Source: Isoetes taiwanensis
Lineage: Eukaryota > Streptophyta > Lycopodiopsida > Isoetales > Isoetaceae
Reading direction: 5' to 3'
DNA: 64,000 nucleotides
NCBI GenBank assembly: GCA_021234155.1
Contig: JAJEKV010000103.1
Span: 1,424,001 to 1,488,000 of the forward strand
In this document: positions 1 to 64,000 of the stretch, in pieces
Numbering within the stretch: the first letter of the stretch is position 1
Layout: every line of letters starts with the position of its first letter
Notes under the pieces: model-generated
The model's input: the letters and a program-made list of their open reading frames with translations, nothing else
What the model was told of the DNA's origin: nothing
Databases searched by the model: none
Program-made: the position numbers and the translations under genes

Positions 1-393
1 TTAGGAATTAGGGGAGTTTTTGATCGCCTTGGGAAATGGTCAAATTTGTGCGTTTTGAAAATTCATATATGGGAGTGTTTTTGGTGACCCTTTACGTGCA
101 CGTATCATACCCGTTCTTGTAGAAGTGCATCCTTCAAGAAGCGAGGTGCTTCCGTATATCATGTTTCAAAACCATAGCCTTCCAAATCATAGTTGACTAC
201 ATTGAAATAAAAAACGCACACATATGCTTCGGGTTTGTAGGATCGATAGGTTTGACAACTCGGGTTAGTTCGAGTGCATCTCGCCTTAGATTACTACTTT
301 TAATCATCATCCAGAATGCCAAAAGGTTTATTCACTTTATGAACCCAATCGTTTTGGCTAATAATTTTGATTACTTTAAATTATTTTTATTAT

Positions 394-436
394 AATAAAT
401 AGATAGATAGTAGATAGATAAATAGATAGATAGTAT
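394..436. repeat. (GATA)n microsatellite
   Basis: Interrupted tandem tagatagatagata units run directly into 'gtatttttatgtcatgccac'. The same tail phrase follows a GATA tract at 24465-24500, and a weaker version occurs near 63283. The tract therefore looks like the tail of a dispersed short element rather than an isolated microsatellite. Confidence 0.7.
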
Positions 437-717
437 TTTTATGTCATGCCACCTATAGTTTTAAAGTATGCAAATTACTTATAAGGAACATCAACATTGG
501 AACATTGATAATTGGACACACTACATGTGTCCACTTTTTTGCAACCGACCAAAATACCTACACTAGATACTTCACGAATGGGTGTTGTTTACTTGTTCTT
601 TTTATTAAAACGAATTCAAAAGTTCAAAATAAAAGTCAAAAGCATGTTAATGTCCAAAGTTAAGATACATACAACATTATTGAAGTCCAAAATTTATGCA
701 CCCAATTTAACACTTAT

Positions 718-773
718 TAGTTTTTTTCTTTTTTCTTTTTTTCTTTTTTCTTTTTTTCTTTTTTTTTTTTTGT
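718..773. repeat. Polypyrimidine (TTTTTTC)n tract
   Basis: A run of T6-7/C units ends in a T homopolymer. The open frame across it encodes only Phe/Leu low-complexity sequence and is not a gene. Confidence 0.8.
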
Positions 774-1140
774 TGAAGGACGTCTATATTTATTTAATCA
801 AAAAGTACAAGTAAAGATGCAAAGACAGGAATAAAATCTCAGAGGGTAACCATGCAAACCCACTGAGCGAAGCAACCTACCTATGCATAAGACCGCACAT
901 CCAAAAACTTCTCAAAGATCAAGCGCCGCTTACAAGGGGCAAGTGAAGAACAATGATAACTATACTACCTTGCGCATATTGGAGAACAACATCATCTGCC
1001 ATATCCATATGTAGCATAATAACCGGGGATTTCAGGAGGATTTGATATGGATGCATAAATCACCATTCTTAAGACCATCGAATAATTGAATGGATTGTTA
1101 TGAAGAAAAAAATATAGATTCAATAGAAAAATAAGCAAGT

Positions 1141-1213
1141 TAGCCTACTAGTTCCATTGGTTAACTTATTTTTGATAGGATATTGGCTTATTTTGGTAGA
1201 GGTTCGAGTCTCC
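1141..1213 (+). mobile_element. tRNA-derived SINE-like head
   Basis: Positions 1141-1160 resemble a pol III A box (TAGCctactagttccattGG). Positions 1201-1213 are a near-consensus B box (GGTTCGAGTCTCC), 40 bp further on, which is normal tRNA spacing. A second B box, GGTTCGAGTCCCC, lies at 1541-1553 in the neighbouring repeat copy. No tRNA cloverleaf with an intact acceptor stem is visible, so I call it SINE-like rather than a tRNA gene. Confidence 0.4.
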
Positions 1214-1992
1214 ATATTTCATATTCAAAAACCATAGGCAAACCTGTATAGAGATGAGTTTCCATATTTCATATTTCAAAACCTTAGGTGAACCTGTATT
1301 TCATATTTCAAAATCATAGGCGCCCCAAATCATAAATGACTATAATCGAAATGAGATGCATCCAGAGGCTTCAACATACGATCTGGGCCATAGGATGGAC
1401 ATATTTGACGATCGAGATTAGTCCAGGGTGCATCTCATTTAAATATGTAGCATAATAACTCAGGGGTATTTGATATGGATGTATAAATCACATTCCAGAG
1501 ACCATAGACCTTCTTAATAATATTGACTTCTTTTGGTAGAGGTTCGAGTCCCCATATTTCATATTCCAAAACCTTGTATTTCATATTTCAAAATCATAGG
1601 CGGCCCCAATCATAAATGAACATAATCGAAACAAGAGGCGCACAGAGGTTCCACCTTTTGTGGTACAAAGTAGCATGCTTATGCCCAGTTATCATTTCCT
1701 ATCTAAAGTACAATTAGAGAGTGTTAATAAGCATGTTAATGTATATCATCTAAAGTATATTTTTAGGGAACATTTATAAAGATATTACCCCTAGCTTCCA
1801 AGTGGAAACATAGTTATTGTCTATTGGCTTCATACAATTAAATTTTTTTCCTTCCAACTCACACTCCCCCTAAATCCTCGTTTTAACCCTTTTCTCACAA
1901 AAATCATATGTAGTGTAGATTATTATGATAAATGTTAGTTCAACTGGTTTAATTCACTTGTATTTTAAGTTCTAAACTTTAAGCTTTTTTAG

Positions 1993-2846
1993 GATACTAT
2001 CTACGTAAGTGATATTGAAGCTCGAGAAGACAGTGGAACTCCACCTATCATCCAAAAGATCAAATGTGCCCTTGCATTTTGGTTAAAGGATAAGATGAGC
2101 ATTCATTTGATTGAATGTCGAGAAGATTCGTTCATATCTAGAGCTATGATTAGGCTATCTAGAAATAATCATGTAAGATTGCTAGGTAACACTAAAGTGA
2201 AAAGAGCCGCTATCTTGTCCTTTCTCATATACTCTAAAAAGAAACATCCAAAGGTGCTACATAGCAGGTTCACTGTAAGGCTACTTCATGATCTCTTTGG
2301 CATTCAAACAAGAGGAGGCTGCTCTTGTGCTGCACCTTATGGTCATGCTCTACTTAATATTGATAATGAAAGATCCATCAAGTTTTGCCTTGCAATTCAT
2401 AAGGTAGAAGCATACACGCTTCCTTATCATTGCATGCTTTTTGCCTTTAAGTTAATTTCTTTCTATTTGTACAGGGCTATATTGGAATCAAACCAGGATG
2501 GACTCGTCTCAACTTCCCATACTTTATTTCAGAATCAGAATTTGAGTTCCTCCTCTCTGCAATAGAATTTATTATCCAATATGGAGAACTTTTCATTCCG
2601 GTATATGACTTCGACTGGAGAACAGGTAGTTGGAAAATTAAAAGTGCAGTGGCAGACCAGCTTTTGAGAGAAAGTATCTTGCTAAAAAAGGATCAAAACA
2701 TCAAAAGGAAGAATGGCATCGACCAAGAGCTGTATAAGGAGTATATAAAGTTTGCCAAGGAATTTGCTAAACATCTAGCCAGAAGGGAATCTGGTCGAAA
2801 AATACCTTTAGGTATTGACCCTGCTTTGGTCTATTTTATCATTTGA
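1993..2846 (+). CDS. Class V aminotransferase-fold (cysteine desulfurase-like) protein, 3' exons
   Basis: Two exons are seen: 1993-2403 (acceptor TTTTTTAG before 1993, donor AAG|GTAGAA) and 2475-2846 (acceptor TTGTACAG, stop TGA at 2844). The splice is in phase 0 and the joined frame is open. It starts inside the protein with DIEAREDSGTP, then VLHSRFTVRLLHDLFG, GGCSCAAPYGH (the conserved Cys-bearing loop) and GIKPGWTRLNFPYF, ending in an acidic/basic helix. These are C-terminal landmarks of plant and bacterial PLP-dependent class V enzymes with large and small domains. The PLP-lysine region is missing, so upstream exons should lie before the window or beyond long introns; 1-1990 shows none. 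The exact substrate is unknown. No frameshift is seen, so the gene is probably functional. Confidence 0.75.
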
Positions 2847-3475
2847 TAAACAAATGTTATCACCTTATCTTCTAAAATGAAAAGATTTGTTGGAAAAATT
2901 GGGAGAAGAGAAAGCAAAAAACAAGTAGAATCCTTTGAAACCTTGGCAGATAAAAGTTGGAAACAAACCTGCAACTACATGATGATGGGTATTCCTTTGT
3001 ATAAACTTTGCACTTTCCAGTTTTATGCACATCAATCAATCAAGAAAGAAAGCAGACGTGGCAATTTAATTTGCAGATTTTCATAATAAATTTTAAAGGT
3101 CCTCTGTTAAGATCTATTTTACCTCTCAAACGTTCCCAAAAATCCGTACTTTTGCAACATGAAGTGCTTTTTCAAATAAGGCTGGTACTGATGGAAGATC
3201 AAAAACACGACAACAATGTTACTTTGACTAAGTAAATCATTCTGGCATTCAATGTATAAACGGTAATGCAATGATTCTTGTTGAGCAGTTCAAAATAATT
3301 GGCCAGACTACAAAAGTTTCCAACTTACAAGTTGATGAGGCCAAAATTGCATTGTTGCAGGTAATAGACAAGGATCTTAATACTTGTTGTATATTAGAGC
3401 AACCAAATTGTAGAGCTCATTTTTGGCTTTCACAAAGGACTCCTTTATCTCCCACAATGTAGTTCATGGAGATAG

Positions 3476-3633
3476 AAACCAAATATGAAAGAAGTCATCT
3501 ACTGAGTTATATACTGATGTAATTGAGTCTATGAAAGGTTTAGACGGATATTGAATCCAAATATGAAAGAATTCATCTACTGAGTTATATACTGATGTAA
3601 TTGAGTCGATGAAAGGTTTAGATGGTTATTGAA
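3476..3633. repeat. 80-bp tandem duplication
   Basis: Two nearly identical units share 'ccaaatatgaaag', 'catctactgagttatatac' and 'gatgaaaggtttaga'. Only a handful of bases differ, so the duplication is fairly recent. Confidence 0.8.
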
Positions 3634-4831
3634 TCTAATGGAAATAAGATTTACATGTAATGCCAAAACCATGTAGAAAGAAATTAGGTTATTTGGGAGA
3701 AGCAAAGAACCTAAGAGCTGAAATGAATAGGAGACATTTAAAAGCATTTCAATTTGCCCTAAAAGAAGCTTAGTGACAAATCAATCTAGTGAAGTCGTCA
3801 AATAAAGAGTTTGCTTCTAGGCATAGAACCAAGAGCTATATAAAGTCGCTCGAGCTAGATATGACTATGGACATGCAATACAATGCGAAAAGCTTCCCTA
3901 TATAGCAAAAACCTTGTTATCCAAAATGAGAATAATCAATCTCAAGAAAATTCACTTCTGAGCACATATACATACAAAAGTCCTCTAGAATAACTGCCAT
4001 TTAAGAACCACCATTTAACTTGGTCTTCTTAGAAGGCTCAATGGCAATAGACTTTCGGCCACAGACGAACAATTGGAAAGAAGAACAGCTAACCATAAAC
4101 TTCACAGCTTCCATTGTCTCATTTGTCAGTTTCTCCAATTCTAGTATGCAAGTGTTACATGAATGTTAATCGGGTAGTAATAAGGAAGGCGATTCATTCA
4201 CTTGACGACTTTTTCGAACAAAAAATTTGGAGCAAAGGATAATCTGTAGCAAGTACAAGTAGATTAGGATTTAAATTAGATGTCCGAGCATGTCTTCTAG
4301 AATGGGGCATGCATGAAAACAACAAAAACCTCCCGACAGATAGGCTTCTCATCCATCTCAGCAGATATTCTACAATGGCAGATAGTGGGTAGCCACACAT
4401 ATGCGAACTACCCATGAAAAAATAAAGGGAATGTCCAATTATACAACTTGGACGCCAAAAAATACAATGCTAATAGATGTTTGGTTTATGTACCTGCCAA
4501 AAGTTTATCACGGGGATTAAAAAATCCTGCCCTTTCAGGTTTTCAAGGAAAAACCCTAATGATAAGCCTTCATAAGGGGCTTGGACAAACATAAGGCTGA
4601 AAAATCGCTCCAAAAAAACCTACGAATGGAGAAGTCGAAGCTATTGTCACTTGCCAACCTGTACCTGCATATCACCAACACTAGAACAAATGTGAAAAAA
4701 CAAACCTCCTAAAGTGGAAGGGCTGATCACGCGTGCCACGCGATAACAAAAGAAAAACCTCTTCAAATAGAGGGTTGGTCATGCGTCCCAAGGTCACAGT
4801 AAACAATTACGGGGAGGAGGGTGGGTTTCAA

Positions 4832-5378
4832 AGAATAGGAATAAGATACTGCTGAGAGAGAAGAGGAAGCGTCGATGAGATGTTAATGAAGAACCTCGCC
4901 TAATATAGCAATCTCCCAACCAGAGAACGCATGCAATGCATACATGCGAGACATGCATGCTCGCCTTCTCTAGAATCTCTATCCAATGGCTCAGATCAAT
5001 GGGATTCTAGAATGGGCCTCGCATGAAAACGACAAAAATTCCCCAAATAGAATAGAACTTCCTTATCAAAAACGGGATCGATGGTGAAAGGTTATGGCCA
5101 AAGAAGAGGTAAGGCCGAGAAAGGGCATGCCACAGCATGAAAGAAATGCCAAATTGGTCAATCCAAACAGGGAGAAGCCCATTCCCTTGCATGATTTCAA
5201 AGAATAAAGAATAAGTTACTGCTGAGAGAGAAGAGGAAGCGCCAGTGCGATGTTGATGAAGAACCTCGCCTAATATAGCGATCTCCCAACCAGAAAAAGC
5301 ATGCAATGCATGCATGCGAGACATGCATGCTCGTCCTCTCTAGAATCTCGATCTGATGGTTTGAATCGATGGGATTGA
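4832..5378. repeat. Direct repeat, ~178 bp, units 369 bp apart
   Basis: The block 4832-5009 ('ctgctgagagagaagagg', 'gaagaacctcgcctaatat', 'gagacatgcatgctcg') is repeated at 5201-5378 at high identity. The sequence after the first copy ('ctagaatgggc' ... 'gcatgaaaacgacaaaaat') also resembles 4297-4330, so a third, partial unit lies upstream. Each copy holds a CATGCATG-rich segment. The frames over it are not protein-like. Confidence 0.75.
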
Positions 5379-6546
5379 AGGAGTTACAGGGAAAAAATTC
5401 GATCGGGCCCAAACTTGCGCCTCCTTCTTGTCAAACAGATTCCGAGAAAAATCCCCAAGCCTGATGGATGAGGCTCTTCTTGAAGCTGTTCGCCAAGGTT
5501 TGGGATTCCATTAAGCCCTTTTGGATCACCAGGATTCCATAGACACTATAGAGAATTTGATTAGCCTTGCTGTTGAGAATAGATCAAGAATAGGCTTTTG
5601 TAGAATTAGCTTCAATTTCTTTTATCTGTGCATCTTGTGCTTCGACAGGATGGATTCTCTGAGGGGTTGCAGCCCATAACTCTCAACCGTACCTGGCTTT
5701 GGGGAATAGATTTCAGAGAAACCTCTTCTTGATGGTGGCCCCAATGGAGTTCGGACTGGAATCAATATACCATTGGGCATCCTTCTTTGATTTGCAGCCT
5801 GCACAATTCATACAGGATTTGGATGTGGTTGTTTGGTGATTTGTAGTAGCCAACTGACCTCCCAGTAAATTGTCAGGTTTTTTGGGAGTCTGTGCCCTGT
5901 CACTTGGTTCTGTGACCTCAGAAAAGGTCCTTTTAAATTTTCAGATTTGGATTTTTCTTCGGTTTTTTAGAGATTTTCTTCAGTTCTTTTTAGTTTTTTA
6001 TTTGGATTCCTGAGAAGAGGTACGACACCGCAGTCTATCTTTTTCTCGGGCCTTGTTCTTCTTGATCCTTAGATCTGGTGCTCTGCTTCAAGCCGACAGA
6101 AAGGGAAAAGAACCTTCCATCTCTCAAGAATGAGATCCAAAGCGACCACAGGAAAGCTTACTATTGGAGGAGGATCATCCTCCTCTGGAAGAGAACCATA
6201 TGAGTACAAAAACACTGATCTGATGATGGTTATCAAGAGTTGGGACCAGATCTTTGTTCTTGATGAAAAGAAAGACCGGGCGTGGATAAAAGTGAAGGAG
6301 ATAAAAGCAGCTTTTGACATTATGAGGGAACAACAGGATGCAACATCAGCTTGTATGGGAATTCAAAGAGGGCCAAATAATTGTATGCAAACTGGAGATG
6401 CAAAGATTGGAATTTCAGAATGCAAAAGGGAAGGAAAGCGACAGAGACTTTCACGGCAATCCAAGATCTTACCACTACACCACCACCGCAATGGATGAAA
6501 AGGATTCAAAAGATCCTTTGCCTCCGAGACCCTTAAAGAAGTTGAA

Positions 6547-7287
6547 ATGGAGTTCAAGTCATATCAACTCCAGCTTGAAGCTACAAACAAGTGTGAAATT
6601 CTGGATAGCAATGGTTACTTTCACTCGTTAGAGTGTGAGAACTGCGAATGCCCAAATTGCAAAATGCTTAAGGAGCAGAATCTGGATAAAACCAAAACTA
6701 AAGCTTCAAAGCAAGTGCTGAAGTCTTCCATCCCTATCATGGGCAAATATAACAAGCTCAATGGTAATTCCTATGGAAATGTTTTGCTCAACTCTTCTAC
6801 TCTAGTTAATAATAATGATAATACTTACAAAGAAGAGAGAACGGATTTTCTTGACTTGAATGCTATTGTGGATAATTCGACCACTGTTAAAAATTCTAAG
6901 CATGGTATCTTTGCGCACTTTCCGCAGAAATGCCCTTCGATCAGTGAAGTTAAGCACTGGATTACTAAAACTCAGCTTATCCCCATCTTATCCATTCTTA
7001 AAATTGATCAAAAGACCAGAGAAGAGAAAACTGTAACCCTCATCCTTACTCGCATGTTATTTTCCATTTCCGGTCATCCCTCTTACATTATAAAATGGAA
7101 TCCTTCATATATTCCGGGGGGCTTCTCTGCTATGGCCACTACAACTTGGATCTCTTGTGCCAATCTTTCCCCTGGATACTGGACCACTTCTCATCTCAAT
7201 GCTAGGGGAAGTTATTTAGATATCCATTCCCCAAAAAAACTTTCCCTCGGTCTGCATTCAGCAAAAAATCCAGTCCTCTTGGTGTGA
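6547..7287 (+). pseudogene. LINE ORF1-like frame
   Basis: A 246-codon frame with a Cys cluster near residues 30-40 (CENCECPNCKML) and a conserved-looking C-terminal half (VKHWITKTQLIPIL, YIIKWNPSYIPGGFS). Overlapping frames at 6130-6631 continue the same protein upstream with shifts. Its place just before the endonuclease frame suggests the nucleic-acid-binding ORF1 of the LINE. I recognise no specific family from sequence alone. Confidence 0.5.
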
Positions 7288-7975
7288 TAAAGTGATACGC
7301 CAAGGATATGTTTATTGATCTTTAAGTATCTTATTCTAAAAGCCCTGTTTATTGCTAATTCTCCTATAAATAAAGGTAAGAAGAAGGTCATGGAAGATAA
7401 AGAGGACCATCAACACATTAAATAGGTGTGGAAGGCAAAAACTCAGAAATCCAAGTACACCAAATGGAAACAGGTGAGGCAAAAATTCAGCAATCCAAAC
7501 AGCACCAAATGGGGACAGGTGAGTGCAGCAGCAACGAGGCCCTCTCCCCTTCCCTTCAAAGGTATGCTTCTGAGGGAAGTTTTGTCTTTCAATTTCCTTC
7601 TAAAGTTATTATCAATATTAACCCTATAAATATGAGTATTTTCGCTATGCATTTGAGTGGATTTAAGGATGAGTCCACTATGAATTTCGATGAATTTAAT
7701 GATAATATTTTGATGTTGAAAGAACAGGAGGATCAACAGGATGATGATATTAACTATGATCCACATATCCATAGTGATCTGGACCATTTGGAGGACTCGG
7801 AATGGTCCCTTGTAAGTATCAGGAAGAAAAAAAGAAAAAAACGTGTAAAAAACAATGACTTAGGCCACCTTAGGCAGTCACCAAGGAAGATCCAACCCCC
7901 TCAAAAATGGAAATAGATCTTAAGGGAATCACTTGGAACCTTTAGGGTATTAACTCCAACTAAAAAAGAGATAGA

Positions 7976-8653
7976 TTGAAGGTTTGCCGCAACTCTATGA
8001 ATCTTGATTTCATTTTATTCCAAGAGCGTAAAATTCATGATGATAATATTAACAATATTATCAGTAGTGTTCTGCCTGCTAATTTTCAGCACTGGTCCCT
8101 TAAGGCCAACAATTCTTTAGCAGGCATAACCTTTGCTTGGCACAACAGAATCGATCTCAACGGCATCCAGATGATGCATGACAACGGTAGGAGATGGCAG
8201 ATTATTTATGGGAACTTGGGTAACTGTAGAGTTGTCTTTGTTAATGTATATGCCTACCATCAACCAGCTAAAAGAGCTCAACTTTGGAGCAGTATTGATA
8301 GAAGCTTGGGAAACATTCCTTAGAATGAGTGCATTATAGGTGGGGACTATAAAATGATCACCCACAATTACATGAGGAATACAAATTTTAGAGCTTTAAG
8401 TGGTGATGAAAGTGTGAGTTGGAAAAATCTTCTGTTGAACCATAATTTATCCCTAGCCAGAATAGTTCCCCATTCTTATAGCTGGAATGATCATAGAGAT
8501 CAGCCTATTTGCTGCCTTCATGATAGATTTTACCTTAATGAAGTGTTGTGGAGTAATAGTTCGAGAAACTTAACTAACTTCATCATTTCTGATCATTTCC
8601 CTCAGCTTATATACATTACCGGTGGCAATGTCCAGAGGAAGACTTTAAGCTAA
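7976..8653 (+). pseudogene. LINE APE-type endonuclease domain
   Basis: One frame with an in-frame TAG at 8321-8323. Landmarks of the exonuclease/endonuclease/phosphatase fold are in order: FILFQERK (QE metal-binding Glu), VFVNVYAYHQ, IIGGDYKM (GGDFN motif with Asn replaced by Lys), SWND, HDRFYLNEVLW, and the terminal SDHFP with the catalytic Asp-His. The stop and the changed GGDFN motif indicate inactivity. Confidence 0.75.
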
Positions 8654-8859
8654 ATACCAACATGCTTGATCAGGATGACTTCATTACTAGGTTGGAGCAA
8701 GTTCTCTCTCAAGAAGACAAACCTGTAGGGGACTTTGGTTGGATGGACTGATGGGTTAGAGTCTCTAAGAGAATTAAAAACTAGCTCAAGGTCTGGGCAA
8801 GGAAATCCATCAGTTGGAAACCAGGAATCTTCAAAACTTAAGACAGCAGTATGATACAG

Positions 8860-9610
8860 CTTAGGATCAATTCAAAGAGGACATCAAGATTCAGATAGAA
8901 CGAGAAGAGCTCAAGATTGCTAGAGGATGGAAGATCAAAACTAAATTCAGAGAGCTTAAAGAGCATGAAAGGAGCAATTCCAAATACTTTTTCATCAAAG
9001 CCAAAGGAAGAATGAAGAGAAACCACATCCATAGTGTTCTTTGGGAATGTAACATGATAGAGGAAGATAATCCGATGAAAAATGCAGCCAAAGAGCACTT
9101 CATGAGGATTATGGGAACCTCTCAAGATGCCAGCCTTCAGGCTATTGATAATTTCTTGAACATTCAGTCAAAAGTTACTAATGACATGAATGTTTCTCTC
9201 TCTAGACCAGTCTCCAATGAAGAGATCTTCAAAGTTCTGGAGGGCATGGATAATGGTAAAACTCGTGGCCCAGATAGACTCCCAGCAGAATTCTTAAAAT
9301 TGTTTGGGGCTGTTTAGGCAATTTTATTGTTTCTATGGCTAATGAATTTCTTATTCTTAAGAGCTTAGACAGCATAATTAATCTCTCTAACCAATGTGGT
9401 GTACGAACTCATTTCAAGATCTATTGCAGCAAGAATCAAACCACGCTGGATGTGACTATTCACAATGATCAGAGCACTTATTTAAAAGGGAGATTTATCT
9501 TAGATAATGTGGCTGCTGCTGCTTTAAGCATCAACTGGGCCGAAGACTCCAACCAGAACATTGGCCTCCTTAAGCTTGATATCACCAAGGTTTTTGATAC
9601 TGTTAGTTGA
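8860..9610 (+). pseudogene. LINE reverse transcriptase, N-terminal part
   Basis: The frame includes the linker (SNSKYFFIKAKGRMKRNHIHSV) and RT motif 1 (VLEGMDNGKTRGPDRLPAEFLK). After a stop and frame change comes RT motif 2/A (LKGRFILDNVAAAALSINW, LLKLDITKVFDTVS; usual form LKLDMAKAYD). The frame then ends; fingers and early palm only, with no YADD box. Confidence 0.75.
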
Positions 9611-9807
9611 GATCAGTTGTTCTCATTAATGGCCCTCCCCCTTTTTTTTAACCACTATCCAAAATGTTATGTTGCATGGTGGATTTGAACCCAAGTCTAG
9701 CCCCCCAAAACCCCCCAATTCCAACCATTAAGCCAAGCACTTCTTCTTTAATAAAATAAGCAGCTCAAAATAGTTAAGGTTGGTGCCTGGGCCATGTGCA
9801 TGTCTGC

Positions 9808-10072
9808 CATGCCTTTCAAAGGCTAAAATGTTGCCACATGGCACGATCTTGGTCCATCCATCCAAAAATAGCAACTTTTCAAATATGTGACAAAGAGACA
9901 GTTCTAGACGCTCATGGGCAAGCACCTCAATCTAGAATGTTGTAGGTGCTCATCTCCCATGCCTATCAAAGGCTAGGATGTTGCCAAGAGGCACGATCTT
10001 GGTCGTTGACAAGTGCATCCATCCAAAAATAGCAACTTTTCAAACATGTGACAGAGAGACACAGTTGTAGAA
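9808..10072. repeat. Two diverged ~150-bp repeat units
   Basis: Units starting near 9808 and 9958 share 'gcctttcaaaggcta'/'gcctatcaaaggcta', 'ggcacgatcttggtc' and 'atccaaaaatagcaactt'. Each ends in a phrase like the 10.1-10.85 kb array ('gctcatgggcaagcacctc'), so this is a longer-period form of that satellite. Confidence 0.65.
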
Positions 10073-10856
10073 GCTCTAAAACTTTGGAAAAACTCAAAAT
10101 AGAATCTTCTAGAATGATCCAGATGCTCTTGGGCAATCACCTCAATCTAAAGATAGAAAGTTTTTTGGAACTTTGCAAATACTCAAAATAGAATGTTCTA
10201 GAATGTTCCAGATGCTCATGGCAAGCACCTTATAGTCTAAAGATAGCAAGTTTTTTGAGACTTTGCAAACACTCAAAGTAGAATATTCTAGAACGATCCA
10301 AATGCTTATGGGCAAGCACGTCAATCTAAAAATAGCAAGTTTTGGAAGCTTCGCAAACACTCAAAATACAATATTCCAGAATGTTCCAGATGCTCATGGG
10401 CTAGCACCTCAGTCTGAGCAAGTTTTTGGAACTTTGCAAACACTCAAAATACAATATTCTAGAATGTTCCAGATGCTTCTAAAAAGCATCTCAGTCTAAA
10501 AGTAGTAAGTTTCTTAAATCTTTACAAATACTCACAATAGAATGTTGTAGAATGTTGTAGATACTCATGGGCACTCAAAATAGAATATTGTAGGATGTTC
10601 GATATGTTCCTGGGCAAGCTCCTATGTCTAAAAATAGCAAGCTTTTTGGAACTTTGGCAATACTCAAAATAGAATGTTTTGGAATGTTCCATATGCTCAT
10701 GGGCAAGCATCTCAGTCTAAAAATAGAAAGTTTTTTAGAATTTGGCAAAGGCTCAAAGTAGAAGGTTTTTGAAAACTTTGCAAACACTCAAAATAGAATG
10801 TTCTAGAATGTTTCAGATGCTCATACGCAAGCACCTCAGTCTAAAAATAGTGAATG
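10073..10856. repeat. ~88-bp tandem array with heat-shock-element-like cores
   Basis: About nine diverged units. A typical unit contains 'tctaaaaatagcaagtttt', 'ggaactttgcaaacactc' and 'aaaatagaatgttctagaa', then 'tgttccagatgctcatgg' and 'gcaagcacctcag'. The core near 10190-10213 reads aGAAtgTTCtaGAAtgTTCcaGA, the inverted nGAAn pentamers of a heat-shock element. Related cores lie near 10100, 10281, 10370, 10452, 10671 and 10796. There are no long frames. Whether a factor binds is inference. Confidence 0.75.
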
Positions 10857-11812
10857 TAGTAGATGTGGCCTCATGGGTGTAGATGTGGTATGGGTCCTCA
10901 TGTGTGTATGTGTGAATATGCCACCCATGATCGATACTTTGTTGGTAATAGAATAGGGGGTTGAGCAGTATGTGTAAATAAAGATGTGAAATGCTCTGGA
11001 GTGCAGTAAATGTAAGTAACATCCTCATAGATGATACTTTAGTAGGGCACATGTGTATGTGAACTTGCACAGTAGTAGGTGTGACTAAGCTCCTCATGCA
11101 TGGGTGGCAAGAAATAGAGGTGGTAAGGTCCTCCTGGGTGTAGATGTGGTATGGGTCCTCATAGATGTATGTGTGAGGATGCTCCTTATGCATGTTTGGA
11201 ATTAGTAATAGGCATGAGTGAGCTCCTTATGGGTGGTTAACGGATACTGAGCAGCATGGGAAGTTTCTTGAACATATAGGCGTTGTAATTGAAATATACT
11301 TTGGAATTAGTAGTATGGTAGTAGGTGTAAGTACGCTCCTGATGGATAATACTTTAGAATTAGTAATAAACGTGAGTAAACTCCTCTTGCGTGCGGTAAG
11401 GGTCCTCATGGGTGTAGATGTGATATGGATCCTCATGGCTGTATGTGTGAGTATGCTCCTCATGGGTGGTTGAGCAATGGATGCTTAATAACATGGGAAT
11501 TTTTTTTGAACATAAAAGGGTTTGGAATTCATAGTAGATGTAGTGAGCTCCCAACGGGTGATACTTTAGAAGTAGTAGTAGGTCTGGGTAAGCTCCCAAT
11601 GGGTGATAGTTTGAAATTGGTAGTCGATGTAATAAGTGTGACTCAGCTTTTAATGGGTGAGACTTTGGAGTTGATAGTAGGTGTGAGTAAACTCCCAATG
11701 GATGATACTTTGAAATTAGTAGTAAATGTGACTAAGCTCCTCAATGCGTGATAGTTTGGAATTAGTAGTACATATTGGTGATACTTTAGAATTAGTAATA
11801 GGAATACATGGG
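10857..11812. repeat. Second tandem array, ~46-bp related units
   Basis: Units follow the pattern 'ctcccaatgggtgatac' + 'tttgaaattagtagtagg' + 'tgtgagtaag', clearest at 11550-11790. The first half is more irregular and adds 'gtagatgtggtatgggtcc' blocks at 10878, 11140 and 11416. The open frames through it are repeat translations, not genes. Confidence 0.7.
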
Positions 11813-11814
11813 TG

Positions 11815-11935
11815 AGCTCAAACCGAGGCGAGGCCTCGGAGGAGCCGAACCGAGGAAGGTTGCAAAAGAAAAGGGCACATGGTTGGGCCCAAACCAAGGC
11901 GAGGCCCCGGAGGGGCCGAGCCGAGGAATGAGTGC
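11815..11935. repeat. GC-rich duplicated unit (~64 bp x2)
   Basis: 'aaaccgaggcgaggcctcgg' near 11819 and 'aaaccaaggcgaggccccgg' near 11890 are each followed by 'aggrgccga' and 'ccgaggaa'. Inside each, 'ccgaggcgaggcctcgg' can form a short hairpin. The base composition contrasts sharply with the AT-rich arrays upstream. Confidence 0.65.
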
Positions 11936-12004
11936 AATATAATATAAGATGCCCAAAATATGCCACGACTCACTAACAAATCAACTCACTAACAAATCGC
12001 AAAA

Positions 12005-12280
12005 AACATGGCCGCATAAGTTTGTAGTGGTCTCGAAGTGGCAACGATGCAGTTGGAACATATGCCATGGAATATGCCTCTTTGATGGATGCAAAAGAAG
12101 TATTTCTTCTCCAATAGAAGCTAAGTTGTTTTCAAGATCGGAAAGAAAGGGTGCCGAGATCTTAATGGGAGATAGTATTGAATCAACCACAAGGTACTTA
12201 GAAGCAAGGCACAATGCAACAAGATACCAAACAGCGCAATCCGTTCAAATCAAAAACTACTTTATCGTTTACCACTAATC
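12005..12280 (+). pseudogene. Possible degraded PPR-repeat coding remnant
   Basis: One frame reads SGNDAVGTYAMEYASLMDAKEVF, split by stops. It resembles the 'DVVGNALVDMYAKCGSLMDARKVF' pattern of plant pentatricopeptide repeats. It is too short and broken to be certain. No other coding signal lies between 12280 and 12805. Confidence 0.25.
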
Positions 12281-12805
12281 CCTTGTTATTTCTTTTGGGG
12301 AGTTTCTGAATGCCACGCGTCTGCCTTCATGCATTGTGAAGAGATAAATGAGTACCATGTTGTAAAGTTTGTGATCAAAGCCAATATTATTGAAACCTTT
12401 AAACAGATAATGATCTTGTTTTGCCGAGCAAATAGGTATGCTACTATTAGCTATTTGATATTTATGCGGATGTTGTCATTCTAATGTACATCAATGCATG
12501 TGCTTTAATGCATTATTTTGGGAGAGCAGCTTCAACCCCTGCCTTCTTAAGCACTTTTCCCTTTCTAGCAATGCACATATAGATCAATCTACGCTTTAAT
12601 TTGCTATTTGAACAAACCATTTTGAATTCTTAAACTTGAGATTGCAAATGGAATTCGTCATTTGGGCATGCAAATATTTGGTCCTTGGCCAGCCTTGAGG
12701 CACGGCGTGTAGCTTCTTTTATTCTCTCTAATAGAAGCATGTTGCATCCTCGCTGTCAGGAGATGCCTCACATAATAAAAATACCATTTTCCTCTTTTGC
12801 TGAAG

Positions 12806-15800
12806 TTAACACATCGCAAGACCAAAGATGGAGTCAGAGTGATGCAATTTGGCTGCTTCTAGTGCTTGTGTGGAAACACCAAGAAGATCTAAACGGTTGT
12901 TATAGGCTATTATGCCAGAACCAAGGCATACGTCCCCTTTATAAAAGGCTGCAAACTGCCCTGCTGCAAGACCTTGGTCGTCTTCGGCGAGTGCTACTGT
13001 TGCGATATTAGCAATACCAGCTTCAATGTCACCAATGGTTCCTTGAAAACTGATGCTACAATTGTAGAAGTTAGGCCCATGACGAACCTACAACAGTTAA
13101 AACAGCAAGATACATTTAGGCATGCATGGTTTCAAAAAATCGAAAATTAACTTTGCTACGATTTCTCAGCACTTTATTATTTATGGAACGCTAATGTGGT
13201 TGGCACTGTGGCAGCCATATATTTTTCACTTGACGATTAACCCAGCTCAGAACAAATCAGGATGTATTGCAAATACAGTGGTTCAAGACTTTGCGATGAT
13301 AGATGCTAGATATGTTGTTTTCTAAATTTTAAGCTAATAATTACTTGGGTATTCTTTAAGATAAAGCTGTATGCAGTCTTGAATAAAGTGCCACCTATGT
13401 ATGCAAAATCTATTTAGTAGCAAATCAAAGAAACAACATAAACACCAAGAAAGTTATTAATAGTAGATATATGTAGATCTAAGCTTGACATGAAAGTAAG
13501 AACGTAATAGTATGTCATGACTATAGTGGGATCTTAAAACAAATTTGGTCCCATGCCTTGAAGTACCCAAAAAGCTTGTGGTCAATTCTTACGCATGGAA
13601 GGCGAGTTATAAATGACAGCCATACTTGTATATTCTTTAATGAATGAACATCATCAAGCAATACATAGAGAAAGAGGGTTATTTGGCAGTTGAAGGTGCA
13701 TTACGCTCTAACAGATAGAGGGACACAAAAGTCAAGAATGATGTTACAGTGACAAGAAGGATGATCCAGGAATACCTTGCAACGCAGTTGACCTACGTTT
13801 TTGGGAGGGCTGCCTGTAAACCAACTCATGTCAGTAACTTCAAACTCTCTCCTTTGTTTGTCACCTGAAAAGTAGCTTCTTGATATGAATATTACATTAT
13901 TCGCCACGTCTTTACCAACTACATACCTGCAGAGTTAAAGCATCAGGAAATTTTGCAACTAACACCATATATTTATTTTTTCGGGGCCTCAGCAGACAGA
14001 TTCATTCGAAACAAATGATTTGCCATCAGATCTTTACAAGCTCTAGAATTCTAAAAGCAAATAAAGTGAAGTAGTGAAGTACGCCCAACCTTCAGTATAC
14101 AAATATAGACAAGTATACAAAAATGTAGATTTCTTATACCTTCCTTAACCCTTGCAATTATTTTTACCGAAAGGATCCTGATTGGTTTTACTACAAGATT
14201 TCTAGCCGTCTACCCTGTCAATATCAAAAGATAGCGCACTCATTTGCCTGTCCACTGCTTTTCCTTGGGGAATATTTGTTTTTCTACAACTTGCTCGCTA
14301 GAAATACAAGGTTAACTGCTCTATGCATGCAAATCATGGAGCCTCATGCCTGACAATTAGATACATAGTAATACATCAAATTACAAGAACCAAAAGGAGA
14401 TTCACTTATATTGGATTGAATTAGTCTTTTTATGTTTACTGAGTCCAGGCCGACAACTACAGTGCTTTATGGTCAATGTCCTTTTACCAGCAAGACAGCC
14501 AATGTAACTATGGCATAATACCTTTCTAACATCAATAGACAGCTGACAGCATTAGGCTCCCCTTAACACTATGTCTGGATGTGGATGTAATTCTTGCTCT
14601 CCATTATGTGAAAAATCTATGAGTTTCTCTTTTGCCCTTCCCTTAAAGACTGTGCAGTGTCGTTTCAAATCATTTCCTTTTTCATTACTGGTAGAAGTAC
14701 AAAATCAAATGTCTGCAGAATTAGACCGATGTCAGTAACAACGCCGATAACTTACCATGGTCCGTTTGAGAGCCCCAAACCCTGTCTCTGACCAATGGTA
14801 TAAAACCAGAAGCCTTTATGCTTACCCAGTAGTTTCCCAGTTTCTGCCTCCATAAGAAGCCCTTCTTTTTCACCCAAGTGCTGCGCAATAAATTCACTAA
14901 ACCTTACCTGCCACATACCCAAGGAGCACATTAACTGCTATGTCTAAAAGAAGTAAGCATTTTCCTGATTCTGCATTTCTTAAAAAACAATTCCTCCCTT
15001 CCTTTACCTAGAAACTTTGTCATGTAAAAACAATGGCACTATGCTGCTTCTTGTGGATAAGAGTTGGAATAATGGCAAACTATACAGATACCTTGAAATA
15101 AGATAAAGAAGGCAGTCTTATCCACATCAGGCCTCTCATATCAAGTGTAAAATTTCTTGGAACGTGCTGAACTCATTCATTACAATGGTAAAGAGATGTC
15201 TACTCAAGGAGATGCTCACGTGGCATTTTCTTGCTATGAAAACTTAAGCTTTTTCGATTCTCTTAATATCTTGAATTTAATGTGCACGTAGTGGAGAGGG
15301 TATGTGTTACTATCTACCTTACCAAGAAAGCAGATCCCTTGTGAATCTTTCCGATCTTTATTTGAAAGACTCATTGCTTGTGCAAGCTCACGAACTTCAG
15401 CCTGTTAGTTGAAAATTTAGTTCTTGAAAAAACTGCCATCCAGTGATAATTATCTCAACTTATAGTAAAGAAAGTCAAAATCCCAACCTTGCTAGGTTAC
15501 CTTTGTTAAGCAACCCAGAGGAAACATTAGCTTTGACAGCTGCTCCGAGGAAAGATTTGATAGAAAGTATGTCTGGTCCTTCACCTGCTCACGACAATGA
15601 AATAATTACAATCTCATGCGGAAAACGGAAACAGAAACGGGAACAGGAAGCATATGTACACAGCATCGCTAAAGTTATCTAAAGAATGTTTTGGGATTCA
15701 TGAACATTTGATATTGATTCCTGCAGTTATAATGGAGAGCATTTCCTCAGGTGCACTGTAAAGATTCTTTGCATGTTGCAGGAATTTTATCCTGCATAAA

Positions 15801-18800
15801 TATGCAGAGATTTTGTATATTATTATGCGCATAACGAATTATGCAGAGTAAGTATGTTAGCATATGCAATAATCGGACCCGCTGTGTAATGTGGTTTGAT
15901 TGTCATGTGTCACTGACACCTTTACAAAATTTCCAACTCATGGAATGTCACTAAGACTTCAGTTCAGTTTAATGGGGCAGAAGGGTGGATAGTAGTTCCT
16001 TTCTTTCTTTCCAATTTATTGGCTCAAGTGGGAGGGCCTTGCTGTGTCAATATTTATTTAGGGCAATGATGTTCAGGTTGGATATTGTCGTTATCAACCA
16101 ATGGATAGTTGAGATTGTTGTGGATGCCTATCCACAAACGTTGTTATTTTAAACCTCTACTGAGAAGTGGTGAGAAGGCGCTATTTTAGAGTTGACGTGA
16201 ACTGTTAGAAAATAAGTCATGTTAGAGAAATAATTCTTATTAATTGTTCAGTACAGTAAACTGTTGACTTTCCAGATTCCTCGATTAGGGTTTCGTAATT
16301 AAGGTTTTGCCCTAGACCTAAGGGTATATGTAATGGACGGAATGTCCCAAAGTAATAGAGAGATTTCTGTGCCTTGTCTTCTCCAATATCTGTAATCTGT
16401 TTTGTTGAATCTCTCCTCTCTTCCTTCAACTAGGTCAATGGTTGGTTTCTACTCAAAAGTTCTTACTTTATGTCTTAGACATCTTTTAAGATGTGTTAAC
16501 TCAATTGCCAACTGGTGCAGAAACGTTATTATAGCAAAAGATTTTCTAATTAGTGAAGAACTGCTATTATGGAGCATTGGGGTTTAGCTTTCTAGTTAAA
16601 AGTTCCTACTCTACTCCTGGACTTGCTATTTGAACAACTTGAATTTCTTTCGGAGCCTGCTAATTTGGTTGACAAAAGTTGCTATCTCGAAATGTTCACA
16701 TTAAGTTTTGGTCAACTGATTGACTTCCTAATGAAAATTTGCTATTATGGTCAATCAATTGGCTTTTTAGTCAAGAAGGGGCATTCATTTAAATGTCAAT
16801 CCAACAAGGGATCAATTAGCATGCAAAGCTCATCAAATGATGGCTAGTCCTGTGGCTGCACAGATTATGGAATGCATTTAGTCATTATGCATGCAGACAA
16901 ACCTCATCCATGGATAGCTTCAAACAGAATAATGCCTTCCCATCCTCATAACATCTTTCTACCCGTGCATAATGGCCTGAAGCAACGCGATCAAATCCTG
17001 CCACGTCCAGATGCTTCAAAAAAACACCTAATATAACAAAGACGTAGTTTAGAATACAAAAGCAGGTCAAGGTGCTCAAAACAAAAATTATCATTTTGCA
17101 AAAAAGTCAGAAAATAAAAAATTGCTCAACCTGTGCGAACAATATTAGAGTATTTTGACATTGTAGGATGTTGAACAATGCGCCCTCATGTTGATGAACT
17201 TTCTTAGAATTTAAACGATTGATCTCAATAGAAACAGAAGATGAAGTGACTATTTAGTTATCAAAGCTCATTAGAGAAAATATGGGGTCTCCAAATGGCC
17301 CTTTGTGAAAATAGAGAAAATCCACATCAGCTTTTGCTCTAGCCAATCAGAGATGAGTGCCTTTGTTCTTAATCCATACATACCTGGCATGTCATATTAA
17401 CTTTAGTAGCCACATGTCTTATTTAGATAGGGTACATGGAAACAAGCAATGTTCAAGTGATTCACTCTTCCAAGGCACATTGGACACAAAGAGAGACTCG
17501 ATGATCACATTTCAATGATGGAGTGCATTAACATGCAAATACATGTGAATGATCTGCCACCCACCTTGGAGTAAGAAGCTGGCATACCTAGACCACCCGC
17601 CCACTTGGGAAGGACCCACTTGGACCAGACCACCTTGACCATTTTGTGGCTCTCCAAACGAAGTCTCTAACGATGGCAATGAGTTTTTGCACTTTGATCA
17701 ATGGAGCTAGCAAGCAAGTTGCCATATACATAGGGTGCTTCTAAGCATAGACTTGGCCATGGTAATGCGACATGCAAGTAACAACTTTGTATGTAGTATT
17801 ATATCAAAAGAGATGCTTCTACAACCCTTTACTGGTCTCAGCAGGCTGCATATCTCTGATCTTAAGAACCAATCAGTCTCTTATAGACATAATTGATCTT
17901 ACTGTTTTTTATATGATCTACATAATTGAATCCAAAAGACATTTCACTTCTATCTGGCCAATGATAAAAGGCCTCTTTAATGAGCCAACCTGATCGCATA
18001 AAGTAATAAATTTGTGTGTGTCTCCATAAGTCCATGAACTGTCTCACAAAAGGAGGACCACCCTCAAGGAAAAAGCAGCCAAGAGGGATCTATGGCAAGC
18101 AGGCATAACCTCATTCTCCAGCAATGCTGCAGATAGATAAAGGTCCTAAGACAGCCAGCAACAAGAAAAATGTATAGCTTGCTATGAAAACTGATGTAAG
18201 AAATTACTCCAACGGTTGGCTAGACTTAATAGCAGATAATTCATTCTGGTAAAGCAGATAACTTAATAGCTTCAGCTGGTTAAATCAAAAACGGTTGACT
18301 AGACTTTGGTTTCAGGATCTTTAAACATCCTTTCTTCCTCAAGTTTGTGCCTACATATGTCCAGTGCAGTTGCCTATGACCTATGGAATTGTTCTCAACT
18401 AGCGAGCACTGATCCGTGGTATAGAGATTGATCCAGGATAGGTCCTACATCATAATTAAAAATTTATTTGGCACATGGAACATGATCCACTTCCCAAACA
18501 AAAGAAAACTTTTAAGGAACACAAAAGCAAATATCATGTTTGAACATCGCATAAGCCGCCTGATTAAATCCACTATCTCTCTACCCCGCACAAAAGGTAT
18601 AATTCCAGTTTATCAGACATTTTTCTTCTTTGCAATTCTCGGCTGATCTTCTAGGATCAAAGAACAGGAGCGCATTTGTCCTGGCTCTCCATACTAATGG
18701 TATCAGCGATTATATGAGGCAGTCATTAAGGCTTATATGCTTGTGATGTTTTTTAACAGCAGAAATTCAGTTGAAAGTACACCTGATGCTCACCAAATTT

Positions 18801-21800
18801 TATTCTGCTGTTGCAAAGAATATCAGGATTAGGTGTTAGACCAGCCTGAATTTTGCTAATGCACTCCGATACCTGCAGAAAAAGTCTTAAGAACATATCT
18901 TAATGGTTCATAATTAAATAATATTTTATATTCAAAAAGTCTTAACAACATATCTTAATACATTAAATAACATGATATATGCAATAGGAGGCTCCTGCGC
19001 AGTTCAAAATATAACATCACATAAACCAAATACAGAGAGCCAGTGTCAGTGATAGAGCACTTGGTCTGCATACAGGGATTTATCTATGAAGCCGATCATC
19101 CATTCTTGACATAGAACTCGGGCAAATAAGGATGAGAAAGAGTTAGGTGGTGTGCCCGTCAACGAGTGTTGGAAGATACATGTTAAGAATGAAGGGGGCC
19201 TGGATGGTGTGCCCATTAAGGAGATTTGCATGTGCATGATGCACCTTTTGATCCCCAATTCTTCATGAAGGAGAACGTTTTCAAATCCAATGAAACCATA
19301 GGTCACAATGCAATCTTGAAGCTGTGCCTGGGCTGGCAGTCAATCCTCAAGGCGTAAAACAGCCATTTTCTTTTCAATAATAAGTTAAATGCCTTTACCA
19401 GTCTGCTCCAGAATCCTACAGATACTTCACGCAGAAGGAAGATTTCACAACCTCCTAATCTCTGCCGAACATATTGCTTTCAAAATTGCCAAATGAATCA
19501 TCTCTGACAGGGTTCCATTGTCACTTGGGACATAACACCTCAAAGAAACCAGACCAATGCTTGTACATAGACTTCCAAGGATCCATTCCAACCATTGCAA
19601 TTCAGACCTGATTTTGAAGCAAGACTTATCAATAGCAAATCAGGTAAAATTATCTCAAAACCCAAATCTTAGCAAACCGTAAATGACACTGTCTAATTAC
19701 GACAGTTCAATTGTAAAATCTTCAGCTCTTTGCAGATCTACACAATTAACTGACCAGATTTAACAAAATTGAGAGAACCCATGCACATACGGAAAAATCC
19801 CTCAAGAAACACTCCAAAGTCACTAGAATGGAAAACCCTCCTTGAATTGTCCAATGTTTGTTGAAACATTCTATAAGACCAACTCTTGCTCTTCTCTTTC
19901 CCTGGCTTTGGACTCCAACTTCTGTGAGACTTTATGCTTTCTTAGAAGGTCAGCTGAGCTCCTTTCCATTTACTTGACTTTTAGCTCACTAGGATAGAAA
20001 AATCAAAGCATGCAGAATGTAAATGAATTTGATAAAAATTTGATAAAATGTGTTACGGTGTTGAAACTTTAAGTAGTCACAATAGGATAACGTGGCATGA
20101 CCTTAGCCACAGACAAAATGATGGCGTGGCAAGATCATGGCCACTTAATTAGTTAGGGTGAGATTTCCTAACCTCTAACACCCCTTCTGAAATCGAATAC
20201 TAACTAAGAAACATAATGCCTCAATGTAAATGTAAATGTTGCTGCTGTAGCATCTGAACTCCCAATAGCATTTTGAGATGTTAAATTTGGTTACCAGCAA
20301 GCTTGTTTGCCTGTAGAACAGTATAGAAGATCCAATACTTTGAGCATCAACTGTTCTCGAACAAAGCAGATTTTAAGATCAAGGTGCTTAGTGTCTGAAA
20401 GAAACTTGTGATCTCAAGCAAGTGCAATAATGCCAGAATTATCGAGTACAGCTTAACTGTCTTGATTGGAAGCTGAAGTTCCTGAAATATCTTAAGTGGC
20501 AGCAGAAAGCGCTTTAATCTCAGCTTCAATGGCACTCAAGCTAACTGTAGTTTGCTTTCGTGATGTCCGAGTAACAATACTGCCACCAAGCATTGTTAGT
20601 GAACCCATAAGTGGATTTCCTGAGATCTAAATCATTGCCAGCATGATCTGCATCAGTGTAAACATGAGGTCTGGGTTCTGTCTGTTGCTGATAATAATAA
20701 CCTTCAGAACAAGTGCCTCTAAAATAGGATAGAATCCTTTAGATGCTTGCTAGTGAGATTCAATAGGCACCTGCATAGGCTCACTTGGTCAACTGCAAAT
20801 GCTATATCTAGTCAAGTAATAGTAATGTAAAGAACCAACCAGCCTCCTATACAAGGTAGAATCGCATGGTTCTCCCTCGATATCAAGAGTGTGCTGTTAC
20901 CAATCTTTTGATTCTTCCCTACCTTTTGTGAATGTGCTGCAAAATCCAATATGACGCATGATAACTGATCATGTAAATGCATGATGTTTTAAATGATGTC
21001 AGGTCCTGGCAACAACTGGGAAGAGGAGTTCGAATTAGTCAAGTACAGGAATATCTAACGGGGGCCACTGGTGCGAAAACTTCTGTGTAGTCTTTCCAAA
21101 TTTCTGACTATATCCTTTGGCCCCAAGCCTTGCCTTATACTTGGCTATTCTACCATCAGCATTAAGTTTGGTCCAACACGCCCATTTATTTCAAATAACA
21201 TTGTGTTGTTTGGGTCTAAAAATAAGCTGCCACATGCCTTGTTTGGAAAGCACGGAATATTCTTCATTCGCAGCCTCTCTCCATTCTTTAGATAAGCCTG
21301 CCCAAGAGTAGGATTGTGGGGTCTTGAAGACTAGGTATCTGGGTAGGCAAAATTACAAGTATAATTCTTTGGAGGTTGAGCAGCAATTCATGCAGATCTC
21401 CAGGGAGGATTTGCTGAGATAGCAGAACGGCTAACTGTAATTGAACAGAAAGGTTAGAATGTAAAGTATCAGAAACGTCACCTTAATTTCTCAGCTCATA
21501 AGGATCGGTAGAAGTACAAACATCATAATGATCATTAGAAGTGCTACTAGAGGAAGAATCTGAACCAGAAGAATCGTCTTGTCCAACCAATGGTATTCCC
21601 TCATACTCATCTAAACATCTCGAACTTCTGGATCTGTAGTATGTAAATTCTTGAGTAAGAGACTAGGTACCCACGATAGAAAGAGAAGGAAGATGCTGAA
21701 ACATATGTTGAAAAATTCCAATAGAAAATTGAAGAGAATCAACCAGATCAGAACAGCCATATTCAGCAATGCGCACTTCTAGAATAAAAGACTTGCCTAG

Positions 21801-24189
21801 TAAGTGGATTATAGAACTTGCAAGCCTTCTGTTTTGCGGATAGCCTATGAAAATGCATTTGACTGATCAATCAGCAAGCTTGCCATTCTTCTCGAGCAAT
21901 TCCATAGGCATAGGAGAATAGGCAACACACACAAATGTCCTAAAATTATCAGCATTCAGTTTTCTTCCAAGGATGATGTAGCATGATCTTAGCCATAGAT
22001 GAAAGTGATGACACGGCAAGACCATAGTTACTTGTTTAGTTCGCAAGACACACCTGTCTAAACAGCCAATCCAGATCCACCTTGCTGCTAAATTCCCAAA
22101 AGAAAATCTCTCTTCCAACAAAATGATCAGGCCTAGCAGTTTCTCCTGAATTCGTTCACCTGTGTCGAACAGATCGATGATAGGAAATCATAAACGAGGC
22201 AATTACCGCCATTAAATTTAGACCTCCTATAGTTTTCATTGTGGTTTTGTCAATAAGGAAATAAGTGTGCTTGCATATTGCTGCACTTTACACTAGCAAA
22301 CAGGAGCCCATGGATAAGAATATATAATCCCAGTTCACTTATGAAGTTTACATCAGAGCAAGATTGTGTTGAACTTATTATGTATATACTGAACTTACCA
22401 TTAATATTATTGATGATGTGTAAAAAATGCCCCAGACAAGACCAGCTAACAAGAATTGTTTAGGCCAACATCAGGTAATAGAAAACAATCTTGGAACAAT
22501 TTTGCGGACATCAACATAATATAACAGACATCAGCTCCTCATCCAATCCTTTTTGCATTTGCAGCTTTCCTCGCAACTAGGCACAGCACTTGAAGTAATA
22601 AGACTGGGAAATACCAACAGGATAAATAAAGGCCTCCTTGAGTCCTTGAAAGGGCTGGCTGATAAGCGCAAAAAAAGGTCAGTGCTAAGGGTTCAGATTG
22701 GGCTGCCCTTGATTGGAAGAGCTACCTTGTTACAATTTCAGTCAGGTATGCAATAAAAGAGAAGGTTAATCAGCCTATTGGGCATTGTATATTTAGAGAT
22801 GGCTATTTCCAGAATAAACTTCTGATGATGCAGCTCAGTATCATCAATCATGGTTCAACCAATCATTTACCCCACAATGTAGAATCTGCTATAGGATTCT
22901 CCTTTCATTAGCTCGAGTCTGAGACAGGCCGAGGCTAACTTCAATTGACTTCTCAAAGAGGATTAAAAAACTATGCCATTGGCTGAAGTTCAGCACATGC
23001 TCAGCATACTATGAGATATGAGGTATGTTCTACTGTCTCTTCCGGATTGACCAGAGGCCTATTAAAGCCTATCATATGGTGTGGCACTGCCCAGCATATT
23101 TTTCTGATATTACTAAATCTAAATGAAAGTTTTGAAATGAGTAACATTTTAGTACCACTTTTTCCCAATATTCATCAGTAAGATGTATAATCTTCAGCTC
23201 CACGCCTGCCTGCACAAAACCAAGATAAGTAACTTCAAACTCTACCCATTATTACCCAAGAGTGTTGGGCATGTGATAAAAGTAAACGCTTCTTTTTAAG
23301 CTTCATGATCTCTCAATACAATGGAAAGAAAGTTAAGCAATGGCATTTATATGGTGAAGGAAAATTTCTGCAACGCATGGGTGTGAGCCATAAAATGCTT
23401 TCCTTGACTGCTGAATTTGCAAAAATTTTATCACGCCATCGTAAAACGAACCTCAAGACAGACTTGCTGGGCATACTTCAAGTCTTCCTCCCATGGGCAT
23501 GATGACCAGAAATTGGTAAAATCGTCCTGCAAAAGATACCTTCCTTAGGCTATGGCAGTCATATATGTCTCTATGAATGCTCTATTTGTATTTTTTAAGT
23601 TCAAACCTTTCATTATTTCCATAGTCAAATATAAGAAACACCATTGAATGTGGCAAGTCCCACTTGAAGCACAGCTATGTTTATGTTCCAAGGCTTAATC
23701 CTTAACATTTGCAAGTTGGTTACCTGGAACCATATCTTTAGATAAAATGCCGTGCAAGAATGACCAGAAGCGCATAGTAATTTCAACGCAACGCTACTAT
23801 CAACACCACCACTAAGCAACACAGCCACTTTCAATTTCCGGTCTGTTTCACAACAACTCAGAGCCCGTTCACTACATGATAAATGAGAAAGCTTCAACTT
23901 TGCTGATAAAGCAGTTGCGGAACTTCTAATGTGAAGTATTCCCCTTCCGTTAACAGGTAACGGCAGCCTCTTTGCAGAAAAAAATTGCAGTTTAATGTTT
24001 CTTCCAAACTGAAATTGAACAAGGGATGTATGTCCAAGCAAATGCCTACCACCGTGGTGATCTTCAACCTGAGACAGGTAACTTTTAACTCAAGTACCAA
24101 AAATTATTAAATTTTAGCAGATATACCTGAGCACAACAATGTGAGCAAACGACGGCAGGATGAATGTTCGAAGTAATGGCGCCGGACAT
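12806..24189 (-). CDS. mnmA: tRNA-specific 2-thiouridylase (MnmA/TRMU), 11 exons
   Basis: Exons in gene order: 24127-24189, 23724-24068, 23452-23526, 23156-23209, 18794-18872, 16903-17027, 15501-15584, 15318-15401, 14756-14907, 13776-13926, 12806-13087. All introns are GT-AG, the frame is open throughout (498 codons), and the stop is TAA. The enzyme thiolates U34 of Lys, Glu and Gln tRNAs. Visible are the PP-loop SGGVDSS (residues ~107-113), NPDILCN with the first catalytic Cys (~199), [18 protein letters not shown], and [11 protein letters not shown] with the second Cys (~299), then [12 protein letters not shown] and a C-terminal beta-barrel ending AAGQFAAFY. About 100 Ser/Arg-rich residues before the PP-loop suggest organelle import. 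The start ATG at 24189 (MSGAITSN) was chosen because no other in-frame ATG precedes the PP-loop. The gene looks intact. Confidence 0.9.
16195..16440. other. LTR- or transposon-like insert in an intron
   Basis: Within mnmA intron 6 the phrases 'gaaataattcttattaattg', 'ggtttcgtaattaagg', 'gccctagacctaagg' and 'atctctcctctcttcc' resemble the transcribed end of a plant LTR element. No paired repeat is visible, so this is a weak call. Flanking intron sequence (15590-16900) shows nothing else. Confidence 0.25.
17028..18793. other. mnmA intron 5, no gene seen
   Basis: Only short, unrelated frames on both strands. I see no exon between 16903-17027 and 18794-18872: the protein joins exactly at the split Gly codon ([15 protein letters not shown]). 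Confidence 0.6.
20040..22130 (-). mobile_element. Degraded Ty1/copia retrotransposon in mnmA intron 4
   Basis: Reading down the minus strand: end of integrase ([19 protein letters not shown] then CIFIGYP, ~21835-21960), a Ser/Asp-rich linker (~21500-21600), start of RT ([47 protein letters not shown], ~21070-21260), and RNase H ([34 protein letters not shown], ~20490-20660). Stops and frameshifts are frequent and much of RT is lost. Blocks at 20085-20150 and 21978-22045 ('gtggcatgaccttagccac' / 'gtagcatgatcttagccat') resemble each other and may be LTR pieces. It lengthens the host intron to about 4.3 kb. Confidence 0.75.
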
Positions 24190-24283
24190 CTCTCCTTGTG
24201 CCGTACTGGAGTTTATCCTCCCATAGAAAAGACACGTACCACAAACGCAGCGAGAAGGATTTAATTTGAAACATATGTTCTGA

Positions 24284-24447
24284 CCTTTGGATAGAGGAAT
24301 ATTCCAAGTGATATTCCTCATCAAGGGCACATGCATGTGCCAATGTCTAGAATTTATGTTACATGGCCTTTGGATAGAGGAATATTCCAAGTGATATTCC
24401 TCATCAAGGGCACATGCATGTGCCAATGTCTAGAATTTATGTTACAT
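24284..24447. repeat. 83-bp tandem duplication with RY palindrome, upstream of mnmA
   Basis: Units at 24284-24364 and 24367-24447 are identical by eye. Each contains the 14-bp palindrome GCACATGCATGTGC, with a CATGCATG RY core, and the inverted pair GGAATATTCC / GATATTCC. The pair sits 95-258 bp upstream of the mnmA start codon, in promoter or 5' UTR position. RY motifs bind B3-domain regulators such as ABI3/FUS3 in seed plants; a role here is inference. Confidence 0.8.
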
Positions 24448-24462
24448 AATCATATACCACAA

Positions 24463-24605
24463 AAAATAGATAGATAGATAGTATTTTTACGTCATGCCAC
24501 ATTGGCAGCATCCATGAGGACATATGACGGACCCCCAGAGACTTGAACACAAGATCCCTTAATTGCTAACCCAATGGACTAGCCACTAAACCGAACTCCT
24601 TAATA
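24463..24605 (-). mobile_element. tRNA-derived SINE-like element with GATA tail
   Basis: On the minus strand an A-box-like TGGCTAGTCCATTGG (24571-24585) is followed by a B-box-like GTGTTCAAGTC (24540-24550). A body 'gtcatatgtcctcatggatg' and 'tggcatgacgtaaaaatac' then leads into a (TATC)n tail (24465-24481). A simple-repeat tail after a tRNA-like head is SINE architecture. The body tail recurs near 430-455. A-to-B spacing is shorter than in a true tRNA. Confidence 0.45.
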
Positions 24606-24674
24606 AACAAGGCCTCGGAGACACTATGAATTGCCCTTATGTTATTGACTAGGTATGTATGATGCCCAAGTTTA

Positions 24675-24775
24675 AAACTTGTGAATGATGCTCTGGATAT
24701 ATTGTTACAATTGCTCTATTATTTCTACTTGTGAATGATGCTTTATATATTGTTACAATTGCTCTATTGTTTTTG
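24675..24775. repeat. ~50-bp tandem duplication
   Basis: 'ttgtgaatgatgctctggat' and 'ttgtgaatgatgctttat' are each followed by 'atattgttacaattgctcta'. AT-rich and non-coding. From here to 25420 I see no gene. Confidence 0.7.
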
Positions 24776-25421
24776 TGTGCAGTCTCTGTTTGTACATTAC
24801 GAAAGCCTTCATGATATATAGATCCCTATCAAAGCTTGTTCGTATTTGGCTAGAGATCATCCTTGTATATTTGCATGTGAAATTTGATTCATAATGTAAA
24901 GATAAAATGTACTTGTGAAGAAAACAATAGTGTAGCAGAGACATGGTTAGGAAAGCCTCCATCTTCCAAACCATGATTTGAGACCATTCCCTTTTGGGGA
25001 GGAAATTATCATCACGTGTTGCATAATGTCACGTTCAAAAGTAAATTTCCATAATTATATATACATTGAAAAGTAAATCTTCATAATCATTGTCTAAAAA
25101 TATGTCATATGGAAAATGTTGCAGCTACAAATGAGCAAACTTATGCTTATATTACGTTTTTACTTCAATAAACTTTCGAGTTTCAATTATGTGACTTGTT
25201 GGCCGAAGCATATTCCATCTCAATTTTGAGCCATTAAAAATAAATGCCTAAGTTCATAGTTTGAATTAGTTTCATAGTTTTGCATTAGTTTTTTGTCTCT
25301 AAAGGTAGTAGTAACTGTCCCCCACATTCCCTATTGAAATCCATGAATGCATATGCTCACTGTCATCAGACAATTTCAATAACAAAAATAATTACAAAAG
25401 TAGATAACGTCGAATTTTCCC

Positions 25422-26357
25422 ATGTACGAGGGCATTAAAGGCCGAACTTTGAGGAGAAAGGTATCAAATGGCACCATAAGTGATTTCTCGCCTCCTCCAA
25501 AGAGGCTTAAAGAATCAAATAAGCTATCGAGGAGGCTCTACTTGCAGCTTGATAATTGCTTGGGTCAAAATAAGAATAGGTACTTGTTCTCATACTTGTC
25601 TTACCTAGTTTGGTTGGGCAACTGGAATTCATGATGGTTGGACACACCCATGATGACATAGATGCTGTCTCGAAATCTCCTTCACCTTACCTTGTGACTG
25701 AGGTACCTAACTGGAAGGAATTCATGAAAGGTTTGGGAGGAGGATGCCAACAGTCTGCCTATGATTCCGAAGAGGTCACCCAAGGTCGTGCAACCATATG
25801 GGAGATTGAAAGATATAGGTGCATTGAGAGCTTCTATTGCCAAGTACATGATGCACTGGGCAGTTATCTCCAGAGCAGGCGATAACTCATTGTCCAACAC
25901 ATATATGAATGAGGTAATTGACTATTGGTCCACCCTCTTGCGTGTGCTTGGGGATGTGCAGCCCGGTAGGGCGGTCATTCAAGATTTCTGGTCCAGCACT
26001 AGGCAACAACCATTGGAAGAACTTGAGGATGTGTTGGTGGATGAATACATTGAACAAGCTCTTTATGTAGGGCCTCAGGCTGACCTAAGAATGCAGTCAA
26101 AATTTTTTACCCATATCAAGATGTTAAGAAAGATATGGTCTTGCTCATCAGACCACATGATAATTGTCCAACATGGATGGCTTACGCCAAGGAGGACCCA
26201 ATACATGATCCTAGTATCCCCCATTAAGCGGAGGTGTTTGTCTCTTGGTGGAAGCCAGTTGCTAAAAAGGGCACCTCATTTGCAATGCAGTATAGGGATT
26301 GATGAAGTAAGAAGTGGAGGCCAAACCCCAATGACCCGCCACGGTATCAACATTTGA
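25422..26357 (+). pseudogene. Transposase-like gene fragment (LDNC...GHTHDDIDA family)
   Basis: The first frame (25422-25634) carries SRRLYLQLDNCLGQNKNRYLFSYL. A shift near 25610-25630 leads into VGQLEFMMVGHTHDDIDAVSKSPS and EVPNWKEFMKGLGG. Further frames run to 26357. The D-N-C ... N-K-N-R-Y and VGHTHDDID motifs match a conserved domain of uncharacterised plant and animal proteins that I believe are mobile-element encoded (DUF7869-like). Acidic and His residues spaced like a nuclease centre fit this, but the catalytic role is inference. At least two frameshifts; no start or promoter assigned. Confidence 0.5.
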
Positions 26358-26518
26358 AAACAATAGACTTTGGCTGGGCTGTAGAGACCAAGCCATTGTT
26401 AGTGATATCCCTAATAGTGTGGGATCCAACTACATGAATTATTGGCTAAAGAGGCAACTGAAGGCGATGAGGACACTTGAACAAGTTATCCAGGTTTGAT
26501 AAATCAGATGCTATTCAT

Positions 26519-26577
26519 TATGCTTATACATCCTTACATCTTTAATCAGTGCTTATACATCCTTACATCTTTAAATA
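26519..26577. repeat. 29-bp tandem duplication
   Basis: 'tgcttatacatccttacatc' + 'tttaa' occurs twice in a row. Non-coding, just after the transposase-like fragment. Confidence 0.75.
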
Positions 26578-26599
26578 GGTGCACACATTATTGATGGCA

Positions 26600-26900
26600 T
26601 ATAGTCAATGGTTCACTCATCAACACCTGCTAAGGTGATCCCATTAAGCTCGTAGGTATGGCGCTCAAGAAGCCAAACAAGGTGGATCACAACACGATGA
26701 AGCCCGGGGCAATCATACTCACGACCATTAGCTTTGGATTGCAGGTAGGGATCAAGGAGGACACCTCTTAGTGCGCATCCAACAAATATCATTGTAGCTC
26801 GTATAGCACGTAATGGAATTGATGTGCTCTGGACGAGTAGGCAAATAAGCCATGGCAGATGAATGACTTCTACCACCGAATGGAGCTGCACTTATAGTCG
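26600..26900 (-). pseudogene. Conserved unknown coding piece, paralogous to 50.2-50.5 kb
   Basis: On the minus strand, RPEHINSITCYTSYNDICW and PGFIVLCSTLFGFLSAIPTS match RPEAIDSITCTMKYNDIY and TGFIVLLSTFIGFQSVTSM on the plus strand at 50239-50450, in the same order. Two distant copies with protein-level conservation indicate a mobile or multigene coding unit. I do not recognise the family. Frame breaks are present. Confidence 0.5.
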
Positions 26901-27019
26901 TAAAATTATTGATGTGAATTATTAGGATAGATTGTAGCACTATTATTGGGCATGTACAAGTATTATGTACACACGTACAAGTATCACGCATAATTTGTAT
27001 GAATATATGTATCATGCAT

Positions 27020-28420
27020 AATCATGTATCTTGGACTCAAGAAGTAGGTGCAAGTATTTGTGCTTGGGCGAATTAGCTATGCTTAAAATTCTCAAAATTG
27101 TGTTATTCTCTCCAATTAATTAAATCCTGCTTAGAAAGAAGAGATGCTAAGAGACTTTTGTTCTAAGGCACACTTAAACTATCCCCTTTTATAGAATCAT
27201 ATTTGATGAATCTTGAGGCCACTGGTTTCGCGCAACATCACTTGTAGTTGCAACCTAGGACCCACTTGCATGTTTTGCAGCACGGATATAGGAAATAATT
27301 AAACTAATCAGAAAACTCATCATTGAAGAAATAGACTAATCTGATGCATCTAGATTACGATCATATTTGAGCAAGTACTCTTCAAGCATTTCAAATTGTA
27401 AGAAACATTTTGGCAGAATATATTGCCTCACACCTAAACACTACGGCACATGGTTTGTGCTTCTGAATTCAAATAACCACTATTTTTTGATGCTAATGAT
27501 CACTGAGATGGAAAAATTTATGAGAGTTAATGTCACGCGCAATGTGAAGGTATAACAAACGACCACAAATAAAATATTTTAGAATACCTACTTAGATGTT
27601 ATAATAGAAGACTATAGATGAGACATGAGAAACATGTTAGAGGCACAACCAGAGGAAAAGAGCCCTTGAATGTGCTTTGCAATACCTTCCTATTGGAGAT
27701 GCACATGATATAATTGTAATACAAAAAAATTGATATTAGATAATCTGAAATATCCACTAAATAAAGTCTGAAATAGTACTCGGCAAGAACCACCTAAGTA
27801 GAAAGAATTGGCTATTATTTATCTAACTTAATCTAGAGCATCAGCAAGAACCATCTGCGCACTTTGAGAGCATTGCCATAAGATGCCATAAGATCCTCTA
27901 CCTGCATGAGCTAGAAGCAAGATCAAAATCATCAACAAAGTTTCGGATCTTTTTAGCATCCTCTTGAAACAGAGTTGCAAGCATGACAAAATATATGTTA
28001 TCAACTTACATAAAACCTTAATGTACTCAGCATTGGATCTGGTAATATCAAAATCAATGGCTAGAAATGATGGAATCAATGGCTTTTATTCTTGACAAAA
28101 AAAGCATTTTAGATACAGGCAACCTACTCTTGCAAAACCACATCATCAATTTTGAAAATAGAACTATGAATCCATATTATACATGGCATATGTGCTATCA
28201 TAGAATAGAATAGTTTTTTTAACGTCCACGGAGACCAATAGGTCATGGGACCCATACAATGGGCTAGTACAATCATTACTACTAGGATTAAAAAACCCCT
28301 GCCTCGAAAGGTTTTCAAGGGAAAAACCTTTGCAGTAATGATGATACTAGACAAGCAGAGATAATGACTACTGAGGGCTCAGTAATTGCAGACGTTTATC
28401 TAGAACCTCAAGTATGTATA
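27020..28420. other. No gene recognised
   Basis: AT-rich sequence with only short frames. Positions 28200-28335 ('aacgtccacggagaccaata', 'ggttttcaagggaaaaacc') match pieces near 4495-4570, and in reverse complement near 63545-63570, marking a dispersed repeat. Confidence 0.5.
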
Positions 28421-28429
28421 ATGCCAAGT

Positions 28430-29514
28430 CATGCATAGATAGTGCTCTGAGATTGTGGAAGCGTGGAATGGAATGCTAAGGTCAAAAAATGATTCCGGAC
28501 TATCTCAAAAAAGCAGGCAACTTCGAGGAAGAGTATGGCTTTCATCTTCAATAACATGTAACTGGCAACGGGCACATAGCCTCGCTTCTCGCGGCAATTC
28601 GCGGCCGCTCCCATCTACATGTCTCAATCCGTAGCTTTGTGGGACCCCGTCGCGAATTGATGCAATAGCTACAAGCTTGTTCTGGACAATGAAGCAAGCA
28701 AATAAGCTTGGGGACTGGTGCCAAGGTGGGATTTATGTGTGCATGATAATGACCGGTTTTCACTTGGGCCAAAGTAATCTGCGTCCCATATCTTTTGAGA
28801 AAAAGCGACCATTGAGATATTGTAGCAAAAGCTCGGGATCGGAACTAGCAAGCATCGTCAGGCGATTTCTCACGGTTTACCTGACCCAACCGCAAACCAT
28901 GTAGTGCAATGCTCTTTCCAACATCGTTTCAAACGCGAGGAGATTCACCATGGCAAGTGCAAGAACAGGATACCTAACATCATCCATGTGGTGCACCTTG
29001 CGGATATAGTGGAGATGGCGCTTCATGGCGTAATGTTGAAGAGGCCAAAACCTGTCTCTTGTAAAAAGAATAGCATAGGGCACCGTTGTTTTAACTCCAG
29101 GTCGTAAGTGAGAAAGCGAAACAAGTGGGCTTTCCGTGGCCAATCATGAATTTCTGCGCGAAAACAATTGTTTTGCATTGCATAGAGTGCTCTCCATCCA
29201 GCAGCCACCCGCTTGGTAATACACTGTTCCCAAAGTGTGTTCTTACAGAATTCTACACCAAGATACTTGTAGCTATCTACAACTTCAACTTCGCGGCTAT
29301 CATAGTGCATAGGGGGAACATTGTGACGAGAAGATTGAACTACCAAAAGCTTGGTCTTTTGCATTAGAGGTTTGGTGGAGTCTATTAACGCCCTCGTAAG
29401 CCATTCCCAAATTTGGATTTTAGTTGGTACCCGAACCTGCAGGTATGGGCAAAAAGCCCCCACGAACCTTAACCGAACCTCAGCCTTGAAGCAACCGAAC
29501 CTGGTAAACGTCAT
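28430..29514 (-). pseudogene. LINE 3' end (RT thumb to C-terminal zinc region)
   Basis: Minus-strand frames in order: KTKLLVVQSSRH, EVVDSYKYLGVEFC and RVAAGWRALYAMQNNC (29250-29420); RFWPLQHYAMKRHLHYIRKV (~29020); LGTSPQAYLLASLSRTSL (28680-28740); a terminal RIETCRWER ... MCPLPVTCYIED run resembling the Cys/His region that ends plant LINE ORF2 proteins. Several frameshifts. The family may be the one represented by its central part at 54.95-55.94 kb. Confidence 0.65.
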
Positions 29515-29619
29515 TATTACTTGTTGTTTTACTCATTACGTTTAAATCTCTCCTCCCCCCACCTTCCCACCGAACTGAAGCTACAAGGAGTAGCTTCGAA
29601 CGGGACACCTCAAGAATGC

Positions 29620-31883
29620 CTCAATTGGGCGTCAAAGCTTTGGAGGGCATTTCGAATTTAGTTTTGATGTCAATCCTCGCCCAAATCCGAAGGAATTCTC
29701 TAGTTTTCCTTCGTATTTTGGCGAAGAATTGCATCAATTTGGTCAGCGGACCGTGGAGCTCTGGGATAGCGATCACGCGACTCACGAATTCGATCTATGG
29801 CAGAGGTAACTGTTCTATTAATTTCGGGCAATGACAATGAGTAATTCTTTTTTGAATATAGAAACTGAAAGGCCAATTCCGGGTGGAGGTGCCCAAGAAC
29901 TGCTCGCCCTACAAAAATCAATATAATCGGAAGGAACAGGTCGATGAGAATGCTCTTCGAGCTTCTGGTGCAATGAATATTGATCTCTGGGCGCGTGGGG
30001 AACTGTATCCCATCGATCCGATCACCAGAAGACATCCTGAATTTCATTCTCCATCGGGGCTTATTCATTTTGCCTGTAAGGGTAATCAAGGTCCAGCAGC
30101 TATTGCAATAATATTTCAAGTAATTCTGATGTGCATTTGAGAACAATGTACAATCAATTGTGTGGAGTGCATTGCAATATGGTAGCACACTGTAATTACC
30201 TCCAATAGTGTAACTATTTCTTAACCAACAGGTCTAAGAATACAGAAGAACTGCAACTAATCAAAGGTTGCTTATGGAGGTGGAGTCACTTAAACAAGGA
30301 TTGAAGAGATGCTCTGAGGACAATGACAAACTGGAGAGGAAGTTAAAAAGACTGAAAATGACACCACTGGGCATGAGGGAGAGGAAAAAAGAACTGAAGG
30401 CCCTAAATATACTTGCCCCTAGTGGTGGGGGCTCCAGAAGAAGAATCCACGCTATTAAAAATTTGGTGGATTCTACTATGGCTGAAAAGAAGAAGAGAAA
30501 ACCTTGTAATATGGCTAGTTTGTTGAAAAAGCTTGTAACTAAAGATGATGTTATAGATATGTTGGAGCTTCCTGGAGCTAACCATTTAAGAAAAGCTGTT
30601 GTTGAACAGGTGCTTACTGAATTGGGAAAGAGTCAAAGTGCCGATAGCATGCAAGAATTATGTGACAATGTGGGTATCAGTCGACAAGCTTACATTGCTC
30701 TCTTTAGATGTTTGCAGGATGGTATCAAACAACGAGGGGTATTCTGAAGACCATACTCCCAATACTTAGTTATGTGAGCAAGCGGATCAAAGAGGAATCA
30801 CGAGAGTACCTAACATTTGGGAGAGATGTACGGATCACCACATCCGTGCACTTGGGATCACTAATCACCGTGAAAAGTAAGAAGAAGGGTGGCTCAGAAA
30901 TGATCTATTTGTTCTTAATGAGAAGAATAATTGTTGGATGGATCTCTCTAAAATGCTTCTTCTGTTAGTTCGCTTCTATGATATGAAAGTGGAAGAATGT
31001 GCAGGGAAATTCCAAATTGCTATAAAGTTGGATGAGATGGAACTGATCAAAGGTGAAAAGTATGAGAGGGTTTCTTTGACATTAATGAACATGGCATTGT
31101 CAAATTCTGATAATGAGGAAGGGAAGTTCTCTGTTCAATCAGAGGACCATATTTAATGGATAGGGATATTTCAAGTACCGGAGGAAAATCATGGTGTTCT
31201 TGATGGGTCTTTTCAGTGAGACACCTATTCCTACTATTATTATTGCTCATGGAGCTCGGAGCTTGAGGTTCTCGGCTCACGGAGATTACGAGGTTGAATG
31301 GCATTTGGCTGCTGATCTAAAGACCATCAAGTGCATGTATAACATGAAACATAGTTACGGTAAGACTACCCACGCATGTCCTTACTTGTTTGTATGCTAG
31401 GTAGATGATAAGGGAAGGGAATGAGTACTCTCGAATGTGACCGGGATCTTTGAACCAACGCGTGAGAAGGAGGACAAAACTTTGATCCCCGCATACTTGC
31501 AATTCCCGTGAAGAGAGTACATATTTGCACTCTCCATGCCTTTCTAAGAATAGTGGATAAGATGGTGTACATGAGCATTCTTTTTGCTTGGAATAAGTCT
31601 CCATAATCGAGGCGGGAAAAAGTGTATGAAAGATGTTGAGAACGTGCTTTCGATCTTGGTCTTCATGGTGGTGATCATAAAATCTTGCAAGATCCTAAGA
31701 AGGGAGGCAAGGTTCCTTGTAAACCATCCATGGGTGGGGTGAAAGCGAAAAGATTTCTGCCTTGTACTAAATTACGTAAGAATGGATCATTGCCAACCGG
31801 AAAGTGGGAGGGGTATAAGGACTTCTTTGGTAGCGAAGATGACCGTACTTCACATGGGGGGCGAATCTGGGCGATCACAGTAA
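29620..31883 (+). pseudogene. Transposase-like gene of unknown family, 5' part
   Basis: Candidate exons: ~29633-29805 (GHFEFSFDVNPRPNPKEF ... HATHEFDLWQR, donor CAGAG|GTAAC); ~29862-30118 (KLKGQFRVEVPKNCSPYKN); ~30245-30747, a basic coiled-coil-like stretch (SLKQGLKRCSEDNDKLERKL) then LDSTMAEKKKRKP-like and LCDNVGISRQAYIALFRCL. After a shift come RIKEESREYLTFGRDVRIT, then ARSLRFSAHGDYEVEWHLAADL + KTIKCMYN (31250-31345) and ENVL ... GDHKILQDPKKGG up to the chromovirus at 31884. The gene continues after it at 44992. The layout suggests a large transposase-like protein; the family is not recognised. Several frame changes are needed. Confidence 0.5.
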
Positions 31884-33507
31884 TGTGACGCCCTCGCTAA
31901 ACATACTGGCGCCCGGCCGTACACACTGGCAGAAAATTCCCCGTCCGGCTCAACAACCGCCCGAGGCCCTCCGCCTATCCCGCACTATGGAACTCCCCAG
32001 AGTGCGGAAAGGGGACACAAGGTGTCTTGCGCCGCCCTTCCCTATGGGCTCCTATCACAAGGAAGCATAAACAACGTCAGAACTAGCAATAACAATACTA
32101 CATGCTACCTCGAAGGGTAGTCCATCCCATATCCATATGAACAAAGAAGATAATCATAAACCATAAAACATGAGAGGTCCTACCCGCCCGAACACGAAAA
32201 GGAAGTCGATATTTGGATAGGCCTCAAGATAGAGCGCGGCATCAATCATAACAATGGCGGGGCTGGCATAAGACAATGGCTAGGGTTGACCACTCCATCC
32301 GCCCCTCCCCGTGCATACTTTGCGGATGGGCTAGATCAAGGCGTGGCATGACTCTAACCTTCGGATCACGCAATCCCATGGCATCACCCATGGGACTACT
32401 CGAGGTTGCATCTCCCTCGGTCCGGCGAGGTAGGAAGGGTTGCATCTCCCCTTCCCGGGTCTAGAGGCTCCACAGGCTAGAGAATCGTGTCGGCACACAA
32501 TTCGTGCCGGACCGAACCCCCGAAACAAGAGCCAAGCTGACACTTGCAACTCTTGAGAGGCAGGGCGACACCATTGCCCCAGGAGGTGTCGGACCCATGC
32601 TCGGCCCACACGAAGTGACCGACCATAAGCCTAGCCCACTGTGGGATCCCCCGAAGCCCCCACTCGGCAGGGATCCACCCTCCGTCTTGCCTCTAACCCC
32701 GTTGTGTGGTGCTGAGTCACATCATAGCCTCCATAGCCCGGTGGGTTCCTATGCACAGGCCGCAACTAATAGGAACTAAGGGATCTACACTAGGAGCATA
32801 CTACATATGGCCCTAGGTCTCTACCCCCCTTCCCAACACAAGAGGAACAACATGATCAACCATCATCACCTAATCATCATGAACAATATCATATGAACAT
32901 CTTAACCTAATCATACATATCTAACTAACAGTTAGGGTTCCTTGATTAGGGTTCAAGATGTTCAACAAAGGATCTAGGGTGGCTCTACTCTAGACACAAA
33001 ATACTAACCCATCTGGAGGGCTAACTTCCAGATGAACTAACATGAACTCTACTCAACCTACCTCCTCCAGAAGCGCTTCCTCCCATCCCTGGCGTCTCCA
33101 TGCTCCTTGACGAGGTTCGAAGACTTGCTCCCTCAACGATCATACACACCTTCTAGGGGCTGCTGCTCCAGGCTAGGCTATGACGAACGGTGCTCGAAAC
33201 GGGGTTTCGGGCACGTAGATGAGAGTTCAGGGCTAGGTCAGGAAAAGAGGTCTAGGGTTAGGGTTAGAGCTAATATAGGTGTGGATGCCACGTGGCACCA
33301 CTAGGATGGGGCCGTGTGGCGGTTGCTCCAATAGGATAAGGCCATGTGGAAATGGGCCTTATCCTAAGGTTATCTAAGTTAAGCAATTAACTTAGATATG
33401 CACCCCTTGCCACTTATCCAAGGCATACAAGGCTACCTAGGTAGACTTGTATGGTGACAGTCCAGAATATATCGTATTTAGGGCGTATATTCCCTTGGAA
33501 CGTCACA
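31884..33507 (-). repeat. Chromovirus 3' LTR (left)
   Basis: Begins TGTGACG and ends CGTCACA, a 7-bp terminal inverted repeat. 1,624 bp, the same length as the partner at 43368. The open frames across it (for example 32504-32779) are not protein-like. It includes two copies of TTAGGG near 33253, which is not telomere. Confidence 0.9.
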
Positions 33508-33521
33508 TTCTCCCCCCCTTA
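33508..33521 (-). other. Polypurine tract
   Basis: On the minus strand AAGGGGGGGAGAA directly abuts the 3' LTR. This is the usual primer site for plus-strand DNA synthesis in LTR retrotransposons and fixes the element's orientation. Confidence 0.85.
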
Positions 33522-34341
33522 GGACAATGTTGTCCTCAGCATTGCGCTAAGGTGACGAGCCTATCTATCCTGCAAAACAACACAAGATCATACCCCTAAG
33601 TTTAATTCAAACGATCAACTTCCTATTAAAGTTAAATGTCAAAATTTAGGCTATATTTGTACTTATACAAAATTATATAGCCTTAACAAGGTTACTTCTT
33701 ACAATAATTCAAAACATTATTATAAGAGTTATTAGGGTTCATAATCTAAATTATGGTTCCCCCATCTTCTCGTAATGCACCCCACCTCGAAGCTCCTTCT
33801 CACTTGCCTGCACATGGAGCACATTACGTTAGTTTAATTAGTAAGTTTGTGGTTTTAGGGGACCACCCCCTTACCATACCTTGCACTTTCGATCATGGCC
33901 CTTTTCGATTTGAGCTTAAGGACCATTTAAGATGATCCCATCATAAGCCCATGATCAAGTGCTACCTTGTACTTTCGGTTACGGTGCCGAAAATTTCTAG
34001 TGCATCATGCCCCAAGGGTTTTAAGCTAGGGAACGTCTCCGCGATCCCATCATTGCACATGATCACTTTGACCTTCACCATGACCCCCTATGGCGGTGTG
34101 CGATCCCACATCGCGGGCATAGGGAGCATCCGACCGATGTCCCATCATCGCGCACCATGCCTTTCCTTCTCTCTCTCGCATGACCCTAGTGGTCATGCGC
34201 ACCTCTTGGTGCATGTTGCCTAGGGAACGCCTTAAAGGCTTATCCCATCATCGCCCACATGTTCCAAGATTCTGGCATATGTATCCTACACTAGCTAGGA
34301 TACATCTGCCAGAACTAGAGGCTACTAAGAAACCTACTAAG

Positions 34342-35980
34342 CTAACCTCCTGGCAAGTCGGGGTCGACCAAGTCGGAGACGACTCGCCCATCAAACTCCT
34401 TCATAAACTCTGGGTATTGTTTCTCCAAATCCTGCTTCAATACCCATGTCGCGTCTTCCACGGGCAAGTGCTTCCACTTGACCAAATACTGGAGGAACTG
34501 AGACCTCCTAGTCTTCTTGAATGACTTATCAAGAAGTAACTCAGGCACAATTTCCACTTGCTCTTCCGTCATTTCCAACAAAGTTGGAGTATCCAAGACC
34601 TCCTCAGGGTTGGGATTGTGCCTTTTCAATAAACTTACGTGGAAAACCTTGTGAACTTTGAGATGGGCCGGAAGATCCAACTTGTAGGCTTGGGAGCCCA
34701 CTCTCTCCAAGATCTTGAACGGACCAGCCCACCTAGGGGCAAGCTTCTTGCAACTCCCAATCCGAAGCTTAGCTTGCTTGACCTTGATCTTCAACCACAC
34801 GCTATCGCCTACCTTGAACTCTCTTACGGTCCTGTGCTTGTCGGCTACACTCTTACGCCCGACTTCTTGCTAACGCTAGGAGGTAGCCCCTCACTTCTTC
34901 CACCAAGCTATTTGCATATCTCCTAGCATCTGGGACACACTTCAACCTTTGACCTTTGGATTGTGCCAAGTGTCCGGGGTTAAGCACTGGTACCCATAAT
35001 TTACCATGAAAGGAGACATCTGAGATGACTCTTGTTTGGCACTATTGTAGGCGAATTCCACTAAGTGGATGAACTCATCCCACTTGGATTGCTTATTCCA
35101 CACATAACCTCGAAGCATATCCTCGATGATGCGATTAGGTCCTCTCCGTCGACCATCCATGCGGATGATATCTTGCGTGCTCATGGAGAGCTTCGTCAAA
35201 TCGTGCTAAAAGGTCTTGCCAAAAGGCACTCATAAACTTGGAATCCCTATCTGAAATTATCTCCCGAGGCATGCCATGGAGTCTAAAAATCTCCTTTACA
35301 AATAACTTGGCAGTATCTAATGCGGTGTCCGTAGTTCTGCAAGGCACAAAATGTGCCATCTTAGATAACTTGTCTACGACAACCATCAATGCATCCTTGC
35401 CTCGAAGAGTTCTAGGGAGTCCGGTGATAAAATCCATACTTATGACCTCCCACTTAGCATTTGGCACTTGCAATGGCTCTAAAGCACCTGGAATTCGGAG
35501 CTGCTCCGCTTTGGTCTGCTGACACAACTGGCATTCACGAATATATCTGGCTATCTGTTTCTTCATCCCTGGCCAGAAATAACTACTTCGTATCTTGAAG
35601 TAGGTCTTCATAAACCCTGCATGCCCTGCTATTGGGCTGTTATGTGTGTCATGAAGAATTAGCTTCCTTACCCCTGATGATTCGGGCACACACAACTTAT
35701 GCTTATGATACAACAGGTTGCCTTCCTTCTTATAATGCTTGAAGGCCTCCCGTTCCTTATCTGTTCTAGCCTCTCTAGAAAGGCTTTCCCATACCTCCTT
35801 GAAATCCTCATCTAATGGCAGGGTCTCCTCAATCTTCTTTCCAAACTCACTCGAAAGAGTGGAAATCGCATTACAATGCGTTCTTGTCTCAAGCGGTCTT
35901 CTGGAGAGAGCATCTGCCACAACATTAAGCTTGCCGGGCTTATATACTATATCAAAATCATACTCTTCAAGGAATTCCAT
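34342..35980 (-). pseudogene. Chromovirus integrase with C-terminal chromodomain
   Basis: The frame starting at 35980 opens with the end of RNase H (FLEEYDFDIVYKPGKLNVVADALSRR). Next come the HHCC zinc finger (H-D-T-H-N ... CQLCQQTK), and the catalytic core with ISMDFITGLP and ISDRDSKFMSAFW (first and second D of the D,D-35-E triad). After a frame break near 35170 it continues through 34942-35199 (SAKQESSQMSPFMVNYG, past the Glu), then GPFKILERVGSQAYKLDLP. The chromodomain is YLVKWKHLPVEDATWVLKQDL (34380-34460). Chromodomains target insertion to chromatin carrying methylated H3. At least two frame breaks. Confidence 0.85.
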
Positions 35981-36031
35981 CCACCTCCTTTGCCTTAGGT
36001 TGAGGAGGTTGGGTGAAAAAATCTTGGAGGC

Positions 36032-37799
36032 TCACGGTGATCGATTATCTAACTGAAACTTCCTTCCCAGCAAATAATGCCTCCAAATCCTTAGTGCCCT
36101 GACAATGGCTAGGAGCTCCTGATCATGGGTTGGGTAGCGTTGCTCGGCGTCGTTCATCTTCTTCGAGTCGTAGGCGACTACCCTTTCTTCTTGCATCAAG
36201 ACTGCCCCTGTTGCTATCTTGCTTGCATCCGTAGCCACAAGCTTATCTTTACTTGGGTGCGGAAGGGCCGAGCCTTTGGAGCTGTTGTTAAGGCCTCCTT
36301 GAGCTTCTCAAAGGAAACTTGGACTTTCTCTAGCCAATGTACTCTCCAATCTTTCACCTTAACGCTCTTAGTGAGGTCCGTCAAAGGGGCGCCCACTTAG
36401 CAAAGTCCTTCACGAACTTTTCTACGTAATATCCCGCCAAACCCAGAAAGCTTCTTACCTCTGCTATATTCCTTGGAGCTGGCGGTCGACTCTTTGCTTC
36501 AATCTTTTTGGGGGTCGGTGGAAATCCCTTCCGCCCGATATTACATGGCCCAAGTACTCCACTCTTTGGGTAGCAAAGTGGCATTTGGAGAGCTTGCCAT
36601 ACAAGCGATGCCGTCTCAACTTTTCCAACACCCTTCTCAAATGCTGATCATGATCTTCAATGGACTTGTTTGTAGACTAGAATGTCGCCGAAGAAAACAA
36701 TGACAAACTCATCTAGAAAATCCCCCAAGGCGTCGTTCATGAGGCGCATAAAAAGTTTCTTTGGGCGTTCGACAACCCAAAGGGGCATTACTTTGAACTC
36801 AAAGTGACCATACCAGCGTTCTAAAGGCGGTCTTATGGATATCCTCTTCCTTTATTCTTATCGATGGTACCCACGACCTTAAGTCAATTTTTGAGAATAC
36901 CCTTGCTCCTTGGAGCTGGTCCATCAAATCATCGCCCCTTGGCAATGCATACTTGTTCTTTATCGCCCGCTTGTTGAGTCACGATAGTCTATGCACATTC
37001 TTAAGCTCCCATCTTTCTTCTTCACAAAGAGTATAGGTGCTCCAAAAGGAGACACACTTGCTCTAATAAACCCAAGCTCAAGCAATTTCTGGAGCTGCTT
37101 CTTGAGTTCTATCAATTCTGGGGTGCTCATCCTGTAAGGTGCCTTGCTGGTAGGCTTAGCATCTGGAGCTAATGTGATTTCACATTCTACACCCCTATAA
37201 GGTGGTAGTTGCCGGATTTCATCCGGGAATACATCCTTAAATTCTGAGATGAGCCTTGCTACTGGCCTGGGCAACTGATTCCCCTTTTGATCGCTTCCAT
37301 CCTGCTTATTGGGCTCAATTGCCACTAACCTCAAAATATAATCCACCTTATTTCTTTCTATACTTTTCCTTAGGTGCTTCAAAGAAATACACTGCATGGA
37401 AGGAGCTGCCTTCTTACCTTTCACTATAAATTTGGTGCCGTCCGGTGCCGTCATGGCGACTTCGTTGCGGTCACAATCAATCATGGCCTTGGCCGGCTTT
37501 AAGAATTCCATGCCTACTATAAGGTCGTACCTTCCAATTTCCATGACTTCTGCTCCCATCGGCCACTTACTTCCACTAAGGTCTATATCGAACGTGATCC
37601 TCCTCCCCTTAGTGTGTCGAATGGCGCCGTTTGCCATAGCAACTGGCCTTGGCTTAGACTTCAATACCTTATTCTTCATTAGGGCAGCCAGCCTGGGAGA
37701 GGCGAAGTTATGAGAGCTACCTGTGTCTATGAGGACTACATATGGATTACTATCTATGATCCCATCAGCCGCAATGACATTGGTGATCCTCAATATCAC
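36032..37799 (-). pseudogene. Chromovirus protease, reverse transcriptase and RNase H
   Basis: Minus strand from 37799: aspartic protease VLIDTGSSHNFAS (37710-37740); RT fingers YRMSTPELIELKKQLQKLLE, GFIRASVSPFGAPILFVKKK and LRMCIDYR (36990-37140). After frame breaks the palm reads GDFLDEFVIVFFGDILVY (36675-36730), where the usual F-x-D-D box has Gly in place of the first Asp. RNase H is MATDASKIATGAVLMQEERV ... QRYPTHDQELLAIVRAL (36100-36238). Several shifts around 36240-36960 break the RT. Confidence 0.85.
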
Positions 37800-37899
37800 G
37801 ACTCAATGTTTGCACATATATGACACTCACCATCTATGAAGTCCTGGGCCTCATCTTTGGTCGTCGTCCTCATCCGCTTCCGTTGGTGAATCCCAATCC

Positions 37900-39250
37900 A
37901 TAAAAGCTCTGCCAAAGGGCGCTTTTGCATGACGAATGGGCAAGCGTGTGTTCGGTGCCCCGGGCCGGAAGCACACGAAACAAAGCTTCTTCTCGATACA
38001 CTCCTGTCTCTTCTCTTTTAATCCGGACTATCCGGGATACGCTTTAGCACACGCCCCGATGCATTCGTGGCTTCACGGTCCCCAAAGGTCTTACCACGAG
38101 CTCTTCCCCGCTTCTTTGGCCTCGATGGCGTAGGCTGGCGATTGCTTACTCACGGTATTGCCCTTGATGCTTGCCCGAAGCTTTACCCTTGAAAGCCAGA
38201 CTGTTTCTCTGGCGGAGTTGGTGGTGCTTCCTCAAACTTATAGCTTTGTCTTAAACCGCCCGCTTGACTTTGGGTTGATTGCTCACGACAAGCCTTTTTG
38301 ATATTCTTTGTTCAACCCTTGATGTAGGTATCAACCGCTTGCCTTTACGATACTCAGGGAACATGGAGCTGAGCCGCATGAATTCCTCCTCAGATACTTT
38401 GCTCACCGACAATGTACCCTGGTTCAACCTATAGAACTCAGCGGATCCGCTTTCGCTAGTGTGCGATCTTGGCACATAGTGCTTGCGAAAGCCTTGCCGA
38501 GGTCTTGAATCAAATTGTTTTTTTTGAGCTTGTTAGACTTGGCATAACCTTTCCACCGATTCTAGCTGCTCCTATCAAGTTTGCTTGTAGCAACTTTCCC
38601 TATGTCCTTGTCCTTCATGCTATAAGAGTTGCCAAATTCCTCCATTTCGTCAAGCCATGCTTCTGCTTCCATGCCTGACCTATCCTTTCCTGAGAACCCA
38701 CCCAACTTCCTAGTCTTCCACACATTGCTCATAGCACCGCTAACCTTCTTCGATAGTCATCCGCCTTCCTTGCCTCGGCTCTTACCTGCTTGGAGGTCTG
38801 ACTCACTTTCGAGCTAGAACCTGCCATGGTATGCGGAAGTGTCTTGATGAGTGGAGCTAGGTGGAGTTGGAGATCTTCTGTTTCTCCTTTTCCTTTTCCT
38901 GTCTCTGACATTCCCCTGATTGTCTTGTCCCTCCTGCTGTGGGCCTTCTTCAATGCCTTGTTGGGGTAATGGTGGAGGTGGAGGTGGTGCAGGTGCGTAT
39001 TCTTGGGCATTCATCAATGGGGTGGCCCGGTGGATCGATTGATGCATCGATTCCTCATCCCGAGCGAGCCTTGCATTGATTGCTTCAGGCGTCATTTCCT
39101 CGTTGATGTCATCCTGATCACGTCCGAATAGGTTCCTGGGTACCCACTGATGCTGTCGGCCCTGGCCTTGGGAACCTGAGCCGGTGTTCCTTGCTGCAAG
39201 GATTGATCACCAATACTTGTTATTTGGTTTACACATGAATTATATCCGTT
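37900..39250 (-). pseudogene. Chromovirus gag polyprotein region
   Basis: Begins about 39190 with QWVPRNLFGRDQDDINEEMT and PEAINARLARDEESMHQSI. A Pro/basic linker follows (PPPPPPLPQQG, DRKRKRRNRR). The capsid-like part has SGKDRSGMEAEAWLDEMEEF (38640-38690), then SAEFYRLNQGTLSVSKVSEE and EFMRLSSMFPEYRKGKR, the Retrotrans_gag signature. The zinc-knuckle region (~37950-38050) is degraded: Cys-rich but not a clean CCHC. Multiple frame changes. Confidence 0.75.
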
Positions 39251-39429
39251 TACAATTAATTTATTGTCAGATACAAAAGAAAACATGTGAAATTTCCACT
39301 TACAAGTCAAGATCATGGTAAGACATTAATTAGCATTTAGAAATACATTTCATAAGTTACATGATAATAGCGAAAAGAGTTACAATACACTTGATTAATT
39401 AACAAGACAAGTCTTCCATCAACGATGTC

Positions 39430-40259
39430 TCTTGAAGAAGTTCTTGATTTTCTTGAATGTTGTGCCCTTGCCCATGTTACGCAGGGATTACGGCGCCGAT
39501 CCTCCCTCCAATGCTCTTGCTACACATGGTCTTTGGGAGTTGGTGTCGTTCTTTGCCACTCACCGACAAATGTGCATCCCTGAGGTGGCCCCTGGCGAAG
39601 TCGAGGCAGTGAAGAGCTACTGATCTCTTGAAAAGGATGACATGGTCCGATTTGTGGTCGGTCTCGGCGTCTTTGCCCAAAGCCGAGAGGGCTATGAGGG
39701 CCAATGAGACTCTTCTCCTCTTGGGCTAAACTCCTGTGGAATACTATCATCGCCCCTTGGCTAAGAGGCGGAAGATAGTATCGGCGCCTTGCCTTTACCC
39801 GTGATGTTGGACCCCATTGCCTCTTACGCGTTTGCTTCCCCATAGATGTCTATTGCTACGAGGTCTTCGTGGTCCCTCCACATTGTGGTAGCGTTCTCCA
39901 AGTTGATGTTGGCATGTGCCTCACGCGAACTCATGGAACGGACCGGTCGGCTAGAGCTTGGACCTCTTCCTGGCTTATACAATCTGCTTTGTATCTGCTG
40001 GAACTCCTCCTCTGGGATGACAGGTTCTTGTTGTCGATAGATCTCCCTTATCTGCTGATAGGCTTCTATATCGACATTGTGCCCTCGCGTCTGAGTGTCG
40101 CTCAGATAACTCCCTTGGAAATTCCTGGTAGGAGTAGTCAATGAAGTCACCGCCCTGCTCTTGTGCGACTAAGCCTAGGAGCTCGTCGATTCTGAGGCCT
40201 TCTTCTTGGCACTGGGGAAGGTTGAGGATGTCGTTAGCCAAGATGTACTCCTCGGCCAA
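39430..40259 (-). CDS. Accessory frame 3 of the chromovirus, unknown function
   Basis: Two overlapping frames cover 39824-40259. They read AEEYILANDILNLPQCQEEG + LRIDELLGLVAQEQGG, then YQQIREIYRQQEPVIPEEEF + QQIQSRLYKPGRGPSSSRP and a stop at 39824. A further minus frame (39430-39820) ends with a basic tail (GKGTTFKKIKNFFKRHR). It is the probable continuation of the 40323-40923 frame, separated by one or two shifts. No family recognised. Confidence 0.4.
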
Positions 40260-40322
40260 ATGATCCTTTGGTGGCAGGGCTGTGATGCCAAGTGGTGGTT
40301 GAAATCTAGCCTCAATGTGCCT

Positions 40323-40923
40323 TCACCTAGCTATTTCCCTTTCCATCCTTGCTGCTTCCCTTATTTCTCCACTTGGGTTCTCTTCCACTTGTTGCTCGTA
40401 GTCTTGCTCCATCTGCAGCATGGGTGTTGCCGAGGTGAAGCCATAGTACTCGTACTCCGTGGATTCGATTTCGTGGATCCTGATCTGCTCCCTTCGGGTG
40501 TTGAGAGGTGCTAGATCTAAGGGCATGTATTGACTCCCCTGGTTGGTTGGACCGCCTTGTCTTTGCATGAACAAAGCTAAGGCTGCTTGGTTTGAGAGGT
40601 ATCTGTGCCTATGATACTTACAGGTCATGTAGTCTGGCATGCTTCTGGTTCTATCCCACACCCTATTCTTGGCCTTAGCTCCCCCACCTATGGCTTGGGT
40701 CAGAGAGTCTAGAGAAACCCATTTCCCTCCCCTAGGTGGCAAGCTAACTTCCCAGGGTAGTATCTGTTGGTCATATTGGCAAATGATGTCGGTGTAATAG
40801 GGAGTCCTAGTCAATGTAGCGTGCAGATCAAAGAGGTGATCGAAGACATGGAAAGCTTGGTCGGCAGGGAATTCACGGATGTGGTTGGCGGCGTCATACC
40901 ATCTGACAAAGTTTGAGGGCGCC
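40323..40923 (-). CDS. Accessory frame 2 of the chromovirus, unknown function
   Basis: The frame opens at 41024, but the likely start is the ATG at 40923 (MAPSNFVRWYDAANHIREFP). A TATA-like TATAAAAGG at 41033-41041 lies about 110 bp before it. The protein has an aromatic N-terminal half (PYYTDIICQYDQQILPWEV) and a charged C-terminal half (EQDYEQQVEENPSGEIREAA), and lacks a recognisable gag or env domain. It lies between the H3-tail frame and gag. Confidence 0.5.
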
Positions 40924-41032
40924 ATTGAGCAGAAAAGAGTGTAAAAAATGGCTGTTGAGGACGGGCAGGGAGCTAGAAAATCGCCAAAGGGGCTGAGAGC
41001 AACTTTGATGTGAGAAAATGACAAATGAGGGC

Positions 41033-41041
41033 CCTTTTATA
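41033..41041 (-). promoter_or_regulatory. TATA-like box before accessory frame 2
   Basis: TATAAAAGG on the minus strand, about 110 bp upstream of the ATG at 40923. Plant TATA boxes lie ~30 bp before the transcription start, leaving room for a short leader. No experimental support. Confidence 0.4.
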
Positions 41042-41228
41042 GACTAGGGGTGCCTCGGGTTCCGTGCACAAGGGTTCTTGATGTGGAAGGACTTTGTTCA
41101 TAGGCTAGGAGTGTCCAAATGAGCTATCATGAAGTGCAATTCTAAGCAAAACAAAGCAAGAAACACTACATGGCAGGTTGCTGGGTCAAAATTGGTCAAA
41201 CTAGGCCAAAAAGGGCCAAATCGGGTCA

Positions 41229-41279
41229 GTCCGCGCAAAAGGGCCTTCCGAAACTGTCGGAAAGGGGTTTGGCGCGGAC
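41229..41279. repeat. 51-nt hairpin, copy 1
   Basis: Outer stem GTCCGCGC (41229-41236) with GCGCGGAC (41272-41279); inner stem CCTTCCGA with TCGGAAAGG, one bulge. An almost identical hairpin starts at 41420. Both are followed by 'aaacccggtttcg', itself a short palindrome. Confidence 0.75.
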
Positions 41280-41419
41280 AAACCCGGTTTCGCGATTTTC
41301 GAAGTGATTTTGACGAATTTTTGACGTTGGAAAGATCCTAACATGACTAATTGATCAATTCTAGCCTAGCATGCAACTTTTCTTGAGCAAAATGGACACC
41401 TATAGGCGAAATAGGGTCA

Positions 41420-41470
41420 GTCCGCGCGAAATGGCCTTCCGAAAGTGTCGGAAAGGGGTTTGGCGCGGAC
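41420..41470. repeat. 51-nt hairpin, copy 2
   Basis: Outer stem GTCCGCGC (41420-41427) and GCGCGGAC (41463-41470), inner stem CCTTCCGA / TCGGAAAGG. It lies 191 bp from copy 1, between accessory frames 1 and 2. The stems are retained while the loop differs slightly, as expected for a folded RNA or protein-binding DNA. Confidence 0.75.
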
Positions 41471-42066
41471 AAACCCGGTTTCGGATTTTTTTGCTCAGAA
41501 GAAAAATTTTCCTAATTAGGGGTAAGATAATTGAACTATTACAAGCTAGATACAAAAATTTTTAGTACAATTTGACTTTTGTAACTACCTTTTTATCATC
41601 AATTTTTCAAGACAAGAATTATATTATACCAAAATTTTAGTTACAGGTACAAAATTAGGAGGTTTAAGGGTACTCCTTGCGGATCCTTCGCGCCAAGTAG
41701 AGGTCCTTGGGCATTACGGTCACCCTCTTGGCGTGAATTGCGCATAAGTTGCCCTCCTCAAAAAGCTGGGTCAGCTCTGCCGGGCTGCCACCACGGGGAC
41801 CCGTAATCGTCGAGATGTCACTCTATAGTCTGTGATTTAACTCCTGCATGATTTCCCGCATCAGGCTCGAAGGAGCCTTCTGATCGGGGAGATTAGTGCC
41901 TTCTTTGGAAGTGCTTAATCTCCCGGCAGCGGGCATCGGCGTGAATTAGGCCCATGGTGGACCTTCTTGGCTTCCTGCCGGGCGTGGAAGTGGTGGTTTC
42001 GGCTGGTCCTTCTTGGTAGGCCGCCCTTGGCGTATGGCGCTCCGCGTTACGTTTTTGCAATACCAA

Positions 42067-42786
42067 TCATTGTACCTCGTCCAGCGACGGAGGTACTCCT
42101 GGTATGCCTTCAAGCGGCGCTTGAATTACAGCGATCCTCTTGGGCGCGAATGCGCTTCGCCCACCTTCCCGCTTCTTGATTACCTTGGTGGCTTGGGCCA
42201 CTTTGGGTAGGGTAGGCGTCGCGTGGGGGCCTGATGGCTCCCCAACGTCTTCCTCCTCTTGCTCCTCGCCACCGCCGCCTTCTTCTTCCTGCTCTTCCAC
42301 ATCTTCTTGTCGGGGCCGAGGTTCCTCAATCACGACAGTCCCGCGAGGCCTGTCGTTTCTTCTCTTGGTTCTCCGCTCCTTCTCGAGCAGCTCCCTCAAC
42401 CTCTTCTTTCTTGCCGCCGCTTCCTCTGGCCACTCTGCGACCTTCTCCTTGCCCTTTTTCTTTGGTGCGGAAGGGCCTGCTTCTTGAGTTTGGTGCTGGG
42501 GCTGCTCTTGATCTCCCTCCTGCTGCTCCACCTCCGTATCAGAAGAGGCACCAAAATGGCGGGATTCGCCGGTTCTCTGGGTGCCCGCCGACGAAGAACT
42601 ACTGCCAGATCCCCCCTCCTCAGCGTCATGGTAGGTCGCGTCGCTGCTGCTGGAGGGAAACTCCTCTTCGCCTGGCTTCGGCCGAAGGTGCTCGGGGACC
42701 TTCTTGACGTGCCGCCCTGCTGCCTGCGCCATGGAGAGGGTGGGCCTAGTGCCAGGTTTCCTGTAGGTTTGCTTGGTTCTTGCCAT
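42067..42786 (-). CDS. Accessory frame 1 of the chromovirus with histone H3 tail mimic
   Basis: A 239-codon intact frame starting ATG at 42786: MARTKQTYRKPGTRPTLSMA, then AAGRHVKKVPEHLRPKPGE. Histone H3 begins MARTKQTARKSTGG, and its tail ends with VKKPHRFRPG. Eight of the first nine tail residues after Met match, and the VKK-P-H-RP order recurs, as if the middle of the tail were deleted. The rest is low-complexity: Ser/Glu runs, a basic segment (KKRLRELLEKERRTKRRNDR), and a Glu-rich stretch. There is no histone fold. It lies just after the primer site, before gag. H3 capture or convergent mimicry is inference; the match itself is directly visible. Confidence 0.65.
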   Translation of the reverse strand: MARTKQTYRKPGTRPTLSMAQAAGRHVKKVPEHLRPKPGEEEFPSSSSDATYHDAEEGGSGSSSSSAGTQRTGESRHFGASSDTEVEQQEGDQEQPQHQTQEAGPSAPKKKGKEKVAEWPEEAAARKKRLRELLEKERRTKRRNDRPRGTVVIEEPRPRQEDVEEQEEEGGGGEEQEEEDVGEPSGPHATPTLPKVAQATKVIKKREGGRSAFAPKRIAVIQAPLEGIPGVPPSLDEVQ

Positions 42787-42874
42787 ACTTAACGGTAGGG
42801 AGAACAGATGACGTAAGGCCGATCAAGAGAGATAGGGTGGAGAAAAGTTTGGAGGGAAAATGAGGTGTCAGGGG

Positions 42875-42883
42875 TATTTAAAA
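42875..42883 (-). promoter_or_regulatory. TATA-like box before the H3-tail frame
   Basis: TTTTAAATA on the minus strand, about 90 bp before the ATG at 42786. With the box at 41033, two accessory frames each have a TATA-like motif at a similar distance. Confidence 0.35.
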
Positions 42884-42899
42884 AGGAGGGTCCCTGGGA

Positions 42900-43354
42900 A
42901 TATTCTCCTACCATAATTAGGCCTATTTATTAGCCCCCCTTATTAATTACACCATAGTACCCTTATTAATACTATATACTTAATTTTTTAATACACATAC
43001 CTAAATTCGTATTATACCTTTAGAATTTCAAATTTCCTAATAGTTTGAAGTATTAATCATAGATTTGCACCATTTTTCACTCGGGTCTCAGATTGGCATG
43101 ATTCTTTGACCCATTTTAGGTGAAATTTAATGCAGATGCATAATTTTCACTCTAATTTTACTAGAAGGTGAGTTTGACTCCTTCATTCTTTAGTCTAACA
43201 CCTAACCTAATTCCGGACCACTACCTAGGAGAAAAAAATTTTCCTCCTATTTCCGAGGTTCGATGGTGGAAATTTTATTTCGCACCCCTATAGGTCTTGT
43301 TAGGCTACTTTCATGGTTATGGTCAGTGCTAGTTCTTGGTCAACCAAGAACATT
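42900..43354. other. Chromovirus 5' leader
   Basis: AT-rich sequence without frames between the primer site and the first accessory frame. It probably holds packaging signals; none is recognisable by eye. Confidence 0.4.
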
Positions 43355-43366
43355 GCTCTGATACCA
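43355..43366 (-). other. Primer binding site (tRNA-iMet)
   Basis: Minus-strand TGGTATCAGAGC lies one base inside the 5' LTR. It is the classic complement of the 3' end of plant initiator methionine tRNA, which primes minus-strand synthesis. Confidence 0.9.
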
Positions 43367-43367
43367 T

Positions 43368-44991
43368 TGTGACGCTCCTCAGCTAAACATCTGGCCGGTG
43401 AGTACACTTTCGGCGAAATTCCCGTCCGGCTCAACAACCGCCGCAGGCCCTCCGTCTATCCCGCACTATGGAACTCCCGTAGTGCGGAAAGGGGACACGA
43501 AGGTGTCTTGCGCGCCCTTCCCCTATGGGCTCCTATCACAGCGGAAGCATAAACAACGTCAGAACTAGCAATAACAATACTACATGCTACCTCGAAGGGT
43601 AGTCCATCCCATATCCATATGAACAAAGAAGATAATCATAAACCATAAAACATGAGAGGTCCTACCCGTTTCGAACCACGAAAGGAAGTCGACCGGCCCG
43701 GATAGGCCTCAAGATAGAGCAGCATCAATCATAACAATGGCGGGGCTGGCATAAGACAATGGCTAGGGTTGACCACTCCATCCGCCCCTCCTGTGCATAC
43801 TTTTGGATGGGCTAGATCAAGGCGCGGCATGACTCTAACCTTCCGGATCACATAATCCCATGGCATCACCCATCCGGGACTACTCCGTGTTGCATCTCCA
43901 CTGGTCCGGCGAGGTAGGAAGGGTTGCATCTCCCCTTCCCGGGTCTAGAGGCTCCACGGGCGGTTAGAGAATCGTGTCGGCCACGATTAGCACCCGACCG
44001 AACCCCCGAAACAAGAGCCAAGGCGACACTTGCAACTCTTGAGAGGCGGACGACACCATTGCCCGGAGGTGTGGGACCCATGCTCGCCCACACGAAGTGA
44101 CAGGCCATAAGCCTAGCCCACCTGTGGGATCCCCGAAGCCCCCACTTTCGGCGGGGATCCACCCTCCGCCTTGCCTCTAACCCCGTTGTGTGGTCTTTGA
44201 GTCACATCATAGCCTCCATAGCCGGTGGGTTCCTATGCCTGACCGCAACTAATAGGAACTAAGGGATCTACACTAGGAGCATACTACATATGGCCCTAGG
44301 TCTCTACCCCCCTTCCCAACACAAGAGGAACAACATGATCAACCATCATCACCTAATCATCATGAACAATATCATATGAACATCTTAACCTAATCATACA
44401 TATCTAACTAATGGTTAGGGTTCCTTTGATTAGGGTTCAAGATGTTCAACAAAGGATCTAGGGTGGCTCTACTCTAGACACAAAATACTAACCCATCCGG
44501 AGGGCTAACTTCCGGATGAACTAACATGAACTCTACTCAACCTACCTCCTCGAGGCGCTTCCTCCCATCCTGGCGGCGTCTCCATGCTCCTTGACGAGGT
44601 TCAAGACTTGCTCCCTCAACGATCATCATACACACCTTCCGGGGCTGCTCCTCCAGGCTAGGCTATGATGAGCGGTGCTTTCAAACGGGTTTCGCACGTA
44701 GATGAGAGTTCAGGGCTAGGTCAGAAAAAGAGGTCTAGGGTTAGGGTTAGAGCTAATATAGGTGTGGATGCCACGTGGCACCACTAGGATGGGGCCGTGT
44801 GGCGGTTGCTCCAATAGGATAAGGCCATGTGGAAATGGGCCTTATCCTAAGGTTATCTAAGTTAAGCAATTAACTTAGATATGCACCCCTTGCCACTTAT
44901 CCAAGGCATACAAGGCTACCTAGGTAGACTTGTATGGTGACGGGTCCAGGAATATACGTATTTAGGGCGTATATTCCCTTGGAACGTCACA
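43368..44991 (-). repeat. Chromovirus 5' LTR (right)
   Basis: 1,624 bp, TGTGACG...CGTCACA. AT-rich segments are base-for-base the same as the left LTR. Differences cluster at CG/CCGG-rich spots, for example ccatctgg/ccatccgg and ttccagatg/ttccggatg, with small indels near 43680-43705 and 44680-44695. Confidence 0.9.
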
Positions 44992-45394
44992 GGTAACTTT
45001 GATGGCAGAGAAGAAAATGGTGGGTGGAAAATTAGATGAATTCAAAGTAGCAGTAACTGAATTCACGAAGTCGTTTATACAAGCATGGGAAGAATGCAAT
45101 GTCACACATTACATTCATATACTTCATGCCCATGGCTTGTGGTTTGCCAAAGAGTACGGGAGCTTGGGAATATGGAATACGCAGGGAATGGAGAAGTCAC
45201 ATAAGCAAGCCAAGAATGCTTTTTTCAGATTCACACAACATCGAGGTTCGTGTGGTAACTCATTGCAACAGATGTGCCAATGGTTCTATAGAAGGATTAT
45301 CTGCAAGCTAGAGAAAAAAGATAAAGCTAAACAAGACACGGCGTTGGCTAGAATATTGAGGAGAAAAGTTGAGCGGGGAAAAAAAAAGAAATGA
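44992..45394 (+). pseudogene. Transposase-like gene, 3' part, after the chromovirus
   Basis: A frame of 131 codons to TGA at 45394: MAEKKMVGGKLDEFKVAVTE, then SFIQAWEECNVTHYIHILHA, LWFAKEYGSLGIWNTQGMEK and SHKQAKNAFFRFTQH, with a Lys-rich tail. The pattern H-x-H ... GSL ... QGMEKSH recurs in uncharacterised eukaryotic transposon proteins. It continues the gene seen at 29.6-31.88 kb on the same strand. Confidence 0.5.
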
Positions 45395-45699
45395 TATGGT
45401 GTAGCTCTGAGTGCGGCCCAGACAAGTTAAAGCGTTAGCGATCCACAAGGATCGCGAGGGTAGAAGATATACTACGGGGTTTCAATTGTATGAACAAATT
45501 CATATTAATGTATAACTATTGACCATGATGTGCAACTATAATCTTTCAAATATGTTAGGTTGGCGTGGGCGCGGTGCGAACTTAGTTGGTATTCAATTGA
45601 TGAATGACAAGTATTACGCGCCAAGTAATACCTCTTGAATGAAGATTGGGAATTAGTTATAGATTAAGCGCTATTCGCACGACGCGGTGCGAAAAGCAT

Positions 45700-46380
45700 T
45701 TGTTTCGTGGCTATCTTTTGCCGTTTTTTACGCGGTAGCAGCGGTACTCTTTATATAATTATCTTTGTTATCGATGTTTATGCGCTTTTGATATTTGTTC
45801 TAAGTCATTACATTGCATATTTATCAATCTTGTCCACTCATTTGTTGCATTACAGTTCAGAGACAATGACCGCGAATAGCGGTAATGCGGATCTAACAAT
45901 CCCGGCAACCAAAAAGAGAAGAGAGAGGCGCCGTGCGGGCGCCACATCATGGGGGAAGACAGCGAGGCCGGCGCCACTAACTATGTCGATGCTTCTAACA
46001 ACGAGCGAGCTCCCGTCTTCCGGCGAGAAAACATCCATCAAGCGATCCGGGCGGGCCGTAGTTGAAATGTTGCCAATGAGGCCCGAAGGAGATTTTTAGA
46101 GACATACCTTCCGAGCCAAAGGCGTGTTTACTGTTCTCTTACGGCCATTTAATGAGGAGAAGGAACCTTTGTGCAGGCGGTTATGCATCATGGAGTTCCT
46201 GTGCCTAATGATTACATCGTTATTACTTGTCGATGTGGTAGTTGCACCGAACCGCGATTTACTGTTCCTTGATGGGGCCCGACAACTTGCTTGAGGCACT
46301 CCATTCCTTCCCGTCGTGTGGCCCGGGTTGATGGCTTCTTTGTGCGCCAACAATAGGAACATTCTCTGTCTTGGCTAATG
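45700..46380 (+). other. Short frames of unknown nature
   Basis: A plus frame to 46099 holds a basic stretch (PATKKRRERRRAGATSWGK), and shifted frames follow to about 46370. No family recognised. It could be the 5' part of the gene that contains the H3-like domain, broken by shifts. Confidence 0.25.
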
Positions 46381-46408
46381 AGATAGATTACATCACCCGG
46401 ACTTCCTC

Positions 46409-46714
46409 GTGGAGTGCGGAAGTTGGATTAGTGGAGATAAACCGGGGGCGAGTTTGCTTGGAGCCGACAATGAGAATGCTAAGCCCCATGAGGATGACCA
46501 TCGGGATGTGCATGTCCAGAATGTTCCTCTTGCTGTTCAGAATGAGGATGTGCCTGTCCAGACCGTTCCTTTTGCTGTTCAGAATGTATTTCAACCCCTG
46601 AATGTTATGTACCAGGGTGTCCCTATCCAGGTCCCTGTGACAGCTCAAATCGAAGAAAATATCGTTCTACAAGAGGCAGCTGCGGTACACATTCGGTTGT
46701 ACACGAAACCGTAG
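46409..46714 (+). CDS. Short frame with internal PVQNVPFAVQN repeats
   Basis: 101 codons with three imperfect repeats: VHVQNVPLAVQNED, VPVQTVPFAVQN, VPIQVPVTAQI. Unknown family. It overlaps, in another frame, the start of the H3-like coding stretch, so it could be its upstream exon or a frameshifted N-terminal part. Confidence 0.3.
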   Translation: MECGSWISGDKPGASLLGADNENAKPHEDDHRDVHVQNVPLAVQNEDVPVQTVPFAVQNVFQPLNVMYQGVPIQVPVTAQIEENIVLQEAAAVHIRLYTKP

Positions 46715-47212
46715 TACCGACATCTGATGTAGTGGTTCTCGTTGTTGAGCAGCCTTTAGAGGTCGCGGAATCCGATGAGCGTAAGAGGAAGACTAAACCT
46801 AAGCAAAACTTGCGGAAGAAACATGTTCTCTGTAAAGGCCATCCTAAGCTGAATAAGAAGGGCCAGCCGTTTAAGCCAAAGTATAGATGGATTCGGGAAA
46901 TCCGGCACTTTTAGAACCACGTGGAGTGGGTGCTTCCGAAGCTCACAATGGCTAGAATATGTAAGGAGGTGGTTCAGGAGAGATACATTAAGGTGAAGAG
47001 GGATGGTGTAAGGTACCGGAAAGCTGGTAGAAGTTTTCCAATGCCAGAAGAGGTGACTCGATTCACTGCAGATGCCCTTGATGCTCGCGACGAGGCCATT
47101 TGAGAATCACATGGTCGTTCTTCAAGACCGTGTGAAATGTCTTTGTGCATTCCAAGAGAGTGACAATAATGAGGCAGGATATTGCCTTGACAAATTACTT
47201 CCGAGGCATGTA
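46690..47212 (+). pseudogene. Divergent histone H3-fold protein (CENH3-like?), broken
   Basis: After a basic tail (KRKTKPKQNLRKKHVLCKG) the frame reads PFKPKYRWIREIRHF, TAG, NHVEWVLPKLTMARICKEVV. This aligns without gaps to the H3 region RFRPGTVALREIRRYQ...ELLIRKLPFQRLVREI: the REIR box, Glu, KL, Arg and E-V/I all fall in register. The TAG at 46912-46914 sits where H3 has Gln. Downstream, ADALDA ... EAIENHMVVLQDRVKCLCAF resembles H3 helix 2 ([20 protein letters not shown]), but needs a one-base shift near 47100, in a TTT run. Loop 1 is much longer than in canonical H3; a longer loop 1 is a CENH3 trait. Helix 3 is not recognisable. Confidence 0.5.
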
Positions 47213-47484
47213 AAGTGTTTTATATTAATGAAACGATCTTTGTTGTATATTTTGTTTGCTTGCTAAGTATTTTGATGGTATCTATTCTCTATGTATATTT
47301 ACAATGCACCATTGCCACGGTGCGAAATGGGTGTAAATTACTTTGTGAGGGTTAGGTATTTTACGTGAGTGGCCACGGTCTTGAAAATTCTATGAAGTTA
47401 CTTGTGTGAGGCGGGCAATTTGCACCTTGGCCCGCGGTGCGAAATTGAATCATTCCATAGAAGGTGAATCACAAGATCAAAGGG

Positions 47485-47552
47485 AACATATTAACATATT
47501 AGAGAATATATTAACATATTAGAGAACATTTAGAGAACATATTAACACGGTA
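47485..47552. repeat. Short AT-rich tandem repeat
   Basis: Three imperfect 'aacatattagaga' units. From 47270 to 48040 I see no coding sequence apart from three palindrome copies. Confidence 0.6.
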
Positions 47553-48044
47553 TCATATGAATTATGTATGATAGATAGCAAGTAACGGCAGTATGTCCAA
47601 GTAACCTTCCCCTAGGTTTCTAACCCCTTCCCTTCCCTTCCCTGCGGGGTAACACACGCAACGGTTAGGGAAACCCGAGCTCACGCCATATCCCAAACTG
47701 ATTCTTCCCACCATATGGGATACCTAGACATTAGAAAAAAGTAATTCCACATGATGATACTCACGGAAGAAGAGCGGACCCAACTCCACAAAACCGTTGT
47801 ACTTTCGTTGTAGTACGCCCTAATAAGGCCATACATACATCCTTACAAATTTCATGAATGAACTACGATATGTATTGATCCGAAGAGTGTGCTAAATAAC
47901 CAAACGAAGAAGAGGCCTCAAGCTGGCTGTAGCATCTCGTCCGGATAAGGAGGGGTTCAAGAATTCCCCCTCATTGCAAGCCTCCTATAACATTCGGATG
48001 GATTGATTTCCATCGGCTCATGACCACAATCAAATCGCTCGAAT

Positions 48045-48480
48045 GAAGTTGATCAACTCCATTGCAAGCTCCTTGGTGGGACCGTGGTGCAACCTCCACT
48101 CCAAAAATGGTCAAATAGCTCATCGGTTTGGGCCGCCACAGAATATCCGGGGCATGCTTGCGAGCCTATACAGGAGTGGCCCGGGGAGGATTCGGTCCAA
48201 TCATTTGCAAAAAGCACGAAGATCAAGTAGCAAAGAACAAGGAGCACGAAGATCAAGTAGCAAGGAGCATCAAGATCAAGTAGCAAGAAGCAAGGATCAA
48301 GGACGATCAAGGAGCAAGAAGATCAAAAAACAAGGAAGATCATGGAGCAAGGAAGCAAGGAACAAGATCAAGTAGCAAGATCAAGAGCAAGGAACAAGAT
48401 GAAGTAGCGAAGAACAAGCATCAAGATCAAGTAGCAAGGAACAAGGAAGACCAAAGACCAAGAAGTGAAAGCAAGGTGAA
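48045..48480 (-). pseudogene. Unknown gene piece plus purine-rich minisatellite, copy A
   Basis: Plus-strand nucleotides 48045-48215 align with 49228-49390: 'ttgatcaactccattgcaag' vs 'ttgatcagctgccttgcaag', 'gcatgcttgc', 'catttgcaa'. Coding runs on the minus strand, where copy B keeps a better frame. It is followed at 48215-48480 by 'agcaagaagatcaag'-type repeats, which translate to low-complexity frames. Confidence 0.5.
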
Positions 48481-48642
48481 AACATGGAACAAAGGTGAGA
48501 AGTGAAAGCAAGCTGAAAGAATTTATAATGTTGAAGTATAATACTAATACTGTTGAAGTATAATACCAAGAATGATGAAGAATAATACCAATAATGCTGA
48601 ATTATTATACCATTCGGTGGTGGTAACAAAACGGGATCTACG

Positions 48643-48672
48643 TATTTCGCACCGTAGCCACGGTGCGAAATA
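48643..48672. repeat. Best copy of the palindrome: 13-bp arms, 4-nt loop
   Basis: Arm TATTTCGCACCGT (48643-48655), loop AGCC, arm ACGGTGCGAAATA (48660-48672), a perfect inverted repeat. A second, inverted-loop copy follows at 48701-48728. Both lie past the stop of the minus-strand frame ending at 48835. Confidence 0.85.
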
Positions 48673-48834
48673 GGCCCTTCAATAATTTGTAACTGAAGCG
48701 ATTTCACACCGTGGCTACGGTGCCGAATATGACCACAAATAGAACAATCACATGAAAAAATACAAGGAAAATGGTAGAAGATATCATTCAATTACACTAA
48801 AAAATGGAGTATCTTTACCTGTGATATGTCCGTA

Positions 48835-49615
48835 TTATGTGCTGTGTGATATGTAGCCATAGGTCACGTGTATCCCAAGGAATTGTATCCCAGGTGGGGA
48901 ATTTAGACGTAACCACAGGATGTTGAAGTCAAGGGAACGGAATAGGAGCTTACCAATATCCACAAAAGATTTGTAATGGAAGTCGTAAAGTTCAATGAGG
49001 ATATAAATCCTATTCTTCTCACTAGTAGGAATGGCCGTGAGGCACATCTTCGATCCAGAGAGTAGGCCATGAAACCATGGAAAAGCATGTCCTTCAAACC
49101 GTTCTAGCCTATCTTCTAAACTGAGGGGGTTCAAGAAGTCCCAAAGCACTTAGAGTGAACCTTGCTTGACTCGAATTGATCTCCCTCAAAGGAGGGAGAT
49201 GACGAGTATAGCGATCGATAATGAAGTTGATCAGCTGCCTTGCAAGCTCTGTGGTTGGACCGTGACGCCATCGATGCTCCCAAAAGTTGCTAAAAAATTC
49301 ATCAAAAGTGCACGTATTTCTGCCGCATGCTTGCAGGTATTCCGGATCAGCCCAGCGAGGATGTTCTTGCAAAGTTACCATTTGCAAGAAATTAGTGGAG
49401 CGGAGACAAGAAACAACTAGTGGAGCGCATGGGGAGGCAAGGAGCATGCAAGAAAGGAGTAGACGAGGGGAGGCAAGGAGCCACAAGAGGCGGACAGGGA
49501 GGCAAGGAGCAAGCAAGAAGCAGACAAAGAGGCAAAGACAATGAAGGCATAGATGCCTATTTAAAGAGAAATCAGGTATATATGCTATATACGTACGATC
49601 AAGTTTGTAGCTCAT
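48835..49615 (-). pseudogene. Unknown gene, copy B, with TATA-like box
   Basis: Minus frame: after a low-complexity Leu/Cys/Pro start come FLQMVTLQEHPRWADPEYLQ, GRNTCTFDEFFSNFWEHRW and TTELARQLINFIIDRYTRHL. A frame change near 49120 leads to LERFEGHAFPWFHGLLSGSK, LTAIPTSEKNRIYILIELYD and LLFRSLDFNILWLRL, with the stop at 48835. A TTTAAATAGG box (~49556-49565, minus) precedes the coding part. Paralogous to 48045-48215. No family recognised. The shift may be an intron or an error. Confidence 0.5.
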
Positions 49616-49675
49616 GTAGCATAATGAGTACCATACAAGTATGTATATGATCCAATAATTTCTATGTATATACCA

Positions 49676-49727
49676 TCAATAATTTTGGCGGGTATATACC
49701 ATCAATAATTTTGGTGGGTATAAATAT
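49676..49727. repeat. 26-bp tandem duplication
   Basis: 'ataccatcaataattttgg' + 'cgggtat' repeats at once with one C/T difference. Confidence 0.8.
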
Positions 49728-50122
49728 ACATCAAATTGCCGAAAAGCAACATTGGCCTCCGTCTAGCCATGTGGTCTCATTCTCGGTCCCGAACATGATT
49801 CCATTACCCACCAAGATGAATCACTTAAAACTTCAAGCAAAGTGTCGCGAGCGAAAATACCCATGGAAGACCCCGGATGTCCACCGCCGCTCTCAATCCT
49901 CGCTATTATCCCGATCCCTTCGATGTTATCATCCATCTAATATGGAATAGAGAGCATCAAATGTACATGATAGAAAAGATCAACTGGGGTGCTCGGTGAC
50001 AATGACTCGGGAAGAGTCCCCTAAATCAATACTTGTCATCCGGATCATATTGTCAATACTTATTTGAAGAGTTCATGATCGTGTACTTTGTACATTATGC
50101 TCGTATATATAACCAATAATCT

Positions 50123-50532
50123 TTGCTTTCAAATTGCATGTCAATAATTTTGTTCGATATAAGTACGGACTCCATTCAATGCAGAAGGCATCCATTTGCT
50201 ATGTCTCGGCCTGGTTATTCTTATTACAGGGGGTCTACCTTGCCTCCTCGTCCCGAAGCTATAGACTCAATTACTTGCACTATGAAATATAATGATATTT
50301 ATAGATGTTCTCGGAGAGGTATCCCCTTGATCCCTGGCTGGAAGGAGTAACGCAGAGGGTCGAAATCATTCTTCCAACGGGGTTTATCGTGTTGTTATCC
50401 ACCTTCATCGGGTTCCAGAGCGTCACGTCTATGAGATTAATCGCATCACTCAACTACACCGCTCATGATGATCCCGGACATTATAATGACCTTCCGCATT
50501 TATGTATGTTATGCCTCTTATATGAGTTCTAA
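50123..50532 (+). pseudogene. Conserved unknown coding piece, paralogue of 26.6-26.9 kb
   Basis: MSRPGYSYYRGSTLPPRPEA, IDSITCTMKYNDIYRCSRRG and IPLIPGWKE; then, in the next frame, QRVEIILPTGFIVLLSTFIG, FQSVTSMRLIASLNYTAHDD and PGHYNDLPHL. The two frames overlap at 50305-50350, so one shift separates them. The minus-strand copy at 26.6-26.9 kb shares the same order of motifs. Function unknown. Confidence 0.5.
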
Positions 50533-50539
50533 ATTACAT

Positions 50540-51005
50540 TTACTAGAATATTTCAGACATTAAAACTAGTTATAAGTATGTAACCATAAGAGATAGATAC
50601 ATATGATCCATCTATTTACCGCACATTTTCAATTTGGAAAGCTCTTGGCCATTTTCCTTACATGTAGATTCTAAATTCGGATAAGCATTCTCTTAGCGAT
50701 TATTATTGTAGTCCGCGGTGCAAAATTGCACACTCCAAAAAGCGTTGGGCTGCTATTTTTGGCTTAACTGGCGGCGGTCTTGAAAATAGACCTTCCCACG
50801 TGAATGTGGAATAGTCATTTTCCCCACCGTAGCCCGCGGTGCGAATATTGGTTAGTTGTAAAGCTGGGACAACCGCGGTTTTTCGCACCGTAGCCCCACG
50901 GTCTAAGTAAAATATAAGCGTAAAACAAATTAAAATGAAACGCAAGTTTATGTTCGATATAACAAGATTAGAGATTTCAAACAAGTCTTTGCATTAATTG
51001 ACAAT
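50540..51005. other. Convergent intergenic spacer with four palindrome copies
   Basis: Lies between the plus-strand piece ending at 50532 and the minus-strand gene ending at 51008. Palindrome copies sit at 50709, 50771, 50824 and 50879. No other structure seen. Confidence 0.5.
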
Positions 51006-51007
51006 GG

Positions 51008-53010
51008 TTACAACTTCATTTTCTTAGAAACATGTAAGTCATCGGACACTTCGACTTCTTCCAATTCAGATTCCCGCAGACCAGATCCAACAGGGTACAT
51101 AAAGGCGAGGAATGCGGGGCTCCCTCTCTTCTCAAGTCGGTTGAATTGTAGCCTTATCCACGGGATAAGGCCAATGCAACTCTCTGGCAGCCATAGAATA
51201 CATACTAAAGCCACCAAAAATATGCGTGGCGATATCTCTCCCTAACGACCACTACTCGTCGATGTAATTGGCGGATAATGGGATGTGATTACCAATCAAC
51301 GAGAGGGCCTTGAGTTTCAAGACCTCTTACGGTCCCATATGGGCTGTACTTAGAATGGAACACAACGATCTCTCCCTTATAAAGGTAGCCCATATAGTGG
51401 GCGATACTTGCATCTCTGCCAAGGGTAACTCTTCGGCATGTCCGACGCAAGAATCGCCCCACAAAAATCTCTAACAAGAATAAACAATCGTTCTTAGGCA
51501 CTTAACAAAATAAGCAAACTTATGGTAGCTTACCTCCACTTCATCAGATGCAATAACCCCTTTGGTAGAAATGTTGATGGACGACCTTGAAGAGCTTGAT
51601 TTGCTCTTTGATACTTGTTTTGCACTATCTTTTTTAGCTTCTGATGAACTCGCCTCGAACTTTACATCTGAGACTTCCTTCAAGCCCATTTCTGCCATCT
51701 CCAGAACTCTATCAAAAGCATTCTCAGGAGCTATTGAAGTTCCATCATAGGTTAAGAGATCGTGCAGCTCCCTAGGCACTTCCGGCTCGAAATCAATGAA
51801 GTCGTCTAGACCAACAACGAAAACATAGATTTGTCCAAAGACCTCATCTTCCCTCAAACCAGTAACGGAAGATATATCGTGGAGAAGAAGATAGTCCTTC
51901 CCTCCTATGTTAACTGGCAAGGCTTCTGTGACGATTAACTATCAGGTCTGGAGCGTGTGATTTGGTTTCGTCTAAATCATCGTGGCCTTTTCGGTTAGGC
52001 TGCACGGCTACCACTCCAGAGGTAGTGGATTCGAGTCCCGTCCAGACCCTCAAATGTGACAGTATGATTTGGACAACTCATACCCTAATGGTGTGGGCAA
52101 CCCGTAATAGGGTTGGGGGTCCAGATGGTGGTCGTCACACTCCTCGGTGTTCGGTCCCTTGCAGTCGAGTTGGTCCGCCCCAATTCCCCTGGTTGCAAGC
52201 CTTTAAGGGGGGGCCTTGAGGGGAGGATAGTGTGACGATTAACTATCAGTGCAGGCGTGTGATTTGGTTTCGTCTAAATCATCGTGGCCTTTTCGGTTAG
52301 GCTGCACGGCTACCACTCCAGAGGTAGTGGGTTCGAGTCCCGTCCAGACCCTTAAATGTGACAGTTTCTGTGACACCCTATCTATTAAGATTCTCTTCAT
52401 GCTCGTCTACGTCTTCATCCTCGTCCTCGTCGAGCCTTTCCACCAGTTCCTGCTCTTTCTCTGCATCAAATACCTCCTCTCGGTGGTGAGGTTACGCAAT
52501 AGCCTTCACACCATAGTTCTTCCCTATCTCTGTTGGTGGGGCCGTATATATCATGTAAGTAGCAAACATGATGTCAATTGGATATAAATTATCCTTCCCA
52601 TCCTTCTCACATAAGTTAAATTTTGGCGGTCTCTTGAACGACCTTGAACTTTATCATGGTCACCTTTGGGAAAAAGCTTGAAAGGACGTTAGACTCAATA
52701 CAATCTTCCCAGTCGAGGGAGAAGAACGCGCTTCAGTTTCTGCCACGGCCATGAAGCTCTGAATGTACTGACCATACACGTCAATGTGTTTGTTAGCCTC
52801 AGAGATTATATCTACCGTTAGGCAGAAGTTATTGTAGACTACAGTGGCGTCTATCGGGTTTTCGGTTGTTTGAGCGAACTCATGCAGGTGTGATACCGAT
52901 GCTCTCGCTTCCTTCTCGATGATCCGGTCATACCATGCCCAGAACCAAGCTCCAAGCTTTCTCGACTGCCGTTTGACATTGCGGAATTGTAGCGCCTCCT
53001 TTAGTGCAAT
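51008..53010 (-). pseudogene. Unknown minus-strand gene, split by a small element
   Basis: From 53010 downward: FIALKEALQFRNVKRQSRKL, GAWFWAWYDRIIEKEARASV, NFCLTVDIISEANKHIDVYG (52650-53010); an acidic stretch REREQELVERLDEDEDEDVD (52395-52480); the TRIM-like insert; LPVNIGGKDYLLLHDISSVT, FVVGLDDFIDFEPEVPRELH, FDRVLEMAEMGLKEVSDVKF, Ser/Lys-rich (51530-51920); RRTCRRVTLGRDASIAHYMG (51400-51440) and WLPESCIGLIPWIRLQFNRL to the stop at 51008. Order and strand are consistent with one protein with introns or frame breaks. No family recognised. Confidence 0.45.
51927..52363 (+). mobile_element. TRIM-like mini retroelement, 437 bp
   Basis: Direct repeats at 51927-52061 and 52231-52363 begin TGTGACGATTAAC and end ATGTGACA (TG...CA ends). 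The 169-bp middle ends in purine-rich GAGGGGAGGATAG just before the second repeat. Flanks are GCTTC and GTTTC, a 5-bp target duplication with one mismatch. Each repeat contains a tRNA-like part: TGGCCTTTTCGGTTAGGC (51983-52000) and B-box GGATTCGAGTCCC (52027-52039), with GGTCTGGA / TCCAGACC able to pair in the first copy. No coding capacity. Alternative: a tandem SINE. Confidence 0.55.
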
Positions 53011-53229
53011 AAAAAACCTGATCGCCTAAAAGTAAGTGCCTGCGAGCTCACGGCGCGAAACTAAAATGTCTTAAGTGTCCTGATGAGAAATATGTCGCAT
53101 CGTGGCCACGGTGCGAAACAAATATAAACGCCAAAGACAACAATCGTTATTTGCACCGTACCGCGGTCGCGATATTTTTAGAAAAGAAGGCCAAAATTAA
53201 GTTAACTACAAAACATACTACCAAGTGCC

Positions 53230-54700
53230 CGCGGTCTTGAAACTACAACACGACTACCACGAACTCCACATGTTTTGTTTCAGACGGTGGCCGGTCTTGA
53301 CTTTGCAAAAGGATATAAGTTATTGGCAAACAACAACAGGATTTGAACCCAAGAACACCATTGTTATTTATTTGTTTAACTGTTTTCACTTAAAGAAAGT
53401 ACAACAGAGGCATACTGAGCTTTGTTGTATACAACTTTTCCCGTTTTCCTACCTTGACACCATCCACCAAAAATGGAAGGCGTTTAAGTCACATTCGATT
53501 CCAAAATAATTCTTACATCAAATAAAGACCATGCTTCTTCGACTTTTAAGGTTTTAAACAATTGACCACTTTTGAAGATAGCAATGTCAATGATCGAGAA
53601 TGGGTACCATCGGCATCGTCTTGTTCCACTTTGGAACCCACGTCCATCTGCTCCCTTCTTTTACTTCCCTCCATCTTACGTATTTGAAGGTAATGTACCT
53701 TTGTTTGCTTTTCGAATACAATACCCATTCGAACGCTTTCTTTCTTTATCACGCTTGACTTGTACCTTCGCGAACTCCTTCATGCGAGGCGGGATGACCA
53801 TTCATCATATAAAATGTCATCCGAAACAATCGACAATCACTTACGGTAAACATTTTTTGAAGTCTTCTTGACATTCTCGACATTCTTAAACAACGTAATA
53901 AACATATCGATGGGTACATTTACTTTCCGCGTGTCCACGGACTCCACCTTTCTCCTTCAAAGCACTTTGAAAATTTCTGTGACAATTTCGACTTGGCAAG
54001 AAACAGAACTGGAATCCATTGGGCGGGAACTAAAATTTTGTGATAATGGGGGCAATGGCAAGTCCACAATTTTGTCTTTCAGGGATAATACTCATATTTT
54101 AAAGAACCAAATCCCCTTTCCACTTGGTGCACTTACGTTTGACCTTCAAAAAGCAAGGATCCAATATCATAATAGAAAGCACGGAAGATGCTTGTGATAG
54201 AACTTCGATGGTTCCCGATCCAAAGACATACAAATACTGAGCCCCGAGATACGAAACCCAATTAGTTGATTTCTTGAAAATATAATGAATGGCGGATTAG
54301 CACGGATATAATGAAACTCACAATTAGCACGAAGCTCGAGGAAATTACGTGAGATCTTATCTTTTCTTTTTTCTCATGTTTGTCGGTGTGTATAGGTGTC
54401 CGACCTTGATATATACTTCCCCTCTCACCTCGAACCCGACAACAATAGCCTTCCAATGGCATGAAATAACATTTCTCCCGCCTTTGATCACCCTATGAGG
54501 ACCTCTCGAGTGGCGGTCATTGTAATGAAGCTCCCAAGAAATATATTGAAGCAAATTAAATCGTTCTCACCGCGGATGAGGGTAATCGCCATCCGAAATG
54601 AACCGCAAATTAATTAGATCAAACGGTCTGAATCAGCGAGCTCATGAGAACTAGAAGGATTGAAAGCATTAGCAAACATGGATGGAGAGACGAAAAGAAG
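53230..54700 (-). pseudogene. Degraded coding block of unknown family
   Basis: Minus strand: short ORF MFANAFNPSSSHELADSDRL from ATG 54679; then LQYISWELHYNDRHSRGPHR and VISCHWKAIVVGFEVRGEVY (54360-54550); VQWIP-like and KSKLSQKFSKCFEGERW (53930-54010); YITFKYVRWREVKEGSRWTW (53620-53700). Frequent frame changes. One strand is consistently more protein-like, but no family is recognised. Plus-strand frames over it look like shadows. Confidence 0.3.
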
Positions 54701-54722
54701 AGTCGTTGAGGAGGGGGGGGGG

Positions 54723-54730
54723 TATTTATA
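54723..54730 (-). promoter_or_regulatory. TATA box candidate
   Basis: TATAAATA on the minus strand, 44 bp before the ATG at 54679, with a G-run (54710-54722 plus) between. Spacing fits a plant core promoter driving the minus-strand block. Confidence 0.4.
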
Positions 54731-54952
54731 GACACCCCAACATTTGGAAGTAATTGGTGAGGAATAATTTGTAATTATTGCTTCCCACCCACCAACCTCT
54801 CCGGTGTAGGTAAGGACAATGTCGAACACGTACCTTGGCGACACACTGCATGGGAAGGCGGGCATGGATGAAGAAAGCCCGCCTTAGAATTCTCATTGGT
54901 AGCGCGATTTCCATTGGCATCGAGGTTGGGACAATAAGTGATCCCAAAAACT

Positions 54953-55939
54953 CTAATGGGAGATTAACACGCAAAACTGTGTTCTCACAAAACCGTGTCT
55001 TGAGCATGTAAATGTTCTTTGCATACTAGCCATGATATGTGCTAGAAGTGAAACATCATCGGCATATATAAGTTGCCTAATGATATAATGTGCCAAATGT
55101 GGACCTCCATACATGATTATCAAGCCATTCTTCCAATTGATCAATGTACAAAACCAAAGACTCATAGGAGATAAAGGGCAACAACCAATTTAACTCCAAT
55201 ATTGCTAGTGATTTGAGTACGATCTTTGGAAATTTAGCAAAACCCTTTCATAGAGCCGATAAACCGCATTTTGAAGATCTTGTGGAACCCCAAGTGCACC
55301 GCAAGCTTTTTTCCGCCAAAGAAGCTCGCGTGGTGCTTGTATCAAAAGCGAAGTTTTTAAGGCAAGCCTTCTTGCAAAGCTTGATTTAAAAAGCAATAGC
55401 GGACCCCCCCATTTAAGCAATTCTGCTTGCAAACCTTGAAGATCAGGAGACTTGCCATTAGATAGATGCCGCAGTCCTTCTTTGACTTCCTCCTCTGTGA
55501 ATTGAAGAATATCACCTACCAAAGGAGGCAATGAATTAAGGACCCCGGATGATCATATAAGTGGACCAATCGCTCACCCCATTCTTTTGATAGAAATATG
55601 TCCAAGGGTAGGAGGTGGTCGATATAATATTTTGCGCCAGAAGATCCGAGGCTCACGTAGCAGTAATTCAAACATTTGCTTCTGATGCTCAGCAACAAAG
55701 CGTGCCTTCTTGCATTTCAAAACAGACTTATAATTCTGAATGGCATTATGTCGCATATCTGGCTCAACTATCGTTCGCAATTGTTTTTTAAGCTGCTTGC
55801 AGTCTTCATCAAACCAGGCATTTCTAGGAAAGGATTTCCTACCAGCATGAGCAACACCAGAAGTATAGAAAAAAGCTAAGACAAAAATAACATACCTATA
55901 AAGGATGGTCTGGTTTTTTGCAGCTGCCAAAATCGCCAT
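54953..55939 (-). pseudogene. LINE fragment, EN-RT linker to RT palm
   Basis: Minus frames in order: FPRNAWFDEDCKQLKKQLRT and FVAEHQKQMFELLLREPRIF (55640-55800); ILQFTEEEVKEGLRHLSNGK, DLQGLQAELLKWGGPLL (55400-55510, RT motif 1); NAVYRLYERVLLNF (55220); PMSLWFCTLI and RQLIYADDVSLLAHI (55040-55100, the YADD catalytic box). Frame breaks separate them. The RT ends at 54953; the thumb and 3' end are missing here, and a similar family's end lies at 28.4-29.5 kb. Confidence 0.75.
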
Positions 55940-58690
55940 TACTACTATCTTCAGTTACCACCTAATTGTCAAAATTCCAGGATCAGAGTTAATGTTAGAA
56001 TTTGGATATGAACTCTCTCCAAAGATTTGTCTCTGAATCGTATTTTAGTATGAAGAGTATAAACACAGGTTGATTAGCATCCAGAATTGCAAAAAACATT
56101 ACAGAATCGTGATAATAAATTTAACAGAAAAAAATGAGAAATCAAACCTTCAACAACAAAAGGAATCTAAGCATTACTCAAGCAAATGCAAAGAGGCTTG
56201 AATGGGTGAGGACTAAATGGATCTATGCCTCCAAAAAATGGTCAGCTAAGTAAATGTTTCTGGAAACAATTAAAGATTTATTCAGATCAAATGTTTATAG
56301 AAATCAAAATAGCAAGAGATACATATTCGAGCATATTTTACTTGAATTCTAAACTCAAGAACGTCCTTCTGCAGCAAGAAAATTTTGATCATGGCATATT
56401 GCAAGACTAAGCATTTCAAAAGAACAGAATCAGAATGCCAACCATTTGATTTTGGAAGACTCCGGAGCAGGAATATTACATGCAACACCTGGGGTTTTGG
56501 TTAGTACGCAGTAGCATTGATGCCTAGTTATAGAGGACGAACTTGCATATGGGTAGTGACTCTATTAGTATGAAAATACATGCTGCAAAACTGTTCATAT
56601 TTTGGTATCTTATTTTGGGTTCTTTGATGTAGACTAAATCGCTTTTGCAAGTTTGCAAATCACATTTGGTATAAACTCTTTTATGATTTCTCAAATCTCT
56701 ATTTTGCAAAAATCCAACTCTATTTTCCAAAACATCCGATTTTGGATGTAGGTAAGTTTTCTCTCCATTTTGTAGGCATTCATGATAGATTTCTGGCAAC
56801 CAAGCCGATCTAAAATTGTGGAGGAAATCTGGCTCATGGTAGTGGCAACTTCCAAAAATCCAAGCTCCTTTTGATACAAAGCACTTTGGTTCTAGGTATA
56901 TTGTTCTTCACTGCAAAAGCTTTAGAAAATGGAGATATGTAGTTCCAAATTGAAAGTTGTTGCGACCTCGAAAGCATCCATATAAATCGAGAAAGGAGAA
57001 AACGGACGGATTGGCAGCAGAGAAATCTGAACGTCCCCATAATTACATGCTGGCTCCTCTTGCTCCTACAGTGATAGTCGTGGAAATAAAATAACTAAAA
57101 TCAAAGTAGTCGGTGCATGCTTCACTTTATCTGTGGTAAAAATGGAGCTCAGATCAACAAAAATCCATTTAAACAAATCCAAAAGATTGCATAAGCACAT
57201 CTAAACAAAGCCAAAACTCATTTCAAAAACAAAACCCTCAAAACATCAAAATGGTTTCGATGTGTACTATCTGCAAAAAATGGCTAGATGCTCCTTAATT
57301 CGGCAGGTGCACCAACAATCGCATCCAAATGAAGGTAAAAAAAAAAAAAAAAGGAGGAAGCCAGCACTGGGCACAATTTGAAGAAGAAGAAGGCGGCCAC
57401 TCGTCTGCTACATAAGTAGCTGTAACATCACGGCAGAACAATCAAGAACGACGATTTTTAAGGGATAAAATAGTAACAGGAAGGGAAGGGGCCGGAAAGG
57501 AGAAAATAATCCCGGAAAATCCATTTTTGGATTCTAAAAGTGACACCCGGAAAAGGGCACACCGGCGTTTCCACCCACCCCCTAAAACATTTTAAGTAAT
57601 TAGTTGTTTTTGCTTAAATGACTCCTATACTTTAAAATAGAATCCCACAATTTTTAAGTAAAGAAGGATACTGCGAACTGTTTACCTATTTCAAAGATGA
57701 TAAGTTGTGTAGAATCCATGTTGCCACTTATCAACTCAAAAAATATGCAAGATTCCAATGTTTCTAAGACATTGTTTTGAGTATATTGTAAGCATTAGAT
57801 ACACTATAGGTAGTCAAATATGAACATATAATATCGGGTAAGCGTGAGGAAATGATTAGTTGTCGTGATTTATAAACATGAAATATGATTACAGGATTTT
57901 AAAAAAGTGACATTGTGCTACATATGTCGTGGTCACAAGGCGCAAAAGGATTATCATAAAGCAGAAAAACAAAAAAAAAAAACATAAGATTGAGCAAGTT
58001 GTTCCACATGTCTTTAACACTTTGATAATTTGACACTTTGATAATCATAGGGGAGGTGCAATATATTGGCATTCTTTCAACGTGGAAAACATGAAAAGGA
58101 GGTAAAGGAATGGATCTGGGAGGGACACGCTTTCTATGAGAGGAGTAGTTGATGTGGCAAATATAGGAGGAAACGTGAAGGTGAGGTCAACAGGGGGAAG
58201 CAATTGCAAAACTGTCAGGCGAGTGAACGGGGGGACAAAATGAAGGTGAATAAGGGAGCAAGAAAGGGTGAAAGAATCACAGGAATCAAGGACAGGGAAG
58301 CTCTAGAACGAGAGTAGATGCACCAGAGACAGAGAAACAGAGAGACAGGGGAAGGAAAAAACAAGTAGCAAGAGGAGCAACTACCAACTACAACTAGAAC
58401 TAGAACAATGAAAGGGCAAGGAAGAGCCATGTAAAATTTGTCTTCCCGAAGAGCAAGGAAAGGGTTGTCGTTTGGCAGCTTTAAAATGAGAAGGTAAAGC
58501 CTTAAAAAGGGGGGGACCCATGAGCCAGCCTGGTGCAAGCCCAGCATATCTACATTGATATGATTTTGCCAAAAACAAAACTACCATGCCCCCAACCAAA
58601 AAAAAAGAAAACCCTAAAAAATTATTTCTGTCAATCCCAAAAGCTGACCTTGGATTCCGAACCGGGGTATTCTATTCTGGAGTAAGGATT
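55940..58690. other. No gene recognised
   Basis: AT-rich intergenic DNA with short unrelated frames. A 16-bp A run lies at 57338-57354. The purine-rich stretch at 58085-58400 gives low-complexity frames only. Confidence 0.5.
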
Positions 58691-59999
58691 TAAAAAAGGG
58701 GGGAAATAGGGCGCACAGCTGGATACGTAACAACCTTATAACAACCTAACAGAAACCATTAAGTTCGGTTTGCTAAGATTAAGTTCGGTTTCCTAAGAAA
58801 CCGAGGTTAATTAATGGTTGGGTGATACGTGGCGGGTTTTGGAGGTACCAAGTGTACGGGGGAGACGTAAGCGTGACGTACATGCCAGGCAGGCGAAGAA
58901 ATTATGCGGGATATAATGGGGAGGGATAAAAAATAAATTGAAAATAATATTAAATTAAATTGAAAATAATATTAAATGAATTGAATAAATAGCAACTAGC
59001 AACGCACGCGCCATGACCCACCAACTTCGAAAAGGGCCCACCTAAACGACCGGCAACGGCCCGAACGTATAACCGCTATCCTCTGCGGGTAGAGAAAAAA
59101 GGTCCTCTGAAAAAGGGCGAAAAGGAACGGGGGAGGATTCTGGGCCCGAAGAGGATCGGGCGCCAAAATAATAGGCGGGGTTTTCACGTGAGGCGGATTA
59201 GGGCCAGGCTGGCAGCCAGGCTGTTTTCTTCCGTACGGGGGTACGGCCGGGCCGGGCCTTTTCCGACATTCCGTGTGCGGGGGGCCCATTCAGGATGGCC
59301 ATTTGAACCTGGCCATTTCTGCGCCATGGCCACGCCAGCCCAGAGCCAGCCACCCAGGCTGTGGCCCATTCCATTCCATACCATACCCCCCCCTGGGTTT
59401 TTTGAGTTTGTCGCTATGGAGGGAAGAGCCTTCGCCGGACCTTGGCTTCCGAGGCGCCGGCCTTGCCGTGCCCCTCCCTCTCCTTTCTCGCCCCCCCTGC
59501 TTTTTTTTCTCCCCCCTCGATCTTCCCTGTAATTCTTGCATTCCTTCAGAATTTCTTCCCTGATTATTCTGCATTTCTATCAATCTTTCTCCCCTGATCT
59601 TTCTCCCCTCAGAAACTCATCCTTGGATCAGCTTCTTTCGCTCAAATCGCATTAAATCGGAAGGCGGTTTCCGTTTTATTACCCCAATCCTCTGTTTCTT
59701 TGTGCAAAACTCATACCCTGCTTCAGAAATCCAAAGCTTGATTCCTTCCTTGATTTTTCCTCTCTGAGTCACTGTGTCATTTGTACAGAAAAACTTGCTT
59801 GATCAATCCTCTTCTTTAGACCTCCCCGATTGGCTGCATCCGGAAGCCTGTCTCCGACCTTGAATTCCTTGTGCAAAAGCTTTTTAGATCGATCTTTTCA
59901 TATTTATTCAAACAGTAGGGTTTTGGGCAGTTTGGGTAGATCATCAAAATTGGAAGAAGTACTGCGTTCGTGGAGGAACAGGGAAATCGGTAGTGGGCG
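58690..59999 (+). promoter_or_regulatory. MYB gene upstream region and probable 5' UTR
   Basis: Contains a repeated 'taagttcggtttgctaag' / 'taagttcggtttcctaag' (58759, 58782) and an AT-rich direct repeat 'ttgaaaataatatta' (58937, 58962). A GC-rich zone follows at 59000-59500, then a pyrimidine-rich leader (CT runs 59470-59620) typical of plant 5' UTRs. The frames at 59188-59583 on both strands are composition artefacts. No clear TATA box. Confidence 0.4.
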
Positions 60000-61109
60000 A
60001 TGGCGTTTTTGAGCACGAAGGGATCCGCCTGTGTGGAAGAAAGTGACAGAATCAAAGGGCCATGGAGTCCCGAGGAAGATGCTGCTCTTCAGAGGCTGGT
60101 GGAGAAGCACGGAGCTAGAAATTGGTCCCTGATCAGCAAAGGAATACCCGGCCGATCTGGAAAATCGTGCAGGCTGCGATGGTGCAATCAGCTAAGTCCT
60201 CAGGTAGAACATCGTCCTTTTAGCGCCGCAGAAGATGCCCTTATCATTCAAGCGCATGCACAGCACGGTAATAAATGGGCCACCATAGCCAGGCTCTTGC
60301 CTGGTCGAACAGATAATGCTATAAAAAATCATTGGAATTCGACCCTCAGACGCAGATGTATGCTTGAAAAGGGCAAAACCCAGGACGATTCTTCTGTTAG
60401 ATGCAGGTGGAGCCAAGAAGATGAAGAAGTTTGTAGTTTTGATGGGTACAAAAGAACTAGCAACGATCTTTCCAACGATGGAGGAAGTCCGGCACCTGCC
60501 GAAGAAGTAGATTCTCAGAGAATAAAGAGGCTTAATTTTGGAGACCATTCTTCTCCTCCAAACCAAATGGGTCCTCCGATTTTTAGACCAGTGCCAAGAG
60601 CCTCTGCTTTCAGTTGTTATGGACCAAAAAATGTGGCTGAAGGTTCAAGCTCAAGCACCACCGATCCGATTACTTCCTTGAGCCTTTCCTTGCCAGGAAG
60701 CAGTTCAAACAGCAAAAAAAACTCTGCTGCAAATTTGGCTGAAGATTTTGCAGTTTCTAATGTAGGGTGTACACAAGTTCCGAATATGAAGAATGTTTCT
60801 ATTCCAAAAGGGTATTTGAAGACAGAAGAGGCCATGGATCTGATGGGTGCTGCTATAAAGGCCGCTGTTGCACAGGCCCTTGCTCCTATTGTCGAACCGC
60901 ATGTTCAAATCTCTTTCCAGCAGCCTGATGTAGCCATGAATGCTGGCTTGCTTTCTGTTATGAGAGATATGGTTGCTTCAGAAGTTCAAAAATTCATGTC
61001 CAATGTTCAGCACCATCCTAGCCAAGGATTTGGGCCTGAATTTTCCCAGCCTGATCTGCTGGGCTCTGCCAAAGCATTCAATCCTTCAATGTCAAGAAAT
61101 GTTGGCTGA
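60000..61109 (+). CDS. R2R3-MYB transcription factor, subgroup 22 (MYB44/70/73/77-like)
   Basis: A 369-residue nuclear DNA-binding protein in one exon, as usual for this subgroup. R2 (residues ~18-68) is [20 protein letters not shown] ... [15 protein letters not shown] with three Trp. R3 (~69-120) is [20 protein letters not shown] ... [15 protein letters not shown]. The C-terminal half has [13 protein letters not shown] (~220-232), the subgroup motif containing an LxLxL EAR repression motif, and [20 protein letters not shown] (~312-332), matching the conserved C-terminal helix. Relatives act in ABA, auxin and stress responses, often as repressors. The ATG lies in a good context (GGGCGATGG). 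No damage seen. Confidence 0.95.
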
Positions 61110-62630
61110 ATCTGTGCACAAATTTATGTGGGTTTTTTTCCAACAGCAGATGGTCGGAAGAAGAAATATTCTGTCTGTCAATTTCTGCAAACACTTGGCA
61201 TGCATGAGCAATTACACATTGCTGTCTTGCTAATAGTAGATCATTTTCTTTTTTGACAGCTATGGCAGCACAAAGCTTCATTGTAAGATGATCACTCACA
61301 CGCCACCTTTTCTTTCTGCCCCTGCCCTGACTTTTTTTTATGAACTTTATTAACTTATTTGATGAACAGAGTTGTCAGATCTGCCTGGCGGCCGCGGCTT
61401 TAGATCATCATCATCATCATCATGTGTAATATTCATCTGTTAAAAATCAAATCAAAGCAATGTTCTTGGTTTAGAATTGGTGGCACTGATGTTGTTTGGC
61501 TCAATTGTGAGAGGGCAAAATGGAGCAGGGTGAATTATGATCTGAGAGTAAAATTCCTTTAAGGAATTTGAAAATTGTCAGAGGAAGGGAGTTGCATGAT
61601 TGCATCATGCTGGTGGGTGGTTTAGCTGTTTGGATTTGTATTCAAAGGACAGAGTTGGTCAGTAGCTGTTTGAAAAAATAGGCTTGTTGAACAAGAAACA
61701 AGGGCAGCTTTTGGGCTACAAAACAGACCATGTAGCTGTGTTGCAAACGACAGCCCCACGCGTGAAAAATGCCCTCCCTTTCATGCATTTGGTTATCAAA
61801 CAATTTCATCAAACCTTAACCTTATCATGGTATCTGCCCCTTTCATTCTTTCTTACCTTCTGCAATTTTGCCCTGCATCCTCCAGGCCCCTCCCTAATGC
61901 TAAAGTTGTGCACTTCCTTTCAACTACCTGTTGTAAAGGGAATCCATCCTGCGGCCCCGATCTTTCCTCGCTCCCTCCGCCCGATCTCCGCCGTCTAACA
62001 CTTCTGCCATTGTAATTTTACATTCTTAGTACACCTGCATTATCCTTTTAACCAATGAGCTTGTGCAAGCATCCTACTCAAGTTGAATAAAAACATATGC
62101 ATTTAGGAAATAAAGAATCCCAGGCACACGGGCACCATATTTATGTAAGGAACTCTTGCATTATCATCTACAATGTATGGCATTGATATTTAACAACTCA
62201 GTTAGGATATAAATTGTTGTTACTTTTGGTGTGCATGGCCTACAACACTAACTTCTTTGCCAGGTGCTAATTTAGCTTGCAAACAAGTGTCTATCCATGC
62301 TTGCATAACTCAAATAGTCTCTCCCATGACTTCTGAACCATTGTTGCAATCATTATCAAATGCAACTAGCTAAAAGTTCTCTCATCTATTGGCAAGATAC
62401 AGCTAGCTCTTTTTTCATCTTGAAAGGACCGTTATCTTTTTGTCTCTCCAAGTTGGGATCACCTAACCTTTTTATGCTAGACTTATCCGTTGTAATTTCA
62501 GTCATTCTGATAGTTGCATTTGCAAACTGTCCATCCCCCTTGCAGTTCTTACATATCCCATTTGAGATTCTACCCTTTGCATCTTTTGATTCATTTTCAT
62601 GGTCCTCACAGATACCAACTTCTTTACCAA
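61110..62630. other. MYB 3' UTR and intergenic DNA
   Basis: A (CAT)n run lies at 61406-61424. No second gene; frames are short and unrelated. Confidence 0.5.
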
Positions 62631-62635
62631 CCCCT

Positions 62636-63262
62636 TCAAGTTGAGGTGCCGACATCATGTGAGGATATTTCTGTTCCATTTAGGTAATTGACAGTTGTCC
62701 TATTTTTTAGGTTAATTGATAGTTGATCCTACCATTAGATCCCATAATAACAATGCCCACGTGCCAACTAGAACTATGCCAATCTAATATGAAAAAAGAC
62801 ATACCAACAATAGCATACCATCTCACACAACCATTTGTAATTGAATGTCTTTCAAACATACAAGCAAACACTTGGAGAGGAAGCATTCGCATCTATATTT
62901 ATAATTTGCATCATATTGCCTTCAAGTTGAGGTGCGTGCTGACATCATGTGCGAATATTTTTGTTCCATATAGGTAATTGGCATTGTTCCATAATAGTAA
63001 TTGATAGTTAATCGACCATTACATCCCATGATAATGCCCACGTGCGAGCAAAACTATGTCATTCTAATATTGAAATAAGACATACCAACAATAGCATACC
63101 ATATCAAACAACCATTTGTAATCAATCTAACATTGAAATAAGACATACCAACAATAGCATACCATCTCACACAACCGTTTGTAATCAAGCATCTTCCAAA
63201 AAAACAAGCAACACTTAAGAGGAAGCATTCTACATCTATATGTGTAATTTATACTATAATAA
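62636..63262. repeat. Tandem duplication, ~285-340 bp units
   Basis: The unit from 62636 ('caagttgaggtgc' ... 'gacatcatgtg') repeats from 62923. Both contain 'aatgcccacgtgc' (a G-box CACGTG) and 'gacataccaacaatagcat'. The second unit has an internal ~60-bp duplication near 63065-63180. Non-coding. Confidence 0.8.
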
Positions 63263-63603
63263 TGTTATTTTTTGGAGGAGGAGCAATTTTTACGACATGC
63301 CATATTGCCAGTATCCAATTGGACATCACACACTACATCAACATTGCTTTGTTGGGTTCTACCTCCAACCACATTACAGTGAATGCGACTCCAGATAGCC
63401 TCAAACTCACACGTATTTGATCTAGAACTAGTGTGTTACTTCTAGACCAAATGCCCAGATGCGTTTATAGAAAGAATAAATTTGTTATCTATACATTGTC
63501 AATGTTGGTGTCATTCCTAGTTGTATATCAAATGTCCATGTCATATTGGTCTCCATGGACGTTAAAAAATCTAATCTATTTTATTCTATTATATTCTTCA
63601 AAA

Positions 63604-63736
63604 TGTTAGAAAACTAGCATTCTTCACTTCTATACTTATGCATATGTATATTTGAACATGAATGCACTAGAAAACTAGCATTCTTCACTTCTATATACTT
63701 ATGTTATGCATATGTATATTTGAACATGAATGCACT
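63604..63736. repeat. ~65-bp tandem duplication
   Basis: 'gaaaactagcattcttcact' + 'tctata' ... 'gcatatgtatatttgaacat' occurs twice with small indels. Nothing else is seen to the window end. Confidence 0.8.
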
Positions 63737-64000
63737 TATGAAGGAAACATATGCCAGTCGTCGTGAAGGGGGGATGTAGTACACATAGGAACAATGAAGG
63801 TGGTTCAAGGAATAGTCAGACACAACCATGTGATTTATATTTAGGTTGATTGTGATGATTGTAAAATATATTTAATTATAGTTTGTAGCGCTTATAAGGT
63901 ACTTTATGCAATGCAGCTATAAAGCAGAGCTGTATGACTGGCCCCATCTGTCCCACTTGTTCAGGGTTTTGGTGGAACCTGTTCTTTTATATGGGGTCGA

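Follow-up and report, generated by a model that had tools for sequence, protein, structure and literature searches.

The stretch of DNA analysed here, 64,000 nucleotides of contig JAJEKV010000103.1 of Isoetes taiwanensis (the window), carries on its minus strand a retrotransposon that has the features of a Ty3/gypsy chromovirus, namely LTRs, a tRNA primer site, a protease, an RNase H and an integrase with a C-terminal chromodomain. The 5' LTR (43368..44991) and the 3' LTR (31884..33507) have TG...CA ends and are 92.7% identical over 1654 columns, with 61 mismatches and 49 gap openings; a purine-rich tract lies just before the 3' LTR and the pair is flanked by a 5-bp repeat (AGTAA / GGTAA) that matches at four of five positions. 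The sequence TGGTATCAGAGC (43355..43366), located 3' of the 5' LTR, was read as the primer binding site and we take it to be of the initiator tRNA-Met type. It is followed by a TATA-like box, TTTAAATA (42875..42882), upstream of a gene with similarity to histone H3, whose first part (42070..42786) contains the tip, a variable tail and a charged linker and whose last part (41664..41945) contains the H3 histone fold. Between this gene and a second accessory ORF (ORF B, 39827..40925) there are two 86-nt repeats (41405..41490 and 41214..41299), with predicted hairpins of -40.5 and -43.9 kcal/mol, respectively, and a match to the TATA-like motif CTATAAA is found at 41042, 5' of ORF B. The rest of the element comprises a gag region (38254..39206) named by its position and by reading, with no Pfam match, an aspartic protease (36963..37802; Pfam RVP_2, E 1.3e-8), the remains of a reverse transcriptase together with RNase H (36035..36978; RVT_1, E 0.0057, below the cut-off, and RT_RNaseH, E 9.3e-24), an integrase (35138..36031; Integrase_H2C2, E 2e-20, and rve, E 2.5e-8) and the integrase C-terminus with the chromodomain (34345..34869; SH3_Tf2-1, E 1.2e-23, and Chromo, E 1.1e-11). 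All of these features are on the minus strand. This copy is a damaged one, as gag-pol is split into separate open pieces, gag itself is interrupted, and so are the H3-like gene and ORF B. Rfam searches gave nothing above the gathering scores, and no tRNA was found. Among the viral contigs scanned there was no relative of the element. The prokaryote contigs scanned yielded one integrase relative (L001, contig CAKZGI010000018.1, 4.6 kb), a gypsy integrase 38% identical to that of the window and filed under an uncultured Trichormus metagenome-assembled genome, which looks like eukaryote DNA in a cyanobacterial bin.

A first-pass annotation of this DNA had described an intact frame of 239 codons starting with MARTKQTYRK. 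The start is real (MARTKQTYRKPG) and its strand, which was not given there, is the minus strand, with the ATG at 42786; the plus-strand reading of 42067-42786 contains stops. The start has nine of the ten residues of MARTKQTARK, a match for which the expected number in all six frames of the window is 1.3e-6, so that the proposed likeness to H3 goes beyond chance. The open stretch in which it lies extends over 251 codons from stop to stop, a length that was reached by none of 1000 shuffles of the leader-plus-gene region and by one of 1000 shuffles of the ORF region alone. The frame is not intact, as it is lost around 42.13 kb, and the H3 fold follows further downstream, in another frame and with a stop inside. 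Because of this downstream fold, the 42067-42786 ORF has to be considered the front part of a broken H3-like gene. The stretch 41822-41664 ends in the last third of the fold, with a match to Pfam PF00125 (E 2.8e-11, 41667-41822) and to H3 chains of the PDB from E 3.5e-13 over the same 41667-41822, and tblastn of plant H3 gave E 1.2e-17 for this last part of the gene. A frame-aware alignment to H3 residues 9-133 reached a score of 174, with 54 of 123 residues identical, the first third of this alignment being K/R-rich and possibly spurious; 800-base control tiles taken from both strands of the window, minus the two H3 loci (n=311 of 318), had a mean score of 28.3 (s.d. 4.5) and a maximum of 50. 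A chance origin of the start, the frame and the fold was ruled out by the expected matches, the shuffles and these tiles. The annotation had also proposed a second block in common with H3, VKKVPEHLRP compared to VKKPHRFRP, and this did not hold: its score was equalled by 35% of 5000 shuffles of residues 11-60, and a segment resembling VKKVPEHLRP, with at most a putative likeness to H3, recurs in related copies. With regard to the two lysine contexts said to be preserved, that of Lys4 is exact in the window copy (ARTKQT); that of Lys9 retains R8 and K9, with A7 replaced by Tyr and S10 by Pro. In place of the tail mimic standing alone that had been suggested, the gene corresponds to a histone of the H3 type in which a long insert separates the tip from the fold.

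The N-terminal ORF gave no match in the protein database at E 1e-3, and the 3' part, translated in one frame with X at the stops, gave nine matches. One of them, P0005, is a protein of 449 aa from a 2,390-base ENA contig; it begins like H3 (MANTKMTKRK), reaches an H3 fold after a very long linker, and showed no BLASTP similarity to the N-terminal 300 residues of the retrotransposon H3-like family. P0005 used as query returned 4,236 proteins, and the 120 listed, to judge from their names, identities and coverage, are apparently ordinary H3 domains in other gene models.

The host genome (1,658,258,908 bases in 1,110 contigs) was searched with the 52-residue C-terminal piece of the fold. A total of 150 of 6,623 candidates were scored and all 150, the window copy included, match at E 4.5e-17 or better; at least 38 copies (38 of the 150 scored) are in open frames no shorter than 294 codons. 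As the H3 piece was the query for all copies, element members without the gene are outside the sample. We read 20 of the 38 long-frame copies: in 17 a single uninterrupted frame of 361-385 aa runs from MA(R/Q)TKQT to the end of the fold, and in the other three (L013, L014 and L020) there is no in-frame tip start. As selecting long frames favours intact genes, 21 short-frame copies (49-170 codons) were read too, six of them returned with the search and fifteen taken in listing order, not by their N-terminus. At least eight of the ten residues of MARTKQTARK are kept in 16 of these 21, with all ten in 11 and fewer than eight in five, as counted solely by a ten-residue scan. The annotation had asked whether related elements keep the ARTKQT start and, according to these counts, they do, exactly or nearly so, in 17 of 20 long-frame copies and in most of the short-frame ones. 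The existence of this family rules out a one-copy accident, and the same position of the gene in the copies read rules out a processed pseudogene that landed in one element. Judged from sequence, the window copy is a broken member of a multi-copy family.

In the copies read, the H3-like gene is located between the 5' LTR and gag. Of the 20 long-frame copies, 19 have the LTR of the window upstream of the gene, 17 have the exact primer site, 18 have ORF B downstream, 15 a gag piece and 16 the protease (in one of them at 31% identity). The downstream stretches of five copies contained the integrase, the chromodomain and the 3' LTR in four cases and none of them in L045, so the chromodomain that the annotation had placed on the integrase is present in the window and in four of five downstream pieces, where it is 93-98% identical to that of the window. 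The LTR distances of the four copies with two LTRs were 0.015, 0.021, 0.023 and 0.040 substitutions per site. Both the gene order and the tip are common to most of the related copies, in agreement with the idea of an accessory ORF of a chromovirus that carries an H3 tip. Furthermore, the TTTAAATA box is found 96-100 nt before the ATG in all 17 readable copies, and CTATAAA follows the H3 stop in 15 of 17, at 585-673 nt in 12 of those; from these consensus boxes, the H3-like gene and ORF B may well be transcribed separately. Two exact stem words of the 86-nt repeats co-occur in two of the 17 related copies (L011 and L012). ORF B is open over 520-573 codons, stop to stop, in seven of 20 copies (5206-6897 in L011 and 5306-6946 in L022); it gave no Pfam match at the curated cut-off in two copies and no PDB match in the one compared, and the structure prediction of a piece of it had a pLDDT of 38.

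The protein has the same layout in the 17 readable copies, with a tip like that of H3 followed by about 230 aa (221-244) of charged linker and then by a gap-free H3 fold. Residues A1, T3, K4, Q5, T6, R8 and K9 of the tip are present in all 17, R2 in 16 and A7 in 13, and 12 have the full MARTKQTARK. Ser10 is kept in none of them, and F, A, P or T is found instead (Phe, Pro or Thr in 13 copies). The stretch of the H3 tail that contains Lys14, Lys18, Lys23, Lys27 and Lys36 is absent from the 17 copies, which have in its place the variable tail and the linker. The linker has roughly equal amounts of D+E and K+R and carries basic runs; the acidic segments that the annotation had noticed are therefore real, and they are mixed with basic ones. 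The fold aligns without gaps to residues 44-135 of plant H3 in all 17 copies, with 53-56 of 92 residues identical, and it contains 49 columns that are invariant and equal to H3 and 25 that are invariant and differ from it. Two readable copies matched Pfam Histone at E 5.2e-28 and 5.6e-30, and PDB H3 chains matched one readable copy from E 5e-29. The residues that we take to form the H3-H3 interface (C110, H113, R116, D123, L126, R129 and I130) are kept in 17 of 17 copies; among those that are presumably in contact with DNA, R63, K64, R72, R83, K115, R116, T118 and K122 are kept in all 17, and R49 and R69 in 16 each. Position 56 is Q instead of K in 16 copies, and S57 is replaced by C and K79 by V in 17 of 17, changes that could weaken nucleosomes. 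By homology of both fold and tip, the protein is an H3-type histone.

Plant CENH3s also start with MARTK, and a CENH3 origin was considered for this reason and for the fold residues HFQ and TNL. It was rejected, as the alignment score was 257 to H3 compared to 150-193 to three plant CENH3 sequences that served as approximate references; moreover, there is no loop 1 insertion in the retrotransposon H3-like fold. The alignments thus point to canonical H3, rather than CENH3, as the probable source.

The H3-like gene is under strong purifying selection in the copies read. Pairwise NG86 estimates over the 136 pairs of the 17 readable copies gave a dN/dS of 0.120 overall, with a dS of 0.93. By parts, the ratio was 0.045 in the first ten codons (codon bootstrap 0-0.129), 0.182 in the next thirty, 0.164 in the linker, 0.096 in the RWTRYNDWYC block, 0.091 in the segment before the fold and 0.034 in the fold. 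The tip, for which a check of constraint had been proposed, is thus well below the overall figure. When the fold columns were read in the two wrong frames, dN/dS rose to 1.78 and 11.8, and the differences per site in the fold were 0.066, 0.014 and 0.349 for the first, second and third codon positions, respectively. Pairwise dS is high (median 1.0, maximum 3.1), which makes the ratios of distant pairs rough. The seven pairs with dS below 0.4 have an average whole-gene dN/dS of 0.16, a value that is above the overall one and that indicates that the low ratios are not just an effect of saturation. A ratio of 0.03 in the fold cannot be produced by the selection of long frames alone. In the short-frame copies, pN/pS of the tip was 0.196 (in the 18 of 21 with at least six of the ten tip residues).

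The chromodomain of the element was aligned to a stretch of HP1 that served as an approximate reference. The equivalents of Tyr24 and Tyr48 of HP1 are missing and that of Trp45 is the sole cage residue kept. As far as described in the accessible text of two papers, plant group II chromodomains are likewise without those aromatics and their ligand is called unknown, and fusions of group II chromodomains with fluorescent proteins localise to heterochromatin (PMC3350952; PMC12786077). Because of the localization of these fusions, the chromodomain of the element may, by analogy, recognise some histone mark. The more specific proposal of the annotation, that the tip could bind the chromodomain of its own element, is not favoured by the missing Tyr24 and Tyr48 equivalents, as in the plant group II type.

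Plants silence retrotransposons largely via histone H3 marks and DNA methylation. Replacement of H3 is the simplest reading of the H3-like gene because the surfaces that form the nucleosome and the Lys4 tip have been kept and most of the sites for silencing marks have been dropped. We propose that a canonical histone H3 gene was taken up by a Ty3/gypsy chromovirus and has been maintained as an accessory gene between the 5' LTR and gag of the element, and that the H3-like protein would be made from its own short transcript, would be carried into the nucleus by its basic runs, would pair with host H4 and would be built into nucleosomes in place of H3. Such nucleosomes would show the Lys4 tip and have Gln at position 56, and they would be devoid of the Lys14-Lys36 segment and of Ser10; in this way, the DNA of the element, either as new cDNA or as integrated copies, could gain chromatin that is poorly marked by host silencing. 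We consider it reasonably probable, and no stronger than that, that this is a captured and selected H3 accessory gene acting as an H3 replacement on element chromatin. The wider version, according to which the element family supplies its own H3 variant from its own promoter, replaces host H3 with this variant, in which the Lys4 tip is retained and the residues bearing silencing marks are lost, and writes its own chromatin state, is put forward only tentatively. R8 and K9 are as conserved as K4 (17 of 17), which is unexpected under a pure escape from Lys9 silencing.

The same protein could act as a soluble decoy whose H3 tip, and possibly whose fold, would occupy host readers, writers, chaperones or demethylases, and thereby weaken silencing or direct the complex of the element. 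Apart from the fold, no part is better conserved than the tip (dN/dS 0.045); the 221-244 aa of charged linker that separate it from the fold suit a bait or a chaperone-like binding, and 25 fold columns are invariant and yet unlike H3. However, the fold is the most constrained part of all (0.034) and conserves the presumed interface and DNA-contact residues, none of which a pure tip decoy needs, and we see this role as rather unlikely. A role in packaging or transport, in which the protein would condense or accompany the nucleic acid of the element (in the virus-like particle, the cDNA or the pre-integration complex) and link it to chromatin independently of silencing, would fit the basic runs in the linker and the place of the gene upstream of ORF B and gag in most copies read, but it offers no reason for the H3 tip to be kept, and we regard it as improbable.

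The two remaining possibilities seem to us much less plausible. That the protein is a tail mimic and nothing else, intended for the chromodomain of its own element, would take advantage of a conserved tip and of a chromodomain encoded in the same element, of a group that goes to heterochromatin in the published fusions cited above, and yet the tip is followed by a complete H3 fold and this chromodomain has no equivalents of Tyr24 and Tyr48. Moreover, the residue after Lys9 is Phe, Pro or Thr in 13 of 17 copies, and ARKA, which fits the G9a motif as quoted in PMC10611923, is found in only four of 17, the motif being mammalian and the host a plant; we therefore hold this alternative to be highly improbable. 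Finally, a captured H3 copy without function, carried as a passenger, would be in line with the broken state of the window copy and with the capture of host genes by LTR elements reported in plants (in the part of PMC7264820 available to us). Against it there is a dN/dS of 0.12 overall and 0.03 in the fold, with the frame controls, in copies that are deeply diverged (median dS 1.0), so we give it hardly any credence. Gene conversion with host H3 is not expected to be the origin of the constraint because 25 invariant columns of the fold differ from H3. A many-copy retrotransposon with an H3 of its own under selection would represent a new way for a mobile element to act on host silencing, and annotation that relies on the H3 domain alone could register genes of this kind as histone variants of the host.

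The capture of a histone H3 gene by a mobile element, followed by its multiplication, has a precedent in fungi, in which H3L genes captured by hAT DNA transposons are described, as far as the consulted sections go, in Pyrenophora tritici-repentis (PMC3538342) and in Pseudocercospora fijiensis and relatives (PMC6710886). According to the same sections, the N-terminal tail of the Pyrenophora copies carries insertions and there are ESTs for them (PMC3538342), and the Pseudocercospora copies are inactivated (PMC6710886). Unlike those genes, the one described here belongs to an LTR retrotransposon, with LTRs and gag-pol in the place of terminal inverted repeats and a hAT transposase, and the order of the genes around it does not vary in the copies read; it also has a long linker and has remained under strong purifying selection in copies that diverged deeply from one another. 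An extra ORF in the internal region is also a property of plant Ty3/gypsy elements, in which additional ORFs (aORFs) and captured domains have been found; some of the acquired domains are active, as is the case for the m6A demethylase present in Phalaenopsis elements (PMC7264820 and PMC9289625, in the portions seen). A screen of 121 angiosperm genomes found 15 extra domains, and its main text, as far as available, names no histone (PMC9289625); a search for the term 'histone' in PMC7264820, which deals with plant aORFs, gave no occurrence. The H4 of bracoviruses is a case of a core histone encoded by a virus; it enters host nucleosomes and, by means of its tail, changes gene expression, according to the accessible text of PMC5423620. 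Unlike our element, the viral histones such as bracovirus H4 belong to DNA viruses in the parts of these sources consulted (PMC5423620; PMC9145170), and neither 'retroelement' nor 'retrovir' occurs in the viral histone review PMC9145170 in a term search. Histone tail mimics, as outlined in the accessible parts of PMC10611923 and PMC9768651, share with our protein a short H3-like motif outside ordinary histones; as the motif forms here the N-terminal end of a protein that has an H3 fold, we consider it a divergent histone rather than a mimic. No report of an LTR retrotransposon with a histone gene was found in the open-access literature, as far as titles and the first lines of abstracts indicate.

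Some 2 kb beyond the 5' LTR, at 46855-47207 of the plus strand, there is a second, broken H3-like fold. Aligned to H3 residues 36-132, it shares 38 of 96 residues and has a frame-aware score of 96; its last piece matched Pfam Histone at E 0.0031, below the curated cut-off, and its middle piece gave no Pfam or PDB match. This fold is not a copy of the retrotransposon H3 gene, since it is closer to H3 (score of 85) than to the fold of the retrotransposon gene (62) and about 21 additional residues are found in its loop 1; it fits H3 and CENH3 sequences used as approximate references about equally (90 vs 84-90). The gene to which it belongs possibly starts from about 45869, with a long upstream part, and the fold lies downstream of a plus-strand frame that matches RAG1 weakly (Pfam E 0.043, below the cut-off). 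This locus may be another mobile element with a histone, and the chromovirus may have inserted into a gene of another mobile element, of which the plus-strand stretches 30238-31883 and 44992-45391 would be the two sides, the right one bearing the RAG1 match. The word GGTGCGAA / TTCGCACC recurs nine times in 45573-53110, which suggests that another repeat element lies on the right side of the chromovirus. The plus strand also has, in keeping with a plant host, a long open frame at 59994-61106 in which Pfam recognises two Myb repeats (E 8.9e-39).
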